Assembly: GCA_003576845.1 (NCBI GenBank)
Contig: QEVJ01000005.1
Location: forward strand, 1-64,000
Length of the DNA: 64,000 nt
Reading direction: 5' to 3'
Source: Planctomycetota bacterium
GTDB taxonomy: Bacteria; Planctomycetota; Planctomycetia; Pirellulales; PLA5
In this document: piece after piece, positions 1-64,000 of the stretch
Layout: every line of letters begins with the position of its first letter
Numbering within the stretch: the stretch's first letter is position 1
The notes under the pieces: model-generated
Databases searched by the model: none
Seen by the model: the letters and a program-made list of their open reading frames with translations, nothing else
Told to the model about the DNA's origin: nothing
Position numbers and translations under genes: made by a program

Positions 1-50
1 CGCCCCTCGCCCCGCGCCCCTCGCCCCGCGCCCCTCGCCCCTCGCCCCGC
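1..50. repeat. C-rich tandem repeat (14-bp unit)
   Basis: The first 50 bases are tandem copies of CGCCCCTCGCCCCG, the last one irregular. The tract lies about 75 bases beyond the stop codon of the PEP-CTERM gene. Similar words recur at 6394-6429 and 55831-55860, so this is one member of a dispersed tract family. The other strand is G-rich. Confidence 0.85.
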
Positions 51-126
51 AAACAAAAAGGCCCGGACCAGCCAAAGCCGATCCGGGCCGCAAGGGTTAT
101 GAACCAATCTCTCGGCGAGCCAAACG

Positions 127-2664
127 CTACGCCTTCTTCATCCGCCGCCGAGCCGCGAACAGCCCGATCACGCCCATCGAGACGAGGACGTAGGTCGAGG
201 GTTCGGGGACGAGGCTCCACGAAAGGATTTCGTGACGGTTGTTAGCCCCGCCGGTACCGGCGGTGAAGCCGGCGTAAATCTCGTCGTATGCGTTGCCGAG
301 CAACGCCGGGAGGTCGACTGTGGTGGTCAGCGTCGGCAGGGCCGGCTTGACATCGTCCGGCGAGAAAAAGACATCCATGACCTTGGTCGCTCCGTCGTAC
401 TCGACCCACACGAAATAGTCGCCGCCGTCATTGAACCGCGGGATCATTGCGCGGGCGACCGAGTTCGGGCCGAGATGGGCGTTGTTCGAACTGTCGATGC
501 CGATGTGGACCTGACCGGCAGTGACGCCGCCGTCGAACGAGCCGCCGCCCCAGGTATCCAATTCGATCGCGACAAAGTTCGCCGAGATACCATCGACGCC
601 AATTGCGCCGCCGGCGCCGCCGACGACCGCAGCGCCTCGCGGGCCGGTCGTCAACACAAACGTCAAACCATCAGCGCCGGGACCGTTGGTCGCAGGACCA
701 GCAGGACCGCCGCCGGCCGGAAGCGAAATCTCGAACGCAAACTTCGTCTTGAAGTTGAAGTCCCGTTGCAGGGCAACCGGAACGTTCAGCATTGCGCTGC
801 CCGCCTGGTTGTTGATGTTGTCCGTCAATCGCAATCGGCCGTCGACAATGCCCGCGGTGCCGGTGCCGTTGAATTGGAAGATTCCTTCCTGACCCGTGAA
901 ATCCGAAAACGCGAATTCCGCGGGAACGACTTCGTACGGTGCGGACGACGACTCTTGCGAGTCGAAGGACCAAGAGCGAAGCTCGGCGGTATGATTCGCC
1001 CCGCCCGTACCGCCGGCGAAGCCAAGGTACACGTCGTTGCCAGTGAAGATGCCGCGGAGGTCGATTCGCTGCGAGATCGTCGCCGACGCGGGCTTAATGT
1101 TCGTCTCGGAAACGTACACGTCCATCATGTCGGTCTTGCCGTCGTAGTCGACCCACACGTTGCGCGTAGGCGCGTTCGAGACGGCGGTCCACTGCGGAAT
1201 CGCACCGGCCGCCGATTGCTCGACGCTGAAGCGAGCCCCCGACGTGTTAATCGCAATGTGGTTGCCGTTCGTGTTCGCGTTTGCGGCCACATCCCACGAA
1301 CCGCCATGCCATGTATCGAGCTCGACAAATACGGCGGGCCCGACCGTTGGATTATTGACCACAGTGTTCGGCGCGACGCCGGCAACGCCCAAACCGCCGC
1401 CACCAGAACCCGCAGCCACGGCGCCGCGCGGATCCTGATGAAGCATAAAGACCACACCGTCGGCGCCCGGATTATCGCCGCAGCAATCCGTGCCGGCGCC
1501 GTTATTCATGCGGACCTCGAATTGCGTGCTGAACGACAAGTCATCCGCCAGCGTAACCGGTTTGTTGAGATAAACGGTACCCGATTGGTTGTTGATGTTC
1601 GGCATGATGCGAGCGACCGGAGCACCGTCGACCGTATCGGTGCTCGGAATCGCCGAACCGTTAAATACGAGCGAATTAACTGCCGTCGCGGCGTTGCCGG
1701 CGTTAAACTCGAACGGCAACGAGTGCGTCCCGGAAGGCGGCATAAAGCTGATGCCATAACGGTTTGAGAGATATCCTTCGACCGACATGCGATCCGCGTC
1801 GCTAAGGGCTTGGTCAAAGATAATCACCTCAGCGATATCGCCCAGATAACCTTCCGACCAACCGGAAATTCGGCTACCGAGTGCAAACTGGGCGGAAGCG
1901 TTGCTGCCGGTCTTCAACTGGTGGGCCGGTGCGACGGGGACAGTATTCGTGCCTTGAAGATCAACGAGCCCGGCATTCATTCCATTGACCCACATACGAT
2001 CGGCGCCGGCGCGGCCAATGCCCGCGAGGAAATCGTTGTCGTAGGTGAACGTGACGACAGAGGGTCGCGCGCTGGAAGCGACCGAGCCGTTGTCGACGCC
2101 GCCCCAATAGTGATTGGAAAACGTTCGCGTACCGCCAGCCGCCGCGAGAACGCCATAAGAGAAGTCGTTCGTGGCGGAACCCCAATGCAACACGTGTTCA
2201 ATACCGTTCGTGGCCGGCCGCGGCATGATATTGTTGACAACCGCGAACACCGTGCGGTCGCTGTTGCCGACAGCAGGCTGGGGAACGCCCGTCGCCGCGC
2301 TGCCCGGCAAGCCGTCGACTGTACGGCGCAGGAAGTCATTCGAGCCGTCGAACCGAATGGCCGGCATGTTGTTAAGCGCCGGAACCGAGGCGATGAACGT
2401 CGGCTGGTTCGCTGCCGTCGGGTGCGTGACATCGCGGTTGGTGTTAAGCGCGATGTCCGACAGGTCGTCCCATTGAGCTACGGTCGCGCCATTGAGCGTG
2501 ACGCCGGAATCCGCTCGAAACCAAGCGGTCAAGTTCGGGTCTCCCGGAGTAGGTACGCCGCCGATGCCAAGAATCACGGCTTGCGCCGACGTCGCACAAC
2601 CGACGTAAATTGCGCCGGCTAGGAGCCATTTCGCGCTCCGAGCAAAGAGTTTTCTCGCATTCAT
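127..2664 (-). CDS. PEP-CTERM protein with LamG-like and two L-type lectin-like domains
   Basis: Exported protein of 845 residues. An Arg/Lys-containing N-terminus and hydrophobic stretch ending near TSAQA make a signal peptide. A concanavalin A/LamG-like domain follows (about residues 45-305, containing LTAWFRADSG and a C-terminal DRMSVEGYLSNRYGI block). Then come two related lectin-like domains with matching motifs (GADGVVFML...FVELDTW and GADGLTFVL...AIELDTW). The C-terminus is a PEP-CTERM tail: VPEPSTYVL, hydrophobic segment, then ARRRMKK, which in this family is the exosortase sorting signal. I chose the ATG at 2664 because the upstream reading frame is low-quality sequence and the signal peptide begins here. 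The ligand is unknown; carbohydrate binding is inferred from the fold only. Confidence 0.85.
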   Translation of the reverse strand: MNARKLFARSAKWLLAGAIYVGCATSAQAVILGIGGVPTPGDPNLTAWFRADSGVTLNGATVAQWDDLSDIALNTNRDVTHPTAANQPTFIASVPALNNMPAIRFDGSNDFLRRTVDGLPGSAATGVPQPAVGNSDRTVFAVVNNIMPRPATNGIEHVLHWGSATNDFSYGVLAAAGGTRTFSNHYWGGVDNGSVASSARPSVVTFTYDNDFLAGIGRAGADRMWVNGMNAGLVDLQGTNTVPVAPAHQLKTGSNASAQFALGSRISGWSEGYLGDIAEVIIFDQALSDADRMSVEGYLSNRYGISFMPPSGTHSLPFEFNAGNAATAVNSLVFNGSAIPSTDTVDGAPVARIMPNINNQSGTVYLNKPVTLADDLSFSTQFEVRMNNGAGTDCCGDNPGADGVVFMLHQDPRGAVAAGSGGGGLGVAGVAPNTVVNNPTVGPAVFVELDTWHGGSWDVAANANTNGNHIAINTSGARFSVEQSAAGAIPQWTAVSNAPTRNVWVDYDGKTDMMDVYVSETNIKPASATISQRIDLRGIFTGNDVYLGFAGGTGGANHTAELRSWSFDSQESSSAPYEVVPAEFAFSDFTGQEGIFQFNGTGTAGIVDGRLRLTDNINNQAGSAMLNVPVALQRDFNFKTKFAFEISLPAGGGPAGPATNGPGADGLTFVLTTGPRGAAVVGGAGGAIGVDGISANFVAIELDTWGGGSFDGGVTAGQVHIGIDSSNNAHLGPNSVARAMIPRFNDGGDYFVWVEYDGATKVMDVFFSPDDVKPALPTLTTTVDLPALLGNAYDEIYAGFTAGTGGANNRHEILSWSLVPEPSTYVLVSMGVIGLFAARRRMKKA

Positions 2665-2978
2665 CTCACTAGCGCTCCAAAGGTGTCGCCGGCAGGACCG
2701 CGTCGCTGCCGAGTTCGTGTGTTTGAGATCGTTCGGCCAAACCGAAAGTCGGTTCTGTCGAGAAGGACCGCTTGCCCCGGCGAATTCGCCGAGACGCGCC
2801 GCATCGCGACGCTTTCGTAGCGCCGCGCCACGCACAGGTCGCGAAACACCGGGCGGCGACCGCCCGATGAGAGAATGTTTCTCCGCGTCGGCGAGCGACA
2901 CGGTTTCGTAACCTGATTAGCGTCCCTCCCTAACGACCGCGCAGAAACCTCCACGCGGAAAAACCCATACAACCCACT
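2665..2978 (-). other. long structured 5' leader of the PEP-CTERM gene
   Basis: About 310 bases lie between a plausible promoter and the start codon. They contain at least two perfect hairpins: 2850-2866 (7-bp stem CGGGCGG/CCGCCCG, 3-base loop) and 2740-2754 (6-bp stem AACCGA/TCGGTT, 3-base loop). No known riboswitch consensus was recognised. The role is inferred from length and structure only. Confidence 0.35.
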
Positions 2979-3006
2979 AGACTAGTTACGACGGAGGGAA
3001 AGTCAA
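2979..3006 (-). promoter_or_regulatory. possible sigma70-type promoter for the PEP-CTERM gene
   Basis: On the minus strand, TTGACT (3001-3006) is followed after 16 bases by TAGTCT (2979-2984). The -35 match is good and the -10 match weak (3 of 6). The remaining bases to the next gene (3007-3249) hold nothing else I recognise. Confidence 0.4.
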
Positions 3007-3249
3007 CAAACCGAGCCAACTATTTTCCGCGAAAAATTTCGCAGTCGAGACCGCGATTCTTTCCGCCGGGAGCCGCGTATTCGGAGCGCAAAATTGTGAG
3101 CCACGCGACCGAAGGCGGGGACGCCGCTTTCGAGCCGCGCGGAAAACACTGGATTCGCGACAAATCGCAGCTATCCTGAAATCGCTGCTCCTCTCGCTAC
3201 GCCTCTTGTGGCGGGACTGGGGGCAGGTCGTCTCTCACGGGCCATTTCC

Positions 3250-6200
3250 ATGCCTGGGAAATTCGATCGCAGGCGTTTCGCTTTGCACGGTTCCACAACG
3301 ATCCGCCTGGCATGGCTGACAGCGGCGGCGGCGCTGTTCATGCCCTTCGGCTGTGGCGAGCGAATTGACGACTCCGCGCCCGGCTCGGCGGCCGAGAATG
3401 CCACGACGGTAGAGAGCGAAGTGCCCGGCTATTTGCCGCGCGAGATCACCTATCGCGCGCTTCCGGCGATCGCCGCGGACGCAAGCCGGGCCGGCGGTTT
3501 TACGCGCGTCGCCGCCAGCGAATCGGGCGTCGATTTCACGGCCCCGATCGACGCGAAGCACCCGTTGCGGTTTCTGTATCACAGCGGATTCATGGCCGGC
3601 GGCGCGGCGATCGGCGATCTCGACGGCGACGGCAAGAGCGACCTGTTCGTCGCCGGCGGACCCGTGCCGAACAAGCTCTATCGCCAGACCGCGGCGTGGA
3701 AGTTCGAAGACATTACGGCGACCGCGGGCGTGGACGGCGGCGACAACTGGGCGGCCGGCGCGGCGCTCGTCGATATCGACGCCGACGGCGACTTGGATAT
3801 CTACGTCTGCAACTACGAGCGGCCGAACCAACTGTTCATCAACGACGGCAAAGCGCGGTTCACCGACGAGGCGGCGAAGTTCGGCCTGAATCTCGTCGAT
3901 GCCTCGCTGCAACCGACGTTTTGCGACTACGACCGCGACGGAGATCTCGACGTCTACGTACTGACCAATCGCGTCTACTATCCGCACGGCTATCCGAGCG
4001 ACCAGGTGACAATGCAAGGGGCGGATGGCAAGCCGCACGTCGTCGAGCGTTATCGGCGTTACTTCGGCATCGTGGACACGGGCGGCGGAAGGGTGACGCT
4101 GCGTCCCGCCGGGCGGCCGGATTTTCTCTATCGCAACGACAACGGTTACTTCACCGACGCGAGCGACGCGGCCGGCATCGCCGGTCTTGGCTTTGGACTT
4201 TCCGCGACGTGGTGGGACTACGACCAGGACGGCTGGACCGATCTGTACGTCGCCAACGACATGAACGACGAGGACAAGCTCTATCGCAACAACCGCGACG
4301 GCACGTTTACGAACGTCGTCGCCGACGTGCTGCCGCACACGTCGCAGTTCTCGATGGGCGCGGATTTCGGCGACCTCGATAACGATGGGCGGTTCGATTT
4401 CCTCGTCGCCGATATGTCGGCCACCACCCACTTCATGGCCAAGACGACGATGGGCGCAATGGGCGCGGGCCGGCCGGAACTGGAGGCCTATCCGTCGCGG
4501 CAGATGATGCGCAACGCCCTGTACGTCAATACCGGCACGCAGCGGTTCGCCGAAGCGGCCTATCTCGCGGGGTTGGCCAAGACCGATTGGACGTGGACGA
4601 TCAAGTTCGCCGACTTCGACAACGACGGCCGACTGGACGTGTACGTGACCAACGGCATGACGCGGAGTTTCAACGATTCCGACATCGTCGCTCCGCGGAA
4701 GACGCTGGCCACGCAGACGGAGTTCGATGCGTTCGCGGCGCTTCCCACGCGGCCCGAGCAGAATCTGGCGTTTCGCAATCGGGGCGAGTTCCTATTCGAC
4801 GACGCGAGCAAGCCGTGGCGGCTCGACCACAAGGGCATCAGCGGCCCGGCGGCGCACGGCGATCTCGACGGCGACGGCGACCTCGATCTGGTCGTCGTTA
4901 ACCTGGACGAGCCGGTAAGCCTGTATCGCAACGACGCGGCGACGGGCCATCGCGCCGTGTTGTCGCTTCGCGGATCGGGCGACAATCGCTTCGGCGTCGG
5001 CGCCCGCGTGCGGCTCGAAACGCCGTCGGGCGTGCAAGTGCGGCAGTTGATTCCGAACACCGGTTTTCTGGGCGGCAACGAGCCGAGCGTCCATTTTGGC
5101 CTGGGCGGCGATGCCGAAATCTCGCGGCTCGTCGTCGACTGGCCGAGTGGGCGGCAACAGACGTTCGAGAAGCTTCCGGCGGACCGGCACTACACGATTA
5201 CCGAAGCACAAACGACCGCGCCTGCGGTCGAAACGTTGCGCTCGCCGCAGTCGCCGGGTAAGACGTGGTTCGCGCGGAGCAACGCGATTCACGACGTGAA
5301 GCACGTCGAGCGGCCGTTCGACGACTTCAAGCGGCAGCCGCTGTTGCCGAACCAACTTTCGCAGCTTGGCCCGGGAATCGCCTGCGGCGACGTGGACGGC
5401 GACGGCGACGACGATTTGTACGTGGGCGGAGCAAGCGGACAGGCCGGGCAATTGCTCGTAAGCGACAAGGGGGCATTCCGCAAGGCGCCGTGCGCGGCGT
5501 TCGAGGCCGACTCCAAACACGAAGACATGGGCGCAGTGCTCTTCGACGCAGACGGCGACGGCGATCTGGACTTGTACGTCGTCAGCGGCAGCGTCGAATG
5601 CGAGCCGGGCGACGACGTATTGCGTGACCGGTTGTACTTGAACGATGGCCGAGGCGAGTTTACGAAAGCGCCGGCGGATGCCCTGCCGGACTTGCGCGAC
5701 AGCGGGAGCGTGGTGGCCGCCGGCGATTACGACGCCGACGGCGATCTCGATTTGTTCGTCGGTAGCCGCATGATTCCCGGACAATATCCGCTCGCGCCGC
5801 CGAGCCGCCTGCTGCGGAACGACGGCGGGAAGTTCGCGGATGTCGCCGCAGAGGTCGCGCCGGCGCTCGCCGATGCGGGCATGGTGACGTCGGCCGTGTG
5901 GAGTGACGCCAACGGCGACGGCCGGCTCGATCTGCTCGTCACGAGCGAGTGGGGCCCGTTGCGGCTACTCGTCAACGAAGGCGGCAAGCTCGTCGACCGG
6001 ACGAATGAAGCTGGCTTGGCCGAGAAGACGGGATGGTACAACGGCATCGCCGCGAGCGACGTCGACAACGACGGCGACATGGATTACGTCGTGACGAACT
6101 TCGGCCTGAACACCAAGTATCACGCCAGCGCGAAGAAGCCGACGCTGCTCTATTACGGCGATTTCGACAAGAGCGGCACGATGCAACTCGTCGAGGCCGA

Positions 6201-7065
6201 GTTCGAGCACGACCGGCTCTTCCCGGTCCGCGGGCGAAGCTGCTCTTCGCAGGCGATGCCGTTTATCCGCGACAAGTTTGCGACGTACAAAGACTTTGCC
6301 TTGGCGTCGCTGGACGACATTTACACAGAGAAGTGTCTGGCGGATGCGAAGCGGTTTGCGACGACTTCGCTGGAGTCGGGGGTGTGGGTTAACGGGGCGC
6401 GGGGTTCGGGGAGCGGGGCGCGGGGAGCGCCGAAATTCGAGTTCGTGGCGTTGCCGCGGATTGCCCAGATCTCGCCGGCGTTTGGGGTTGTCGTAGGTGA
6501 GTTCAACGGCGACGGAAAGCCGGATATTTATCTCGCGCAGAATTTTTATACGCCGCAATGGGAAACCGGCCGGATGGATGGCGGAGTTGGCATGCTGCTC
6601 GTAGGAAACGGCGACGGGACGTTTGAGCCGGTTGCGGCTAGCGAGAGCGGGCTGGTTGTGCCGGGCGATGCCAAGAGCGCTGTGTCGACCGACCTGAATG
6701 CCGACGGCAGGCCGGACCTCGTCGTGGGCGTGAATGACGGCGAAACGCTTGCTTGGCAGCGAGACGCGGCTCGGGCGGTCGAGGGCGACGAGTTGGGCGT
6801 CCGACTGATTGGACTCGCGGGCAATCCAACGGGAATCGGCGCGCGGATTACGGTCGCCGGCACGTCGGGACGCATTCAGACGGCCGAAGTTCACGCCGGC
6901 GGCGGCTATTTGTCGCAGTCGTCGCCCGTCGCTTGGTTTGGCGGCGAAGCGGCCGCGTCGCCCGCGAGCATTCACGTCCGCTGGCCCGACGGCAGGGAAA
7001 CTCATCTCGAAGCGCCGAACTTCCCGGAGCGCAGAGGCGGCGCGATGGTAATCGAGCGTCGCTAA
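3250..7065 (+). CDS. FG-GAP/VCBS repeat protein with two ASPIC/UnbV domains (CRTAC1-like)
   Basis: A 1271-residue exported protein. The N-terminus has a hydrophobic segment ending in PFGC, suggesting a lipoprotein, although the lipobox is poor. Most of the protein is FG-GAP/VCBS-type beta-propeller repeats carrying calcium-loop motifs (DLDGDGKSDLFVAGG, DIDADGDLDIYV, DYDRDGDLDVYV and many more). There are two UnbV/ASPIC-type modules: one mid-protein (NRFGVGARVRLETPSG... VDWPSGRQQTF) and one at the C-terminus (GIGARITVAG...VRWPDGRETHL). The protein therefore looks like two propeller-ASPIC units in tandem. A GC-rich repeat tract at 6394-6429 is translated in frame as a Gly/Ala/Arg/Ser-rich linker. 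The upstream GTG at 3208 is possible; I prefer the ATG at 3250, just before the signal peptide. Family members are extracellular; substrate unknown. Confidence 0.85.
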   Translation: MPGKFDRRRFALHGSTTIRLAWLTAAAALFMPFGCGERIDDSAPGSAAENATTVESEVPGYLPREITYRALPAIAADASRAGGFTRVAASESGVDFTAPIDAKHPLRFLYHSGFMAGGAAIGDLDGDGKSDLFVAGGPVPNKLYRQTAAWKFEDITATAGVDGGDNWAAGAALVDIDADGDLDIYVCNYERPNQLFINDGKARFTDEAAKFGLNLVDASLQPTFCDYDRDGDLDVYVLTNRVYYPHGYPSDQVTMQGADGKPHVVERYRRYFGIVDTGGGRVTLRPAGRPDFLYRNDNGYFTDASDAAGIAGLGFGLSATWWDYDQDGWTDLYVANDMNDEDKLYRNNRDGTFTNVVADVLPHTSQFSMGADFGDLDNDGRFDFLVADMSATTHFMAKTTMGAMGAGRPELEAYPSRQMMRNALYVNTGTQRFAEAAYLAGLAKTDWTWTIKFADFDNDGRLDVYVTNGMTRSFNDSDIVAPRKTLATQTEFDAFAALPTRPEQNLAFRNRGEFLFDDASKPWRLDHKGISGPAAHGDLDGDGDLDLVVVNLDEPVSLYRNDAATGHRAVLSLRGSGDNRFGVGARVRLETPSGVQVRQLIPNTGFLGGNEPSVHFGLGGDAEISRLVVDWPSGRQQTFEKLPADRHYTITEAQTTAPAVETLRSPQSPGKTWFARSNAIHDVKHVERPFDDFKRQPLLPNQLSQLGPGIACGDVDGDGDDDLYVGGASGQAGQLLVSDKGAFRKAPCAAFEADSKHEDMGAVLFDADGDGDLDLYVVSGSVECEPGDDVLRDRLYLNDGRGEFTKAPADALPDLRDSGSVVAAGDYDADGDLDLFVGSRMIPGQYPLAPPSRLLRNDGGKFADVAAEVAPALADAGMVTSAVWSDANGDGRLDLLVTSEWGPLRLLVNEGGKLVDRTNEAGLAEKTGWYNGIAASDVDNDGDMDYVVTNFGLNTKYHASAKKPTLLYYGDFDKSGTMQLVEAEFEHDRLFPVRGRSCSSQAMPFIRDKFATYKDFALASLDDIYTEKCLADAKRFATTSLESGVWVNGARGSGSGARGAPKFEFVALPRIAQISPAFGVVVGEFNGDGKPDIYLAQNFYTPQWETGRMDGGVGMLLVGNGDGTFEPVAASESGLVVPGDAKSAVSTDLNADGRPDLVVGVNDGETLAWQRDAARAVEGDELGVRLIGLAGNPTGIGARITVAGTSGRIQTAEVHAGGGYLSQSSPVAWFGGEAAASPASIHVRWPDGRETHLEAPNFPERRGGAMVIERR
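6394..6429. repeat. G-rich word repeat inside a coding region
   Basis: The words GGGGCGCGGGG, TTCGGGGAGC and GGGGCGCGGGG lie in tandem within the FG-GAP gene and are read in frame as a Gly-Ala-Arg-Gly-Ser linker near residues 1049-1060. They resemble the reverse complement of the tract at 1-50. Confidence 0.7.
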
Positions 7066-8069
7066 AAGCTCGGCTTGGCATCGAGCGATCGTAGCGGACG
7101 CCGCCGAGGCTTCCGAAGACGCGAGAAACTGCCGCTGGTCGCTCGCCGGAAGTCTTGCGGCTTCCGCTACGGTTCCTCCGTTTGGCCGGCGACCTGGAAT
7201 AATCGTGATTGCCGATAGAACCGCCACGATCGGCGCGACGTAAGAAGTATTGTCGCGGCGAATGCGGCTCGCGAGCGCCGGCGTGGCGGCAAGCTTTTCG
7301 CGACGCGGCGATTCGTCGTCACCGTTAGCGTCAACTCGACTTGCGGCAATGGGTTACGACTGTGCGATTTGCCGCGCTCGCCCATGTCTCGGCATCCGTA
7401 ATCGCGTCAACACCGGAGCATACGTCACGAGCGTCGGAAAGTTCTTAAAGTAACGGCCCCCCGCGAATCGAAACTATCTTTCGGAAGGCTTGTTCGGCGA
7501 ACGCCAGGAGTTCGTAATCCGCGGTTTCCGCGGGTTAAGAGCCTGCGTCCGTTTGCCGATAAGCCGTAGGGGGGATCTGCCAGAAAGACCGCGCCTCGGC
7601 TCCCAAGCTGTGGCTTCGCCGCCGTTCGTTCATGGCCCGCGACCTCGGGCGATGAACGGATTTCTGTGCGTTCTCTCCGCGCGTCGCGATTGCATTGGTC
7701 GTCGTTTGCGGCATGGCCCGATTGCGTGCCGCAGAAAGCCCGCCAACGGAGAGCGAGCTTTTTGCGGCTTGGATCGAGCGGCTGCGAGCGGCGAGGAAAT
7801 GCAAAGCCGCGTGCCTTCCAATTGGCGCGGATCAGAGGGAACTGAAACCAAGCCGCAGTGAGAAGCGAAACGTAAGCACGGCCCCGACCCAGATGTTCGC
7901 GAGTCATTCGTTCGTTACCCCATAACGGCGAATGCGATCGAAAGCTCGCCGCCACCGCAACGGCGCGTTCGATCAACCGCGAGCAAGGGGCACCCACTTG
8001 TGCCGGACCGGTGACGCCCGGCGCAGGTTCAAGTTCCCACACCCAGCGAAAATACACGGAGTGCCTGTA
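7066..8069. other. 1-kb region without a convincing gene
   Basis: No open frame here has a recognisable product or a good ribosome binding site. Apart from the REP-like element at 7090-7171, I see only GC-rich sequence and short hairpins, for example CCGCGG-TTT-CCGCGG near 7518. It may hold the 5' leader of the HTH-receiver gene at 8070, or gene remnants. Confidence 0.5.
7090..7171. repeat. REP-like palindromic element, family A copy 1
   Basis: Outer arms CGTAGCGGA (7090-7098) and TCCGCTACG (7163-7171) are perfect inverted repeats. Inside the right half is GGAAGTCTTGCGGCTTCC, almost identical to the copy at 12416-12433. It sits 25 bases after the FG-GAP gene's stop codon. Confidence 0.75.
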
Positions 8070-8642
8070 ATGAAGGTCTTCACAACCGGACAGGTCGCCA
8101 AGATCTGTAAAGTGGCCCCCCGCACCGTCAGCAAGTGGTTCGATTCGGGTCGTCTCAAGGGATACCGCATTCCCGGCTCGCAAGACCGGCGAATCCCGCG
8201 AGACTACCTGATCCGGTTCCTCAAGGAACACGGCATGCCGCTTGGCGATCTGGAAGACGAGACGATGGCCAAGGTGCTGATCGTCGGCCAGGATCAGGTG
8301 CTGATCGAAAACCTGAAGCGCGAGATTCCGTCGGAGCGGTCGTTCAAGGTCGCCGTCGCTTCGAGCGGATTCGAAGCCGGCATCCAAGCCGAGAGCTTCC
8401 ATCCCGACTGCATCATCGTCGACTTCTCGATCGGCCGGCACGAAGCGTTGCAGATTTGCCAGAATCTGCGCCGCAACACCGAGTTCACCGAGACGATCTT
8501 GATCGCCCTGCTGCCGGACGACGGCAGCCCGATGAGTTTCGATCGCTCGACGATCAACGAGACGTTCAAGAAGCCGTTCGACGTGGCCTTGTTGGCCGAA
8601 CGGCTCCGCACGTTGATCGGCTCGCGGAAAGAACTGGTCTAG
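8070..8642 (+). CDS. HTH (MerR/excisionase-like) - response regulator receiver fusion
   Basis: A 190-residue protein. Residues 1-55 are a winged-helix domain of the MerR/excisionase type (FTTGQVAKICKVAPRTVSKW, then GYRIPGSQDRRIPRDYL). Residues 67-185 are a receiver-like domain with IIVDFSIG, where D118 is the likely phosphoacceptor, and FKKPFD supplying the conserved lysine. The N-terminal acidic pair is reduced: LIVGQDQ has a single Asp. The start is set by GGAG at 8058-8061, eight bases before the ATG. It stands alone, with a strong terminator downstream. The HTH precedes the receiver, the reverse of the usual order. It is probably a transcriptional regulator; target and partner kinase are unknown. 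Confidence 0.85.
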   Translation: MKVFTTGQVAKICKVAPRTVSKWFDSGRLKGYRIPGSQDRRIPRDYLIRFLKEHGMPLGDLEDETMAKVLIVGQDQVLIENLKREIPSERSFKVAVASSGFEAGIQAESFHPDCIIVDFSIGRHEALQICQNLRRNTEFTETILIALLPDDGSPMSFDRSTINETFKKPFDVALLAERLRTLIGSRKELV

Positions 8643-8794
8643 TCGGATATCGAAGCGGACGAGGCCGCCGGAATCGCCGCCGGCGGCTCGATGCGGATTC
8701 GCCGGCCCTTCTTTTCCCCCCACCCACAACGCGCTCGGCGAATTTGCGACAAGCTCCGCTGCCACCTCGCGATTCTTCACGAAGCGAGATCAAC

Positions 8795-8830
8795 CCGTCG
8801 CGGCTAGACCCCCGCGACGGTTTTTCTTTT
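8795..8830 (+). terminator. intrinsic terminator
   Basis: A perfect 9-bp stem CCGTCGCGG (8795-8803) / CCGCGACGG (8812-8820) with an 8-base loop is followed by TTTTTCTTTT. It lies about 150 bases after the HTH-receiver gene and just before the end of the convergent MFS gene. Confidence 0.9.
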
Positions 8831-8931
8831 GACGGAGGTCCGCGTTGGCTCGTGCGGATGGCATCGTGGCGCTTCGGTGCCGTGTCCGCCATCCTGCGGA
8901 GCATGATGGCTACTTTGGTTCGGAATGCGAT

Positions 8932-10224
8932 TTACCGCTCGTTTGGCGGCAGGGGGTCGATGCCGAGCCACAGCGCGCCGCCGGTGACGCTAATCGCGCA
9001 AGCGACGCCGAGCGCGACACTCCAGTCGAATCGCGTCATCAGCACGGCGGTAAGCCACGGCGCGAGCGCGCCGCCCGCGTTGCCGAACGTGTTGAGAAAC
9101 GCCGCGGCGACGCCGGCATGTTGTCCTCCCAGGTCGGTGACGGTCGTCCAAAACACGCCTTCGCACGCTCCCAACGAGGCCAGAGCCAGCGAGAACCACA
9201 ATACGACGCGATCGGGATCGGTCGTTGCAATACCGAGAATCGCGAACGCGGCGCTTGCCGACATACCGCCAACCGCCACGGCACGCCGTCCACTGGCTTC
9301 GCCCCAGCGGCGACACAGGGAATCGGCCAGCCAACCACCGCACACCATGCCGCCGGCCATCGCGAGCATCACGATCGACGAAGCCGCACGGCTGTACTCG
9401 TCCGACAGTTGCAGCGTATGGCTGAAATAGTGCTCGATCCAATAAAAGAACAAGTATTGAAAGTACCCGACGGCCGCGTAGCTGAGCGAAATCAGGACCA
9501 GACTTCGGTCGCGAATCAGGGCGCATGCTCCGCGTGCCGCAGTCGGTGGCCGCAAAGGAGCGACGGCGATCGCCTGCGGATCGGATTCCTCCCGAAGTGC
9601 GGACGGCGTCCTTCCGCCGCTTTCCCCATTTGCGGCGACGAACCTCCACACGCACGCGAAAGCAACCATCGCCGCGCCGCAGATTACGAACGCATATTGC
9701 CACGTGAAGCGGTCCAGCAGCGCGCCGAATACCGGATAGGATCCGGCGATGCCGAGGAGCGCGCCCGCCGTCACGATGCCGTTGGTGCGGCTGCGCATGC
9801 CCGACGGAAACCATAGCGACACGCAACGCGCCGCCGCCGGATGCAGCGGCGAGCTCGCCGCGCCTGCCGCACCGCGCACGAACGCGAGCGATAGCCAAAG
9901 CCCTGCCGCCGAAGGACCCAAGCCAACGATGCCGGTAAGGGCGACGCAAAGTCCCATGCCGAGCGCCATGCAGGCGAGCGCGGTCGTCGGGCCGAACCGG
10001 TCGATGAACCAGCCCGCGGGCAACATGCACGCCGTATAGACGAGCAGGAACACTGTGTAGATTTGCCCCATCGACACTTCGTCGATCAGCCCGTCGCGAA
10101 TGAATCGCTCGTTTCCGGCGACCGAAATGCTAACCCGATTGAAGTGGCCCAGGCAGACCAACGTCGCCAGCAGCAGCAAGAGCAACCAGCGCCGGCGGAA
10201 TGATTGCGGGGAATCGGGGACCAT
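8932..10224 (-). CDS. MFS transporter (anion:cation symporter-like)
   Basis: A 430-residue integral membrane protein with about 12 hydrophobic segments, beginning with a basic N-terminus (FRRRWLLLLLLATLVCLGHF). The segment FNRVSISVA after TM1 and the MFS A-loop-like motif AGWFIDRFGP after TM2 point to the major facilitator superfamily. The closest general resemblance is to the anion:cation symporter (hexuronate/glucarate) group. Substrate cannot be read from the sequence. Neighbours are on the opposite strand, so it is transcribed alone. The start is the ATG at 10224, directly before the basic N-terminus. Confidence 0.8.
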   Translation of the reverse strand: MVPDSPQSFRRRWLLLLLLATLVCLGHFNRVSISVAGNERFIRDGLIDEVSMGQIYTVFLLVYTACMLPAGWFIDRFGPTTALACMALGMGLCVALTGIVGLGPSAAGLWLSLAFVRGAAGAASSPLHPAAARCVSLWFPSGMRSRTNGIVTAGALLGIAGSYPVFGALLDRFTWQYAFVICGAAMVAFACVWRFVAANGESGGRTPSALREESDPQAIAVAPLRPPTAARGACALIRDRSLVLISLSYAAVGYFQYLFFYWIEHYFSHTLQLSDEYSRAASSIVMLAMAGGMVCGGWLADSLCRRWGEASGRRAVAVGGMSASAAFAILGIATTDPDRVVLWFSLALASLGACEGVFWTTVTDLGGQHAGVAAAFLNTFGNAGGALAPWLTAVLMTRFDWSVALGVACAISVTGGALWLGIDPLPPNER

Positions 10225-10513
10225 CGAACGCAGCCCTGACGTTTATGGACGTTCGGCGACACGTGGCGCCGCTCGATTGGACGCCGTTCGCGATGCTGCA
10301 CCATACAATTTATCACACCACGGGGGTATTCTTGGGCACATACGGGCACGGTCGCGATGTTTCCGGCGTGGACAACGGGCGCGCTTCGGGCAAAAAGCGA
10401 AGAGATGGCCGCATTCGCCGGTTCCAACCGCATTGGCGATGTACCCGGTGACCTTGATGGATTCCTTGGTTGCGCGGACCGCCGAGTATTCGGTTCTTAT
10501 CGAGGGTGGGCGC

Positions 10514-10536
10514 CACTGCTGGCTTGCCCAGCAGTG
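10514..10536. repeat. palindromic element, family C (CACTGCTGG hairpin)
   Basis: A perfect 9-bp inverted repeat CACTGCTGG/CCAGCAGTG with a 5-base loop. Two more half-copies follow in opposite orientations: CACTGCTGGGCTAG at 10570-10583 and CTAGCCAGCAGTG at 10686-10698. Those two could pair with each other across about 100 bases. Confidence 0.75.
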
Positions 10537-10623
10537 AGAACGGCCGTTTGACTGTTGCCTCGCGAATCGCACTGCTGGGCTAGTCGTCCGTCTCTGCGAA
10601 TTTGATAGGCGATAGCACTCGTA

Positions 10624-10643
10624 GGACGGATTGCAATCCGTCC
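10624..10643. repeat. palindromic element, family B copy 1
   Basis: A perfect 20-base palindrome, GGACGGATTGCAATCCGTCC, preceded by TA. The same element with one inserted A is at 28505-28525. Confidence 0.8.
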
Positions 10644-10749
10644 CACAGTGCCGCCAGCACTTGTCGGTCTCATCTAGACAGAGCACTAGCCAGCAGTGGC
10701 ACCCCAATTCTTAGCGTCGACGAACCAAGCGCTTTCCCGAGGCGACCCC

Positions 10750-10777
10750 TTCGCAATCCGCCGTGCTGTCCTACAAT
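10750..10777 (+). promoter_or_regulatory. possible promoter for moaC
   Basis: TTCGCA (10750-10755), 16-base spacer, TACAAT (10772-10777). The -10 element is good and the -35 element weak. It ends 35 bases before the moaC start codon. Confidence 0.4.
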
Positions 10778-10812
10778 GATCGGAACCACTTTCCGCAAGC
10801 CACCTTGCGCAC

Positions 10813-11292
10813 ATGGCTGAGCTATCGCACTTCGACGCATCCGGCGCGTCGCGCATGGTCGACGTCGGCGCCAAGGCAGTCACGGCGCGCCAGGCTAGGG
10901 CTTCGGCGCGGGTGCGAATGCTCGCCGAAACGGGCCGGCTCGTGCGCGACCGCAAGATGGCCAAGGGGGACGTGCTGGAAGTCGCGCGGCTCGCCGGAAT
11001 TCAGGCCGCCAAACGGACCTGGGAGTTAATTCCGCTTTGCCATCCCCTGCCGCTCGACGGGGTGGACCTGCGGCTCGAATTCGAAAACGACGAGGTGCTG
11101 GCCATCGAGGCCACGGCGCGGGCAACGGCCCGGACCGGGGTCGAGATGGAAGCCCTCACGGCGGCGTCGGTCGCGGCGCTGGCCGTTTACGACATGTGCA
11201 AGGCCGTCGATCGCGGCATCACGATCGAGCGAATCCGCCTGGAGGAGAAATCGGGCGGGAAGAGCGGACATTTCACGAGGAACGACGCATGA
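10813..11292 (+). CDS. moaC: cyclic pyranopterin monophosphate synthase MoaC
   Basis: A 159-residue protein of normal MoaC length. It acts in molybdenum cofactor synthesis, converting the cyclised GTP product of MoaA into cyclic pyranopterin monophosphate. Signature motifs are [15 protein letters not shown] and [20 protein letters not shown] followed by CKAVD. The N-terminal [14 protein letters not shown] block is also typical. The stop codon overlaps the start of the prenyl synthase gene by four bases (ATGA), so the two are probably co-translated. No other moa gene is in the window. Confidence 0.95.
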
Positions 11293-12365
11293 CGCCCGCC
11301 GTACCAACGACCGCGCCCACGACGACCGCGCCCTCGAAGAGCGCAACGAAGCTCTCGGCGGCGGCTGGGCCGGAAGCGATTCCGGCCGACACCCGCGCGG
11401 CGCTCGCGGCGCTGTACGCTCCCATTCGCGACGAGCTATCGGCGGTCGACGATCGCTTGCGGAGCGAGCTTCAGAGCCGATATCCGTTCATTGACGAGCT
11501 GGTCAAGCACGCGTTTCGCCTGGGCGGGAAGCGGCTGCGGCCGGCGCTGTTGCTGCTCTCGGCCAAGAGCGTCGGCCAGGTGCGCGACGAGCATATTACG
11601 CTCGGCGCGGTCATTGAAATGATCCACACCGCGACGCTCGTTCACGACGACGTGCTCGACGAGGCGAAACTGCGGCGGCACGTCGACACCGTCAACGCCC
11701 GCTGGGATAACGAAGCGAGCGTGCTCTTGGGCGACTACCTGTTCTCGCACGCCTTCTACCTGGCGGCCACGACCGGCAGCACGCTGGCCTGCCAGATCAT
11801 CGGGCGGGCCACGAACATCACCTGCGAAGGCGAACTGCGCCAGGTTCGCGCCGGCGGCGACTTGCAGCTTGCCGAGACCGAGTATCTCGGGATCATCGAA
11901 GCGAAGACGGCGGAACTCTGTGCGTGCGCGTGCGAATTGGGCGCTCACTACGCCGGCGGCGACGACGCAGCCGCGGCGGCGCTGGCCGCGTATGGGCGAA
12001 ACCTGGGCATCGCCTTCCAGATCGCCGACGACCTGTTGGATCTCGTCGGCGAGGAAAACGCCGTCGGCAAATCGCTCGGCACCGATCTGGAAAAACGCAA
12101 GGCCACGCTTCCGGTAATCCATTTGCTCGCAAATGCCACGGCCGGCGACCGGGCGACGATCGAAGCGATTCTCACACGGCCCGACAATCACCGCGTCGCC
12201 GATATGTTGCCGTGGCTGGAACGGTATCGGTCGTTCGCATACGCCCGCGGAAAGGCCCGCGACTTTGCGGCGGCGGCGGTTGCGAGCCTTCAAGAGCTTC
12301 CGGCGTCGGTCGAACGCGACGTGCTGGCGCAGATGGCGGGGTTCGTGGTTAGCCGCGATCGGTAG
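11289..12365 (+). CDS. long-chain polyprenyl diphosphate synthase (IspB/HepT-type)
   Basis: A 358-residue trans-prenyltransferase that adds isopentenyl diphosphate units to an allylic primer, usually to make the side chain of quinones. The two Asp-rich motifs are present: DDVLD (about 120-124) and DDLLD (about 247-251). Others are [19 protein letters not shown] and a GEL..QVRAGGD region. An N-terminal Thr/Pro/Ala-rich stretch of about 45 residues is extra. The start is the ATG within the ATGA overlap with moaC. A second, short-chain-type enzyme is at 23447-24343. Chain length cannot be set with certainty by eye. Confidence 0.88.
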
Positions 12366-12376
12366 ACGGCATATCG

Positions 12377-12439
12377 CGTAGCGGAACTCGCCAAGAGTTC
12401 CGATGCTCGTTCATCGGAAGTCTTGCGACTTCCGCTACG
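12377..12439. repeat. REP-like palindromic element, family A copy 2
   Basis: Outer arms CGTAGCGGAA (12377-12386) and TTCCGCTACG (12430-12439) are perfect. Nested inside are two hairpins, GGAACTC-GCCAA-GAGTTCC and GGAAGTC-TTGC-GACTTCC. It fills the 81-base gap between two convergent genes and could serve as a bidirectional terminator. Confidence 0.8.
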
Positions 12440-12446
12440 AGCGTCG

Positions 12447-12875
12447 TCAGATGTAGTACATGTTCTCGACGCCGCCGCGGGCGCGGGCGACGAGATCGGC
12501 GAGCGAGACGTTGGCGAGCATTTCCCGCTCCGCGGCATCGATTTCCGCCCAGGTCGCCCGCAAGGCATAAACCGCGGGCGAATCGCGCAAGCCGCTGCGC
12601 GTCGATTCCGATTCCGCGCCTTCGATCACGGCGATCACGTCGGCGAGCGAGATGTCGTCCGGCGCGCGGGCAAGCTGATATCCGCCGGCCGAGCCGCGCG
12701 TGCTCGTCACGAGTCCGGCGACTTTGAGCTGCAAGAGAATCTGCACCAGAAACCGCGGCGGAATGCCGTGCGCCTCGGCGACGTCGCGAATCCGCACCGG
12801 CTCGTCGGCGTTGTGACTCGCCGCAAGCTGCAACATCGCCAGGCAAGCGTACTCGGTTTTGGCGGAAACGCGCAT
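12447..12875 (-). CDS. Rrf2-family transcriptional regulator
   Basis: A 142-residue winged-helix regulator. The N-terminal MRVSAKTEYACLAMLQLA, the helix IRDVAEAHGIPPRFLVQIL and the wing STRGSAGGYQLARAPDDISL are classic Rrf2 features. The three cysteines that bind Fe-S in IscR/NsrR are missing: the region after residue 85 has no Cys. It may therefore be of the CymR type, which in Firmicutes controls sulfur genes. It lies just downstream of cysH on the same strand, which supports a role in sulfur control but does not prove it. Confidence 0.88.
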   Translation of the reverse strand: MRVSAKTEYACLAMLQLAASHNADEPVRIRDVAEAHGIPPRFLVQILLQLKVAGLVTSTRGSAGGYQLARAPDDISLADVIAVIEGAESESTRSGLRDSPAVYALRATWAEIDAAEREMLANVSLADLVARARGGVENMYYI

Positions 12876-12886
12876 GGCAAAGTTTC

Positions 12887-13007
12887 AAGGCTCAAGTTTC
12901 AAGGTTCGAATAAGGTCGAAGGTTTAAGGCTCAGACCGGCTTTCGAGGGTTAAGGCCGCTTAAGCCTTGATTCTTAAGCCTTATTTGAACCTTGAAACTC
13001 GAGCCTT
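12887..13007. repeat. long inverted repeat of AAGGTTC-like words
   Basis: Two 29-base arms (12887-12915 and 12979-13007) are inverted repeats with two mismatches. They are separated by 63 bases that contain further TTAAGGC/GCCTTAA words. The element fills the gap between cysH and the Rrf2 gene. It could form a large hairpin in the transcript. Confidence 0.85.
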
Positions 13008-13018
13008 AGAACTTGCAG

Positions 13019-13912
13019 CTACAGTCCCGTCGCTCGCGGCGCCGCTTCGTCGTTGGCGCTCGCGGCTTCCAACGAATGCAGCCCGCATTCCGTCTTCGCG
13101 AACCCGCTCCAGCGGCCGGCGCGTTCGTCTTCGCCGAACATCACTGCCCGCGTGCAGGGCCAGCAGCCGATGCTCGTGTAGCCTTGATCGTGCAATGGGT
13201 TGTATGGGATGTCGAGGTCGGTGATCAGCTTCCAGACGTCTTGCTTGGTCCAGTTGGCCAGCGGGCTGACCTTTACGAGGCCAAACTTCTTGTCCCAGCC
13301 GACGATCGGCGCCTTCGCCCGGTCCGGACTTTGGTCGCGGCGAATCCCGCTCATCCAGGCGTCGAAACCGACGGCGGCCTGCTGGAGCACTTTCACTTTG
13401 CGGTCGAAGCAGCACCGGTCGGGCTGCGTCTTGTAGAGCGGGCCGCCGTGGAAGGCTTCGTACTGGGCGACGGATAGCTCGGGTTGCTTCATTTCGACTT
13501 CGATCCCGTAGCGCCGCTTGATCCGCTCGCGAAGTTCGAGCGTCTCGGCGAATTGGTAGCCCGTATCCAGGTTGAAGACGTGAACGCGCGGCTCGACTTC
13601 GGCGAGGTAGTGCAAAATCACACAGCCTTCCGGGCCGAACGCCGTGGCCATGGTCAGCTTGGGAAAATAGCGTTCCACGGCCCAAGCGAGGATTTCCTTG
13701 GGAGTGGCCGATTCCAGCCGGTCGCTGTCGCGGCGAAGCTGGTCGAGCAGTTCCGGCGTGGGAACAGGGACTGAGGGCTGGGGGCTGGGGGATTCGGGAT
13801 TCGGGATTCGGGATTCGGGGGCTGCGGTCGCTGAATGTGCCGCGACTGGGCCTGTGCCAAGAACCGGCGTAATGCTTTCGGTGTCGGCAGATACGGGTGG
13901 CGTGCTGGGCAT
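13019..13912 (-). CDS. cysH: assimilatory adenylyl-sulfate (APS/PAPS) reductase CysH
   Basis: A 297-residue protein that reduces activated sulfate to sulfite. It has the [4Fe-4S] cysteine pairs typical of APS-reducing enzymes (RCCFDRKVKVL and IGCWPC), the SGIRRDQSPDRA motif, LDTGYQFAET and the C-terminal catalytic ECGLH. The cluster suggests APS as substrate. The start was chosen because a strong promoter overlaps the upstream in-frame ATG at 14005, leaving the ATG at 13912 as the first usable start. Residues about 33-50 are a Pro/Glu/Ser linker translated from an ATTCGGG-type repeat tract (13775-13821), absent from ordinary CysH. The neighbouring Rrf2 gene is a plausible regulator. Confidence 0.9.
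   Translation of the reverse strand: MPSTPPVSADTESITPVLGTGPVAAHSATAAPESRIPNPESPSPQPSVPVPTPELLDQLRRDSDRLESATPKEILAWAVERYFPKLTMATAFGPEGCVILHYLAEVEPRVHVFNLDTGYQFAETLELRERIKRRYGIEVEMKQPELSVAQYEAFHGGPLYKTQPDRCCFDRKVKVLQQAAVGFDAWMSGIRRDQSPDRAKAPIVGWDKKFGLVKVSPLANWTKQDVWKLITDLDIPYNPLHDQGYTSIGCWPCTRAVMFGEDERAGRWSGFAKTECGLHSLEAASANDEAAPRATGL
13775..13821 (+). repeat. G-quadruplex-type repeat (ATTCGGG)n inside cysH
   Basis: The plus strand reads GGG, GGGGG, GGGGG, then four ATTCGGG words and a final G run. It has more than four runs of three or more G separated by 2-4 bases, so it meets the usual G-quadruplex pattern. It lies on the template strand of cysH and is translated into a PESRIPNPES-type linker. 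Confidence 0.85.
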
Positions 13913-14000
13913 GAGAGCAACGAGCGGGTCGTCGGGCCAACGGACTCGCAGTTCGGGTCGTCCGACCTGCCGTGACGCAGGATTTCGCTGTGGCTTTGGA

Positions 14001-14029
14001 ATCATAACAATGTTTACATACGAAGTCAA
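14001..14029 (-). promoter_or_regulatory. sigma70-type promoter of cysH
   Basis: On the minus strand, TTGACT (14024-14029), a 17-base spacer and TATGAT (14001-14006) form a near-consensus promoter in a locally AT-rich stretch. Transcription would begin near 13994, about 80 bases before the chosen start codon. Confidence 0.8.
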
Positions 14030-14395
14030 CTTTCGGGACTCCTTTCGGTTCCATCGTCGCCGGGCGTGCCGATTCTTCAGATTCGAGCGATTTAACCGAC
14101 CGATCGTTGCCAGCGCGTGGCGAGGTGGAGAGCGCAGGAAGACTTTGCGGCCGGCTGGAGGCTGGATCCAAACGTCGCGCGGGTCGAACCAAGCGAGGCC
14201 CACCGGGCGCGACGAAGCGCCGCCATCGGATGGACCGCACGTCGTTCCGCCGACTCCAGCGCGTTCGGCGCGCTAATGCACTGACGGTCAGCAGCAAATC
14301 CGTCGCGCACTCTCCGACGGATAATCGAAGGCACCGCATTACGGCAAGTGGCCCGCAACCGTGCATCGAGCGAGTTTTTTCATTCCGGCCCACGC

Positions 14396-14423
14396 TTGCG
14401 AGGCCGCGCGAACCGAATAGAAT
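14396..14423 (+). promoter_or_regulatory. probable promoter of the small gene at 14467
   Basis: TTGCGA (14396-14401), 16-base spacer, TAGAAT (14418-14423). The gene's ribosome binding site follows 34 bases later. Confidence 0.5.
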
Positions 14424-14466
14424 GAACTGCGGTGGCGATTCGATACCAGTCTGAGTGAGGTTTCCC

Positions 14467-14649
14467 TTGCTTACCGAGAAAGAAGTGGCGGCAAGTTGGC
14501 GGAAGTTGTTCAGCCAACGCGAGATGAACGACGAGGTGGTGGCCAAGGCGCAATCGTTGATCGACAACCTGCGCCCGGAAAGCCCGCTGCGTCATCGCCT
14601 CGATTCGGAACTCGAAGAGTTGATGAAAGTCGCCGAGCAGCGCGCGTAG
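14467..14649 (+). CDS. small acidic helical protein of unknown function
   Basis: A 60-residue protein beginning LTEKEVAASWRKLFSQREM and ending in an acidic helix (SELEELMKVAEQRA). GAGG at 14457-14460 lies six bases before the TTG at 14467, which I take as the start; a GTG at 14455 would add four residues. The composition suggests a soluble, mostly alpha-helical protein. I do not recognise a family. Support comes from a promoter-like element, a ribosome binding site and clean reading-frame character. Confidence 0.6.
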   Translation: MLTEKEVAASWRKLFSQREMNDEVVAKAQSLIDNLRPESPLRHRLDSELEELMKVAEQRA

Positions 14650-14817
14650 GCCAACGCGACGAATCTCGGGCGAAATCTAGATTTGGCGGCCCAACCGCGG
14701 CAAGCTCGGATGTTGCCGTGAGACGTTGGAGTCTGGACGCGCCCCGCTGGGCGCAGTGGCGACGAGTCGTTTCGCGCTCGCCGGCCAAACCGCTTGTAGA
14801 CCAAACTCTGTGGCGGC

Positions 14818-15810
14818 TCACTCGTTGCCACCGTCACACGCCCGACGCACCGCGCTTCGCATGCTCTCGAGTCCCTTCTTCGCGACCTCGAGCGCGTCCT
14901 GTTTCCAATACGTCGGGTTGAACAATTCGAGCGATAGCACGCCGCGAAACCCGCTCGCTTGCAGCGCCTGGATGATGTTGCCGATCGGCGCCACGCCCTC
15001 GCCGGGATAGACGCGGTCCTTGTCCGCAATCTTCTCCCGCGGCGGGTTGGCCGGATAGTCGTTCATGTGCATGCAGTGCATCGCCGCGCCGGAGACGAGC
15101 GGAAACGAAGCAAAGTCCGTCCCGCCCTTGTACAGGTGATACACGTCGGTGAGCACGCACGCCTTGGGGTGGCCGCTTTCGATCGCCACGAACGCGCATT
15201 CGCTCAACCGGCTCAGCGACTTGGAAAAACCCCACACTTCGACCTGCGGCACGACGCCGATCGCGTCGCCGGCTTCGAGCAGCTTGCGATACCGCTCGGC
15301 CGCCTTGCGCAGGTCGAGATTGGCGTTGTCGGTGGCGCCCGCCGGCGGCGCGGCGATGTGCGTGCCGCCGATTTGCGCCACGAGATCCATGTCGCGCTTC
15401 GCGTGCTCGAATCCCTTCGCCCGCGCGGCATCGTCGTCGACGATCCAATTCGCGAACCCAATCGCGCCGACGACGGCGAGTCCGAGGTCGGCGATCCGCT
15501 TCTTCATGTCGGCCAGCGAACCGCCGCCGTTCTTGTACTTCTCGATGTCGTCGATCCACGGTTCGACGCCGTGGTAGCCCGCCTTCGCGGCCAGTTCGAA
15601 CTGCTCGACCAAACCCAGTTTGTGCCCGCGGATCGTGGCGGTGTTGAGCGCATAGCGGAAATGTGAGAACGGGTCCGCCTTCTCGCCCTCGTTGGCGTCA
15701 AGTCGCGGCGATTCCTTCGCCGACTCTTGCGCAAGTGCCTGCGACGTCAGCAGAGCCGCCGCGGTCGTCAAACCACTTTGCACGATCTCGCGTCGATTGA
15801 TCGATCGCAT
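14818..15810 (-). CDS. exported sugar phosphate isomerase/epimerase-like protein
   Basis: A 330-residue protein. The N-terminus MRSINRREIVQSGL plus a hydrophobic stretch to ALAQ is a Tat-type signal peptide. The rest matches the xylose-isomerase-like TIM-barrel family: LVEQFELAAKAGYHGVEPWI, HIAAPPAG, VCVLTDVYHLYKGG-like metal-site region, HMHMNDYP and PGEGVAPIGNIIQAL. Family members act on sugars or inositols with a divalent metal; the substrate here is unknown. The ATG at 15810 is preceded by GAGG at a suitable distance. The GspF-like gene lies 51 bases upstream on the same strand, so the two may be co-transcribed. Confidence 0.82.
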   Translation of the reverse strand: MRSINRREIVQSGLTTAAALLTSQALAQESAKESPRLDANEGEKADPFSHFRYALNTATIRGHKLGLVEQFELAAKAGYHGVEPWIDDIEKYKNGGGSLADMKKRIADLGLAVVGAIGFANWIVDDDAARAKGFEHAKRDMDLVAQIGGTHIAAPPAGATDNANLDLRKAAERYRKLLEAGDAIGVVPQVEVWGFSKSLSRLSECAFVAIESGHPKACVLTDVYHLYKGGTDFASFPLVSGAAMHCMHMNDYPANPPREKIADKDRVYPGEGVAPIGNIIQALQASGFRGVLSLELFNPTYWKQDALEVAKKGLESMRSAVRRACDGGNE

Positions 15811-15861
15811 CGGTGTTGCCTCGTGTTCTCGCAAAGGCCGTTCGCGTTGCTGCCGTGCCGG

Positions 15862-16896
15862 CTACATGAGACTGCGGTACATCCCCAGGTAGCTGAAGAA
15901 CAGCCGGAAGATCACCACGATAATCAGCGCCGCGACCATTGCCCATACCGCAAATCCGGCGATCGTCGCCAACACGCCGGAGGCCGCCTGGGCTTGCTCC
16001 TCGTATTGCCGCGAGAGTCGGTCGAGCGATTCGACCAAGGAACCGCTGTGTTCGGAGACCTCTACGGCGTCCAAAAAATCTGCCGGAAACGCGCGGGTCG
16101 ACCTGAGCGCCTCGTGAATCTCGCTTCCTGTCGCAACGGCGTTGCAAACCGTGTCCGCTAGCGAGGCGAATTGCGCGCTTCCCGACGATTCGAGCGCAAG
16201 CCGCAAGGCTTGACGCACTTCCATCGCCGAATTCATGGTGAGATGCAGCGTCCACGACAGCCGCGCAAGCGCGATGGTGCGCAGCGGCCTTCCGACCAGC
16301 GGGAGGTTGAACGCCAGGCGTTGTAGCGGTCGCGTCCAGGCCGCGCCGCGGACGGCCGAACGAATCGCCAGTGCTGCGATGGCAGCGATCGCGGCAACGA
16401 CGGATACATAAACGATGACGCCCGACGTGCCGGCCAGCCCGATGCCCAACGGGTCGAGCGGTTTTCGCCCGGGATACATCGATGCGATCGCGCCCATCGC
16501 CCAAATCAGCACACCGACGATCAGCACGGCCATCGCGAGTTGAATGGCGGGCCAGGTCAGACCGGCGAGAAACGACCGCCGGAGCTTGACGCGGTCGTCG
16601 TAATGGTCGGCGAGCCGCTTATAGACCTCGGCGAGGTTTCCGGTCTCGTCGCCGACGGCCACGAGTTGGCGAAACAGCTTGGGGAAGTACGCCCGTGGTG
16701 CGATCGCGTCGCCGACCGCTTCGCCCGCGGAAACGGCTTCAAAGACTCGACCGGCTTCGCGTCGAAGCGCCGCGGGGCCGCGTTCGCTCTCGCGCCGCCA
16801 GAGCGTCCGCACGTCGATGCCGGCCGCCGAGCCAATCGCCAACCTTCGGGAGAGTGCGGCAAGGTTCGGCAGCGAGATGCGATCGGCGAACAGCAT
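15862..16896 (-). CDS. type II secretion/type IV pilus inner-membrane protein, GspF/PilC family
   Basis: A 344-residue membrane protein with the duplicated GspF arrangement. The first half has AGIDVRTLWRRE... VGDETGNLAEVYKRLADHYDD before a transmembrane pair. The second half has EVRQALRLALESSG... VEVSEHSGSLVESLDRLSRQYE before the last transmembrane segment. It would be the membrane platform of a type II secretion or pilus-like machine. No GspE, GspD or pseudopilin gene is next to it, so the system is scattered or this is an orphan. The start at 16896 (MLFADRIS) fits the family; an upstream ATG at 16947 would add 17 residues. Confidence 0.85.
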   Translation of the reverse strand: MLFADRISLPNLAALSRRLAIGSAAGIDVRTLWRRESERGPAALRREAGRVFEAVSAGEAVGDAIAPRAYFPKLFRQLVAVGDETGNLAEVYKRLADHYDDRVKLRRSFLAGLTWPAIQLAMAVLIVGVLIWAMGAIASMYPGRKPLDPLGIGLAGTSGVIVYVSVVAAIAAIAALAIRSAVRGAAWTRPLQRLAFNLPLVGRPLRTIALARLSWTLHLTMNSAMEVRQALRLALESSGSAQFASLADTVCNAVATGSEIHEALRSTRAFPADFLDAVEVSEHSGSLVESLDRLSRQYEEQAQAASGVLATIAGFAVWAMVAALIIVVIFRLFFSYLGMYRSLM

Positions 16897-17118
16897 AGCT
16901 TTCAGAATAAGACCGCCGCCGCGGCCAAGAAAGCCGTTCCTCCACATTTCGCCCCCGGGGCCCCATTTAGCCCCCCGGTGAACACGCCGGGGGCAAGGCG
17001 CGCGAACGTCGCCAATCGCCCGTTACCAGCAAGCCCGTCCCCGACGAACGCCCGACCGCGCAATCCCGGCGAACGCGGCCCTTGAGGCCGAGACGCGCGA
17101 TAAAGTAAATCCGGCAAA

Positions 17119-17130
17119 GTTTGTACAAAC
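17119..17130. promoter_or_regulatory. perfect palindrome, likely operator upstream of csrA
   Basis: GTTTGTACAAAC is a perfect 12-base palindrome ending 11 bases before the -35 element. Its half-site TTTGTA recurs at 17141-17146, 17153-17158 and 17161-17166. The start-to-start distances between 17120, 17141 and 17161 are about two helical turns (21 and 20 bases). This arrangement suggests cooperative binding of a dimeric regulator. Confidence 0.6.
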
Positions 17131-17141
17131 CTACCCGGCGT

Positions 17142-17170
17142 TTGTAATCTTGTTTGTAGATTTGTACACT
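17142..17170 (+). promoter_or_regulatory. sigma70-type promoter of csrA
   Basis: TTGTAA (17142-17147), a 17-base spacer and TACACT (17165-17170). TTTGTA half-sites overlap the -35 element, the spacer and the -10 element. Confidence 0.65.
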
Positions 17171-17368
17171 ATCGCGAATCGTCCCGGCGCTGCGGTCGCG
17201 TGTCCAACCTCAGGCACCGCAACGCTTTACGAAAAACCGGCAAAAGGCGAGCGAAGTTTGGCACACGTCGTGCTTTAACCGCCTCGCATCACTTCGGTTC
17301 TCCTCACCTCTCGTCAATCACCTCACTGACGACCACCCCGTCGCCATCGCATCGCAAAGGAGTGTGCC

Positions 17369-17746
17369 ATGTTGGTTCTGTCGCGCAAGAAGGCCGAGCA
17401 AATCCAAATCGGCGACAACATCACGATCACGGTGCTCCGCGTGAAAGGCTCGGCGGTTCAGATCGGCGTCGATGCTCCGAGCCACGTCAAGATTCTCCGC
17501 TCGGAGCTCTCGTTCGACCCGCCAGCGCCGCCGCAAGAAACGTCTACCAGGGCCCTGGCCCCCGCGACGGCGACGGCAATCGCCGAAGCGCCGATCGTCC
17601 ACAGAGCCGCGGCGCGTCCGGCGCCAACGGGCAATTCGCTGTCGCAGTTCCGCCAAGAAATGCGGCTCCTCGACGCCAACCGACCGATGCCAACCGGGCT
17701 CGGCGATCGCGCCACGCTGGCCGACACGCTCGTGTTCCTGGGCTAG
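17369..17746 (+). CDS. csrA: carbon storage regulator CsrA with extended C-terminus
   Basis: RNA-binding translational regulator that binds GGA motifs in mRNA leaders. The N-terminal 50 residues are standard CsrA (MLVLSRKKAEQIQIGDNITI... VQIGVDAPSHVKILRSEL). The family is normally about 60-75 residues; this protein has 125. The extra tail of about 70 residues is rich in Ala, Pro and Thr, then ends in a less disordered segment (SQFRQEMRLLDANRPM, then LADTLVFLG). AAAGGAG at 17356-17362 sets the start. CsrA often binds its own leader, and the ribosome binding site here contains GGA. No flagellar genes are in the window. Confidence 0.93.
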   Translation: MLVLSRKKAEQIQIGDNITITVLRVKGSAVQIGVDAPSHVKILRSELSFDPPAPPQETSTRALAPATATAIAEAPIVHRAAARPAPTGNSLSQFRQEMRLLDANRPMPTGLGDRATLADTLVFLG

Positions 17747-17771
17747 CCGCCGCGCGGTCGGGCGCGTATCG

Positions 17772-17871
17772 CCCTGATCCCTGACCCCCGACCCCTGACC
17801 AGCGTCGCCCCTGGCGTGGGCGTGTCGTTTCTCCGTGACACCCCTGACCCAGCCCAGACACGCTCACGCCA
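17772..17871. repeat. CCCTGA-word tract and 15-base inverted repeat after csrA
   Basis: Repeated CCCTGA/CCCCTGA words lie at 17773-17800 and again near 17842-17850. They are interleaved with inverted arms TGGCGTGGGCGTGTC (17812-17826) and GACACGCTCACGCCA (17857-17871, one mismatch) around a 30-base loop. It lies between convergent genes and may end transcription. Confidence 0.65.
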
Positions 17872-17929
17872 AAGTTGACGCGGCATTGCAGAAGGCGTCC
17901 GTCGTTGCGCCCGATTCGACGAGGCAAGC

Positions 17930-18511
17930 CTATTCGGCTGCCTCGATCTCAATCTCGGCGCTCCAACCTTCGAATTCCGCTTTGACGTTCGCTCCGAGCT
18001 TTGAGGTCGCAATGAACCGGCCTTTGAGAGCATTCACCTGCACGGATCGCTCATCGTCGCCGCTCCTGTCGCTCGCGCCCTGAAGTTCGATAGCCACGTC
18101 CACCATCACCCGATCGCCGTCGACGCCGATTGCCGTCAAATCGATCGTCGTTCCTTCGTTCACGTCGCGAGAAACCGGCAGACGGGAATTGCCGTCGGTC
18201 TTGTGGCCGACCACGAACGACCTCTTGGCCACGTCGGAGATCGTCGTCCGCTCGCCGTCTCGCGCAGTAATTTGCGGCGTCGAGAACGAAAGCGACTTGG
18301 ACGCGATGCGGCAACGCACGCGATATTCTCGCCCCGCTACGCCGAGCGTGCCCGCATCGCGGTCGCGCGCGATCCGCACGGAACTCGGCAACGACTTGGG
18401 CGTCTTGGCCGCCGCGGGTTCGATTCGAGCGTCAGGGGGCGGCGCGTCGGCCGCTTTGCCGATCGGCGTGAAGAACGACACCAAATACACGATGGCCAAA
18501 GTCGTCGACAT
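17930..18511 (-). CDS. exported protein of unknown function
   Basis: A 193-residue protein with a signal peptide (hydrophobic run LAIVYLVSFFTPIG ending near KAADA). The mature part is beta-rich with patterns such as ITARDGERTTISDVAKRSFV and IGVDGDRVMVDVAIEL. This vaguely resembles the short beta domains found near secretin-type or pilus proteins, but I cannot assign a family. AAGGAG six bases before the ATG at 18511 fixes the start; an in-frame GTG lies just before it. The next gene on this strand, also an exported unknown, starts upstream, so both may form a small operon. Confidence 0.7.
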   Translation of the reverse strand: MSTTLAIVYLVSFFTPIGKAADAPPPDARIEPAAAKTPKSLPSSVRIARDRDAGTLGVAGREYRVRCRIASKSLSFSTPQITARDGERTTISDVAKRSFVVGHKTDGNSRLPVSRDVNEGTTIDLTAIGVDGDRVMVDVAIELQGASDRSGDDERSVQVNALKGRFIATSKLGANVKAEFEGWSAEIEIEAAE

Positions 18512-18570
18512 CACAAGCTCCTTCTTACGACTACAAGCGGCTGTTCAACACGAATTCAAAACTCCGCGAG

Positions 18571-19467
18571 CTACTTCTTCTCCGTTCTCTCGTCTTTCTT
18601 CGCCGTCTCAACCGCCGCGCTCACGAGTTCCTCGACGATCTCCATCTTGCACTTCATCAAGCTCCCTGCCCCGTGAAAGTCGATGACGCTGCCGTCGACC
18701 TTCATCGACTGCGACACGATTCGCCCCTTGGCGATGTCGAACCTCAACTCGCCGTTGAGAATCCGCTGCACGAGCTGCACTTCGATCGCGGCGGGTAGGG
18801 CCGGATCGAGAACTTGCGTCACGACCGAAATCCGAGCGATGCCGTCGGTCACGCTTTCGAGCTTGTACTTCTGCCGGGCCTTGATCTGGCGGTCGATCTT
18901 CGCGCCCGCCGCGCCGTCGACCTTCACGGGAATCTTGAAATCGTCGTACCACGAATGCCCCACGGCGATCGGCTCGTTCGGCATCGGCAGGGTAACGCTT
19001 CCGCCGCTAACGTTGGCCGGGGCGTTCTGCAGCTTCACCTCGCGCTTCACGACGCGGCCCCGCGCGTCGAGCGTGATCTCGGCGATCGGCGTCTTGACGG
19101 TCTTGGCCACCCCCTTGTACACGTCGGGCGGCACCACGTCCTTGCGGCTGTCGTAAACGACCTCGGCATAGTCGCCCACCTTGCCGCGCATTGCGACATA
19201 ATCGACCGAATACTCGAACGTGGCCTCGTCCGTCGGCGAAACGGCCGTCACCCGCCAGACCTTCTCCGACTCGGCCTTGCTGGTGGCCTTCTCGTGCGTG
19301 TTCTTGATTGTCGTATGCACGTCGCTCGTGTGCGTCACCCTCGAGCGAATCGTCTCGCCGGGCGCGAACTTGTACTTGAGGTCATACTTCGTCGGCTCAT
19401 CCGCTCCCGCTGCCGAAACCAGGGCGATGCACACCGCTGCCGCCAGACATCCAAGCAACCTTCTCAT
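18571..19467 (-). CDS. exported protein of unknown function
   Basis: A 298-residue protein with a clear signal peptide (MRRLLGCLAAAVCIALVSAA before GADEPTKYDL). The mature part is beta-rich, with segments such as YDLKYKFAPGETIRSRVTH, GRVVKREVKL, HSWYDDFKIPVKVDG and a final SQSMKVDGSVIDFHGAG. It resembles the planctomycete secreted proteins annotated only as hypothetical (DUF6263-like pattern), but I am not sure of that link. GAAAGGA lies about ten bases before the ATG at 19467. Role unknown. Confidence 0.7.
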   Translation of the reverse strand: MRRLLGCLAAAVCIALVSAAGADEPTKYDLKYKFAPGETIRSRVTHTSDVHTTIKNTHEKATSKAESEKVWRVTAVSPTDEATFEYSVDYVAMRGKVGDYAEVVYDSRKDVVPPDVYKGVAKTVKTPIAEITLDARGRVVKREVKLQNAPANVSGGSVTLPMPNEPIAVGHSWYDDFKIPVKVDGAAGAKIDRQIKARQKYKLESVTDGIARISVVTQVLDPALPAAIEVQLVQRILNGELRFDIAKGRIVSQSMKVDGSVIDFHGAGSLMKCKMEIVEELVSAAVETAKKDERTEKK

Positions 19468-19520
19468 CGTATCGAATCCTTTCAAGTAGAAATAAATCAC
19501 TGGGTCAGATTGCTCGCCGG

Positions 19521-19538
19521 GATTTCGAATTCGAAATC
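19521..19538. repeat. perfect 18-base palindrome
   Basis: GATTTCGAATTCGAAATC is a perfect palindrome, followed by TCAAATCTGCGATG. It lies in the 85-base gap between the hydrolase and the exported unknown. Its words match the style of the other gene-boundary repeat tracts. Confidence 0.75.
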
Positions 19539-19552
19539 TCAAATCTGCGATG

Positions 19553-20530
19553 CTATTGTTCAGGCTGAGACAAATGCCGGTCGAACCACTCAATCGCGCG
19601 CGCGGACACCTCTCCGCTCGGATCGAACCAGATCGATACGTGCCCGAGTCCCGGCAGCAAAGCCAATTCGTTTCGCTCGGGCGATGCGGCATGAATCGCA
19701 GCGCCGTTGCCGGGCGGAACGAGCCAATCTTCCTGACCGTGCAAAATCAATATGCTCGCGGCCGCGCCGCGCACTGCATCGCTCGCCGCGGCTGCGTCGG
19801 GATCGAAGCCGCCCACAATTCCCGCGCGGTCGATCGCGGCTTGATAGGTTGTCTCTGGTATTAAGGCGCCCAAACCGAGCGAGAAAATGCGGCTGTAGTG
19901 CGGCACCTCGTCGCGCATCGAGTCGAAAGGGGCGACCGCCACGACTGCATTCACGCGACGATCGCGTCCGGCCAAATGCACGGCCGCCGTCGCGCCATAT
20001 GAAATGCCATACACGCCGAGTTCGCCTGCCACCAGACCGCGGGAATACAGAGCATCGATCACCTGCGAAACATCCGCTGCTTCCTGCGGACCGTACGTGA
20101 GCCATTCTCCCGACGACCGCCCGTGTCCGCGAAGGTCGACGAGCACGGTGCGGTATCCGGCTTCGGCAATACTGTGCGCCGTGCCAAGCATCCAAAAGCT
20201 CGACGCCCGAACGCCGTGCAACACGATCACCGTTCCCTTGGGTTGGGACACGACATTGAGTGTAAGCTCGGGGTGCGGTTCGATCACGCTTACGGAAAGC
20301 CGCGCTTCCGGCGGCCCGACGTCGACGAAGAACTGTTCATGGACGCCGAGCACCTTTTGCGTGGTCTCGGACATATCCACGCGGCCGGCGAGCGGATTGA
20401 CGAAATTAGGCGTCGCGGTGATGATCGCCGCCATCGGAGCAATGCAGCCGGCGCTGAGCAGCGCGAGCACGAATGCAATGAAGCATTTGCGCGTAGCGTG
20501 GGGCGCTGACGTTGGCGCGGGCGGCGGCAT
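19553..20530 (-). CDS. alpha/beta hydrolase lipoprotein
   Basis: A 325-residue protein with a lipoprotein signal (hydrophobic run ending LLSAGC). The alpha/beta-hydrolase core is complete: GTVIVLHGVRAS oxyanion region, DLRGHGRSSG, nucleophile elbow GISYGA, acid in HGQEDWLVPP and catalytic histidine in LPGLGHVSI. The family includes esterases, peptidases and lipases, so the substrate is unknown. It probably sits on a membrane facing the periplasm. The Cys of the lipobox is near residue 29. Confidence 0.85.
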   Translation of the reverse strand: MPPPAPTSAPHATRKCFIAFVLALLSAGCIAPMAAIITATPNFVNPLAGRVDMSETTQKVLGVHEQFFVDVGPPEARLSVSVIEPHPELTLNVVSQPKGTVIVLHGVRASSFWMLGTAHSIAEAGYRTVLVDLRGHGRSSGEWLTYGPQEAADVSQVIDALYSRGLVAGELGVYGISYGATAAVHLAGRDRRVNAVVAVAPFDSMRDEVPHYSRIFSLGLGALIPETTYQAAIDRAGIVGGFDPDAAAASDAVRGAAASILILHGQEDWLVPPGNGAAIHAASPERNELALLPGLGHVSIWFDPSGEVSARAIEWFDRHLSQPEQ

Positions 20531-20588
20531 GACGCGGAGGGATACAAAGTCGTTGCCGCCGGGTCAAGATCAAACGCCGCCGCTTGCC

Positions 20589-21434
20589 CTATTTGTCGCG
20601 GATCGCCAGTCCGCCGCCCCAGCCTAGCTTCTCGCGAAGCGTGCGATAATATCCGTGCCCGGCGACGCGGACCATCTTGAACGTCACCGGGGCGCGGCGA
20701 ATCACCACGCGATCCGCCGGCCCGAGCCGATCGACCAATTGCCCGTCGACGACGAGCGAAGTTTCCGCCCGAGCGTTCGGCGCGGACAGCGTGTATTCCC
20801 GATCCGCCGAGTCCACGACCGGCCGGTTCGTCAGCGTGTGCGGGCTGATTGGTGAGATGACGACCGCCTGGAGGTCTTTCCGCAAGATTGGCCCGCCGGC
20901 GGAAAGGCTATGCGCCGTCGAGCCGACCGGCGTACTGACGATCAGCCCGTCGCAGCTATACGTCGTGGCCAGTTCCGCGTCGACGTACAGATCGACGTTG
21001 AGCATCGCAAACGGCGGCCCAGCGAGCACGGCGACTTCGTTGAGCGCGAGCCGCTCGGCCGCGACCTTTCCGTCGCGCACGAGCCGGCACTCGAACATCA
21101 AATGCTCCTCCACGCGGCCCTTGCCCGCACAAACCTGCGGCAAGGCGTTCTCGAACTCCTCCGGCGCGATATCGGCCAGAAATCCGAGCTTGCCCAAGTT
21201 CACGCCCAGCACGGGCAACTGCCGCGCGCCCATCTGCCGCGCCGCCCGCAAGATCGAGCCGTCGCCGCCGAACACGATCACCAGGTCCGCCTCGACCGCG
21301 GCGAGATCGGCGGTTCCAAACAGATCGACGAGCACGATCTCGGCATGTTTCGTCACGAGCGGCTTGAACCGCTCGACGGCCTCGACGATGTCCGGCCGTT
21401 CGCCGCTGGAGAGCAAGATGACGCGAGGCGGCAT
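20589..21434 (-). CDS. nadK: NAD kinase
   Basis: A 281-residue cytoplasmic kinase that phosphorylates NAD to NADP. Diagnostic motifs are IVFGGDGSILRAARQ (GGDGS), LGVNLGKLGFLADI, LALNEVAVL and DGLIVSTPVGSTAHSLSAGG. Length is normal for the family. It starts 15 bases after the stop codon of dxs on the same strand, so it is likely the last gene of an ispA-dxs-nadK operon. Linking NADPH supply with the NADPH-using isoprenoid pathway is a reasonable reading of this arrangement. Confidence 0.95.
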   Translation of the reverse strand: MPPRVILLSSGERPDIVEAVERFKPLVTKHAEIVLVDLFGTADLAAVEADLVIVFGGDGSILRAARQMGARQLPVLGVNLGKLGFLADIAPEEFENALPQVCAGKGRVEEHLMFECRLVRDGKVAAERLALNEVAVLAGPPFAMLNVDLYVDAELATTYSCDGLIVSTPVGSTAHSLSAGGPILRKDLQAVVISPISPHTLTNRPVVDSADREYTLSAPNARAETSLVVDGQLVDRLGPADRVVIRRAPVTFKMVRVAGHGYYRTLREKLGWGGGLAIRDK

Positions 21435-21449
21435 AACAAACCCTCGCAG

Positions 21450-23447
21450 TTATGCCCGGTGCCGCGCGTCGAACCTCGAAACGGCCGCCGCGTGCTCGCC
21501 CGCGGCAAACGACTCCGAATCGGTCCGCATCAGCGCTCGCAGCGACGCGGCGATGCCTTCCGCGTTAAGCCCGAGCGACGCGAGCAACTCGTCGCGTTCG
21601 CCGTGTTCGATGAACCGATCGCCGATACCCAAGCAGCGGAGCCGCGTCGTCTCCACGCCGGCCGCACACGCCGCTTCGAGCACGGCGGAACCGAACCCGC
21701 CGGCGAGCGTGCCTTCCTCGACGGTGACGACCGCGCCACAATTCGCCACGGCTCGCAGAATCGTCTCGGTATCCAGCGGTTTGACGAACCGGGCGTTGAT
21801 GACGCCGATATCGAATCCTTCCGAGCGGAGCAGTTGCGCCGCCCGAACGCCTTCGGCGAGCAGCGTTCCGCAGGCGACGATCATCCCGTCGTCGCCCCAT
21901 TCGAGCACTTCCGCGCGCCCAAGCTCGACCGGCGCCGCCGCCCGCTCGATGCGCACGGCCTTCGCCTTGGGATAGCGAATCGACGCCGGACCGTCGTGCG
22001 CGAGGGCAAACGGAATCATCGCTTCGAGATCGCTCTCGTCGCCCGGCGCCATCACGGTCACGTTCGGGAAGATCCGCAGGTACGCCATGTCGAACGCCCC
22101 GTGATGCGTCGGACCATCCGGCCCGGTTAGCCCCGAGCGATCCAGCATGAACGTCACGGGCAAGTTCTGCAGCGCAACTTCCTGGAAGATCTGATCGAAG
22201 CTCCGCTGCAAGAACGTGCTATAGATGTCGACGATCGGCCGCAGCCCGCTCTTGGCCTGCCCGGCGGCGAACGCGACGGCGTGCGACTCACAAATGCCCG
22301 TGTCGAAGAATCGCTGTGGAAACTCGTCGCGGACGCGTTCCAAGTTGTTTCCCTGACACATCGCGGCGGTGAGCACGGTCACGCGCGGATCGGCGTGCAT
22401 CGCGCGGCGAATCGACTCGCTGGCAATGTTGGTATAGGCCGCACTGCCGGTTTTCGGCATCGGCACGGCACGGTCCGCCTCGCGGCGAAACACGGGCGGC
22501 GTATGGAAATAGACCGGATCCTCGGCGGCCGGCTTGAACCCGTGCCCCTTTTCGGTCACCACGTGCAACAGCACCGGCCCTTCCGATTCCTTCACCATCC
22601 GCAGATACTTCTGCAGCTTCGCAATGTCGTGACCGTCGATCGGCCCGACGTAGTGGAAGCCGAGTTCCTCGAACAGCATCCCGCCGTGCAGGCCCGCCTT
22701 GAGCGACTCCTTCATGTTGCCCAAAAACCGCTCGACCGAATCGCCGACGACTGGCACGTTGGAAACGAACCGCTGCACCTCCGTCTTGAGGCCCGTGTAG
22801 AACCGGTTCATCCGCAGCCGGTCCAAATACTCGGCCATTCCGCCGACCCGTGGGCAAATCGACATCTTGTTGTCGTTGAGCACGACGAGCAACTTCTGCT
22901 TCAAGCCGCCGGCGTTGTTCATCGCCTCGTACACGATGCCCGACGGAAATGCCCCGTCGCCGATCACGGCCACGTGATGCCGCGGTTCGGTCGCTTCTCC
23001 ATTCTTGTGTCCGTTGTTCGCGGAATTCTGCTCGGCAATCGCTTCCGCAATGGCATCGCCCGACGCCAGGCCGAGCATCGTCGACACGCTGCAACCCGCG
23101 TGTCCGGTCATGAACAGGTCGTATTCGCTCTCCGCGGGGTTGGGATAACCCATCAGTCCCCCGCGGGTGCGAATCGTGCCAAATTCGCGAAACCGCCCGG
23201 TGACGAGCTTGTGCGGATAAATCTGGTGCCCGGTGTCCCAAATCAGCCGGTCGCGGCGAAAATCGAACGTGATATGCAACGCGAGACACAGCTCGACCAC
23301 GCCGAGGTTCGACGCGAAATGGGCCGGCCGCGTCGTCACGATGTGGCACAGCGTCTCGCGGATTTCGACCGCCAAATGCTCGAGCTCGACCAGCGACAAC
23401 CGTCGCAGATCGTCCGGCGATTCGATTTTGGACAATAGGGAATGCAC
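21450..23447 (-). CDS. dxs: 1-deoxy-D-xylulose-5-phosphate synthase
   Basis: A 665-residue thiamine diphosphate enzyme that joins pyruvate and glyceraldehyde-3-phosphate, the first step of the MEP isoprenoid pathway. Motifs present are IWDTGHQIYPHKLVTGR, VAVIGDGAFPSGIVYEAMNN (the GDG cofactor site), LVVLNDNKMSI, YVGPIDGHD and the central GICESHAVAFAAGQ, which supplies the catalytic Glu. DRSGLTGPDGPTHHGAFD is also classic. A slightly long loop around residues 135-150 is the only length oddity. Its start abuts the stop codon of ispA (23447), supporting co-translation. Confidence 0.96.
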   Translation of the reverse strand: MHSLLSKIESPDDLRRLSLVELEHLAVEIRETLCHIVTTRPAHFASNLGVVELCLALHITFDFRRDRLIWDTGHQIYPHKLVTGRFREFGTIRTRGGLMGYPNPAESEYDLFMTGHAGCSVSTMLGLASGDAIAEAIAEQNSANNGHKNGEATEPRHHVAVIGDGAFPSGIVYEAMNNAGGLKQKLLVVLNDNKMSICPRVGGMAEYLDRLRMNRFYTGLKTEVQRFVSNVPVVGDSVERFLGNMKESLKAGLHGGMLFEELGFHYVGPIDGHDIAKLQKYLRMVKESEGPVLLHVVTEKGHGFKPAAEDPVYFHTPPVFRREADRAVPMPKTGSAAYTNIASESIRRAMHADPRVTVLTAAMCQGNNLERVRDEFPQRFFDTGICESHAVAFAAGQAKSGLRPIVDIYSTFLQRSFDQIFQEVALQNLPVTFMLDRSGLTGPDGPTHHGAFDMAYLRIFPNVTVMAPGDESDLEAMIPFALAHDGPASIRYPKAKAVRIERAAAPVELGRAEVLEWGDDGMIVACGTLLAEGVRAAQLLRSEGFDIGVINARFVKPLDTETILRAVANCGAVVTVEEGTLAGGFGSAVLEAACAAGVETTRLRCLGIGDRFIEHGERDELLASLGLNAEGIAASLRALMRTDSESFAAGEHAAAVSRFDARHRA

Positions 23448-24343
23448 TACCGATTCCTTTCCAACACGTATCGGGCAAGGCCTTCCAAGCCTTCGGCTGC
23501 GGAACCGAACGGGCGAAGCGCGGCCAGCGCACCGGCCACCAAAGAACTCGCCCTGCGGCGGCTCTCATCGACACCCAACAACCGTGGAAAAGTCAGTTTT
23601 CCCCGGTCGGCGTCTTTCTGGACTCGTTTTCCCATCGCCGTCTCGTCGCCGCCTTCATCGAGCAGATCGTCGACGATCTGAAACGCCAACCCGATCGCCT
23701 TTCCATACGCATCGAGCGCGGCCAATTGTTCGTTATCCGCCCCGGCACACAGCCCGCCGAGCCGCAAACTGACCAAAAACATCGCCCCGGTCTTGCGGCG
23801 ATGAATCGCTTCGAGCATGGCCGCGTCGCCGCCGGTTTCCTCCGCGGCCAGGTCGTCTGCCTGCCCGCCGACCAATGCCGCCGCTCCCGCCGCCCGCGCC
23901 AGTTCCAAGCAACACCGACCGGCGAGCGCTTCCGGCTCGATTTCGCGAGCCAAAACCTCGAACGCCAACGTCAACAGGGCGTCGCCGGCCAGAATCGCCA
24001 GCGCCTCCCCAAACCTGACGTGGCAGGTCGGCCGGCCCCGCCGCAAGTCGTCGTCGTCCATCGCCGGCAGGTCGTCGTGAACGAGCGAGTAGGCATGAAC
24101 CATCTCGACGGCACACGCCGCGGGCAATGCCGCCTCTATCTCTCCACCGCAAGCCTCGGCCGCGAGCAACACCATCGTGGGCCGAAGCCGCTTGCCGGGA
24201 GCGAGCAGGCTATATCGCATCGCCTCCGCGAGCGCCGCAGGGCATCCCTCGCTCGGACGAGAAAACGCATCGAGGGCCGCGTCAATCCGCCGCACGGCGG
24301 ACCGTACACGTTCGGTCGGAAATGCGGCGACAGCGGTCGACAC
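23447..24343 (-). CDS. ispA: short-chain prenyl diphosphate synthase (farnesyl/geranylgeranyl type)
   Basis: A 298-residue trans-prenyltransferase that elongates dimethylallyl diphosphate to C15 or C20. The first Asp-rich motif carries the two-residue insertion typical of bacterial FPP synthases (DDLPAMDDDDLRRGRP). The second is FQIVDDLLDEGGD, and APGKRLRPTMVLLA is present. The start is uncertain: I use a GTG at 24343 that gives the family length. A TTG at 24436 would add 31 poor-quality residues, although AGGAGG lies near it. Its last base overlaps the first base of dxs. The product could be farnesyl or geranylgeranyl diphosphate. Confidence 0.88.
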   Translation of the reverse strand: MSTAVAAFPTERVRSAVRRIDAALDAFSRPSEGCPAALAEAMRYSLLAPGKRLRPTMVLLAAEACGGEIEAALPAACAVEMVHAYSLVHDDLPAMDDDDLRRGRPTCHVRFGEALAILAGDALLTLAFEVLAREIEPEALAGRCCLELARAAGAAALVGGQADDLAAEETGGDAAMLEAIHRRKTGAMFLVSLRLGGLCAGADNEQLAALDAYGKAIGLAFQIVDDLLDEGGDETAMGKRVQKDADRGKLTFPRLLGVDESRRRASSLVAGALAALRPFGSAAEGLEGLARYVLERNR

Positions 24344-24536
24344 GTGGAGACGGCCCCAGCGGGTTCGGCAGCCAGGCGCACCGGGACCAAGCCGGCCCGG
24401 CAACCATCGCGCCCAATCGGCGCAACCTCCTGCCAAGCCATTATTTTAGAACGCCAGGGGCGCGGCGTCCATCGCAGGGTACGCGCCGAGCTCGATTACC
24501 CGTCGGGGGAGAACTCGCTTCCAAACGCAGGCCAGG

Positions 24537-27500
24537 TCATTCTGCGAATCCGCGCAGCGCCCGTCGTGCTCGGAGGCTCAACCCTGCCCCCGTTGAACTT
24601 CCGTTACCGGAGAGCACCGCGTCGACCGACGTCCTCAACGCCAATGCCCGGCTCTCCGCCACGGGCCGCCGGGCGTCCTGCCGGCGATCGGCTCGGGCGT
24701 TGCCGACCGCCGTCAGGACCCGATCCGCCGCGTGCGCTTGTGGCGCTGCGGCGATTACGGCCCCGGCCGCGGCAGGTGCCCGGCCGGGTAGGACGATCGA
24801 CGGCGTGCCCGAGGCGAGCCTCGTGCCTTGCGCATCGCGAATCCCCAGCACGTCGAGAAGCGTGATCGTGCCGTCGCCGTCGAAGTCGTGTTCGGCGACG
24901 TACGCTTCGTCACCCACGCTGGAAAACACACCCCGGGCCGACGCTTGCCGAACGTCGCGTACATCTACCACGCCGTCGCCGTTGACGTCGCCCGCGGCCA
25001 CGTTGAAGTAAAACGAGTTGCTCGAACTGCCGGCGCCTTCCGAGTCGCCGGCCAGCGTCGACAAATCCGGCGGCGCGTCGAGTCCGTTGCCGATCTTCTC
25101 GCCGTTGCGATCGACGACAGCCAGCGCGATCTTGTCGCCGCCGATCTTTTTGGCGAGCGTCCACGTTGCGGTGAACGTCGCGGCGTCGTAATGGAACGCG
25201 GCAACGTCGTATCGTCCGTCCATGCCTTGCACGATCAAGCTGCTTGCATCGAGCGAAACGGCTTGGTCGAAGGCGATCACGATCTGGTCGATATTCGCCC
25301 ACGGAACGGTCGTCGTGCCGTCTCCGGCAATGTCGATCTCGAAGCCAACGCGAACCGCCGCGTTCGTCTCCGCGGGCCGGTCGTCGAAATTGCCGCTCCA
25401 CATCGTGCTCCGTACGCGGACGATTTCCATGACCGGACCCGGCAAGCACACGAACACGTCCTGTGGATCGGCGCTGACCGTGTCGAGGTTGTCGCGGCAA
25501 ATCACGTCGACGACTCCGTCGAGCGCGTGCAGGCCGTCCGCCCCCGCGTCGCCGGCGATGTAGTCGCTACCCGGTCCGCCGACCACGCGGTCGTCGCCTT
25601 CGCCGCCGAGCAACCGGTCGCGTCCACGATTGCCGTGAATGCGGTCGTTCCCTTCGCCACCGGCAATGCGATCGCTGCCCGAACCGCCCGCGATCCCGTC
25701 GTTGCCTCCGCCGCCGCGAATCCGGTCGTTACCGAACATGCCGTTGATGCGGTCGTTCCCGTCGCCGCCGTAGATGAGGTCACTGCCGCGAAGGCGCAGC
25801 GGCCGCTGCGGATCGAGGCGAATCACTTCGCCCACGGTCGGATCGTCGCGGTTCGAGTCGGGATCGGGCGTAGGATCGATCGCGTCGATGTCGCCGGGAT
25901 CTCCAAGGATCGAATCGTTGCCGCCGTCGCCGTGGATTTCGTCGTCGCCCCAACCGCCCTGAATGAAATCGTTGCCCGCTCCGCCGCCGATCCAGTCGTT
26001 GCCGAAGCCCCCGTCGATGCGGTCGTCGCCGATGCCGCCCAGGAGTTTGTCGTTGCCGTTGTCGCCGAATACTTCGTCGTCGCCGGACCCGCCATCGATG
26101 CCATCGTGGCCGCGGCCGCCGTGGATCAGGTCATTGCCATACATCCCGTGAATGCGGTCGTCGCCGGCGTCGCCGTAAATCGTGTCGTTTGCGCGGAGCA
26201 GGGCAACGGCGCCCGGATCGAGCGGTTCGCCCGCGGGAACATTCGCGGCAACCGCGAATGCTGCGGGAATGGGCGTCGGCACGAGGTCGCGCGGGTCGCC
26301 GACGATTTCGTCGTTGCCGAGTCCGCCCGAGAGAACGTCGTTGTCCCACCCGCCTTGGATGGCGTCGTCACCCGCGCCGCCGTCGACGGTATCGTCGCCG
26401 CCACCCGCGTCGATCCGGTCGTTGCCCAAACCACCGTGAATCCGGTCGCCGCCGTACACCGGCGGGAAGATGGCGATTACAAACGGCCCCTCGTCGCCGC
26501 CGGTGATCGTGTCGTTGCCGGAGCCGCCATGAATGCCGTCGCTCCAGCCGCCGCCGTGGATTACGTCGTCGCCGAGCATCCCGTGCAAGCGGTCGCTTCC
26601 TTCGCCGCCCTCGATGTAGTCGTTGTGCGGCCGCGAGCGGACGACTTCGTCGTCGTCGCGAACGATCACCGCGTCAGCCATCGCATCGACGACGCTTACG
26701 CTCTCGGCATTCGCCGGATGCGGAATAGGCTCGATGGAGAAATCGCCGGGGTCGCCGACGATGACGTCGTTGCCGTCGCCGCCGCTAAGCCAGTCGCTTC
26801 CCCAACCGCCTTGGATGAAGTCGTTGCCTTCGTCGCCCGAAGCCCAATCGTCGCCGTTGCCCGCGTCGATCTTGTCGTTGCCGCGGCCGCCGGAGATTTT
26901 GTCGCCAACGGGACCGGGCCGAATGTAGACGATGTACGGTTCGTCGCCGCCGGAAATCCGGTCGTCGCCCGTGCCACCATGAATGCCGTCGAAGCCGTCG
27001 CCGCCGGCGATATCGTCGTCGCCGAGCATGCCGTGCAACCGGTCGTTGCCATCGTCGCCACGGATTACGTCGTTGCCGCGATAGTCGATTGCCACGGCCG
27101 GATCCGTTGCATTCGCCGCGTCGCCGGGCAACACTTCGCCCTCGACCGCAAGGTCCGTCTCGTCGGGGTCGGGCGTCGGAATCGGGTCGAGCCGGTCCCA
27201 ATCGCCCGGATCGCCGACGATCGTATCGTTGCCCGTTCCGCCGGCGAGAAAGTCGTTGCCCCAGCCGCCCTGAATGAAGTCGTTCCCTTCGTCGCCGCTT
27301 ACGTGGTCGTCGCCGCGGCCGGCGTCGATCTTGTCGTCGCCGCGACCGCCGGAAATTCTGTCGCCGACCGGTCCGGGAAGAATCTCGTTGTTGAGGCCGT
27401 TGTTTCCGCCGGGCGAGACATAGACGATGTAGGGTTCGTCGCCGCCGAAGATCACGTCGTTGCCCGTGCCGCCGTGGATGCCGTCGAATCCGTCGCCGCC

Positions 27501-28322
27501 GTGAATCTCATCGTCGCCGAGCATCCCGTGCAGCCGATCATTCCCCGCGTCGCCGAAGATCCTGTCGTTTCCCGGATGCGGCAGAATCACCGCGGGCATC
27601 GCCTCGATGATCTCGCCTTCGACCGGCGTCGGTTCGCCTTCGGGGAACGGCGTCGGGATCGGGTCGATGCGGTTCCAATCGCCCGGGTCGCCGACGATCA
27701 GGTCGTTGCCGTCGCCGCCGTGCAGTTCGTCGTCGTTCCAGCCGCCTTGGATCGTGTCGTTGCCGCCAAGACCGAACACGACATCGTTGCCGGCGCCGGC
27801 GTCGATCACGTCGGCCTCGGGGCTTCCCGTGATATGGTCGTCGCCGTCGCCGCCGTGGATTCGAGCCGCGCCGCCGCCGGCCGCAATGCGGTCGTTGCCG
27901 GCGCCGGCATCGACGGTGATCGGTTGCCCCACGGCGTCGCGCACGAGGAGCGTGTCGTCGCCGGCGTCGAGATCGAAATGAATGGCGGTCACGTCGTGAT
28001 ACGGGCCGCTCCACGAGAACGTCCCGCCGCCCGTCTCGACGTCGACCTTCAGCGAACGCTGGTCGATCGGGTCGGTGGGCGCCGGATCGGTATTGACGAC
28101 GGAGGCCGTCACCGCATCGTCGTTTTCGGTCGTCGTGACGCTGAGGACACCCGTCTCGGAGTCGAAATCGAAGACCGGCCCACCGACCTCGCTGGCGTCG
28201 AGCAAACGGCGGCCTTCGAGCGTTTCGACGGTAAACCGCCGCCGGGCACGACTGGTTCCGGAAATGCGCGAACGAGACAAGCTGGGCAATTTCTCGGCGT
28301 GGCGACGGCGACGGCTGGTCAT
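24537..28322 (-). CDS. RTX-type calcium-binding repeat protein with LEPR-like N-terminus and dockerin
   Basis: A 1261-residue surface or secreted protein. The N-terminus has an Arg-rich start then FTVETLEGRRLLDAS, the LEPR-XLL-type signature of planctomycete exported proteins. A beta domain follows, then about 850 residues of hemolysin-type GGxGxD repeats. These form five super-repeats, each marked by an IQGGW block and an RLHGMLGDD-like block, separated by Pro/Glu-rich linkers with DPIPTP. The C-terminal part has a beta domain, a type I dockerin pair (DVNGDGVVDVRDVRQAS... DFDGDGTITLLDVLGIRD) and an Ala/Arg-rich tail. AAGGA precedes the ATG at 28322. Calcium binding is inferred from the repeats; partner unknown. 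Confidence 0.88.
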   Translation of the reverse strand: MTSRRRRHAEKLPSLSRSRISGTSRARRRFTVETLEGRRLLDASEVGGPVFDFDSETGVLSVTTTENDDAVTASVVNTDPAPTDPIDQRSLKVDVETGGGTFSWSGPYHDVTAIHFDLDAGDDTLLVRDAVGQPITVDAGAGNDRIAAGGGAARIHGGDGDDHITGSPEADVIDAGAGNDVVFGLGGNDTIQGGWNDDELHGGDGNDLIVGDPGDWNRIDPIPTPFPEGEPTPVEGEIIEAMPAVILPHPGNDRIFGDAGNDRLHGMLGDDEIHGGDGFDGIHGGTGNDVIFGGDEPYIVYVSPGGNNGLNNEILPGPVGDRISGGRGDDKIDAGRGDDHVSGDEGNDFIQGGWGNDFLAGGTGNDTIVGDPGDWDRLDPIPTPDPDETDLAVEGEVLPGDAANATDPAVAIDYRGNDVIRGDDGNDRLHGMLGDDDIAGGDGFDGIHGGTGDDRISGGDEPYIVYIRPGPVGDKISGGRGNDKIDAGNGDDWASGDEGNDFIQGGWGSDWLSGGDGNDVIVGDPGDFSIEPIPHPANAESVSVVDAMADAVIVRDDDEVVRSRPHNDYIEGGEGSDRLHGMLGDDVIHGGGWSDGIHGGSGNDTITGGDEGPFVIAIFPPVYGGDRIHGGLGNDRIDAGGGDDTVDGGAGDDAIQGGWDNDVLSGGLGNDEIVGDPRDLVPTPIPAAFAVAANVPAGEPLDPGAVALLRANDTIYGDAGDDRIHGMYGNDLIHGGRGHDGIDGGSGDDEVFGDNGNDKLLGGIGDDRIDGGFGNDWIGGGAGNDFIQGGWGDDEIHGDGGNDSILGDPGDIDAIDPTPDPDSNRDDPTVGEVIRLDPQRPLRLRGSDLIYGGDGNDRINGMFGNDRIRGGGGNDGIAGGSGSDRIAGGEGNDRIHGNRGRDRLLGGEGDDRVVGGPGSDYIAGDAGADGLHALDGVVDVICRDNLDTVSADPQDVFVCLPGPVMEIVRVRSTMWSGNFDDRPAETNAAVRVGFEIDIAGDGTTTVPWANIDQIVIAFDQAVSLDASSLIVQGMDGRYDVAAFHYDAATFTATWTLAKKIGGDKIALAVVDRNGEKIGNGLDAPPDLSTLAGDSEGAGSSSNSFYFNVAAGDVNGDGVVDVRDVRQASARGVFSSVGDEAYVAEHDFDGDGTITLLDVLGIRDAQGTRLASGTPSIVLPGRAPAAAGAVIAAAPQAHAADRVLTAVGNARADRRQDARRPVAESRALALRTSVDAVLSGNGSSTGAGLSLRARRALRGFAE
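25900..27760 (-). repeat. five RTX super-repeats
   Basis: The conserved block encoding IQGGW recurs near 25951, 26347, 26801, 27260 and 27738, that is, every 400-480 bases. Between blocks lie further GGxGxD units and an acidic Pro-rich linker. The regular spacing points to duplication of a unit of about 150 residues. Confidence 0.75.
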
Positions 28323-28504
28323 GGCGAGTTCCTTGGATGGGACGACGCGAAGTGAGTGTGGTGTACCCCCAGCGGCGCAATGCCCGAATCGCACGCCGCT
28401 CCAAGGTGTAACTCCGGAACCGTGGCCGCGGCCCGACAGGCAAGATATGATAGCGGTGCTATTTCCCCGCCGGTTTCCGCACGTGTGCCTGCCCACCACT
28501 TGTA

Positions 28505-28525
28505 GGACGGAATTGCAATCCGTCC
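28505..28525. repeat. palindromic element, family B copy 2
   Basis: GGACGGAATTGCAATCCGTCC matches the copy at 10624-10643 apart from one extra A. Both copies are preceded by TA. It lies in the 237-base divergent region between the RTX gene and the PQQ-like gene, which otherwise shows no clear feature. Confidence 0.8.
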
Positions 28526-28559
28526 GCAACCCACCCTATATCGCGAGGACGAAGACACG

Positions 28560-29837
28560 ATGCTCCGCCGAGTCCCGCCGTTCTTGCTAAGCGTCTCATT
28601 CGTCGTCACGACTGTTTCCCGGGCCGCCGACGATTGGCCGGAGTTCCGCGGGCCTACGGGGCAGGGCATCTCGACGGCTCGCGGCGTGCCCGTCGAGTGG
28701 TCGGCCACTGAGAATGTCGTTTGGCGGCAAGCTGTTCCCGGCTCCGGCTGGTCGAGCCCGTCGGTGGCCGATGGCCGCGTGTATCTGACCGCTGCGATAC
28801 CGGTCGAGGATGGCAAGGAAGGCGACCTCGCGCTCTGTGCGATCGCGTTCGACGCGGCGACGGGCAAACCGCTATGGCAAGCGGAAGTCTTTCGCCAGGC
28901 ATCCGACAAGTCGCCGAAGATTCACACCAAGAACAGCCACGCCAGCCCCACGCCGCTCGTCGACCGAGGCCAGGTCATCGTTCACTTCGGCCACCAAGGC
29001 ATCGCCTGCCTGACGCGAGACGGCGAGATCGCGTGGAAGAACGACGATCTCAAGTATCCTCCGGTTCACGGCAACGGCGGTTCGCCGGCGCTCTTCGACG
29101 GCAAGCTCGTGTTCAGTTGCGACGGGGCGAGCGACCCGTTCTTGGCCGCCGTCGATCGCCGCTCGGGCGACCTAATCTGGAAGACGCCCCGCGCGTGCGA
29201 CATGGTCAAGAAATTCGCGTTCAGCACGCCGCTGGTTTTCGAGGTCGCCGGCCGCAAGCAAATCGCCAGTCCAGGCGCGGGATCGGTAGGCGGCTTCGAT
29301 CCGGCCACGGGCAAGGAACTCTGGCGCGTCCGCTACGACGGCTACTCCGTCATCCCGCGCCCCGTTTACGGTCACGGACTCGTCTACATCAGCACGGGTT
29401 ACGATTCGCCGGTGGTGATGGCGATTCGGCCCGACGGCAAAGGCGACGTGACCGACACCCACGTCGCGTGGACGCTGTCCAAGGGCGCGCCGAACACGCC
29501 GTCGCTGCTGCTGGTGGGCGACGAGTTGTACATGGTTTCCGACCGCGGCATCGCAACGTGCGCGGATGCCGCGACGGGCGAAGTTCATTGGCAACACCGT
29601 ATCGGCGGCGGCTTTTCGGCCTCGCCCGTGTACGCCGAAGGCCGCATCTATTTTCAGGACGAAGACGGCGAATGCACGGTCGTCGCCGCCGGTAAGAAAT
29701 TCCAAAAGCTGGCCGAGAACGCGATTGCGGAGCGCACGCTCGCGTCCTACGCGGTCACGGACGGCGGCCTGTTCATCCGCGGCGACAAGCATCTGTACCG
29801 CATCGGGCGAACGGAAGTCAATGCGGCCGCGCGGTAG
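28560..29837 (+). CDS. exported PQQ-like beta-propeller protein
   Basis: A 425-residue protein with a signal peptide (hydrophobic run to VSRA). The mature part starts with DDWPEFRGPTGQGIST, the usual opening of planctomycete PQQ-like propellers. Repeats of the PQQ/BamB type follow (GWSSPSVADGRVYLTAA, ASPTPLVDRGQVIVHFG, SFSASPVYAEGRIYFQDEDG-like). No catalytic Asp/Ca site of a true PQQ dehydrogenase was seen, so it is probably a binding or scaffold protein. The phosphopantetheinyl transferase gene begins about five bases after its stop. Confidence 0.82.
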   Translation: MLRRVPPFLLSVSFVVTTVSRAADDWPEFRGPTGQGISTARGVPVEWSATENVVWRQAVPGSGWSSPSVADGRVYLTAAIPVEDGKEGDLALCAIAFDAATGKPLWQAEVFRQASDKSPKIHTKNSHASPTPLVDRGQVIVHFGHQGIACLTRDGEIAWKNDDLKYPPVHGNGGSPALFDGKLVFSCDGASDPFLAAVDRRSGDLIWKTPRACDMVKKFAFSTPLVFEVAGRKQIASPGAGSVGGFDPATGKELWRVRYDGYSVIPRPVYGHGLVYISTGYDSPVVMAIRPDGKGDVTDTHVAWTLSKGAPNTPSLLLVGDELYMVSDRGIATCADAATGEVHWQHRIGGGFSASPVYAEGRIYFQDEDGECTVVAAGKKFQKLAENAIAERTLASYAVTDGGLFIRGDKHLYRIGRTEVNAAAR

Positions 29838-29841
29838 CGGA

Positions 29842-30657
29842 ATGTCGAATTCTCAAGCGACAATGTCCAATCAAGTCTCAAGCCCCAAGCCCGATCCTCC
29901 GCAGCGGACGCTTGGCATGTGGGAGGCGCCTCGCACCGAGTTGTTGCGACTTGGCGACGATGATGTCCACGTCTGGCGATGGCGCTTGGGGAGAGCATCC
30001 GATAATGTTTCCGTACTCAAGCGGCTGCTCTCGTCGGACGAGGTCGCGCGGGCGGAGCGTTTTTACTTCCCGCGGCATCATGATGCGTTCGTCGTCGCGC
30101 GGGCTGGGCTGCGACAGACGCTTGCGCGCTATCTCGATATTTTGCCCGAGGCGATCGCATTCCGCTACGGCGACGCGGGCAAGCCGGAATTGCCGCGCGC
30201 GGGTTGCGGCGAATTGGCCGGCCGCGAGTTTGCGTTCAATCTTTCGCATTCCAGCGACTGGGCTCTTTGCGCCGTGGCCCGCCGCGGTCCGCTGGGGGTC
30301 GACATCGAGCGCGTGCGGGAAATGAACGACGCGGCGGGCTTGGCGCGACGCTATTTTGCCGCGGCGGAAGTGCGCGTGTGGCAAACGCTCGCGCCCGCGG
30401 AGCAACTCGCGGCGTTCTTCCGCTGTTGGACCCGCAAGGAGGCATATCTCAAGGCGCTCGGCGACGGCCTGCGCGCGCCGCTCGACCGGTTCGTCGTCTC
30501 GTTTGCTCCCGGCGAACCGCCGCGGCTCGTCGAACCGTCGCCGCACGACGAACATCGCGATTGGTCGATTGAGGACTTGGACGTGGCCGAGGGCTACACT
30601 GCGGCGATCGTCGTGCCACGACCGTGCGGCGTGTGCAAACGGTTCTCTGCCGACTAA
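29842..30657 (+). CDS. 4'-phosphopantetheinyl transferase (Sfp-type)
   Basis: A 271-residue enzyme that moves the phosphopantetheine arm of coenzyme A onto carrier proteins. Motifs are FNLSHSSDWALCAVA, GVDIERVRE (Mg-binding Asp/Glu) and FFRCWTRKEAYLKALGDGL. The large two-half architecture fits the Sfp rather than the AcpS class. The first 25 residues (MSNSQATMSNQ...) are encoded by short repeated words (AATGTCCAATCAA, CTCAAGCCCC) and look like translated repeat. The ATG at 29917 (MWEAPRTELLRL) may be the functional start. No polyketide or peptide synthetase is in the window, so its carrier target lies elsewhere. Confidence 0.87.
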   Translation: MSNSQATMSNQVSSPKPDPPQRTLGMWEAPRTELLRLGDDDVHVWRWRLGRASDNVSVLKRLLSSDEVARAERFYFPRHHDAFVVARAGLRQTLARYLDILPEAIAFRYGDAGKPELPRAGCGELAGREFAFNLSHSSDWALCAVARRGPLGVDIERVREMNDAAGLARRYFAAAEVRVWQTLAPAEQLAAFFRCWTRKEAYLKALGDGLRAPLDRFVVSFAPGEPPRLVEPSPHDEHRDWSIEDLDVAEGYTAAIVVPRPCGVCKRFSAD

Positions 30658-30761
30658 TCGCGACTTCGGTATCGTCCGCGCCGTGGCTGTCCGTGCAGCC
30701 GGCATTCGATTACGCTAATGTCCTCATCACATTGGCTCGTCCTTTCACGATCGCGCACATC

Positions 30762-30932
30762 ATGGACAAAAAGGCCCAAAAGAAGATCGACGTCCTGCGT
30801 CAGCGGCTTGCGAAGATGCGGCAGCAACTAGCGGGCGCGAAGTCGCAAATGGACGATCCCGACGAAGTCCGCCGGCTCGAATCGGACATCGCCAAAGCCG
30901 AGGCGGAAATCGAGAAGCTCAAGGCGTCGTAG
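30762..30932 (+). CDS. small coiled-coil protein
   Basis: A 56-residue, highly charged protein (MDKKAQKKIDVLRQRLAKMR..., then DDPDEVRRLESDIAKAEAEI). The heptad pattern predicts one long coiled-coil helix broken by a DDPDE turn, that is, a helical hairpin. No Cys, Trp or hydrophobic segment. I recognise the style of small conserved planctomycete proteins but no named family. No clear ribosome binding site. It is separate from the upstream transferase gene (105 bases). Confidence 0.6.
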   Translation: MDKKAQKKIDVLRQRLAKMRQQLAGAKSQMDDPDEVRRLESDIAKAEAEIEKLKAS

Positions 30933-30947
30933 CACGCCTTCGTCAAC

Positions 30948-31026
30948 CGCAAAGCCGCAAAGAAGCAAAGCCCGACAAGAAAGTGAGCTTACGGCAATCT
31001 TCTTTGCGCCTTTGCCTCTTTGCGGT
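30948..31026. repeat. GCAAAG-word inverted repeat at convergent gene ends
   Basis: AACCGCAAAGCCGCAAAG near 30949-30966 and CTTTGCCTCTTTGCGGTT near 31010-31027 are imperfect inverted arms made of GCAAAG words. The right arm lies inside the last codons of the helicase gene and supplies its C-terminal SNRKEAKAQRR. Confidence 0.7.
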
Positions 31027-33037
31027 TCGAAACCGGGCGTTTGCCCCTGGGTTTCGGCACGGGATTGCCCGCCGGCTGACCGGTGATCTCGAATAGGAAC
31101 CGGCTGGGGGTCGAGTCGCGCGGCTTGCCCCATTTCATTCGGGTAAGCGCCATGCTGAACGTAAGCCGCTGTTGTGCCCGCGTGATGCCGACGTAGCAGA
31201 GCCGGCGCTCTTCGTCGATGGCGGCGTCGTGGCCTTCGTTTTCGAGCGCCACGCTGCGATGGTGCGGCAGCAGTCCCTCTTCCATGCCGACCAGATAGAC
31301 CTCGGGAAACTCCAACCCCTTCGCGCTGTGCAGCGTCATCAGCGCGATCGCGTTGCGCGAAAGCTGCGATTCCTTGTCGTCCTCGTCCTCGCGCTCGGCG
31401 AGCAGCAGATCGTCCAGGAAGCCTTGCAGCGTCGGCCGCCGCTTCGACGCCTTCTGTTCGTAGGACGCGAGCGAGTTGATGACTTCCTCGACCGAATTCC
31501 AGCGGGCAACCCGGTCTTCCTCCGCCGGATACAGGCGCTCGATCTCCTCGCGATACTTCACCGCCGCGATGAGCGACGTCGCAATGGCCGTGAGCGTTTC
31601 GCCTCCGCGTTTGGACTCGGCGGCCGCTTCGAGCCGCCGGCGATGTTCGCCGATCGTCGCCGAGAGCGCCTTGATGCCCTCGGCGGCCGCGGGCGAGACC
31701 TTCGGCAATCGCGAAGCCGCGGCGAGCACATCCCAAAGCCGCTTTCCTTCGCTCACCGCATGTTCCATGAGCGCCGCGACGGTCGATTGCCCAATTCCGC
31801 GCGGCGGCGTGTTGATGATTCGCAGCGTCGCGACTTCGTCGCCCAGCGTGGCGAGGAGTTTGAGATAGGCGAGCACGTCGCGGACTTCCTTGCGGTCGTA
31901 GAACGACATGCCGCCGATGAGAATGTACGGAAGCTTCGCCTTGCGGAGCGCCGCTTCGAACGGCCGCGGCTGCTCGTTCGTGCGAAACAGAATCGCGATG
32001 TCGCGTGGCTGCACCGTGGGGTCGGTCAGCCGGCTCTTGATCGACTCGATCGTCTGCTCGGCTTCGGCCGTTTCGTCGGGAAACTGAAGGATTTGCGGAC
32101 GCATTCCGCCGGGACGCGCGGGACGCAACACCTTGTCGTGCCGCACCTTGTTGTGGGCGATCACGCGGTTGGCCAGCTCCAAAATCGCGGCCGTCGAACG
32201 ATAGTTTTCTTCGAGCCGCACGACTTTGCACTCGGGCCAGTCGCGGCGAAAGTTGAGGATGTGCTCGACCTCCGCCCCGCGCCAGCCGTAGATCGACTGA
32301 TCGTCGTCGCCCACGACGCACAAGTTGCGATGGCCCGCGGCGAGCGATTTGACGATCGCGTATTGGCTGGCGTTGGTGTCTTGATATTCGTCGATGAGCA
32401 GGTGGTCGAAGCGGTTGGCCTCGTCGCGGCGGACGTCGCCGTATTGGGCGAACAGATCCTCGGTCAAGAGCAGCAAGTCGTCGAAATCGACCGCGCCGGC
32501 CGTCTTGAGCGCGTTCTGATACCGCCGATACGCCGAGGCCGCGAGATGTTCCTTATCGGTGCGGGCTTGCGACACTGCGGAGTTGGGGCGAACGGACGCG
32601 CACTTCCACCGCGAGATGAAAGCGAGCAAATCGCCCGGCCGCATGACTTCGCTCCCCACCCGCATCTCGCGAAGCGCATTGCGGGCGAGCGCTTCCTGAT
32701 CGCCGCGGTCGTAGATGGCGAAGTGTTCGGGATAACCGAGCCGGCGGATGTGCCGCCGCAGGATGCGGACGCAGAGCGAGTGGAACGTGGAGATTTCCGG
32801 AACTTCGTCGCGCTTCTTGCCGAGCAGCTTCGCCGCGCGGTCCTTCATTTCGGCGGCGGCTTTCTTCGTGAACGTGACGGCGAGAATCCGCTCGGGCGAG
32901 GTGCGATGGCGAATGAGATTGGCGATCCGATAGGTCACGACGCGGGTCTTGCCCGTGCCCGCGCCGGCGAGCACGAGGAGCGGCCCGCGCAGCGTTTCGA
33001 CGGCGTCGCGTTGCGATGGGTTAAGGTCGGCGAACAT
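30989..33037 (-). CDS. ATP-dependent DNA helicase, Rep/UvrD/PcrA family
   Basis: A 682-residue superfamily 1A helicase for 3'-5' DNA unwinding in repair or replication restart. Motifs run in order: LNPSQRDAVETLRGPLLVLA, GAGTGKTRV (Walker A), FHSLCVRILRRH, LLIDEYQDTN (Walker B), VVGDDDQSIYGWRGAE, ALMTLHSAKGLEFPEVYLVG and RRLCYVGITRAQQRL. Length is closer to Rep than to UvrD. The ATG at 33037 (MFADLNPSQ) was chosen; an ATG at 33079 would add 14 residues. The last residues are translated from a repeat tract. The upstream gap (33038-33126) holds another word-repeat stretch with GAGACACAAAGGACGAGC. Confidence 0.93.
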   Translation of the reverse strand: MFADLNPSQRDAVETLRGPLLVLAGAGTGKTRVVTYRIANLIRHRTSPERILAVTFTKKAAAEMKDRAAKLLGKKRDEVPEISTFHSLCVRILRRHIRRLGYPEHFAIYDRGDQEALARNALREMRVGSEVMRPGDLLAFISRWKCASVRPNSAVSQARTDKEHLAASAYRRYQNALKTAGAVDFDDLLLLTEDLFAQYGDVRRDEANRFDHLLIDEYQDTNASQYAIVKSLAAGHRNLCVVGDDDQSIYGWRGAEVEHILNFRRDWPECKVVRLEENYRSTAAILELANRVIAHNKVRHDKVLRPARPGGMRPQILQFPDETAEAEQTIESIKSRLTDPTVQPRDIAILFRTNEQPRPFEAALRKAKLPYILIGGMSFYDRKEVRDVLAYLKLLATLGDEVATLRIINTPPRGIGQSTVAALMEHAVSEGKRLWDVLAAASRLPKVSPAAAEGIKALSATIGEHRRRLEAAAESKRGGETLTAIATSLIAAVKYREEIERLYPAEEDRVARWNSVEEVINSLASYEQKASKRRPTLQGFLDDLLLAEREDEDDKESQLSRNAIALMTLHSAKGLEFPEVYLVGMEEGLLPHHRSVALENEGHDAAIDEERRLCYVGITRAQQRLTFSMALTRMKWGKPRDSTPSRFLFEITGQPAGNPVPKPRGKRPVSNRKEAKAQRRLP

Positions 33038-33126
33038 CGTGCTCGATTGCTTAACCCGAGAGACACAAAGGACGAGCACACCGCAGAGAGAAGATTCGGG
33101 TCGCCAATTTGGAGGAAGCGGCGATC

Positions 33127-33747
33127 CTACTTGCCCTTGCGCCAGAATTCTGCGGCTGCAAATAATTGGGCCAGGGACAGTTCGAATCCCGGCAGGAGAT
33201 TCGTTCTGTAAATGTCGCCCTCAAGGATCACCGTTTCGTTTTTACCATCCACCGGCGGTCGATAGACCGTCATCCGCCTTTCGAATCGATCGATTACCCA
33301 ATACTCAAGGACGCCGGCCGCAAGATACTCATTTCGTTTCTCGATGTAGTCGCGCCGCCAATCTCGCCGACCTGCCGACACGAATTCAACGACAATTGTC
33401 GGAACGTCTTCGGCGAGATCCGGAGCGCGCCCCAGGCCAGTCCAGATCACGCGGTCCGCGCGGCGTCGGCTATCGCCGGTGCGAATGTGCTGTTCGTACA
33501 AGGTGCCGTCGAGGGAATGTCCCTGAGGATGAGTCGATTGATAATGCTGAAGAAGATACCCAAGCTTGTCGTTTGGGCCAGTTTCGCCCGCACTGGGAAT
33601 CGCATGCACAACGAGCACTCCATGCACTAATTCGTAGCGGTAATTCTCGTCGAAATCGACAATGGCATCGAATTCGTCCGGCGACATCGTGATCCCGGCC
33701 GAATAAACACCGACGGGATGCACTTCGATGGGTGAAACGATGCTCAT
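33127..33747 (-). CDS. Uma2-family putative endonuclease (DUF820)
   Basis: A 206-residue protein with the PD-(D/E)XK-like core of Uma2 proteins: YELVHGVLVV, RADRVIW, PTIVVEFVSAGRRDW, EKRNEYLAAGVLEYWVID and a final RTNLLPGFELSLAQLF. The family is predicted to be restriction-endonuclease-like, but its function is not settled. Members often occur in many copies in planctomycetes and cyanobacteria. It is on the same strand as its neighbours, but spacing does not require an operon. Confidence 0.85.
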   Translation of the reverse strand: MSIVSPIEVHPVGVYSAGITMSPDEFDAIVDFDENYRYELVHGVLVVHAIPSAGETGPNDKLGYLLQHYQSTHPQGHSLDGTLYEQHIRTGDSRRRADRVIWTGLGRAPDLAEDVPTIVVEFVSAGRRDWRRDYIEKRNEYLAAGVLEYWVIDRFERRMTVYRPPVDGKNETVILEGDIYRTNLLPGFELSLAQLFAAAEFWRKGK

Positions 33748-33842
33748 GGTAATCCGTCGCCGTTACTTTATTGCCCGCTGCCCGTTGCGACCTGCTACTT
33801 CTATTCTACCGCGCCTCGCCATCGCAACAAACGACGGTCTCT

Positions 33843-34937
33843 TCATTTCGCCGCTCGCTCGTACAAACTCACACTCGCCTCGTGCCGCGTTCCCTTCGCG
33901 TCGGTGATGGCAAACTTCGCCGGTCCCCACAGCGATACGGCCGCGTAGTCGCCGTTTTTGGCGATCAGGTAGAACGTGAGGTCGTAGTTCGGGCGGCCGT
34001 CTTTGTCGCAGAGACGCGGAACCGTGTTGGCGGCGATGCGGCGAAGCATTTCGAGACCGGCGTCCTTGGGCGAGCGGCCCGCGCGCATCAGTCCGACGGC
34101 GGTCGACGATGAGAGATTGAGCAGATTCGCCTCGCCGCGGCCGGTGCTGCCGCAGGAACCGACGGCGTTGTCAACGTAGAGGCCCGCGCCGACGATCGGC
34201 GAGTCGCCGACGCGGCCGGCGAGCTTGAACGCCAGCCCGCTGGTGGTCGTCGTGCAGGAGATGTCTCCGCGGGCGTCGATCGCCGCGCAGTGGATCGTGC
34301 CCGTCGGCCGCTTGAAGTATTTCTTCACCTCCGGATCGAGCAACTCGTCCGGCGGTTCGATCCAGTCGTCGTCCTGGTCGCGTTTTTGCCGCCAATATAG
34401 CCAAATTTTGCGGGCCTTTTCGGTGAGAAGATCTTCTTCCTTGAAGCCGTGCGCCCGCGCGAACTTGAGCGCTCCTTCGCCGACGAGCAGCACGTGGTCG
34501 GTCTGCTCCATGACGAGTTTGGCGACCTTCGACGGGTTCTTGATTTTTTGCAGCGCGGCAACGGAACCGGCGCGATGCGTGGGCCCGTGCATCACCGCCG
34601 CGTCGAGTTCCACGACGCCGTCTTCGTTCGGCAGGCCGCCGTAGCCGACGGTCATGTCGTTCGGGTCGTCTTCGACGATGTTCACGCCGGCGATGCACGC
34701 GTCGAGCACGTCGGCGCCCTGCTGGATCAAGTCGTAAGCGCGGCGCGTGGCTTCGAGTCCGTTGTCGGACGCGATGACGCGAACGGGGAATTCGCCGGGC
34801 TTTGGCAACTTCGCGGATTGTGCCGCGAGCGCGCCATTCTCGGCAGAAACTTGGATCATGCTTCCTGCAGCGAGTGCGCCCGTCATGCCAGTCAGAAATC
34901 GCCGCCGCCCAACGGCCGGCTCATTGATTTGCGTCAT
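33843..34937 (-). CDS. exported glycosylasparaginase-like Ntn hydrolase
   Basis: A 364-residue protein of the N4-(beta-N-acetylglucosaminyl)-L-asparaginase family, which cleaves the sugar-Asn bond. The N-terminal GRRRFLTGMTGALAAG is a Tat-type signal. The precursor self-cleaves before a Thr nucleophile in this family; the best candidate is T224 in PTGTIHCAAID. Also diagnostic are TVGYGGLPNEDG, LAFKLAGRVGDSPIVGAGLY and VDNAVGSCGSTGRGE. The usual His-Asp before the nucleophile is replaced by Thr-Gly, so efficient self-processing should be checked. It lies between Uma2 and the glycosylase genes on the same strand. Confidence 0.87.
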   Translation of the reverse strand: MTQINEPAVGRRRFLTGMTGALAAGSMIQVSAENGALAAQSAKLPKPGEFPVRVIASDNGLEATRRAYDLIQQGADVLDACIAGVNIVEDDPNDMTVGYGGLPNEDGVVELDAAVMHGPTHRAGSVAALQKIKNPSKVAKLVMEQTDHVLLVGEGALKFARAHGFKEEDLLTEKARKIWLYWRQKRDQDDDWIEPPDELLDPEVKKYFKRPTGTIHCAAIDARGDISCTTTTSGLAFKLAGRVGDSPIVGAGLYVDNAVGSCGSTGRGEANLLNLSSSTAVGLMRAGRSPKDAGLEMLRRIAANTVPRLCDKDGRPNYDLTFYLIAKNGDYAAVSLWGPAKFAITDAKGTRHEASVSLYERAAK

Positions 34938-34979
34938 CGGTGAAGGTTCCAGGATGCGTACGTCGGATCGAGCGGAGGG

Positions 34980-35888
34980 TCACTGCCGCCCGGGCAATTC
35001 GATGCCCATGAGCTTCATCAGCATTTGCATGTCCTCCCAGGTGTCGCGCTTGGCGCTGGGATTGCGCAGCAAATACGCTGGGTGATAAGTGCAGACGACC
35101 TTGATCCCATGATAATCGAACACGCGGCCGCGCATCTTGCCGATCGAATCCTCGCGGCCGAGCAGGTTTTTCGCCGCCACGGCGCCGAGACAGCATAAGA
35201 ACTCGGGCTTGATGAGGGCCAGTTGGCGGTCGAGGAACGGCCGGCAATTGGCGGCTTCGTCCGGTTCCGGATTGCGGTTTCCCGGCGGACGGCACTTGAG
35301 AATGTTGAGAATGTAAACTTCCTCGCGTTTGAGCGTGCAGGCCTCGATGATCCGGTCGAGCAATTGCCCGGCGCGGCCGACGAACGGCTCGCCGCGGCGA
35401 TCTTCATCGGCCCCCGGCGCTTCGCCGAGAAAGCACAGCCGAGCGTGCGGGTTGCCGACGCCGAAGACCGTTTGCGTTCGCGTGCAGGCGAGCTCGCGGC
35501 AGCGCGTGCAGGCGGCCACATCGCGGCGAATCGCGTCGAGGGTGTCGCCGGCGACGGATATCGCGGATGGCCGCTTCGAATCGGCCGCAATTGCCGGCGC
35601 ACCGCTCACCGGGTTTGTCTGCGACGTATGCACACGAGTATGCGTCGGCGTGGACCGGGACATCGGCATTCCTTCCGTGGACTTTGCGGTCGCGGCGTTC
35701 GAGCCGAGGTCCGCCTGACGCGATCGACCACTGACTGCATCGGCCGGCGGGCCGTGTGGACGTTCGGCAGGCGCGGCCGGCGATATCGGTTCCCCGCGAT
35801 AGCATGGAATCGTCGCCACGCCAGCGCGGCGTAGGGCCTCGATTCGCTGCAAGACTTGACGGCGGACGTCGACCTCGTCGGCGGCCAT
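34980..35888 (-). CDS. uracil-DNA glycosylase, family 4
   Basis: A 302-residue repair enzyme that removes uracil from DNA. The iron-sulfur cluster motif starts at [18 protein letters not shown]. The active-site region is [19 protein letters not shown], followed by [20 protein letters not shown] and the late motif [15 protein letters not shown]. About 115 N-terminal residues, low in complexity and without a clear fold, precede the core; related proteins from other bacteria often have only the core. It is 42 bases upstream of the glycosylasparaginase gene on the same strand. Confidence 0.92.
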
Positions 35889-36396
35889 TGGCGAGACGGG
35901 TTGGGTGTGCGAAAAATGACACCTGGCACTTCAACGCACACGCATTCTCGCTGGACCGCGCGCGGCTCACAAGGCGGTCCGTCCTGGCAAAAGCTGCCGT
36001 CGGGCACGCCCAGCGCGCGACATCCCTGCGCAAGACGGGTGTCGCCGCGCAAAATCGTTGCAAACCGCTTGCTGGGTTCTCAAATCCGAGAAACAATCGG
36101 TTAATACACGACTTTGTCAGCCATCATCAGTGCGGCCCAACGGTGGGAGAGGGCGACGGCTCTGTCGCGGTTGCTTTGTGCGCCGGCGCAATGACGTGGC
36201 GAGCTTTTTTCCGGCAATTCGCGGTTTCGTGTGGGTACACGAGAAACAAACGATTGCTTAGCAAGTTAAACAAAGCGCCTACCTAGTGCGCCGACGTCTT
36301 CGGTCGGCCGAATTCCCACCCCCCAGCGGCAGCCGCGTGAGCGCGCGGCGCGCCCGCACTCTTACCGTTCCGCACCACGCAGCATAGCGAGTCACC
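35889..36396. other. 508-bp region before the giant surface-protein gene
   Basis: No credible gene. An imperfect hairpin with core TCGTGT-GGGT-ACACGA (36227-36242) sits in an AT-richer stretch that extends to about 36280. No strong promoter was found by eye. It may contain the promoter and leader of the 3638-residue protein. Confidence 0.4.
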
Positions 36397-39300
36397 ATGC
36401 GCCGATTGTTGCCTAAGCGTCCCGCCACCAACTATGTTCGCCGCCGGCGTCGTTCCTTCGGACTGGAGCCGCTGGAAGGCCGGCTTGTGCTGGCGGCGCC
36501 GGTGGGCGTGACCGACGTTTACCCCTTGGCGGAAGACACGAGCGTCAGCAGCCTGCCCACGGCGTTCGAGGCGCACTTTGACAATGCGAATCCGCCGATC
36601 ATCAGTAGCGGCGCGGCTTGGAGCTATTTGGACCAGATCCAAAACGAGTTCGGAGCGAACCAAACGTATCCGGTCGACGGGGCTTCGCGGGCGTGGAACT
36701 CGCCGAATTTCGACGTTAGCACGTCGACGATCGGGCCGTGGGGCGCAGCAAACTCGCCGCTGCAAGGCGGGACGATCGACGGGTTTCCCGGCGCTCCGGC
36801 AACGCTGACGGGGTTGGGCGGCGGGACGGGCGGGAACAACATCGTTACCACCTATCTGTTCCGCCGGACCGTTTCGCTCACGGCGGCACAAGCCGCGAAC
36901 ACCGCCGCGTCGATTCGCTGGCTCTTCGACGATGGCGGAGTGATCTACATCAATGGCGTCGAGGTTTCTCGACAAAACATGCCCGCCGGCGCGATCACGA
37001 CGACCACGTTCGCGCCCGCCGTGGGGAACGAGTCGACTTACACAACGACCGCGTTCACGATTCCCGCCGGCGTGCTCGTCGCCGGCAACAACACCGTCGC
37101 CGTCGAGGTCCACCAGAACGCCTCGACGAGCAGCGACGTTGGATTCGACCTCGAAATGACGCTCGGCACGGCCGGCGGCGATACCGAAGGTTTTGCCTAC
37201 GCCGACGATGCCTTTAACACGAATAACCCCAATCGCGCTTCCGGCGCGTATGAGCCGACTGGGGGATTTAGTGGCGGCGGTCTGAGCGTCGCGCTCGAAC
37301 ATACGGAAGGAGGCGGGGCGGGCGCGGCGAAGTCGGGGGCGTGGGTTCGGTCCTTCAATCTGCCGGCCGCTTCGACCATCGACATCAGCGTCCGCTATCG
37401 GCTCACCGCAAGCTCGCAGATCGAAAACAACGAGTACGGCGAAGCGGTGCTGACGATCGACGGCACCCGTTACGGCACGGGGCCCAACTCGTCGCTGGCG
37501 CGCGTCGTCGGCGACGGCAACGGCGGCGCGATTCACGACACGGGCTGGCAACTGGCGACATTCAGCATTCCCCTCGCAGCGGGCGACCACACACTGCGCC
37601 TCGGCGGCTACAACAACGGCACCTCCGCGGCGGACGAATGGGCCGAGGTCTTTTTCGACGACGTCGTCGTGGGCGGCGGCACCGGCGCTTCGGGTGTCCT
37701 GCTCAACGACACCGATGCCGACGGCGATCCGCTCACGGCCGAGAAACTCACCGATCCGGCGAACGGCACACTCGTATTCAACGCAAACGGCACGTTCGTC
37801 TACACGCCGAACCCCAATTATTTCGGCATCGACACGTTCACGTATCGCCCGTTCGATGGCACGAGTTTCGGAAACGCGACGACGGTCGTGTTCAATATCA
37901 GCGCGGTGAACGATCCGCCGGTTGCGTTTTCCGAATCGTATGCCACGGCGACCGACCAGACGCTCGTCGTGCCGGTAGAGCAGGGCGTGCTGGCCAACGA
38001 CACGGACGTCGACAACGCGACGCTAACCGCCGTGCTCGTCGGCAACGTCGCCAATGGGACGCTGAACTTGAACGCGGACGGATCGTTCACGTACACGGCG
38101 AACGCTGGATTCGTGGGAGTCGACTCGTTCAGTTACCGCGCGAGCGACGGCCAGGCTCAGAGCGGGCCGATCACCGTGTCGATCAACGTCACGGCCGTGA
38201 ACACCGCGCCGACGGCGAACGACGACGCTTATCAGATCGACGAGAACAATACACTGTCGATCACGAAGAGCGGCGCCGTCCCCCCGCAGCAGGTTTTCTA
38301 TTCCAACTTCGATGCAGGCGTGCCGGCGCAGTTTACCGGTTCGGGCGCGTCCGAGGGTGTCCAGGGCTTCGGCGACGTGGGCACGGGCACGAACACGTTC
38401 GCCGGCAACTTCTTGCGGAGCACAGCCGACAACAGCGGTAGCGGCCCAGCCACGCCGATTACGCTGACGCTCACGAACCTGCCCGCGCACACGTCGGTCG
38501 ATCTCAACTTTCTGCTGGCGATCATCGACTCGTGGAACGGCAACAGCGGATTCGGCTCGCCGGACCTGCTCAACGTCAGCATCGACGGTGCGACGATCTT
38601 TTCCGAGACGTTCGACACCGCGAACTCGCAGGACCAGTCGTATAGTTCGCCCTCCGGCGTGCGGCTTATCGACGGCGAACAGCTCGGTTTCAGCACCGGC
38701 GGCAACTCGGTCGACGCCGCGTACAACATGTACCTGGAGCCGCGGTTCCAGGGCCTTCCGCATACGGCCTCGACGCTGACGATCGAATGGTTCGCGAGCG
38801 GTCAGGGCTGGGGCGGCGGGACGGACGAGTCGTTCGCCATCGACAACGTCGAGGTGATTCTCAACCTTGAAGAAAGCAACGAAGTCACATTGATCCCGGC
38901 CGGCGCAGTTTGGCGGTATCTCGACAACGGATCGGATCAGGGCACGGCGTGGCGCAATCCCGGCTTCAACGATGCGTCGTGGAATTCCGGCCCGGCGGAG
39001 CTCGGCTACGGCGACGACGCCGAAGGCCGCCCGGAAGCGACGGTGATCGGCTTCGGCGGCGATCCAGCGAACAAATACATCACGACCTATTTCCGCCGCA
39101 CGTTCGACGTAACGAACGTCACGTCGGTTACGTCGCTCACGCTCGAGCTGATGCGCGACGACGGCGCCGCGGTGTTTCTCAACGGAGTGGAAATCGCCCG
39201 CGACAACCTCCCCGCCGACGCGGCGTATAACACGTTCGCGTTCGGCGCGATCCCCAATTTCGACGAGTCGCAGTTCTTCACCTTCGCGGTCGATCATTCG

Positions 39301-42300
39301 CTGCTCGTCGAGGGGACGAACACGATTGCCGTCGAAGTGCATCAGGCCGATCCGGGCAGCAGCGACTTGAGCTTCGACCTGCGGCTCACGGCGACCGAGT
39401 CATCGGACCTGGGCGTGCTGGCCAACGACGTCGACCTCGAAGGGGCGTTGCTCTCGGCCCAACTGGTCGACGACGTCGATAACGGCACGCTCGCGCTCAA
39501 CTCCGACGGGACATTCACGTACACCCCTAACGCCAATTACCACGGCACGGATTCGTTCACGTACCGGGCAAGCGACGGTTTCCTCACCAGCAACGTCGCG
39601 ACCGTGACGATCACGATCATTCCCGGGCCGAACGAACCGGCGGTCGCGGTCGACGACATTTATTCGGCGACGGAAGACACGCCGCGCGTCGTTTCGGCCT
39701 TGGCAGGCGTCTTGTCCAACGATTCCGATCCCGAGGACGATCCGCTCGTCGCGGAACTGGTGGCGCAAGCGGCCGGCGGCACGGTGGTACTGGCCACCGA
39801 CGGCGGGTTCACGTACACGCCGAACCCCAACTTCTTCGGCGCCGATTCGTTCACCTATCGCGTCTACGACGGCACGGATTACTCGAACGTCGCGACCGTG
39901 ACGCTGAACGTCGCCGGGACGAACGACGTGCCGGTCGCCGTGAACGACATGTACTTCGCCGAGTTCGGCGGGCAACTCGTCGTCGGCGCCGCGGTCGGCG
40001 TGACGGCGAACGACCAGGACCTCGATCTACAGGGCTTGACGGCGGCGCTCGTCGCCGGGCCAAGCCACGGCAGTTTGACGCTCAACGCCGACGGCTCGTT
40101 CGTCTACACGCCGAATCCGACGTATCGAGGACCGGATAGCTTCACCTATCGAGCCTCGGACGACGACGATGCGTCGAACGTGGCGACGGTTTCGATTGTG
40201 GTCGATAGCACGCCCGTGGCGAACGCCGATGTGTACACCGTCGCCGAAGAAGGGACGTTGAACGTAACCGTCGGCCAGGGCGTGTTGATCAACGACACGG
40301 ACGGCGATCTCGATCCGCTCACCGCGTCGCTCGTGGTCGGACCGGCCAACGGTATGCTCTCGTTCGTCAGCAACGGCTCGTTTGTCTATACGCCGAACGT
40401 CAACTTCAACGGGCAAGATACATTCACCTATCGGGCGAACGACGGGGACCAGTCCTCGAACGTCGCCACCGTCACGATCACGGTTACGCCGGTGAACGAC
40501 GCGCCGACGGCGGTGGCCGATTCGTACTCGCTGTTCGCCAACGACACGTCGATCGTGAACGCGGCGAACGGCGTGCTGGCCAACGACTTCGACGTCGATG
40601 GTCCGGCGCTGTCCGCCGTTCTCTTGGGCGACGTGGCGAGCGGTACACTCGTCTTGAATGCGGACGGCTCGTTCACTTACACGCCCGATGCCGATTTCAT
40701 CGGGACCGATTCGTTCATCTACGGCGCCTCGGACGGAACATTACTCTCGTCGGCGGTGATGGTGACGCTCACGGTCAATCCGGCGTCGCAGTTGATCGCG
40801 ATCAACGAAATCATGTATCACCCGCAGTCGGAAAACGACGCGGAAGAGTGGATCGAGCTATTCAACACCGGCACGTCGAACGTGAATCTTGCCGGGTGGC
40901 AGTTCACGAACGGCGTTTCATATATCTTCCCGGCCGGGCCGCAGACCGTGCTCGGCGGAAGGCAATATCTGGTCGTCGCCGCGGACGCGGCGACGTTCTC
41001 ATCGACGCATCCGGGCTTCGCGGGCACAGTCATCGGCGGCTGGACCGGGTCGCTGAGCAACAGCGGCGAAACCGTCGAGCTTTCGGATGCCTCCGGCGAG
41101 CGCGTGGACCGGGTGGAATACTCGGACCAGGGCGATTGGGCCACGCGCGTGCCCGGGCCGCTCGACAACAACCATCGCGGCTGGGACTGGGAAGCGCTGC
41201 ACGACGGCGGCGGACGAACGCTCGAACTCATCAACGCCGAATTGTCGAACAACCAGGCGCACAACTGGAGTTCGAGTGCGGCAAACGGCGGGACGCCCGG
41301 CGCGGCCAACTCGATCGTTTCGGCGAACATCGCGCCGATGATTTCGGGCGTGATGCACTCGCCCGCCGTGCCGCGATCAACCGATCCCGTGACGATTACG
41401 GCCGAACTCCGCGACGAACTCGACACGGGCGTTTCGGCGTCGGTGTTCTATCGCTTGTCGACGGCCAGTCCCGGTCCGTTTACGCAGGTCGTCATGTTCG
41501 ACGACGGGCTGCACGGCGACGGCGACGCGAACGACGGCGTGTTCGGCGCGACGATTCCGCTGCAAGGACCGGACGCGGTGGTCGAGTTCTTCGTGCGCTC
41601 GCAGGACGTGGGCGGGAATGCGCGAACGTATCCGATGGCGAACGACAACGGTTCGCAAACGTTTCCGCGGCTGTTGTACCAGGTGGACGACGAAGTTTGG
41701 ACGGGCGAGCAGCCGATTTACCGCATCGTGATGACGGCGGCCGAGGCCAACGAGTTCCAGAACATCAACCGCAACAGCAACGCGCAGATGAACGCCACGT
41801 TCGTGGCCGTCCGCGGCGCCGATACGTCGGTGACCTACAACGTCGGCGTTCGCGTCCGCGGGGCGTCGAGCCGCGATCGCGACCCGCCGGGTTTACGGGT
41901 GAACGTGCCGCACGATCGTCCCTGGAGCGGGAAGACGTCGTTCAACCTCAATACGCGATACACGTGGCTGCAAACGCTCGGGGCGGCGCTGTTTCACATG
42001 GCCGGCTTGCCTGGGTTCACGGCCACGCCGGTCCAGGTGCGGATGAACAGTGTCAACCGGGCCACGAACAACGCCCAGGCCGGTTCCTACGTTCACGTCG
42101 AGGTGATCGACAACGAATGGGCGTCGGACCACTTGCCGGACGACGACCAGGGGAACGTCTACACGAAGCGCCGGCCGGACAACCAGCTCGCCTATCGCGG
42201 CAGCGCGACCGCGCCGTACTACAACCCAGCCACCGACCCGCAGGATTACCTCAACGACGGCTGGGAGAAGAAGACGAACGAGTCGGAGAACGATTGGAGC

Positions 42301-45300
42301 GATCTCAACGAGATGCTCCGGGTGCTTCGCGAGATCGATCCCGCGCCGGGCGTAAGCTATTTCGACCGGCTCAACGCGATCATTGAAGTCGACCAGTGGA
42401 CGCGGTACTTCGCGCTGATGGTGCTGATGAACAGCCGCGAGACGAGCATCTCCAACGGCGCGGACGACGATTACGACATCTACCGCGGCGTAGTCGATCC
42501 GCGGTTCATACTCGTGCCGCACGACCTGGATACGATTTTCAACCAGGGCGATACGAGCACCAACCCGACGGCGACGATCTTCCAGCCGATCGACACGAGC
42601 TTCGCCGGAACGGCCCTTTCCGTGCTGGTCCCGTTCTTCCAGGATCCGAAGATCGTGGGAATGTACTACGGGCACTTGCGCGATTTGATCGATACGGTCT
42701 TTTCGCAAACGCAGCTCAACGCGCTCATCGACAATCTGTTTGGCGGCTGGATCGACGCCAATACGATCGCCAATCTCAAGACGTTCGCCGACCAGCGGCG
42801 GGCGCACGTGAATTCGCTGCTCCCGGCGAGCCTGACGGTGTCGTCGAACCTGCCGACCGTGAATGGCTATCCGCAGACGACAAATCCGTCGACCGCGTCG
42901 CTCAGCGGCGTCGCGAACGCCGCCGAAACGCGGAAGGTGCTCGTGGCGGGCAATCAAGTGGGTTGGGATGCGTTCAACCGCACGTGGTCGACCGCCGGCT
43001 CGACCGCCACGACCGACACGTTGATCCCGTTCGGCGCCACGTGGCGGTATCTGGCCGACGGCACGAACCAGGGCACGGCGTGGAGCGCGCCGGGTTTCGC
43101 CGACGGCGGTTGGGCATCAGGTCCCGCGCAGCTCGGCTACGGCGACGGCGACGAAGCGACCGTCATCAACTGCGGTCCCAGCGCGCCGCAGTGCAATCAG
43201 AACAACTTCATCACGACCTACTTCCGGCACTCGTTCAACGTCGCCAATCCGAGCCAGTATTCCTCGCTGACGCTGCGGTTCCGCCGCGACGACGGAATCG
43301 CAATCTACATCAACGGGACGGAAGTCGCGCGGAACAACCTCGCGGCCGGAGCGACGTTCGACCAGGGCGCCAGCAACGCGACGGACGACGGCAACAGCAT
43401 CTTCGACGTCGTCAACATTCCGGTCAGCCTGTTGAGCGCGGGCAACAACGTCATCGCCGCCGAGGTTCATCAGCAAAGCGGCAGCAGCAGCGACGTGACG
43501 TTCGACCTGTCGCTGCTCGCGCTCGTGCCGAGTCCCGGAGCGACGATTCCGCTCAACCCAGGCATCAACCGCGTGCTCGTGCAGGCGCTGGGCGAAGGCG
43601 ACGTGGAACTCGAACGCCGCACGATCGACATCTGGTACGACGACGGCACGACGACCGACGTCTCTGGCGCGCTAGCTGCGAACACGGTGTGGAGCGCCGC
43701 GAGCGGTCCGTATCGCGTCACCGGCAACGTCACCGTACCCGCGGGAGTTACCTTGACGATTCAGCCCGGCACGAGCGTGTTCTTCGATCCGGGGACGAGC
43801 TTGACCGTGAGCGGCCGGCTGGTGGCGAACGGAACCGGGTTGTCGCACATCCACATGGGAGTTACTCCCGGCACGACGGGCAAGTGGAACGGCATCGCAT
43901 TCGCCAACACGACGCAGGCGAACCAGATGACCTTCGTCGACATGGCCGCGTCGGACGGCTCGGGCCAGTCGATCGCCGCCACGAACAGCACGATTACGCT
44001 CGACCGCATGACCTGGACGGGCGTCAACAGCACGGTGCTGGAGCTTACCAATTCCTCGTTCCGCGTGATGAACAGCGTCTTTCCGTCGCTTTCCGGCACG
44101 GCCGACGACGAGATCATTCACGGCAATGGAATCATGACCGCCGGCGTGGCGATCATCGACGGCAACACGTTCGGAACCGTGAGCGGCTACAACGACGTGA
44201 TCGACTTCACCGGCGGTCAGCGGCCCGGGCCGATCTTGCAAGTACTCAATAACACGTTCTTGGGCGGCAGCGACGACGCCCTCGATCTCGACGGAACCGA
44301 CGCCCACATCGAAGGCAACACGTTCCGCGGCTTTCACAAGAACAACGCGAGCGACTCGTCGAGCAACGCCATCGCGACCGGGATCGACGGCGGCGTCGCG
44401 TCGGAAATCACCGTCGTGCGGAACTTCTTCTACGACAACGACCACGCCGTGCTCGTCAAGGAAGGCTCGTTCCTCACGTTTCAGAACAACACGGTCGTCG
44501 GCAGCACGATCGCGGCGATCAACTTCGACGAACCGAATCGGCCGGTGCAGCCGGGCTTGGGCGCGCTGGTCGAAGGCAACGTGTTCACGGGTAACGCGGC
44601 CGATTTCGAGAACGTCTACGACAACCATCCGACCGAGGGCACGACGCAGCTTACGATCAACTATTCGCTCGTGGGCGCGGCGTACTTGAACCGCGGCGTA
44701 GGCAATCTCGACGCGGCGACGAACGCGGCCCGCATCGCCGACCCGGCGAATGGCGACTTCACGCTGGCTCCTGGCTCGGCGGCGAAGGGCACGGGCCCGT
44801 CAGGTCTGGACATGGGCGGCGCCGTCCCACGGTGGGCCACGATCGCCGGCGAACCCATCGGCGCGACGCCCAGCACGTCGGCAACGCTGTCGGTGTACGG
44901 TCCGGGCGTCGTGAGCTACTTCTACCGCGTGGACAACGGGGCTTGGAGTTCCGAGCGAAGCAGTGCCACGCCAATCGACGTGACGGGACTCGCGGCCGGG
45001 TCGCACACGATCTTCGTGACCGGGCGGAATTCGGCCAATCAACTGCAAGGATTCTCGACGCCTACCGCGTCGTCGAGCTGGACGGTCGATCCCACTGCCG
45101 CGTCGATTCGCATCAACGAGGTTCTGGCGTCGAACGGCACGGCGCTTCAAGTCGACGGTTCGTATCCGGATGTCATCGAGCTCTACAACTTCGGCAGCGC
45201 CGCGGTCGACGTGGGCGGTTGGACGATTTCCGACGATCCGGCCGAGCCCGCCCGATACGCGATTCCTGCCGGAACGTCCATTGCCGCCGGAGGATACTTG

Positions 45301-47313
45301 CTCGTATACGCGGGCGACGGGGTCGGCGAATTGTATACGGGCTTCGGGCTTTCCTCGACCGGCGAAACGCTCGCGCTCTATCGCAGCGCGGCCCAAGGCG
45401 GAAGCCTCGTTGACAGCGTCACGTTCGGCATTCAGCTAGCCGACTACTCGATCGGCCGCAACGCGGACGGCGCGTGGGTGCTCAATCGTCCGACGCTCGG
45501 CGCGGCGAACGTCGTGCAGCCGACGGGCGATCCGCGCCGGCTACGCATCAACGAGTGGCTCGCCGACAGCGATCGGCTGTTCCTCGACGATCGGCTGGAA
45601 CTCTATAATCCGGACACGCTGCCCGTGAACATGGCCGGCCTGCGGCTTACCGACAATCCGATCGGCAAGCCGGACAAGCATGAGATCGCGCCGTTATCGT
45701 TCGTGGCGGGAAGCGGGTTTGCGGCATTCATCCCGGACGAGCAGGGCAGCCGCGGCGCGGACCACCTCAACTTCGCGCTCGACGCGAACTACGAGATGAT
45801 CGCCCTGCTCGACGGCAATCTCGTGCTGCTCGACCAGGTGCTGTTCATGTCGCAAAAGCCGGATATCTCCGAGGGCCGGCTGCCCGACGGGCAATTGCCG
45901 CAGACGTTCATCTCGCCGCCGAACATCGGGCTGCCGAACGGCACGGTGCTGTCGGTGAACGACGTGCTCGATTATCTGCGGATCACGGAAATCCAGTACA
46001 ACCCGGCCGGTTCGAGCGACAACGACGAGTTCATCGAGCTCAAGAACATCGGCCCGGTGACGCTGAATCTCGACGGCGTGATCTTCCGCAACGGCATCGA
46101 CTTCGCCTTCCCGGCGATGACGCTCGCGCCGGGAGCGTTCGTGGTTGTGGTCGCTAATCAGTCCGCGTTCGAGGCCAAGTACGGCCCGGGCATCAACGTC
46201 GCCGGCACGTACACGAGCCGGTTGGACAACTCGGGCGAGAACATCGAGTTGTTCCTGGGCGGTTACTTCGAGGCCGAAATTCAGGACTTCACCTACGACG
46301 ACGCCTGGTATCCGACGACCGACGGCGGCGGGCCGTCGCTGGTCATCAAGGATCCGACCGGCCCGCTCGATTCGTGGCGGCTCGCTTCGGCGTGGCGGCC
46401 GAGCGGGACGCTGTTCGGTTCGCCGGGCATGGACGACCCGACGGACGGCATCCCGCCGACGGTGAACGAAGTCATCGTCGCCAGCAGCGCGTGGACCGGG
46501 CCGTTCGTGACGCAACTCGACATCCTCGGTCTCGGGCAGGGCGGCTATCGCGTGCCGATGGGCGCGGGTCAGTTGACACCGCTCACGTGGTCGAACGTCG
46601 ACGCCATCACGATCGTGTTCAGCGAGCCGGTCAACGTCACATCGACGTCGCTCACGGTTCACGGCGTCGCGTCGTCGCAGTACGCGGTTTCGAGCTTCTC
46701 GATGGACGGCAATCGGGCGACGTGGCGGCTGGCCAATCCGATTGCGGCCGACAAGATCAATCTCACGCTGCCCGGCACGATCACCGACGGCGCGGGAAAT
46801 CCGCTCGGCGCGGCATTCGGCTTCCGCTTGGATGTGCTGCCGGGCGACTTGAACGGCGACGGCGCGGTGAACGCGGCCGACGTGGCGACGGCGACGCCGA
46901 ACATGTTCGCAACGGCGGGCGCGACGCAGTACAATCCGCGGCACGACGTCAACGGGGACGCTCGCGTGAGCTTTACCGATGCGATCGCGCTTCGCAATCG
47001 GTTGGGCACGGCGCTGCCCGCGGGAAATCCGGGCGGAAGCCCCGGCGGAAGTCCGGCAGCAGCGGCGGTCGTCGTCACTCGTTCGGCGGCGCGGACGCAA
47101 GCGGCCGATGCGGCGATCGAGGGCGTTGCCGCTCTCCGCAACCGGGTGCGCGCGACCGCGCGGGGCGAGTTGATGGATATTCGGCGCGAGCCCGTCGGCG
47201 GATCGACGGCGAGCGGCGGCGAGAGCGCATCGACCGCCACGACGTTGCGAGCAAGACGAGCGCGGGCGTCGGCGAATCCGGCGAACCACGACGCGGCGCT
47301 CTCGGCATTTTGA
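36397..47313 (+). CDS. giant multidomain surface protein: cadherin-like, CotH kinase, lamin-tail and dockerin domains
   Basis: A 3638-residue protein. An Arg-rich N-terminus leads to SFGLEPLEGRLVLAA, the LEPR-XLL-type signature. Seven tandem-95/cadherin-like repeats follow (about 36490-40780), recognisable by GVLxND, GTLxLNADGSFTYTP and DSFTYRASDG. The first and third are interrupted by inserted galactose-binding-like modules. Next come a lamin-tail domain (LIAINEIMYHPQSE), a CotH-kinase domain (about residues 1774-2148, with HDLDTIF) and a third ITTYFRH-type module. A beta-helix region (about 2420-2800), three more lamin-tail domains, a beta domain, a dockerin pair (DLNGDGAVNAADV... DVNGDARVSFTDAI) and an Ala/Arg-rich tail complete it. 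CotH proteins phosphorylate or bind surface proteins in other bacteria; the role here is inferred only. Confidence 0.88.
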   Translation: MRRLLPKRPATNYVRRRRRSFGLEPLEGRLVLAAPVGVTDVYPLAEDTSVSSLPTAFEAHFDNANPPIISSGAAWSYLDQIQNEFGANQTYPVDGASRAWNSPNFDVSTSTIGPWGAANSPLQGGTIDGFPGAPATLTGLGGGTGGNNIVTTYLFRRTVSLTAAQAANTAASIRWLFDDGGVIYINGVEVSRQNMPAGAITTTTFAPAVGNESTYTTTAFTIPAGVLVAGNNTVAVEVHQNASTSSDVGFDLEMTLGTAGGDTEGFAYADDAFNTNNPNRASGAYEPTGGFSGGGLSVALEHTEGGGAGAAKSGAWVRSFNLPAASTIDISVRYRLTASSQIENNEYGEAVLTIDGTRYGTGPNSSLARVVGDGNGGAIHDTGWQLATFSIPLAAGDHTLRLGGYNNGTSAADEWAEVFFDDVVVGGGTGASGVLLNDTDADGDPLTAEKLTDPANGTLVFNANGTFVYTPNPNYFGIDTFTYRPFDGTSFGNATTVVFNISAVNDPPVAFSESYATATDQTLVVPVEQGVLANDTDVDNATLTAVLVGNVANGTLNLNADGSFTYTANAGFVGVDSFSYRASDGQAQSGPITVSINVTAVNTAPTANDDAYQIDENNTLSITKSGAVPPQQVFYSNFDAGVPAQFTGSGASEGVQGFGDVGTGTNTFAGNFLRSTADNSGSGPATPITLTLTNLPAHTSVDLNFLLAIIDSWNGNSGFGSPDLLNVSIDGATIFSETFDTANSQDQSYSSPSGVRLIDGEQLGFSTGGNSVDAAYNMYLEPRFQGLPHTASTLTIEWFASGQGWGGGTDESFAIDNVEVILNLEESNEVTLIPAGAVWRYLDNGSDQGTAWRNPGFNDASWNSGPAELGYGDDAEGRPEATVIGFGGDPANKYITTYFRRTFDVTNVTSVTSLTLELMRDDGAAVFLNGVEIARDNLPADAAYNTFAFGAIPNFDESQFFTFAVDHSLLVEGTNTIAVEVHQADPGSSDLSFDLRLTATESSDLGVLANDVDLEGALLSAQLVDDVDNGTLALNSDGTFTYTPNANYHGTDSFTYRASDGFLTSNVATVTITIIPGPNEPAVAVDDIYSATEDTPRVVSALAGVLSNDSDPEDDPLVAELVAQAAGGTVVLATDGGFTYTPNPNFFGADSFTYRVYDGTDYSNVATVTLNVAGTNDVPVAVNDMYFAEFGGQLVVGAAVGVTANDQDLDLQGLTAALVAGPSHGSLTLNADGSFVYTPNPTYRGPDSFTYRASDDDDASNVATVSIVVDSTPVANADVYTVAEEGTLNVTVGQGVLINDTDGDLDPLTASLVVGPANGMLSFVSNGSFVYTPNVNFNGQDTFTYRANDGDQSSNVATVTITVTPVNDAPTAVADSYSLFANDTSIVNAANGVLANDFDVDGPALSAVLLGDVASGTLVLNADGSFTYTPDADFIGTDSFIYGASDGTLLSSAVMVTLTVNPASQLIAINEIMYHPQSENDAEEWIELFNTGTSNVNLAGWQFTNGVSYIFPAGPQTVLGGRQYLVVAADAATFSSTHPGFAGTVIGGWTGSLSNSGETVELSDASGERVDRVEYSDQGDWATRVPGPLDNNHRGWDWEALHDGGGRTLELINAELSNNQAHNWSSSAANGGTPGAANSIVSANIAPMISGVMHSPAVPRSTDPVTITAELRDELDTGVSASVFYRLSTASPGPFTQVVMFDDGLHGDGDANDGVFGATIPLQGPDAVVEFFVRSQDVGGNARTYPMANDNGSQTFPRLLYQVDDEVWTGEQPIYRIVMTAAEANEFQNINRNSNAQMNATFVAVRGADTSVTYNVGVRVRGASSRDRDPPGLRVNVPHDRPWSGKTSFNLNTRYTWLQTLGAALFHMAGLPGFTATPVQVRMNSVNRATNNAQAGSYVHVEVIDNEWASDHLPDDDQGNVYTKRRPDNQLAYRGSATAPYYNPATDPQDYLNDGWEKKTNESENDWSDLNEMLRVLREIDPAPGVSYFDRLNAIIEVDQWTRYFALMVLMNSRETSISNGADDDYDIYRGVVDPRFILVPHDLDTIFNQGDTSTNPTATIFQPIDTSFAGTALSVLVPFFQDPKIVGMYYGHLRDLIDTVFSQTQLNALIDNLFGGWIDANTIANLKTFADQRRAHVNSLLPASLTVSSNLPTVNGYPQTTNPSTASLSGVANAAETRKVLVAGNQVGWDAFNRTWSTAGSTATTDTLIPFGATWRYLADGTNQGTAWSAPGFADGGWASGPAQLGYGDGDEATVINCGPSAPQCNQNNFITTYFRHSFNVANPSQYSSLTLRFRRDDGIAIYINGTEVARNNLAAGATFDQGASNATDDGNSIFDVVNIPVSLLSAGNNVIAAEVHQQSGSSSDVTFDLSLLALVPSPGATIPLNPGINRVLVQALGEGDVELERRTIDIWYDDGTTTDVSGALAANTVWSAASGPYRVTGNVTVPAGVTLTIQPGTSVFFDPGTSLTVSGRLVANGTGLSHIHMGVTPGTTGKWNGIAFANTTQANQMTFVDMAASDGSGQSIAATNSTITLDRMTWTGVNSTVLELTNSSFRVMNSVFPSLSGTADDEIIHGNGIMTAGVAIIDGNTFGTVSGYNDVIDFTGGQRPGPILQVLNNTFLGGSDDALDLDGTDAHIEGNTFRGFHKNNASDSSSNAIATGIDGGVASEITVVRNFFYDNDHAVLVKEGSFLTFQNNTVVGSTIAAINFDEPNRPVQPGLGALVEGNVFTGNAADFENVYDNHPTEGTTQLTINYSLVGAAYLNRGVGNLDAATNAARIADPANGDFTLAPGSAAKGTGPSGLDMGGAVPRWATIAGEPIGATPSTSATLSVYGPGVVSYFYRVDNGAWSSERSSATPIDVTGLAAGSHTIFVTGRNSANQLQGFSTPTASSSWTVDPTAASIRINEVLASNGTALQVDGSYPDVIELYNFGSAAVDVGGWTISDDPAEPARYAIPAGTSIAAGGYLLVYAGDGVGELYTGFGLSSTGETLALYRSAAQGGSLVDSVTFGIQLADYSIGRNADGAWVLNRPTLGAANVVQPTGDPRRLRINEWLADSDRLFLDDRLELYNPDTLPVNMAGLRLTDNPIGKPDKHEIAPLSFVAGSGFAAFIPDEQGSRGADHLNFALDANYEMIALLDGNLVLLDQVLFMSQKPDISEGRLPDGQLPQTFISPPNIGLPNGTVLSVNDVLDYLRITEIQYNPAGSSDNDEFIELKNIGPVTLNLDGVIFRNGIDFAFPAMTLAPGAFVVVVANQSAFEAKYGPGINVAGTYTSRLDNSGENIELFLGGYFEAEIQDFTYDDAWYPTTDGGGPSLVIKDPTGPLDSWRLASAWRPSGTLFGSPGMDDPTDGIPPTVNEVIVASSAWTGPFVTQLDILGLGQGGYRVPMGAGQLTPLTWSNVDAITIVFSEPVNVTSTSLTVHGVASSQYAVSSFSMDGNRATWRLANPIAADKINLTLPGTITDGAGNPLGAAFGFRLDVLPGDLNGDGAVNAADVATATPNMFATAGATQYNPRHDVNGDARVSFTDAIALRNRLGTALPAGNPGGSPGGSPAAAAVVVTRSAARTQAADAAIEGVAALRNRVRATARGELMDIRREPVGGSTASGGESASTATTLRARRARASANPANHDAALSAF

Positions 47314-47405
47314 CGCGGCTCCGTGCGGCTCGCGTTCTGTCGAACGGCGGCCATTCGTGGTAGGCTAAAGGGGTCGCACCAGCCTCGCGCGAGAGAGTCG
47401 TTTCC

Positions 47406-48701
47406 ATGCTTTGTCGACCGTTCACCGTCTGCGCTTTGCTCGTCGTTTTGCTCTTGCCGTCGCACCTGCGCGCACAGGACGAACCTGCCAAGAAGGAGAT
47501 CAATCCGGCCGACATCGCAGCAACGGGCGACGCGAACGAAGCCCTCGCCGCTTACGACGACCTGATGCGGACGGTGATGGCCAAGTGGAAGATTCCCGGC
47601 GGAGCGATCGCCGTAGCGAAGGACGGGCGGCTGGTGTTCGCGCGGGGATACGGCCTGGCCGACCGAGAGGCAAACAAGCCGGTCGCACCCGACGCGCTGT
47701 TCCGCATTGCGAGCATCTCGAAACCGATTACCGCCGTGACCGTGTTGCGGCTCGTCGAGCAAGGCAAGATCAATCTCGACGAGCGGGTGATCGCGGCGAT
47801 CGGGCCGCTCGAAGGTCCGCCGGGGACGAAGGTCGATCCGCGGCTCGACGCGATCACCGTGCGGCAACTTTTGCAGCACACGGGCGGTTGGGATCGCGAC
47901 AAGTCGTTCGACGCGATGTTCATTCCGCAGAAGGCGGCCAAGGAAGTCGGCGCGCCGTCGCCGGCGGAGGCGACGACGGTGATTCGCTACATGCGCGGCG
48001 TGCCGCTCGATTTCGATCCGGGAACGAAGTACGCGTACTCGAATCTCGGCTACGCGATTCTCGGCCGGCTGATCGAGCGGCGCACCGGGAAACCGTATGC
48101 CGTGGCGGTCGAGCAAGAGGTGTTGCGGCCGGCGGGGATTTCGCGGATGAAGCTCGGCCGCACGCTCAAGGAATTTCGCGCGGCCGACGAGGTTTGCTAC
48201 TACCACTTCGACCCGGAAGATCGGGCGCGGTGCGTGTTTCCATATGGCCGCCGGCGCGTGCAATGGCCGGACGGCGGATTCTATCTGGAAGCGATGGACG
48301 CGCACGGCGGGTGGATCGCTTCGGCGATCGATTTGGTGAGGTTTGCATGCGCGGTCGAGAATCGCGGCCGATCGACGGGGACGCCGCTGTTAGCCAACGG
48401 TTCGCTCAAGGCGATGACCGCGCGGCCGTCGCCGGACGTCGCCGAAGGGAAGGACGTGTGGTACGGTCTGGGTTGGCAAGTGCGTCGAGACGGCGACGGT
48501 GCCAACTGGTGGCATACGGGTTCGCTGCCGGGCACGGCGACGCTTTTGGTGCGGGCGCACAATGGCCTGGCGTGGGCGGTGCTGTTCAATTCGCGGCCCG
48601 AAGACGGCGGGTACCGAAAAGCGATCGACGCCGGCTGCTGGGAAGCGGCGGCGAGCGTGAAGGACTGGCCGAAGGGCGATTTGTTCGAGAAGTTCAAGTA
48701 G
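47406..48701 (+). CDS. exported serine hydrolase of the beta-lactamase/class C family
   Basis: A 431-residue protein with a signal peptide (LLVVLLLPSHLRA). The catalytic tetrad SISK is at about 103-106 (LFRIASISKPITAV), the YAN-type motif is YAYSNLGYAI, and the KTG-equivalent is HTGSLPGTATL. This fold covers esterases, D-aminopeptidases and PBP4*-like proteins. A true beta-lactamase role is not implied. It ends about 45 bases before the small membrane protein and may share its transcript. A G-rich tract (48706-48727) separates them. Confidence 0.87.
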   Translation: MLCRPFTVCALLVVLLLPSHLRAQDEPAKKEINPADIAATGDANEALAAYDDLMRTVMAKWKIPGGAIAVAKDGRLVFARGYGLADREANKPVAPDALFRIASISKPITAVTVLRLVEQGKINLDERVIAAIGPLEGPPGTKVDPRLDAITVRQLLQHTGGWDRDKSFDAMFIPQKAAKEVGAPSPAEATTVIRYMRGVPLDFDPGTKYAYSNLGYAILGRLIERRTGKPYAVAVEQEVLRPAGISRMKLGRTLKEFRAADEVCYYHFDPEDRARCVFPYGRRRVQWPDGGFYLEAMDAHGGWIASAIDLVRFACAVENRGRSTGTPLLANGSLKAMTARPSPDVAEGKDVWYGLGWQVRRDGDGANWWHTGSLPGTATLLVRAHNGLAWAVLFNSRPEDGGYRKAIDAGCWEAAASVKDWPKGDLFEKFK

Positions 48702-48705
48702 CGGG

Positions 48706-48727
48706 CAGGGGTCGGGGGTCGGGGAAA
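48706..48727 (+). repeat. GGGGTC-word tract
   Basis: GGCAGGGGTCGGGGGTCGGGGA lies directly after the serine hydrolase's stop codon. It is the reverse complement of the CCCCTGAC/CCCCGACC words found after csrA. Confidence 0.75.
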
Positions 48728-48745
48728 CGAACCAGAGGTTCTGCC

Positions 48746-49072
48746 GTGAGTGGTCGTCGCCATACGCATCCGCTTTACTATCTGGTCGGCGTGCTCGGCG
48801 TCGCGTTTACGGTGACGGCGTGCGCGTATGGCGTAATGTCATTCCGGTCGGACCGCGGTGGCGATGCGTATGGCCGCGAGACGAGCGCCGGGTTGCTGGG
48901 GCTGATGCGCGAGCACGGCGGGAAGGTGCTGGGCGCGGAGATCGCCGCGCTGGCAATTGCGGCGGTCGCAGCAATGGCGGCGGATGGGCGCGCAACCAGG
49001 CGTGTGGAAGCCGAGTCAATCCAACCCAGCGCGCGCGAATCTACGTCGCACGAACCGGCATCGCCCACGTAG
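48746..49072 (+). CDS. small membrane protein of unknown function
   Basis: A 108-residue protein with two predicted transmembrane segments (LYYLVGVLGVAFTVTACAYG and LGAEIAALAIAAVAAMAA). They are separated by a short polar loop, and a polar C-terminal tail rich in Ser and Glu follows. It begins with GTG (GTGAGTGGTCGT), and AGAGG at 48734-48738 lies seven bases ahead. It looks like the small planctomycete membrane proteins near exported enzymes, but I cannot name a family. Confidence 0.65.
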   Translation: MSGRRHTHPLYYLVGVLGVAFTVTACAYGVMSFRSDRGGDAYGRETSAGLLGLMREHGGKVLGAEIAALAIAAVAAMAADGRATRRVEAESIQPSARESTSHEPASPT

Positions 49073-49142
49073 CTGGCATCGCCGTATAATTGCGACGCCT
49101 TGTCGCCTAGTCTTGCGCTGCCCACGCTTTCGAGAAATTTCC

Positions 49143-49538
49143 ATGAAAGTAAACCACTATCGAACGGTCGAATCGCAACCGGTGACGAAGGAAGGCGCGC
49201 ACGGCTGTCGCGTGCGGGGGCTCGTCGGACCGGCCGACGGGGCGCCGAATTTCGCCATGCGAGAGTTCGAGATCGAGCCGGGCGGATACACCCCGCGGCA
49301 CAGCCATCCCTACGAGCACGAAGTGTTCGTCCTCGAAGGCGCCGGCGAGGTCTACGAAGGCGACACGGCCCATCCGCTGCGCGCCGGCGACGTAATCTAC
49401 GTCGCGCCGAACGATGTCCACCAATTCCGCAACACCGGGCCGGAACGGATGCGATTCCTGTGCATGGTCCCCAACTCGGCGGCGAATGCACCAGTGACGG
49501 CGGCGCCGGAGTGCAGCGTCGCGACTGGCAAAAGCTAG
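49143..49538 (+). CDS. cupin domain protein
   Basis: A 131-residue single-domain cupin. The two cupin motifs are GGYTPRHSHPYEHEVFVLEG (metal-binding His-His-Glu set) and AGDVIYVAPNDVHQFRNTGP (second His). The fold covers many metal-dependent enzymes and sensors, and the substrate cannot be read. The start at 49143 lacks a good ribosome binding site but fits the family. No tight operon partner. Confidence 0.85.
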   Translation: MKVNHYRTVESQPVTKEGAHGCRVRGLVGPADGAPNFAMREFEIEPGGYTPRHSHPYEHEVFVLEGAGEVYEGDTAHPLRAGDVIYVAPNDVHQFRNTGPERMRFLCMVPNSAANAPVTAAPECSVATGKS

Positions 49539-49622
49539 CGGTAGGGTGGCCGAATGCACCGCCGGCAAGCGCCCGTCATGAGTGACGAATTCCCTTCGCA
49601 TGGCAGCTCTCATCACGCGCGC

Positions 49623-49952
49623 TCACGAAAAAAGTTGGCGCAATTTGGCGAGTGTTTCGTCGAGCTTCGCCTTCGTCAGACGGGCGGCCGGATAAAGGAT
49701 CACCGACTGTTCGACAGTGAAGAGTCGATTCGGCCGGATGTAGCTTCGCACCTTGAGTTGGCCGGTCTCAAAATCACCCGCGTCCAGCGCGATCGAATAA
49801 CTGTCGCGGTGCGCCTGGCTGGTGATCTGGCACAGGATCAAGTCATCGCCGGTCAAATCGACAACGACCAGTGCCGGCCGACGCTTGCCGGATTTCAGAT
49901 CGGTCTGCGGAAACGGCAGAACGACGATCTCGCCCGCTACAGGTTTGCCCAC
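49623..49952 (-). CDS. MazF/PemK-family toxin
   Basis: A 109-residue protein with the PemK/MazF fold pattern: GEIVVLPFPQTDLKSGKRRP, ALVVVDLTGDDLILCQIT and a C-terminal ARLTKAKLDETLAKL helix. The family cuts mRNA. The start is taken as GTG at 49952 because AGAGGA lies six bases before it; an upstream ATG at 49979 is the alternative. The gene start overlaps the end of the upstream antitoxin-like gene by about 16 bases, the classic arrangement of a toxin-antitoxin operon. Confidence 0.82.
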   Translation of the reverse strand: MGKPVAGEIVVLPFPQTDLKSGKRRPALVVVDLTGDDLILCQITSQAHRDSYSIALDAGDFETGQLKVRSYIRPNRLFTVEQSVILYPAARLTKAKLDETLAKLRQLFS

Positions 49953-50131
49953 GCTGCGTCCTCTTCCAGAGTATGCCAATCGCGGGCTAGAACCGACTCG
50001 CTGGCCAGCAAGCCGTCAAATGCGTCGTTTTCCGATTTTAACCGCAAGAATCGGGCGAAGTCGTACAACTCGCGCTGCAGCGACTCGGGCAAAAAGTCAA
50101 GCTCTCGTTCGATCAATTCGCGGGTAGTCAT
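49937..50131 (-). CDS. antitoxin-like protein paired with the MazF toxin
   Basis: A 64-residue acidic protein (MTTRELIERELDFLPESLQR..., ending HTLEEDAAWANL). Its helix LQRELYDFARFLRLKSEND matches the DUF2281-type antitoxin pattern. The C-terminal acidic end would wrap the toxin in the usual way. No separate DNA-binding domain is visible, so operon control may work differently. Confidence 0.72.
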   Translation of the reverse strand: MTTRELIERELDFLPESLQRELYDFARFLRLKSENDAFDGLLASESVLARDWHTLEEDAAWANL

Positions 50132-50502
50132 GCCGCAATCATACTATAAATCCGCCGGCTACGACACAAGTTGCGTCGGGTGGGGCTACGCCTACCGCCC
50201 ACCGTGCACACCGAGCAGGAGCGACACTGACGGCGGCAAGCGCGCGATAAAGGGCTAGCGATGGGAAGCGAGCGTTGTGGCGGCAAATGGACCGCATGGT
50301 GGGGACGACCCACCCGAAGCCTCCTGTCACGCTCCCCGAATCCCGAATCCCGAATCCCGAATCCCGCCCCCCGCTCGTTACACTCCCGTTGCGCGGTTTC
50401 GGCTCGAAAAGCCGTATTCTATAAGGGGTTCGGTCGTGTTTTGACGATGCCCTGGGATGCGGCACGCGGCGACCGGCGGCAACGAGCTTGGGGAGAACGG
50501 CC
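50132..50502. other. 371-bp intergenic region
   Basis: It holds the upstream side of the antitoxin gene and a C-rich repeat tract (50333-50372). No gene was recognised. Confidence 0.5.
50333..50372 (-). repeat. G-quadruplex-type repeat (CCCGAAT)n
   Basis: Four CCCGAAT units in tandem end in CCCGCCCCCC. The minus strand is the same GGGATTC word that occurs inside cysH at 13775-13821, here between genes. The minus strand meets the G-quadruplex pattern. Confidence 0.85.
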
Positions 50503-51936
50503 ATGCGTTTTCTTGTCGCGACGATGGTATTGGCGGCGGTTTTTTTGGGAGTTCTGGTGTCGATGGCCTGGTCGTGCGGCGCGTACGGAACCGGTAACAC
50601 GGACCTGTTGGCGCGGAGGGTTGTGGCGGCCGAGGGCGTGGACGTGGATGCCGCGATTGCCGAGTTGCGGGCGGCAGGTCCGGCGGGCTTGGAGGCGCTG
50701 TTGCAACTGCGCGACAAGATTGCCGCCGAGGAACAGGCTTCAGAGCAGCAGGCAACCAGTCCGCTCAAACCGCCCAAGGCGAGCGAGCGGCTTGCACGCG
50801 TGGATGCGCTGGTCGACAAGGTCGCGGCTCAGCGCGGGGCAAGCGTGTCGCGGCTGTATTGGCACACCGAATTCGATCGAGCGGTCGAGGCCGCCAGGGC
50901 CGAAAAGAAGCCGATCCTGAGCTTGCGGATGCTGGGCGATTTGCGCGAGGAGTGCAGTTGCGCCAACAGCCGCTTCTTTCGCACGTCGCTGTACGCCAAT
51001 GCCGAAGTGTCGAAGTATCTGCGCGAGAACTTCGTGCTGCACTGGCGGTCGGTGCGGCCCGTGCCGAAGGTGACGGTCGATTTCGGCGACGGGCGGAAAC
51101 TGGTCCGCACGGTGACGGGCAACAGCATTCACTACGTCCTCGACAGCGAAGGGCGAACGATCGACGGCCTGCCGGGTTTGTACGGCCCGCAGGCGTTTCG
51201 CCGCTGGCTGGCCGACACCAAGACGTTCGCCGAAACGCTTGCGCCGCTGTCGGAAAAGAATCAGGCGTATTTGCTCACGCAATACCACCGCGACAACGCC
51301 CGGCGACTGGGGATACTTTGGACAAAAGATTTGAGTCGGGTGGCTCCGGAACTGGCCAATACGTTGATCGCCCAGGAAACGGCGCGGATTGCCGCCGCGA
51401 AGGAAGCCGCGAAGAACGATCCGGCCGCAACGCCCACCGCGAGGAAGGCGGCCGAGCGGGCGGTCGGGAAGACGGCGGTCGAGGCGCCGATCGTGGAAGT
51501 CGTCGTCGCAAATGGCTCGGCGCTGGAAAAGTCGACGAACGACGAATTGTGGAACAAGATCGCCGCGCTCCACGCCGAGGACGCGAAGCTGGACCAGGCA
51601 AGCGTCGAGGTGATTCGCCGCGAAAATCCGCCGACGGCACAGCAAGCCGCACGGGTCGCAATTACCAAGACGCGCGTCGAGGACCCGATCGTGCGGATGG
51701 TGCGGCAATTCGAGGCGTCGATCGCCTTGGACACCGTCAAGAACGAGTATCTGCTGCACCGGCAGATTCATGAGTGGCTCGCGACGTCGGCCGAGCGGCC
51801 AGAGGTGGAGGCGCTCAACGAGCGGGTGTACGCCCAACTGTTCTTGACGCCGAGCAGCGACCCGTGGCTGGGGCTGGCGCCGGCGGATACGTACACGGCG
51901 CTCGAGAACGGCGGGGCCGTTGGGGAGAGGCGATGA
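50503..51936 (+). CDS. exported thioredoxin-like domain protein
   Basis: A 477-residue protein with an N-terminal membrane/signal segment (FLVATMVLAAVFLGVLVSMA). Residues about 120-240 resemble a thioredoxin fold of the DUF255/thioredoxin_7 type (FDRAVEAARAEKKPILSLRM, then EVSKYLRENFVLHW). The usual CxxC is replaced by CSC in EECSCANSRFF, so classical redox activity is doubtful. The remainder is helical and Ala/Glu-rich. GGGGAG eight bases before the ATG fixes the start. Its last codon overlaps the next gene (ATGA). Function unknown. Confidence 0.75.
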   Translation: MRFLVATMVLAAVFLGVLVSMAWSCGAYGTGNTDLLARRVVAAEGVDVDAAIAELRAAGPAGLEALLQLRDKIAAEEQASEQQATSPLKPPKASERLARVDALVDKVAAQRGASVSRLYWHTEFDRAVEAARAEKKPILSLRMLGDLREECSCANSRFFRTSLYANAEVSKYLRENFVLHWRSVRPVPKVTVDFGDGRKLVRTVTGNSIHYVLDSEGRTIDGLPGLYGPQAFRRWLADTKTFAETLAPLSEKNQAYLLTQYHRDNARRLGILWTKDLSRVAPELANTLIAQETARIAAAKEAAKNDPAATPTARKAAERAVGKTAVEAPIVEVVVANGSALEKSTNDELWNKIAALHAEDAKLDQASVEVIRRENPPTAQQAARVAITKTRVEDPIVRMVRQFEASIALDTVKNEYLLHRQIHEWLATSAERPEVEALNERVYAQLFLTPSSDPWLGLAPADTYTALENGGAVGERR

Positions 51937-52403
51937 GCGCGGTTTCACGAAGCTGCAAGATCGCCGCGGCGGCCGTTTTGGTTGCCGCGGCGGTCGCATC
52001 GTTCGGCGCCGCTGCTGCGCATGCGGATGATTCGGTCGAGCTCGGAGCTCGCGCGTCGGAGTTAATTGCGCGGCTCACGAGCGATTCGTGGTCCGTTCGG
52101 CAGGAGGCACAGCGCGCGTTGCGCGCCGCGCCGGTCGATGAGGCGGCGATGCTGCGAGCGCTTGCGGCTCACACGGAAACGAGCGTTCGCGTGGCGGCGA
52201 TCGACGTGTTATCGCAGTGGATGCGGAGCGCCGACGCATCGCGAAGCAAGGCGGGGCGCGACGCGCTCGCGGCAATCGCTAGCGGGCAACACGATGGGGC
52301 CAAGCTGGCAGCTTCGCGCCTCGACGCGCTCGTGAACGAAATCGAGGAGTCCGTAATGGACAGCCTGACCGAGTTTTCGCGTCCATTGCCGGTATTCACG
52401 TGA
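51933..52403 (+). CDS. exported HEAT-repeat-like protein
   Basis: A 156-residue protein with a signal peptide (AAAAVLVAAAVASFGAAAAHA). The mature part has HEAT-like helical pairs: LIARLTSDSWSVRQEAQRAL and MLRALAAHTETSVRVAAIDV, then SQWMRSADASR. It overlaps the preceding gene by four bases (ATGA). Its TGA stop is followed by seven in-frame codons and then the LRR-like gene, in the same reading frame. It may therefore be the 5' half of one longer gene. Confidence 0.72.
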   Translation: MSAVSRSCKIAAAAVLVAAAVASFGAAAAHADDSVELGARASELIARLTSDSWSVRQEAQRALRAAPVDEAAMLRALAAHTETSVRVAAIDVLSQWMRSADASRSKAGRDALAAIASGQHDGAKLAASRLDALVNEIEESVMDSLTEFSRPLPVFT

Positions 52404-52424
52404 CGCTCGGCGTTTGCCGGCCGC

Positions 52425-52838
52425 GTGTCGGTCGAGATGGAGCGGGGAAAAGCGGTGGGCGTGGTCTTTGATGGACTTCAAACGCCGGGCGAGGGACTCG
52501 TGCGCGCGGCAAAGCTTCCGCGGCTAGCGCGGGCGACGTTTCGGCACGCAAGTTTGTCCGCGGCGGCGATTCGACCGCTGGGCGAGGCGGAAAAACTGGC
52601 CGAGATCACGATCGAAGAACCGGTGAACGCCATTCCCGAAGAAGCCATCGCGGCCTTGGGCGAGCTCGGGACACTGCGGAAGCTGACGCTTCGCGGCGTT
52701 GCGATCGGCGAAGACGAGGAAGCCGCACTCAAGAACCGCCTACCCCGGGTAATCGTCGTCCTCGAACCGCCGAGCGCCGCGGGCGACGAACCGAGGTCCA
52801 CCGCGCAGATGCCCGATAAAGTACAATCGGTATGGTAG
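52425..52838 (+). CDS. LRR-like protein, possibly the 3' half of the preceding gene
   Basis: A 137-residue stretch with leucine-rich-like strands (LPRLARATFRHASLSAAAIR, LAEITIEEPVNAIPEEAIAA, LGELGTLRKLTLRGVAIGED). There is no signal peptide. It starts with GTG in the same frame as the preceding gene, 21 bases after that gene's stop. The match of frame and the lack of an export signal suggest the two were one protein split by a TGA, or are read as one by suppression or reinitiation. Confidence 0.6.
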   Translation: MSVEMERGKAVGVVFDGLQTPGEGLVRAAKLPRLARATFRHASLSAAAIRPLGEAEKLAEITIEEPVNAIPEEAIAALGELGTLRKLTLRGVAIGEDEEAALKNRLPRVIVVLEPPSAAGDEPRSTAQMPDKVQSVW

Positions 52839-52931
52839 TCTCGCGGACCATTCTTCATTTTGCATTCTGCCTTTCCTCCGCGAACCCTCAGTGGCCTCCG
52901 TGGCACGACGAACTGGCTTGTCCATCAAAAG

Positions 52932-53654
52932 ATGCCCCGTCGCCAGATACTTGTGGTGGAAGACGACGCGCCAATTCGGCGGGGCGTGGTCGATGCGCTT
53001 GCGGCGCATGGGTATTTGCCGGTCGAGGCGGCGGATGGGCCGACGGCGATTCAGATGGCGCTCGGCAAGCCGGTGGAACTGGTGCTATTGGACTTGATGT
53101 TGCCGGGCTGCGGTGGACTCGAAGTACTCGCGCAAGTGCGCGACGCGCGGCCGACGCTGCCGGTGATCGTCCTCACGGCGCGGGGTGAAGAGAACGACCG
53201 CGTCGCGGGCTTGCGATTGGGGGCGGACGATTATGTGGTCAAGCCGTTCAGCGTGCGAGAGCTGATTGCGCGGGTGGAAGCCGTCCTGCGGCGTTCGCCC
53301 GAGCGGCCCGACGACGTGCAGGAGATTCCGCTGCCTGAGGGCGTGGTGGACGTGGCGCGGCGCGAAGTGCGGTTCGGCGACGGCGAACGGGCGGAACTGT
53401 CGGAGCGCGAGTTGAGCCTGGTGCGGTATCTTGCGCAGCATTCGGGGCGGGCGATTTCGCGGGACGAGATTCTGACCCGCGTGTGGCAACTTGACCCGAC
53501 GGGGGTCGAGACGCGGACGATCGACATGCACGTTGCCCGATTGAGAGAAAAACTCCGCGACAACGGGGAATCGCCGGTGGTGATTCTGACGGTTCGCGGG
53601 AAAGGTTACATGTTTTTTCAGGGGTCGGGGGTCGGGGGTCAGTGGTCGCGGTGA
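52932..53654 (+). CDS. OmpR-family response regulator
   Basis: A 240-residue two-component regulator. The receiver has D11-D12, phosphoacceptor D54 (VLLDLMLPGC) and K104 (YVVKPF). The winged-helix domain ends with RTIDMHVARLREKLRDNGES and VILTVRGKGYMF. The chosen ATG at 52932 starts just before RRQILVVEDD. After GYMF, where such proteins normally end, the last codons (QGSGVGGQWSR) are encoded by a GGGTCGG repeat tract. The histidine kinase gene follows 126 bases later on the same strand. Confidence 0.93.
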   Translation: MPRRQILVVEDDAPIRRGVVDALAAHGYLPVEAADGPTAIQMALGKPVELVLLDLMLPGCGGLEVLAQVRDARPTLPVIVLTARGEENDRVAGLRLGADDYVVKPFSVRELIARVEAVLRRSPERPDDVQEIPLPEGVVDVARREVRFGDGERAELSERELSLVRYLAQHSGRAISRDEILTRVWQLDPTGVETRTIDMHVARLREKLRDNGESPVVILTVRGKGYMFFQGSGVGGQWSR

Positions 53655-53778
53655 CGAGTCGTTGCAACTTGTTCGCGTCAACTTGCGGCCTCCGATCGCA
53701 ATTACGACTTCGCTGCGTTGCTCGGTTTTGGTTCGCTCCCAGCCCCCTGACCGCCGATCCCAGCCCCCTGACCCCCAA
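53618..53778. repeat. GGGGTC/CCCCTGA word tracts around the response regulator end
   Basis: Words GGGGTCGGGGGTCGGGGGTC lie at 53621-53641, inside the regulator's last codons. CCCCTGA/CCCC words lie at 53742-53778, directly before the kinase start. The two tracts are inverted relative to each other. Confidence 0.75.
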
Positions 53779-53780
53779 CC

Positions 53781-55757
53781 ATGAAACGTCCCTGGCAAAT
53801 CTGGACCGTGTTCGGTTTGGCGCTGGCCGTGGCCACGGGAATCATGGCTTGGCTGACGTTCAAAGCGATCGCTCTCGATCGGGCGGAAGCGGCGGCGCGG
53901 GCGGAGCTCGACCTTGCACGGCGGCAGGCGGAGCTCGACGACCGGATCAGCCAGGCGCTGTGGCGGATGGATACGGCGCTTGCACCGCTGATCGCGCAGG
54001 AAGCCGTGCGCCCGGTGAGCGTGTACGAGCCGATTCTGACGGTCGCGGGCGGCAAAGGCGACGCACAGACGACCGTGTCGCCGATTCTCGAACAGCCGTC
54101 GCCGTTCGTCCTGTTGCATTTTCAAGTCGGGCCAAAGGGCGGTTTGTCGTCGCCGCAAGCGCCGATCGGCGCGGCGTGCGCGGTGGCAATCGACAACGGC
54201 GGGTCCGAGACGAACATCCGGCTCAGCGGCGAGCGGCTTGACGCGTTGCGCAAGCAAATCGTGCCGGAGAACCTGATCGCCATGTTGCCGAGCGATCCGC
54301 TGCCGGTGAATAACACGACGGCGGCGCAGTGGAACCTCAATCCGAACGAACCAATTGGCGAGAACTCGGCCTACGTGGTGAATCGCGATCCCGCGACGTG
54401 GCAGCAACGAGCGGTCGGACCGGGGGCGACGTTTCCGCCGCCGAGCGAACATCCGCGGCCTACGCCCGATGCCGACATTGCCCAGACATTCGACCCGCGG
54501 CAGCAAGCGGCGCAGGCCGATTCGGGTGAGCAGGTTCCGCGGCAAAGCCGCGCAGACATTGGGCAGCAGGCGGCACGGTCGGCGAACAGCTTGAACGACT
54601 TGGAAAGCCGCGGGCGGAGCGTGCAGAACTACGCGCAGCAGGCCGAAATGCAGCAGAGAATTCAACCGTTTGGCAAGCTGACCGCGGGAGCGGCGAACGA
54701 CGCGATTGCGGGCGTGAGCCGGCCGCTGTGGGTTGGCGACCAGTTGATTCTCGCCCGGCGCGTGACCCAGCGGGGTCAGGTGCTCGTACAGGGCGTGTGG
54801 CTGGATTGGCCGGCGCTCAAGGCGTGGCTAACGAAGTCGACGGCCGATTTGCTGCCCGAGATGGCGCTCATGCCGGCGACGGCGGAGAGCCATCCGGCGT
54901 CGCACCGGCTGCTGGCGACGCTGCCGGTGGAACTGGTCGTGCCTGCGCTGGTCGTGGAACCGGTGAGCGTCGCGCCGCTGGGGTTTCCGCTAGTCGTTGC
55001 ATGGTCGTCGCTGGTGCTGGCGGCGCTGGCGGTGGCGGGATTGCTGTTCGGCGTGGTGCGGCTGAGCGAGCGGCGGGCGGCGTTCGTGTCGGCGGTGACG
55101 CACGAATTGCGCACGCCGCTAACCACGTTTCGGTTGTATACGGAGATGTTGTCGCAAGGACTGGTGACCGACGAAGCGCGGCGGGGCGAATATCTCGACA
55201 CGCTGCACGCCGAGGCCGATCGGTTGGGCCATCTGGTCGAAAACGTGCTGTCGTTTGCCCGGCTCGAACGCAAGAACCAGATGCGGCGGCGGGAGGCGAC
55301 GACGATCGGGCGGCTGATCGACGACGCGGCCGAACGGTTGGCGAGCCGGGCCTCGCAGGCGGAACTCACGATCGAGGTCGAGGCCGACGCGGCGACGCGG
55401 GCGGCGGCGGCGGTGGTCGATCCCGCGGCGGTCGAGCAGATTCTGTTCAACCTGGTCGACAATGCGTGCAAGTATGCGGCGGCGAGCATGGACCGGCGGT
55501 TGCACCTGTCGGCGATCGTGCAGGGGCGCTCGGTCGCCATTCGGCTCCGCGACCACGGTCCGGGGGTGCCGGGGAATCTTGCCCGCGAGGTTTTCCGGCC
55601 GTTTTCGCGGCCCGCGGACAACGCCCATCCGAATGTGCCCGGCGTGGGCCTGGGGTTGGCGTTATGCCGGCGACTGGCGCGCAGCATGAAGGGCGAACTG
55701 GAGCTTCTTCGCCGCAACGACGGGGCGGAATTCGAGCTGCGGCTGCCGCTAGCGTAA
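53781..55757 (+). CDS. sensor histidine kinase
   Basis: A 658-residue membrane kinase. There is a transmembrane segment at about 10-30 (FGLALAVATGIMAWLTFKAI), a large extracytoplasmic region of about 370 residues with a Gln-rich stretch near 230-290 (QAAQADSGEQVPRQSRADIG), and a second transmembrane segment near 410-430. The kinase core follows: H441 in VTHELRTPLTTFRLYTE, N-box VEQILFNLVDNACKYA, and G-boxes IRLRDHGPGVPGN and NVPGVGLGLALCRRLA. The sensor region is unrecognised. It pairs with the adjacent OmpR-type regulator. Confidence 0.92.
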   Translation: MKRPWQIWTVFGLALAVATGIMAWLTFKAIALDRAEAAARAELDLARRQAELDDRISQALWRMDTALAPLIAQEAVRPVSVYEPILTVAGGKGDAQTTVSPILEQPSPFVLLHFQVGPKGGLSSPQAPIGAACAVAIDNGGSETNIRLSGERLDALRKQIVPENLIAMLPSDPLPVNNTTAAQWNLNPNEPIGENSAYVVNRDPATWQQRAVGPGATFPPPSEHPRPTPDADIAQTFDPRQQAAQADSGEQVPRQSRADIGQQAARSANSLNDLESRGRSVQNYAQQAEMQQRIQPFGKLTAGAANDAIAGVSRPLWVGDQLILARRVTQRGQVLVQGVWLDWPALKAWLTKSTADLLPEMALMPATAESHPASHRLLATLPVELVVPALVVEPVSVAPLGFPLVVAWSSLVLAALAVAGLLFGVVRLSERRAAFVSAVTHELRTPLTTFRLYTEMLSQGLVTDEARRGEYLDTLHAEADRLGHLVENVLSFARLERKNQMRRREATTIGRLIDDAAERLASRASQAELTIEVEADAATRAAAAVVDPAAVEQILFNLVDNACKYAAASMDRRLHLSAIVQGRSVAIRLRDHGPGVPGNLAREVFRPFSRPADNAHPNVPGVGLGLALCRRLARSMKGELELLRRNDGAEFELRLPLA

Positions 55758-55830
55758 AGGCCCGCAGGCTCTGGCGTGGTGGCGTGGCACGATCGGGAGA
55801 CCATGCCAGAACGGGATCCCGAAACCCTCG

Positions 55831-55860
55831 CCCCACGTCCCGCGCCCCTCTCCCCGCTTG
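55831..55860. repeat. C-rich word tract after the histidine kinase
   Basis: TCGCCCCACGTCCCGCGCCCCTCTCCCC resembles the 14-base unit at 1-50. It lies between the kinase stop codon and the lexA promoter. Confidence 0.65.
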
Positions 55861-55889
55861 ACGCGGCCGCTTTGCTGAACAAAAATCCT

Positions 55890-55915
55890 CTGTACAGGCG
55901 CACTTGATTCTGTAC
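55890..55915. promoter_or_regulatory. CTGTAC operator-like pair upstream of lexA
   Basis: CTGTACAG is a perfect 8-base palindrome (55890-55897). CTGTAC recurs at 55910-55915, 20 bases later, within the promoter spacer. The position suggests autoregulation by LexA, as is known for lexA in most bacteria. Whether this is the LexA box in this lineage is inference. Confidence 0.5.
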
Positions 55916-55931
55916 TAACGTATATTACAAT
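55904..55931 (+). promoter_or_regulatory. sigma70-type promoter of lexA
   Basis: TTGATT (55904-55909), 16-base spacer, TACAAT (55926-55931). It ends 82 bases before the lexA start codon in an AT-rich stretch. Confidence 0.7.
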
Positions 55932-56013
55932 AGTGATGTTGGATCGCCGTTGCGGCCGACATTCCTATTTGGGCGACTTGCGGAGCGACCGCCTCACCGG
56001 AGGAGATTTTGCC

Positions 56014-56616
56014 ATGAGCGTGTTCGATCAACTGACCAAGCGGCAAGCGCAGATTTACGATTTCATCCGCGACAAGATCAAGAACCGCGGCTACGGCCCG
56101 ACGGTTCGGGAGATCGGGGATCAGTTCGACATCGCGTCGCCGAACGGCGTGATGTGCCATTTGAAGGCCCTGGAGAAGAAGGGACTCATTTCGCGCGAAC
56201 CGAACATGTCGCGGGCGATCCAACTTCTCGCCGAACCGGAAGAGGTAAAGGGCCTGCCGCTCATCGGGCAAATTGCCGCCGGCGTGATGCACGAAGCGAT
56301 CGAGCAGGACGAGCGGGTCGATTTCGATACGCTGTTCAACAAGAAGAACCAATTCGCGTTGCACGTGCGCGGCGACTCGATGATCGAGGCCCAGATTGCC
56401 GATGGCGATTACGTGATTTGCCGCCGACAGCGGAACGCGCGGCCGGGCCAGATCGTCGTGGCCGAGACGGGCGACGGCGAGGCGACGCTCAAGTATTGGT
56501 ATCCCGAGGCGAACCGCGTCCGCTTGCAACCGGCAAACTCGTCGATGAAGCCGATTTACGTCAAGGACGTGAAAGTGCTGGGCGTGGTCGTCGGCGTGGT
56601 GCGGCGGATGGATTAA
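56014..56616 (+). CDS. lexA: LexA repressor
   Basis: A 200-residue SOS repressor. The N-terminal winged helix has LTKRQAQIYDFIRDKIKNRG and YGPTVREIGDQFDIASPNGV. The self-cleavage domain has the A89-G90 scissile pair (IGQIAAGVM), S122 in RGDSMIEAQ and K160 in EATLKYWYPE. Length and spacing match other LexA proteins. CGGAGGAGA precedes the ATG at 56014. SOS targets in this window are not shown by sequence, although a UvrD-like helicase is present. The stop is followed by an AGAATGC/AGAATGA repeat tract (56617-56641). Confidence 0.95.
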   Translation: MSVFDQLTKRQAQIYDFIRDKIKNRGYGPTVREIGDQFDIASPNGVMCHLKALEKKGLISREPNMSRAIQLLAEPEEVKGLPLIGQIAAGVMHEAIEQDERVDFDTLFNKKNQFALHVRGDSMIEAQIADGDYVICRRQRNARPGQIVVAETGDGEATLKYWYPEANRVRLQPANSSMKPIYVKDVKVLGVVVGVVRRMD

Positions 56617-56641
56617 ATGCAGAATGCAGAATGAAGAATGA
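56617..56641. repeat. AGAATGC/AGAATGA word tract
   Basis: ATGCAGAATGCAGAATGAAGAATGA starts directly after the lexA stop codon. It is a 7-8-base word in tandem. Confidence 0.75.
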
Positions 56642-56676
56642 GTGCCGATAGTGGCGATCGCTTGCTTCGCGGGGGA

Positions 56677-58491
56677 TCATTCGCTCATTAGGTCGACGCG
56701 GCCCCAGTAGGCGAATTCGTAGTTCCAGGCGGTTGCGGCGTTGTCGAGTTCGACGGTGACCGTTTGCCCGGCGAATGGCGTCAGGTCAACGGAGAGCGAT
56801 TGCCAGCCGTTGCGGCACGACTTTGAGCTGACATCGGCGGCTTGCGTTTGCTGGCCGTTAACGCGAACGGCCAGCCGCCAGTCGCCGCGCGGATCGTGTG
56901 ATACGTCGATTTCGAGCTGCGTCTTTTTGCCGGCGGGAACGTCGATCGTGCGGGCGAGCGTACAGGACTTCTCGCGGCTGACGGGATGCGTGCGGACGAC
57001 GGCTTTTCGCCCGGCGTGTTCGGCGAGGAGGGCCACGCCGCCTTCGCCGACGGCGTCGGTGGTGAATCCGGGGGCGACCTCGCCCAGGATCGACGCGAAT
57101 TGCGTCGGGTCGGTCGATGCACGCGGCAGCGGCTCGCGGACGCCGGGAAGTTGCTTCGCCTCGGGATCGCTCGGCGGACGATCGAGCGTCAAGAGGGCGA
57201 AAAGGTCGCGGATTTCGTCCGGCTTGAGCTGCGTTTCCAGGCCCTCGGGCATCATCGAAAGCTTGCTTTGCTGGACCTCGTCGACGTCGTCGCGGGCGAG
57301 AAGCTCTGTCTTGCCGCCTTGCACTTTGAGGACGAGCCGCTGGTCGTTGTCTTCGACGGGAAGTCCCGTGAGAACGCGGCCGTCGAGCGTGCGGACGTTG
57401 ACCGCTTGATAGGCGGCCCCGATGACGAGGCTGGGGTCGAAAACGTTGGACAGAATCTGCTCGAACGACGATCGGCCGTTGGCCGTAAGATCGGGTCCGA
57501 CGTCGGCGCCCTGGCCGTAGAGCCTGTGGCATTGGCCGCAGACGCGGTTGAAAACCTCGACGCCTTTGTGCGGATCGCCCGGCGTGCGGCGGATGAGGCG
57601 GCGCATTTCGGCGATGACGAGATCGCGCCGCGGGTCGCGGTCCTCGCGGATGGAACCCCACTTGGCTTTGACGGCCGCGACGAGTTCCTTGTCGCCGCTG
57701 GCGAGCAGTTGCCGAATCTGATTCGTGTTGATCGCGCTCGCGGGCAAGCGGCCGGCGGCGATGGCGGCGAGGAGCGATTTTGCCCAGGCGGCGCGTTGCG
57801 TGAGGAGCTCGATCGCTTTGGGCTGCAACTCGGCTTCCAGATGCGAGTACGATTCGAGCACGGCATCGGCGACGGCCGGCTCGTCGAGGCGGCCGATCGT
57901 CTGCAAGACGGCGGCGCGGAACGTCGCGGAGTTTCCCTTCGCGTCGGAAAGGACGCGGCGAACGACGGAGAGCAAGCCGCCGTCGCCCGCCGCCACGAGG
58001 GCATTGAGGGCAGCGACGCGGCGATCTTCACTGGATTTGGCCGAGGCGAAGACGCCGCGAACGGCGGCGAGGGCGGCGGGGTTCTTCCACGTGCTGGCCA
58101 ACAACGCAGCATCGCCATAGAGCGGGTCGTCGGGCTTGCCGGAGAGGACGCCGGCAAGGAGTTTGTCGAGCCGCGGCGCAAGCGCGGCGAGTTGCTCGCC
58201 GGCGAGTTCCCGAGACTGAATCTTCTGGGCCAGCACGCTCAGGCATTGCCCTGCCGAGTCGACGTCGCCGGTGTCGGGGTCGAGGACGAGTTCCAACAGG
58301 CCGACGAGGGCGTCGGCATCGGCGCCGGGGGAATCGCCGGAATCTGCCGGTGGCGCGGCGTCGCCGGACTCGGCCTGCGTCGCGGCGAGGGCGGTTCGTG
58401 CGGTTGCGAACCACGGTGGGATAGCGGTACAGGCGAGCGCCGTAATCGCGATGGCGACGGCGACCGGAGAGAGAAGGTGTTTGGCCGGCAT
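56677..58491 (-). CDS. exported heme-binding protein with HEAT-like N-terminal region
   Basis: A 604-residue protein with a signal segment (LSPVAVAIAITALACTA). The first part is helical and HEAT-like (AALAAVRGVFASAKSSEDRR, AVLQTIGRLDEPAVADAVL). A cytochrome c-type site follows, VFNRVCGQCHRLYGQGADVG, with one CxxCH and the GPDLT...DPSLVIGAAYQ pattern of the planctomycete 'putative heme-binding domain'. The C-terminus is a beta domain. The usual dehydrogenase N-terminal propeller of this family is absent. It probably takes part in periplasmic electron transfer; partner unknown. Confidence 0.82.
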   Translation of the reverse strand: MPAKHLLSPVAVAIAITALACTAIPPWFATARTALAATQAESGDAAPPADSGDSPGADADALVGLLELVLDPDTGDVDSAGQCLSVLAQKIQSRELAGEQLAALAPRLDKLLAGVLSGKPDDPLYGDAALLASTWKNPAALAAVRGVFASAKSSEDRRVAALNALVAAGDGGLLSVVRRVLSDAKGNSATFRAAVLQTIGRLDEPAVADAVLESYSHLEAELQPKAIELLTQRAAWAKSLLAAIAAGRLPASAINTNQIRQLLASGDKELVAAVKAKWGSIREDRDPRRDLVIAEMRRLIRRTPGDPHKGVEVFNRVCGQCHRLYGQGADVGPDLTANGRSSFEQILSNVFDPSLVIGAAYQAVNVRTLDGRVLTGLPVEDNDQRLVLKVQGGKTELLARDDVDEVQQSKLSMMPEGLETQLKPDEIRDLFALLTLDRPPSDPEAKQLPGVREPLPRASTDPTQFASILGEVAPGFTTDAVGEGGVALLAEHAGRKAVVRTHPVSREKSCTLARTIDVPAGKKTQLEIDVSHDPRGDWRLAVRVNGQQTQAADVSSKSCRNGWQSLSVDLTPFAGQTVTVELDNAATAWNYEFAYWGRVDLMSE

Positions 58492-58776
58492 TTCCTAATG
58501 AGTTGTGCGAGAGTTCGGCGGCAAGTCACGCCTCCCATGATGATTCGCCCGGTAGAACGCGACAAGGCACATGGGCCACGTGAGCCGCGACCATGGAGGG
58601 CGTGCTGGAGAGGGGAAACGCGGCGGTGGCGGGGCGTGAATCTAGGGCGAATGGCGAAACTCTGTGCGTCGCGGCGGATCGGAGTTTTCTGCCGATTGGC
58701 TCGATTTTTCGGAAAATGCGGCCGATAAATTCGCTTGGATTACGTCACCTTCACGGACGAAGCGAGGGATCCGAGC

Positions 58777-59433
58777 ATGAGACGCGCACTGTTGGCAGCG
58801 ATGCTGGCTGCGGCCCTGGGGACGACGACGGGCTGCGGCATTGTGGACACCGTGTTGCTCGGAAGACCCTGTGCCGGCGGCCGCGGACCTTGCGGAACCG
58901 TCTGCGACCCGTGCGCCTATGGCGGCGGCGGAGATTGCGGCTGCGGCGATGCCTGTGATAGCGCGTGCGGCGACAGTTGCGGCGGAGCGTGCGGCGGCTG
59001 CTGCCATGCTTGCCCGTTGTTCGAGATTTTTGGCTTCCTGCACCCGGACCGGTTGCTCTGCGCGTGGGAATATCGCGATTGCGACGGGTGCGGCGACCGC
59101 TACTGGGGCGACTGGTATCGCGGCGAGCGGGCGGGTTGCGAATCGTGCGATTGCCACGGCAATTGGACCGGACACGGCGGCGGAACTTACGTTCCGGGGC
59201 ACGGGCACGTGATCGAAGAACACGTCAGCGAACCGACGCCGGCCGAAGCGGCGCCGAAGCCGAAGGTCGCGCCGGGTCCGGAACAAGGGGCCATGTCGCG
59301 TCGCACCAGTGCCACGCGGACCGCGCCAAGCCGCTCGGTCGTGCCGGCGCGGGCGACGAAGTCAAAACAGCCGGCGCCGCGTCTGCGGCCGGTGGGATCT
59401 GATGCCGAATGGACGGCCCGTCGGGGGCGGTAA
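58777..59433 (+). CDS. Cys-rich small lipoprotein
   Basis: A 218-residue protein. The signal peptide ends in GTTTGC, a lipobox-like site. About 20 cysteines occur in the first 125 residues, in Gly-rich CxxC and CxC patterns (PCGTVCDPCAYGGGGDCGCG, then DACDSACGDSCGGACGGCCH). A short aromatic segment (LFEIFGFLHPDRLLCAWEYR) follows, and a basic Pro/Ala/Thr-rich tail ends the protein. The cysteines could bind metal or form disulfides. I do not recognise a family. The ATG at 58777 follows GAGGGATC at a reasonable distance. Confidence 0.75.
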   Translation: MRRALLAAMLAAALGTTTGCGIVDTVLLGRPCAGGRGPCGTVCDPCAYGGGGDCGCGDACDSACGDSCGGACGGCCHACPLFEIFGFLHPDRLLCAWEYRDCDGCGDRYWGDWYRGERAGCESCDCHGNWTGHGGGTYVPGHGHVIEEHVSEPTPAEAAPKPKVAPGPEQGAMSRRTSATRTAPSRSVVPARATKSKQPAPRLRPVGSDAEWTARRGR

Positions 59434-59495
59434 TATGAGCGGATAGGCGCGTTGCTCGCTCACCAGTCGGGACTTCAATCACAAAAAAACGCAAA

Positions 59496-59529
59496 GGCAC
59501 GCCGGGGATGACCTCGGCGTGCCCTTTTT
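59496..59529. terminator. bidirectional intrinsic terminator
   Basis: The 9-bp stem GGCACGCCG (59496-59504) / CGGCGTGCC (59515-59523) has a 10-base loop. It is followed by CTTTTT on the plus strand and preceded by an A-rich run that gives Ts on the minus strand. It lies between two convergent genes. Confidence 0.8.
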
Positions 59530-59611
59530 CGCGTTTCAGGAAGTGGTCGGATTAAGTGGGCAATGGGCGGTGGGCAGTAGCGGACGTCACCGCTTTTGGA
59601 AACTCTTGGCG

Positions 59612-60859
59612 TTACTTCGTCGTGGCGATTTCGGCGGGGCGGTTTGGCTTCCATTGGCCGAACACGCGGCTTTCGTAAATCGCGAGGGCGTGCAGACCGT
59701 GACCGAGCGCGCCCATGTGCCAATCGCGCTGCGGCTCGGCCAGGAGCAGGTCTGCCAGGTAATTGGCCGCTTTGACGGCTCGGTTCTGTTTCAACTCGTC
59801 GTCCGGGAGCGAGTAGGCGAGCCATTCGAGCGTGTGGCCCGTCGTTTCGAGTCGTCGGGCGGTGTCACTGCTGGCCGCGCGGTTGCGGAAGTAGTCGGTG
59901 CTGAAGCTGCCGTCCGGATTTTGCAGCGTCCAGGCGTAGCGGTGATAGTCGCTGACGAACTTCTCGGCACGGGCGAAGTCGCCGGTGAGCGGTTTGCCAT
60001 CGGCGGCGGCTTGGGCCTTGCGAACGGCATAGCTGAAGCCGGTCATACGATGCGTGCCGCCGCAGGCCGCGCCGACCACGTTCTGTGCGAGTTCTTCGCG
60101 CACGAGCCGCTCGATCGTCCACGGCCGCTTCTGCTCGTCCTCCCATTTCGCGTCGAGGGGCAAATAGTGGGCCAGACCGATGAGCTTGAACGTGAGTTCG
60201 GTTCCCGGCTCGCAAGTCCGTTTCTCGAACTCGATCAGGTCGGCGACGGTGAACGATTTGCCGCCGACGCGCATGGGGTAGTCGGTCCGGACGCGCGATT
60301 GGGCGTAGATGGCGAGCAACTGACCGTCGTGACCCTGGACGCCGGGTCCGCGAAGGACGCCGAGACGGCCTTGGGAGTCGACGTAGAGCAGGCCCTGTCC
60401 TTTGCAGCGGCCGTTCCAGCCGAGCCAGCCGATGGCGGACACGTCGTCCTGCTCCGGTCCGCGGTGCATGTACGAGGCCGTGCCGAACGCGATCGCCCAG
60501 TGCATCGTTTCCCAGGGCGTGCGGCGGTCGACGTGCTGCTTGCGGGCGTAATTCTGGTCGAGCACGCGGCGGAGCTTTTCGCCTAGGGCGTCGAGATCCT
60601 CCTGCGTCGCGGGGGAAGCCGGCGATGCGGCCAATTCGGGCTTTTGCGAGGCGACGTCGCGGGAGAGCTTTTCCGCGACCTGGCCGACGTCGCCCGTCGG
60701 GCTTACGTTCGGCTTGGGACGTTCCGCATCGACGGCCGCGGGCGGGAGGAGTACCGACACCTGATCGCTGGCGATCGCTGCCGACGAAGTCATCGCCAGG
60801 CAGGTGGCAACGATCGCGTAACGGACGAACGGACGTTGGGGCATGAATCGGATGCGCAT
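59612..60859 (-). CDS. exported protein of unknown function, alpha-toroid-like
   Basis: A 415-residue protein with a signal peptide (FVRYAIVATCLAMTSSAAIA). Residues about 95-400 include DLDALGEKLRRVLDQNYARK, WETMHWAIAFGTASYM, GVQGHDGQLLAIYAQSRV and WTLQNPDGSFSTDYFRN, ending with ALGHGLHALAIYE. The Trp/Asp-Gly patterns recall terpenoid-cyclase/prenyltransferase-like alpha-toroids. The match is loose and no catalytic motif is complete. AAGGAAGG precedes the ATG at 60859. Function unknown. Confidence 0.65.
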   Translation of the reverse strand: MRIRFMPQRPFVRYAIVATCLAMTSSAAIASDQVSVLLPPAAVDAERPKPNVSPTGDVGQVAEKLSRDVASQKPELAASPASPATQEDLDALGEKLRRVLDQNYARKQHVDRRTPWETMHWAIAFGTASYMHRGPEQDDVSAIGWLGWNGRCKGQGLLYVDSQGRLGVLRGPGVQGHDGQLLAIYAQSRVRTDYPMRVGGKSFTVADLIEFEKRTCEPGTELTFKLIGLAHYLPLDAKWEDEQKRPWTIERLVREELAQNVVGAACGGTHRMTGFSYAVRKAQAAADGKPLTGDFARAEKFVSDYHRYAWTLQNPDGSFSTDYFRNRAASSDTARRLETTGHTLEWLAYSLPDDELKQNRAVKAANYLADLLLAEPQRDWHMGALGHGLHALAIYESRVFGQWKPNRPAEIATTK

Positions 60860-61311
60860 AGTCGCCTTCCTTCGCGGCGGAAGCGGCACGACGGAGTCGT
60901 GCTCAATTGTTGGGCGGCGTCAATCGTGATTGTCGGATGCCCGGACGCGAGCGGATGACGGGTTTGGCACAAGCTAAGCCTGCGCGAAACCAACGTTGCA
61001 GGTGGAACGATCCAATCGTTCGGAACAAATCGGAGGCGGACAAGGGCTTGCCTGCGAGACCGGTGCGCGGACCCCGTTCAGAGCCGCAGCGCGGTGGTGA
61101 GACGCGGACTGGCGGCCGGGTGCCGGGGCGGTTGTTATGCTTCTCTCGGTGGTTCGGCTTGCTTGCGAAGGGTCGGGGGCCGACCTATGGTTTACCGGTT
61201 TGTAGACCGCCGCGAAAAACCTGTCATAATCGGGGTTTGCGGCGAACCGGGACGACTCACCGGCCGTAAAGGCAAGCTGGCGGTTTTTGGATTCCTACGG
61301 CACTCTCGGGA
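60860..61311. other. 452-bp divergent intergenic region
   Basis: It serves two divergent genes. The right end holds a possible promoter for the MORN-like gene: TTGTAG (61200-61205), 19-base spacer, CATAAT (61225-61230). The spacer is longer than ideal. No gene was recognised. Confidence 0.4.
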
Positions 61312-62223
61312 ATGGCGAATATGTCGGCACGGCACACGATGTTTGGCGTTTGGGCAACGGCGATGCTTTTCGTGGCCGGTTGCGGCACGACCGGCGAGTC
61401 GACGAGCGAATCGGGCGGCGAAGCGACGGGCGACGCGAAGGCGGTCGCGCAAGTGACCGGCGACGGGACCGAGTTCTACCAGTACGTGCCGAAGAAAAAG
61501 AATAAGCCGACGAATCCGGAAATCATCGACGTCAAGCCCGCCAAGGTGGGCGAGCAGAAGTTCACCTATCCGCTCAATTCGCCGGCGCCGGAAGTGATTC
61601 TCGATGCGACGGTGTTCTCCGACAAGTCGATGGTGTTCGATGGCGCGTTCCAGGAATTCCGCAGCGACGGCAAAACGCGGCACGCGATCGGTTCGTTCAA
61701 GAACGACCACCGCGACGGCAAATGGACGTACTTTCATCCCAACGGCAAGGTCGCCAAGGAAGTGAACTACGTCGACGGCCGGCTCGACGGTTCGTGGACG
61801 CACTTCGACGAGAACGGGGTCAAGCTCCTCGACGCAACCTACAAGAACGGCAAGCGGCACGGCACGTGGACGCACTACGGCCCGGCGGACAAGGACGGCA
61901 AGCAAGGCGTGACGCAGACGATGCAGTTCACCGACGGCGTGCTCGACGGGTCGTTCGTTCAGTATTACGCCAACAGCCAGAAGCGGGTCGAACAACGATT
62001 CGTCAAAGGCGTGCCCGAGGGCGTGCAGACGCAGTGGTACCAGGACGGGACGAAGTACGTCGAGAAGTCGTTCGTGGGCGGCAAGCAGAACGGCATCGAG
62101 ACGATCTGGGATGCCAAGGGGAACATCGTGAAGCGCCGCGAATTCCGCGACGGCGCGCCGCTGCGCACGACCGAAGAGGGCAAGACGAGCGAGGCGGCGA
62201 AGACGACGCCGGCGTCGGGGTGA
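61312..62223 (+). CDS. lipoprotein with MORN-variant repeats (YwqK-like)
   Basis: A 303-residue protein with a lipoprotein signal (AMLFVAGC). The mature part has six to seven repeats of about 25 residues with the MORN-variant pattern: GSFKNDHRDGKWTYFHPNGK, NYVDGRLDGSWTHFDENGVK, TYKNGKRHGTWTHYG, FVKGVPEGVQTQWYQDGTKY and FVGGKQNGIETIWDAKGNIV. Annotated relatives are often called YwqK antitoxins, but that role is not supported here; this is likely a surface binding protein. An in-frame ATG at 61321 is an alternative start. Confidence 0.82.
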   Translation: MANMSARHTMFGVWATAMLFVAGCGTTGESTSESGGEATGDAKAVAQVTGDGTEFYQYVPKKKNKPTNPEIIDVKPAKVGEQKFTYPLNSPAPEVILDATVFSDKSMVFDGAFQEFRSDGKTRHAIGSFKNDHRDGKWTYFHPNGKVAKEVNYVDGRLDGSWTHFDENGVKLLDATYKNGKRHGTWTHYGPADKDGKQGVTQTMQFTDGVLDGSFVQYYANSQKRVEQRFVKGVPEGVQTQWYQDGTKYVEKSFVGGKQNGIETIWDAKGNIVKRREFRDGAPLRTTEEGKTSEAAKTTPASG

Positions 62224-62536
62224 TGCGGGAGAATTGTGAATCGAAAATGGTGAATTGAGAATGGTGAACGTTGACCGGCGGCCACGGTTCCGTTCGCAAC
62301 TCACCATTCGCAATTTACCATTCACCATTTCCTGACGACTCCGGTGGGCCTCACTTCGTTCGGTCCACGCTACGAGTCTGCCGAAGCGAGCGATTATTGA
62401 CCGCCGGGGCCTGGCTTGGGTTCCGGCGTTTTTTTGGTTTTGCGGCGGGGGGCAAGCATCGCTCAATGCCGGGGTGTCGGCTACAATTCCCTGACTGGCA
62501 TCGCCCGCACGTTGCCGCGAAACGTTGGAAGGGAAC
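62224..62536. repeat. intergenic region with ATGGTGAA-word inverted repeat
   Basis: Words GAATTGTGAATCG, AAAATGGTGAATTGAG and AATGGTGAA (62228-62272) are partly inverted by CACCATTCGCAATTTACC and ATTCACCATTT (62304-62332). They form an imperfect long hairpin. The rest up to ftsH shows a T-run near 62430 and TACAAT at 62482-62487, a possible -10 element without a clear -35. Confidence 0.6.
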
Positions 62537-64000
62537 ATGGCCGAAGCACCCGAAAAAAAGGACGCCCCACCGTCGGGCGATGCGCCCCCGCAGAGGCCGC
62601 GAATCGGCGCGCCTTCGCTCTGGCTCTTGATCATCATGGGCCTGGTGGTGTTGTTCCTGTATCTCGTCCGCGACGGCGCGCAGCGGGACGAAATCGACTT
62701 CTCGTTCTTCAACGAGCAGCTCTCCAAGAAGAACGTCAAATCGGTCGTCGCGATGGGCACGGGCGGATTGCGGCTCGTCGGCAAGTTCAAGGACCCGCCG
62801 CTCAAACCGGCCGACAAGCTCGAAAAGGGCCAGTCCGTCGAGGACGCCATCAAATATCGCGAGGAGTTCGCGGTCAACCTCCCGCAGTGGGCCGACGGGA
62901 AGAAGGTTCAGGAAGACATACTTGCCAGCGGGGCCGCGTTTCGCGCCGAGGAGGTTACCGACGGAACCGCGATGTACATGTTCGTGTACCTGTTCGTCAC
63001 CATCCTGCTCTTCGCCGGGCTGTGGATGATGTGGCGACGGACGCGGGATCAGTTCATGGGCGGCGGATTCCTGTCCAGCTTCGGCCGCAGTCCCGCCAAA
63101 CGCTACGAGGCGAGCAAAAAGCGGGTGACGTTCAAGGACGTCGCCGGGCTGGAAACCGTCAAGGCCGATTTGCAGGAAATCGTCGACTTCCTCAAGAGCC
63201 CCGAGAAGTTTCACCGGCTCGGCGGGCGGATTCCCAAAGGTGTCCTGCTCAACGGTCCGCCGGGGACGGGCAAGACGCTGCTCGCGCGGGCGATCGCCGG
63301 CGAGGCGGGCGTGCCGTTCTTTTCGATCAGCGGCAGCGAATTCATCCAGATGTTCGTCGGGGTCGGTGCGAGCCGGGTGCGCGATCTGTTCAAAACCGCC
63401 AAGGACGCTGCGCCCTCGATCTTGTTCATCGACGAGATCGACGCCGTCGGCCGCGTGCGCGGGGCGGGTTTGGGCGGCGGGCACGACGAACGCGAGCAAA
63501 CGCTCAATCAAATCTTGAGCGAGATGGATGGCTTCAGCCCCAACGAATCCGTCATCGTCGTCGCCGCGACGAACCGGCCCGACGTGCTCGATCCGGCGCT
63601 GCTCAGACCGGGACGTTTCGATCGGCACATCACCGTCGATCGGCCGAACCGCAAAGGCCGCGAGGCGATTCTCAAGGTGCATACGCGCGATGTGCCGCTG
63701 GCCGACGATGTCGATCTTGACCGGCTCGCGGCGGGGACGGTCGGCCTTACCGGCGCGGACCTCGCCAACCTCGTCAACGAAGCGGCTTTGTGGGCCACGC
63801 GGCAAGGCAAGGATCGCGTCGACATGGAAGACTTCGAGGACGCCCGCGACAAGGTCCTCATGGGCCCGAAGCGCGAAGAGATTCTCGGCGAGCAGGAAAA
63901 GCGGATGACCGCCTATCACGAGTCGGGACATGCGCTCTTGGCGTGGGTCTTGCCGGGCGTCGACGCCGTGCACAAGGTGACGATCATTCCGCGCGGCCGG
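62537..64000 (+). CDS. ftsH: ATP-dependent zinc metalloprotease FtsH (partial, 3' end outside window)
   Basis: The first 488 residues of the membrane-anchored AAA+ protease that degrades misfolded or short-lived membrane proteins. Two transmembrane segments are present ([18 protein letters not shown] and [20 protein letters not shown]). The AAA module follows: Walker A GPPGTGKT (about 240), Walker B ILFIDEID and the second region of homology [18 protein letters not shown]. The zinc site HESGH (about 461-465) is just before the window edge. GGAAGGGA precedes the ATG at 62537. The periplasmic part is normal in size. The frame stays open to the last base. Confidence 0.95.

Follow-up and report, generated by a model that had tools for sequence, protein, structure and literature searches.

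The csrA gene of this planctomycete raises the question of whether its transcription is governed by a dedicated DNA-binding protein and, if so, whether that protein represses or activates it. Control of CsrA is usually discussed as an RNA-level process, and the csrA gene of Escherichia coli combines several sigma-70 and sigma-S promoters with RNA-level feedback. The gene studied here belongs to the same family, but its conserved promoter is, as judged from sequence, of the sigma-54 type, and its predicted leader carries a single GGA. The original prediction regarded a cluster of TTTGTA hexamers in front of the gene as a repressor operator lying over a sigma-70 promoter. We consider it more plausible, at a probability of roughly three in four, that the cluster serves a sigma-54-dependent csrA promoter as its upstream activating sequence (enhancer). 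"The window" refers here to the whole 64-kb stretch of DNA that was analysed, and the relatives compared belong to the order Pirellulales.

The features of the locus are as follows.

17119-17130, no strand assigned: palindrome GTTTGTACAAAC, read from the sequence
17142-17147, plus strand: left half-site TTGTAA (consensus TTnCAA), a direct and not an inverted copy, assigned by motif and alignment
17154-17159, plus strand: central half-site TTGTAG (consensus TTGTAA), the strongest block
17163-17168, no strand assigned: right half-site TGTACA, overlapping the originally proposed -10 element TACACT (17165-17170)
17258-17274, plus strand: predicted sigma-54 -24/-12 promoter TTGGCACACGTCGTGCT, with GG at 17260 and GC at 17272 (score 11/12)
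17285-17368, plus strand: predicted 5' leader, its start near 17285 deduced from the position of the -12 element
17356-17362, plus strand: ribosome-binding site AAAGGAG in the predicted csrA leader
17369-17746, plus strand: csrA (PF02599), 125 amino acids, with a CsrA core (residues 1-47) and a C-terminal extension

The csrA gene and the TTTGTA array

The csrA product matches PF02599 with 76.5 bits (cut-off 27; 1.5e-21) and TIGR00202 with 68.1 bits, slightly below the cut-off of 70.1. Residues L4, R6 and R44 are invariant among 30 aligned members of its clade. In the genome of the window, seven CsrA matches pass the Pfam cut-off and an eighth is weaker, and up to 14 per genome occur in the order among the matches listed. 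The csrA leader shows no unusual folding (z 0.32, computed on 17284-17420), its only GGA lies within the ribosome-binding site, and the interval 16900-17900 gave no Rfam match at the gathering threshold. Two short paralogous csrA copies, one from the window's genome (L036) and one from a genome of the same genus (L014), each have a sigma-54 site near -200, and their long leaders, which contain CCCGGGGGGGCCA, resemble one another and could be structured. At another locus (L013 of genome G038), about a dozen ACAGATTACCC[CG]TG units lie beside a csrA match at locus positions before 1501; as this match is on the minus strand, the units are on its 3' side.

The perfect palindrome and the three further TTTGTA copies described earlier are present upstream of csrA. 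On the plus strand, TTTGTA begins at 17120, 17141, 17153 and 17161, and a minus-strand copy occupies 17124-17129, so that five of the 12 copies in the window fall into this array. When 17119-17170 was shuffled, five copies of TTTGTA appeared in none of 5000 mononucleotide and none of 5000 dinucleotide shuffles, and any hexamer reached five copies in six and three of them, respectively. The cluster exceeds chance. It is no proof of function by itself, because three other hexamers (CGCCCC, CCCGAA and CGCGGC) likewise reach at least five copies within 52 bp somewhere in the window. Nowhere else in the whole genome do three TTTGTA copies follow one another in the same orientation with gaps of no more than 25 bp. 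Helical phasing of the copies had also been proposed; the plus-strand spacings are 21, 12 and 8 bp, of which the first is near whole helical turns, but the other two are not.

Elsewhere in the window, a second small cluster, GTACAC with TTACAAA, is located at 26454-26483, with no strict sigma-54 site there. Repeat units of GAATCCC / ATTCGGG at about 13765-13840 and at 50311-50390 look like a short dispersed or slipped repeat.

The palindrome itself is weak evidence, since the window contains 35 perfect 12-bp palindromes against about 16 expected in uniform random sequence. The genome search suggested earlier yielded one perfect copy of GTTTGTACAAAC in 7.05 Mb and two copies with one mismatch; the single perfect copy rules out a palindrome regulon, and the palindrome was rejected as a regulon marker. 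Its 10-bp core, TTTGTACAAA, occurs in three (L004, L148 and L150) of 132 promoters that have a sigma-54 site, a set that includes copies related to the motif training set described below, five promoters selected by the motif, and no ortholog from the window's own genus. Two of the six CsrA matches of the sole other genome of that genus had been taken (L014 and L074), neither of them in the clade of the window gene. Being represented by one perfect genomic copy and rare in relatives, the palindrome is not the conserved part of the array and is probably an accessory or lineage-specific extra pair of half-sites.

A predicted sigma-54 promoter and a conserved upstream element

The predicted promoter TTGGCACACGTCGTGCT matches NTGGCA-N7-TGC[AT], a pattern that occurs nowhere else on the two strands of the window, and its GG and GC are 10 bp apart, as a -24/-12 site requires. 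It lies downstream of the array, at a distance of 104 bp from the element to the GG. The rpoN gene was found in the window's genome (C140:4595-5068; PF04552, 213 bits) and detected in 54 of 57 genomes. The window's genome also encodes 15 Sigma54_activat (PF00158) matches; 11 of them score at least 164 bits, and all ten that were scanned of these stronger proteins carry an HTH_8 domain.

The relatives were sampled as 90 distinct CsrA proteins of 47 genomes, drawn from part of the CsrA matches in 57 genomes. In a tree of the CsrA core, the window gene belongs to a 43-member clade in which most copies have a C-terminal extension; the clade was delimited by eye, with support values left aside. Loci without csrA were left out of the first 113, as were those without a recognised csrA start (L009, L013, L057, L062, L083, L093 and L113). 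A sigma-54 score of at least 10/12 was reached by 40 of the 43 promoters of this clade (genomes G000-G056) and also upstream of 12 of the 47 other CsrA copies. A later set was chosen by csrA protein similarity from part of the matches in other genomes of the order. Its 92 scanned loci, with L279, L300 and L310 left out for want of a recognised csrA start, gave 75 new promoters, and removal of five selected by the motif left 70. Scores of at least 10 were found in 57 of these 70, against 1.0 +/- 1.0 (maximum 4) in shuffles. By these sequence matches, the promoter conserved in this csrA lineage is of the sigma-54 type and lies about 104 bp downstream of the element.

Sigma-54 control of planctomycete csrA is not new, because it has already been predicted: according to PMC12316311, COG1551 (CsrA) is enriched among the predicted sigma-54 targets of Planctomycetia, and Studholme and Dixon 2004 is cited there for csrA of Pirellula species strain 1. 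The window resembles these cases in being a planctomycete csrA with a predicted sigma-54 promoter.

Expectation maximisation on 65 promoters, 22 of which had been hand-picked for having a sigma-54 site, recovered the de novo motif Ttt.aA...gtTTGTAAattTgtg.Aca with a log-likelihood of 415, against 102-109 in three shuffled sets. The 22 came from 36 planctomycete loci, from which eight genome duplicates and six loci with an unconvincing sigma-54 site (L129, L134, L142, L174, L177 and L181) were left out. Alignment of 110 elements, picked by the motif itself, gives the consensus TTnCAA-N5-TTGTAA-N4-TGTnCA, the half-sites of which are about one helical turn apart; in the central block, the third position is G at a frequency of 0.99 and the fifth is A at 1.00. 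The window copy spans 17142-17168, its left half-site being placed by eye, one base off the ungapped motif start. The element is degenerate, and the orientation and spacing of its half-sites vary, which counts against the enhancer reading.

A sigma-54 site (score of at least 8) with the element 94-142 bp upstream was found in 38 of the 43 clade promoters and was absent in five; by the same motif, which had been trained on the clade, none of the 47 promoters in front of other CsrA copies showed the combination. By hand tally, the 38 genomes that have it span 18 of the 20 sampled families, with families f8 and f17 as the exceptions, and three f17 members of the later set (L252, L288 and L311) have a sigma-54 site and a motif match at 105-115 bp. 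A paired search of 246 Pirellulales genomes for TTTGTAA with TGGCA-N7-TGC 80-110 bp further on matched 53 genomes. At 12 of the 30 loci listed, csrA was directly downstream, and a reversed-pattern control also matched often. The conservation expected upstream of csrA in relatives was not found for the palindrome; the core TTnCAA-N5-TTGTAA-N4-TGTnCA is conserved across the order Pirellulales. The comparison supports the TTTGTA sites as a real cis-regulatory element of csrA.

The sigma-70 promoter that had been placed under the array fares less well. The pair TTGTAA-17-TACACT is an 8/12 match by eye, and a scan of 16500-17900 at a threshold of at least 9/12 detected no sigma-70-like site. A repressor operator over this promoter, bound cooperatively, would account for the weak -35/-10 pair being overlapped by clustered half-sites, and TGTACACT or a near variant does occur 3' of the core in some orthologs. 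Among the 110 aligned elements, GTACA follows the core in 45, but TACACT or TACAGT in just 26, and relatives such as L077 and L032 have TACAAA at the -10-like position. As the conserved promoter is the sigma-54 one, and a repressor at a sigma-70 promoter leaves the phased distance to it (see below) unexplained, this explanation is improbable. Dedicated transcriptional control of csrA, which had been part of the same proposal, is itself probable; what finds no support is a repressor operator over a sigma-70 promoter.

Both promoters might also be used, with a sigma-70 promoter in the array controlled by a TTGTAA-binding factor and the sigma-54 promoter downstream of it. TACACT is indeed located 17-18 bp after TTnnAA in the window and, by eye, in some relatives (L046, L054 and L024). 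Against this, 84 of the 110 elements have no -10-like sequence, sigma-54 scores reach at least 10 in the 40 clade promoters mentioned above, and the most strongly conserved block would sit in the spacer between -35 and -10. A general arrangement of this kind is unlikely, if somewhat less so than the operator. Some lineages may have a sigma-70 promoter inside the array, though it is not the conserved part.

Distance between element and promoter

Among the training promoters, distances between the motif core and the GG form two groups, at about 100-106 and 110-117 bp, and tail off to 141 bp. Among 65 best motif matches of the later set, 44 fall within 102-107 or 113-117 bp, against 1.8 +/- 1.3 when shuffled. 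Twelve of the 70 later promoters cluster with training promoters (four are identical to one) and are outside the clean count. For the latter, promoters related to the training set (75% over 120 bp) were removed and relatives were collapsed into 52 clusters, a filter that lowers shared ancestry among promoters and does not remove it. A sigma-54 site (score of at least 9) was present in 47 of the 52, and the best motif match lay at 102-107 bp in 23 and at 113-117 bp in eight of these 47. Together, these two windows, fixed after the training and first hold-out output had been viewed, hold 31 of 47 matches, against 1.4 +/- 1.1 (maximum 5) in 200 shuffles; for the broader interval of 94-142 bp, the count is 40 of 47, against 6.0 (maximum 12). 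The remaining 16 best matches, at 111 bp (one), 125-137 bp (eight) and other places (seven), count against the enhancer reading.

The two preferred distances differ by about 11 bp, which agrees with a protein that has to face the polymerase across a DNA loop. In the mechanism we propose, a bacterial enhancer-binding protein would bind the TTnCAA-N5-TTGTAA-N4-TGTnCA half-sites at 17142-17168, the intervening DNA would loop so that the protein could contact sigma-54-bearing RNA polymerase at 17258-17274, and the ATPase of the protein would open the csrA promoter. Transcription would start near 17285.

A looping protein need not be an activator. A repressor or silencer could act from the array on the sigma-54 promoter, with the activator site elsewhere, and any looping protein would fit the phased distance. 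Sigma-54 promoters, however, require an activator, and the element lies within the interval usual for their enhancers, which makes this very unlikely.

The element could finally be a site for DNA bending by IHF or HU and not an enhancer. The IHF consensus is WATCAANNNNTTR, which TTnCAA-N5-TTG resembles with one base off in spacing, but the conservation of TTGTAA extends past the IHF pattern. No IHF-like site (at least 7/9) was found upstream of the window's sigma-54 site, a result that counts against the enhancer reading, although an IHF site between enhancer and promoter is optional. In the 132 promoters, IHF-like matches (at least 8/9) number 27, against a background of 10.7 +/- 3.1, an enrichment that is weak because several matches come from close relatives and one genome was counted twice. 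They lie mostly 30-49 bp from the GG (15 of 27), with three of 27 at 100-109 bp. A bending site is hardly credible as the identity of the element.

A candidate activator and the other csrA copies

The enhancer reading places the locus beside promoters of the NtrC/NifA type, which have upstream activating sequences for enhancer-binding proteins. The likeness extends to the GG-N10-GC arrangement at -24/-12, dyad-like half-sites about 100-140 bp upstream and a phasing compatible with looping; the differences lie in the half-site sequence, TTGTAA/TTnCAA in the window, and in the target, here csrA. To our knowledge, this half-site matches no named activator.

A lead to the binding protein is offered by L195 (G000:C46:22787-24283), an NtrC-like protein of receiver-AAA-HTH_8 architecture that scores below the TIGR01818 cut-off. 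It was singled out by reciprocal best matches of the 11 stronger enhancer-binding proteins of the window's genome with partial sets elsewhere, less eight loci that yielded no usable reading frame, and was the only one of the 11 carried into a co-occurrence test across the 47 of 57 genomes with an examined csrA promoter. Its orthologs, called by hand at E below 1e-140, occur in 30 of 38 element-positive and one of nine element-negative genomes (Fisher p 0.0003, ignoring kinship). L195 is a candidate and a lead only, because eight element-positive genomes (G004, G007, G010, G018, G029, G037, G052 and G055) are without an ortholog. None of the 15 loci that encode enhancer-binding proteins in the window's genome has a TTTGTA-type cluster within about 1.5 kb on each side, or less at contig ends.

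Other csrA copies probably have a different enhancer, to judge from a second repeated sequence. In 11 sigma-54-like promoters of other, mostly short CsrA copies examined, TCTCA/TGAGA, a sequence spotted before it was counted, occurs 24 times between 60 and 180 bp ahead of the site, where shuffles give 2.1 +/- 1.5 (maximum 8); 22 of these 24 copies are 127-169 bp from the GG. Nine of the promoters have at least two copies (L008, L018, L058, L067, L071, L073, L086, L100 and L103), one has a single copy and one has none. At least two copies were found in one of 62 promoters of the window clade, that of L067, a short copy placed in the clade by the tree and counted in both sets.

These results raise the tentative idea, somewhat doubtful at present, that Pirellulales duplicated csrA and wired the copies driven by sigma-54 to separate enhancers, TTnCAA/TTGTAA in the case of the mostly extended copies and TGAGA/TCTCA in that of the short ones.

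The main text of PMC12316311 does not contain the term "upstream activating", and the passages drawn on here describe neither an upstream site nor any phasing or confinement to a single lineage; among the papers listed, no literature description of this upstream csrA site was found at the level of titles and abstract openings. The proposed enhancer, the way it is phased and its confinement to a single csrA lineage are apparently new in detail and known in kind.

For work on these bacteria, the element provides a specific DNA bait for isolating the binding protein, and the control regions separate csrA paralogs, which helps to sort the many CsrA matches that single genomes contain. A phased enhancer found across the order suggests a dedicated, signal-responsive activator that switches one planctomycete csrA copy. 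If the wiring of the copies to different enhancers is true, each CsrA copy would be switched on, at the level of transcription, by its own signal-sensing enhancer-binding protein.

Follow-up and report, generated by a model that had tools for sequence, protein, structure and literature searches.

A giant protein with interrupted repeats

The 64-kb window (the whole stretch of planctomycete DNA analysed, 64,000 nucleotides) corresponds to contig 77 of a 289-contig draft genome of 7.05 Mb and contains an open reading frame that encodes a giant, putatively secreted protein of 3638 residues (Table 1). Pfam and NCBIfam scans assign to this protein Big_9 repeats (Big_9/tandem-95 profile matches lie above the curated cut-off, and Cadherin_5 matches as well), three lamin tail domains (LTD), a CotH domain and a type I dockerin near the C-terminus (residues 3482-3536, window 46840-47004; 32.9 bits against a cut-off of 22.9). 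The N-terminus consists of an arginine-rich stretch followed by LEPLEGRLVLA, which we take to be a motif of planctomycete secreted proteins, and the protein is presumably located at the cell surface. Also on the + strand, 93 bases downstream, lies a beta-lactamase/serine hydrolase family gene (PF00144; 47406-48701), a possible operon partner.

Table 1. Features of the giant protein and of its split and intact Big_9 repeats, in window coordinates
Feature	Residues	Position	Strand	Basis and remarks
Giant protein, putatively secreted	3638 aa	36397..47313	+	7 Big_9, 3 LTD, CotH, dockerin
R1 first half, strand A of Big_9 repeat	34-51	36496..36549	+	Directly behind LEPLEGRLVLA; PSSM 21.4
First GBD strand (FEAHFDN)	52-67	36550..36597	+	Model alignment; contiguous copies
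M module 1, nested in GBD	68-259	36598..37173	+	Profile match; predicted GH2 sugar-binding domain fold, Z about 11
Remainder of R1 GBD	260-429	37174..37683	+	Alignment A7; predicted MAM/CBM61-like fold, Z 11-13
R1 second half, GVLLNDTDADGD onward	430-500	37684..37896	+	Big_9 profile 22-92
R2, intact Big_9	506-598	37912..38190	+	Big_9 profile; Ig domain Z 11.9
R3 first half	604-622	38206..38262	+	PSSM 36.5, 0/20,000 shuffles; pLDDT 79-88
Second GBD-like module (VFYSNFD...)	631-827	38287..38877	+	No Pfam match; low pLDDT; missing from Verrucomicrobiota homologs
M module 2	832-998	38890..39390	+	Profile match; predicted GH2 sugar-binding domain fold, Z up to 13.5
R3 second half	1001-1074	39397..39618	+	Big_9 profile 20-93; predicted one domain with first half
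R4-R7, intact Big_9	1081-1460	39637..40776	+	Big_9 profile
M module 3	2209-2373	43021..43515	+	Profile match; outside Big_9 repeats, after CotH domain

A Big_9 profile of 93 positions, built within the present analysis, matches seven repeats, of which R2 and R4-R7 are intact and R1 and R3 break off after the first strand. It covers the intact repeats from model position 1 or 2 to 93 and aligns to R1 only from position 22 and to R3 only from position 20. In R1, DVYPLAEDTSVS (residues 40-51) is followed by a break after residue 51/52, and the repeat resumes at residue 433 with GVLLNDTDADGDPL (GVLLND); in R3, the break comes after DENNTLSI (615-622), at about residue 622, and resumption is at residue 1006 with GVLANDVDLEGALL (GVLAND). 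The halves are thereby separated by 381 residues in R1 and 383 in R3. Both short first halves score as first-strand motifs: the R1 motif (residues 34-50) has a PSSM score of 21.4, reached by 4 of 20,000 shuffles, and the R3 motif (604-620) a score of 36.5, reached by none of 20,000. The same layout is found in a same-genus ortholog (3627 aligned residues, 76% identity), and the R1 motif scores more strongly in orthologs and homologs than in the protein itself. These observations bear out the first-pass annotation, which had described two repeats interrupted at the same loop by modules of about 380 residues.

The same annotation had asked whether repeats 1 and 3 fold as single domains in structure predictions, which holds for R3 and rests for R1 on sequence and orthologs. 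Residues 34-607 and 605-1182 were modelled with AlphaFold2 from alignments restricted to the window and related loci. The first 20 residues of the R3 model reach pLDDT values of 88 and 79, and their strands match those of the intact R4. Because a contiguous solved Ig domain from a phage collar/neck protein (8fxr_P3 70-156) aligns with this model across both halves (85 residues at 1.5 A, Z 12.0, spanning model residues 2..474), the two halves of R3, with the first strand before the inserted module and the rest after it, form one Ig-like domain as modelled. The intact R2 matches the 8fxr_P3 domain at a comparable level (Table 1). The R1 first half was placed without confidence (pLDDT under 50), and the assignment of R1 as a split Ig-like domain is supported by its sequence, by the same-genus ortholog and by the homologs in which the motif is stronger.

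Nested modules within the split repeats

The R1 insert combines a galactose-binding-like module (GBD) with a module, here called M, that carries an ITTY motif. The GBD alignment starts at about model residue 21, ahead of M, so that residues 52-67 supply the first GBD strand, and a single module is aligned across model residues 21-396. Uninterrupted GBD copies in two relatives read FAAKFDTG/LDGFVYVDD and LAADFNS/GVDGFGYQDD, where the window has FEAHFDNANPP, then M, then GGDTEGFAYADD. These contiguous copies rule out a plain swapped tandem order in R1; the earlier description of two inserts with GBD and M in opposite order thus gives way to a two-level nest, Big_9[GBD[M]], in which M sits inside the GBD.

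The R3 insert consists of M and a different GBD-like module in tandem, the latter labelled from its sequence and by the first-pass annotation, with low pLDDT in the model. At the R3 position, M stands alone in the Verrucomicrobiota homologs and in one paralog, and the extra GBD-like module was, on the simplest reading, added in the lineage of the window.

M itself spans about 165 residues (alignment A1). Its predicted model is a jelly roll like that of the GH2 sugar-binding domain, with which about 138 residues superpose at 3.3 A (Z up to 13.5). Scanned alone against Pfam, M matched no family above the cut-off, and in the profile comparison with the GH2 sugar-binding family BetaGal_ABD2 fell below it (E 0.0014, 19.8 bits against 23). 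Both M and the GBD-like modules presumably bind ligands. At three further loci (L107, ORF 4588-13893, residues 255-445; L092, residues 322-522; and L106), other modules interrupt M near model position 50-60; the interrupting module at L107 is PA14-like by eye, and M thus also hosts insertions. Another nesting host, likewise recognized by eye, is an LTD with a GBD-like module inside it (L232 in genome G007, around ORF residue 501).

Recurrence in the genome and its relatives

The source genome has 124 strong Big_9 repeats. Splits in the A/B loop, the position interrupted in R1 and R3, number 30 by automatic assignment plus one assigned by hand, a count best read as about 30 since one case (L009) may conceal a degenerate repeat. 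A second loop, F/G, is split in nine repeats by automatic and four by hand assignment, to be read as 11-13 given weak last-strand scores in two of the hand-assigned cases. The inserts comprise M, C-type lectin, laminin-G, LDL-receptor-type propeller and GBD-like modules, all of which occur in the A/B loop specifically; C-type lectin (n=3, one just below the cut-off), laminin G (n=3) and the propeller are found without or beside M. At seven loci, five of them outside the genus (L112, L117, L119, L126 and L160) besides L079 and L081, M apparently occupies the A/B loop as well as the F/G loop of single Big_9 repeats, which are thereby split in three.

Among 83 repeats from 20 Big_9-rich loci in other planctomycete genomes, 75 are full, none is split in the A/B loop and one is split in the F/G loop; the difference from the 44 splits in the source genome is pronounced (Fisher p 1.6e-10), for a control sample that was picked via a junction profile and is not random. 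Run over 294 genomes of the phylum, this profile mostly produced outside matches that cover one side only, and thus no clean nesting count, whereas its matches in the source genome cover both sides. Beyond the genus, Roseibacillus and Akkermansiaceae (Verrucomicrobiota) show the n-M-B-B-n-M-B layout with the same seven repeats, and there the R1 first half lies straight behind the signal region.

M has undergone a large lineage expansion, with 126 copies in the 7-Mb source genome, at least 91 in the same-genus genome and few or none in most relatives. Of the copies in the source genome, 53 belong to Big_9 loci, about 41 of them nested. M thus often occurs outside Big_9 repeats and nesting is not needed for its function. 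The notion of the loop as a tolerated docking site holds in that unrelated folds fill it recurrently across the genome, and it needs widening in that the F/G loop is also used and the pattern is lineage-wide.

Probable split stalk domains and known systems

The modules would lie between rather than inside repeats if the short first halves were linkers or the end of a preceding repeat, and the R3 first half does adjoin R2 directly; the R1 first half was not placed by AlphaFold2. The R1 first half, however, has no preceding repeat here or in homologs, and although the R3 model was cut to exclude the preceding repeat, the first half is predicted with confidence and the two halves together align as one Ig domain. 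Array ends point the same way: 37 arrays were checked and no orphan first half was found among those with their end in view, the only two flagged terminal cases being a contig end and a continuing repeat. Disfavoured by the R3 model, the Ig-domain alignment and the array ends, a between-repeat arrangement is very unlikely. An assembly or frame artefact might be suspected in a draft of 289 contigs, but we regard it as practically out of the question: the frame is open throughout, composition is even, a search of the insert edges for direct repeats and composition steps found none marking an insertion, and the layout is repeated in a separate same-genus genome and in another phylum.

A more serious alternative is repeated copying of a single ancient composite, a Big_9 repeat carrying M in the A/B loop, in which case the loop would be no hot spot. 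A/B-nested copies do cluster on the M tree (INDEPENDENCE), needing 12 changes against 24.3 in shuffles (F/G-nested copies need 6); if well-supported branches alone are counted, no more than about two changes per loop are required; and the R1-R7 layout is common to Verrucomicrobiota. Against a single origin, AU tests reject one clade both for A/B-nested M (p 0.018) and for F/G-nested M (p 6.6e-6), a second loop is in use, and lectin, laminin-G and propeller modules enter the same loop, some without M. Such unrelated folds in one loop are a stronger argument for repeated insertion than the M tree, and we judge the ancient composite unlikely, though the least so of these alternatives. As to the two inserts of the window, which the first-pass annotation had taken for independent insertions into one loop, the shared loop is upheld; their independence is likely but unproven, since a sister relationship of the two nested M modules is not rejected (AU p 0.17).

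The first beta strand, a ligand-binding insert and then the rest of the domain follow one another in the RTX adhesins FrhA of V. cholerae, MpIBP of M. primoryensis and AhLap of A. hydrophila (PDB 9ybq, 6x5v), which is the topology modelled for R3 and supported by sequence for R1. In such adhesins, the ligand-binding domain exits an Ig-like split domain after the first strand and is thereby projected from the stalk (PMC10865825, PMC12077191). Given this shared topology, we favour a display of recognition modules. We consider it probable that R1 and R3 are split Big_9 stalk domains and that the lineage recurrently uses the A/B loop, and to a lesser extent the F/G loop, as a display port, which several unrelated recognition folds fill. 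Points against this reading are the low pLDDT of the R1 first half, the lack of a Pfam match above the cut-off for M and the frequent occurrence of M away from Big_9 repeats. The chain would form the first strand, exit via the A/B loop, build one or two carbohydrate-binding-like modules and return to complete the sandwich. The intact repeats would make up a stiff stalk, presumably stiffened by calcium, from which the nested modules would bud sideways because both of their ends are anchored in one domain, presumably toward glycans or other ligands.

A broader and more tentative possibility, to which we give somewhat less than even weight, is that the A/B and F/G loops constitute a general exchange port, into which lectins, laminin G, propellers, GBD-like modules and M are swapped and nested to give a combinatorial repertoire across dozens of surface proteins with one stalk design. 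Split domains serve as a marker of ligand-binding domains in adhesins (PMC12077191). If this rule holds here, about 30-44 candidate ligand-binding modules of the genome escape domain scans, since standard annotation shows nothing but truncated repeats, and the frequency and independence of whole-domain uptake by one loop become directly countable. Our literature search found no paper on Big_9-type splits in planctomycetes and, as far as it reached, the planctomycete setting, the number per genome, the second loop and the insert variety are new.

Among known families, R2 and R4-R7 are ordinary Big_9/Cadherin_5/tandem-95 members (PF17963, NF012211), and R1 and R3 become members once the insert is skipped; unlike R1 and R3, such repeats in the sampled loci of other planctomycetes showed no A/B-loop splitting. 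M shares its predicted fold with the sugar-binding domain of GH2 enzymes (beta-galactosidase/glucuronidase), with a weak sequence link, and unlike that domain has no adjacent catalytic domain. Structural alignment pairs 93 residues of the intact R2 with the FrhA chain containing the split domain (chain 23..338; 30% identity, Z 10.9). The Big_9 profile gives weak hits to the sequence of 9y9w/9ybq (E 0.09) and to ice-binding (antifreeze) adhesin chains, for example 6x5v (E 0.05), which we take to be MpIBP. By domain content, the giant protein is nonetheless no RTX adhesin: it combines LTD, CotH and dockerin domains, the Pfam and NCBIfam scans gave no match to an RTX family (calcium-binding nonapeptide repeats), and its C-terminal region has the dockerin. 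For a module nested inside an already nested one, the vWFA insert of AhLap is the one published parallel. Compared with the RTX adhesins, the planctomycete system is thus distinguished by tens of splits per genome, the use of two loops, a three-level nest, many kinds of insert and its occurrence in another phylum.
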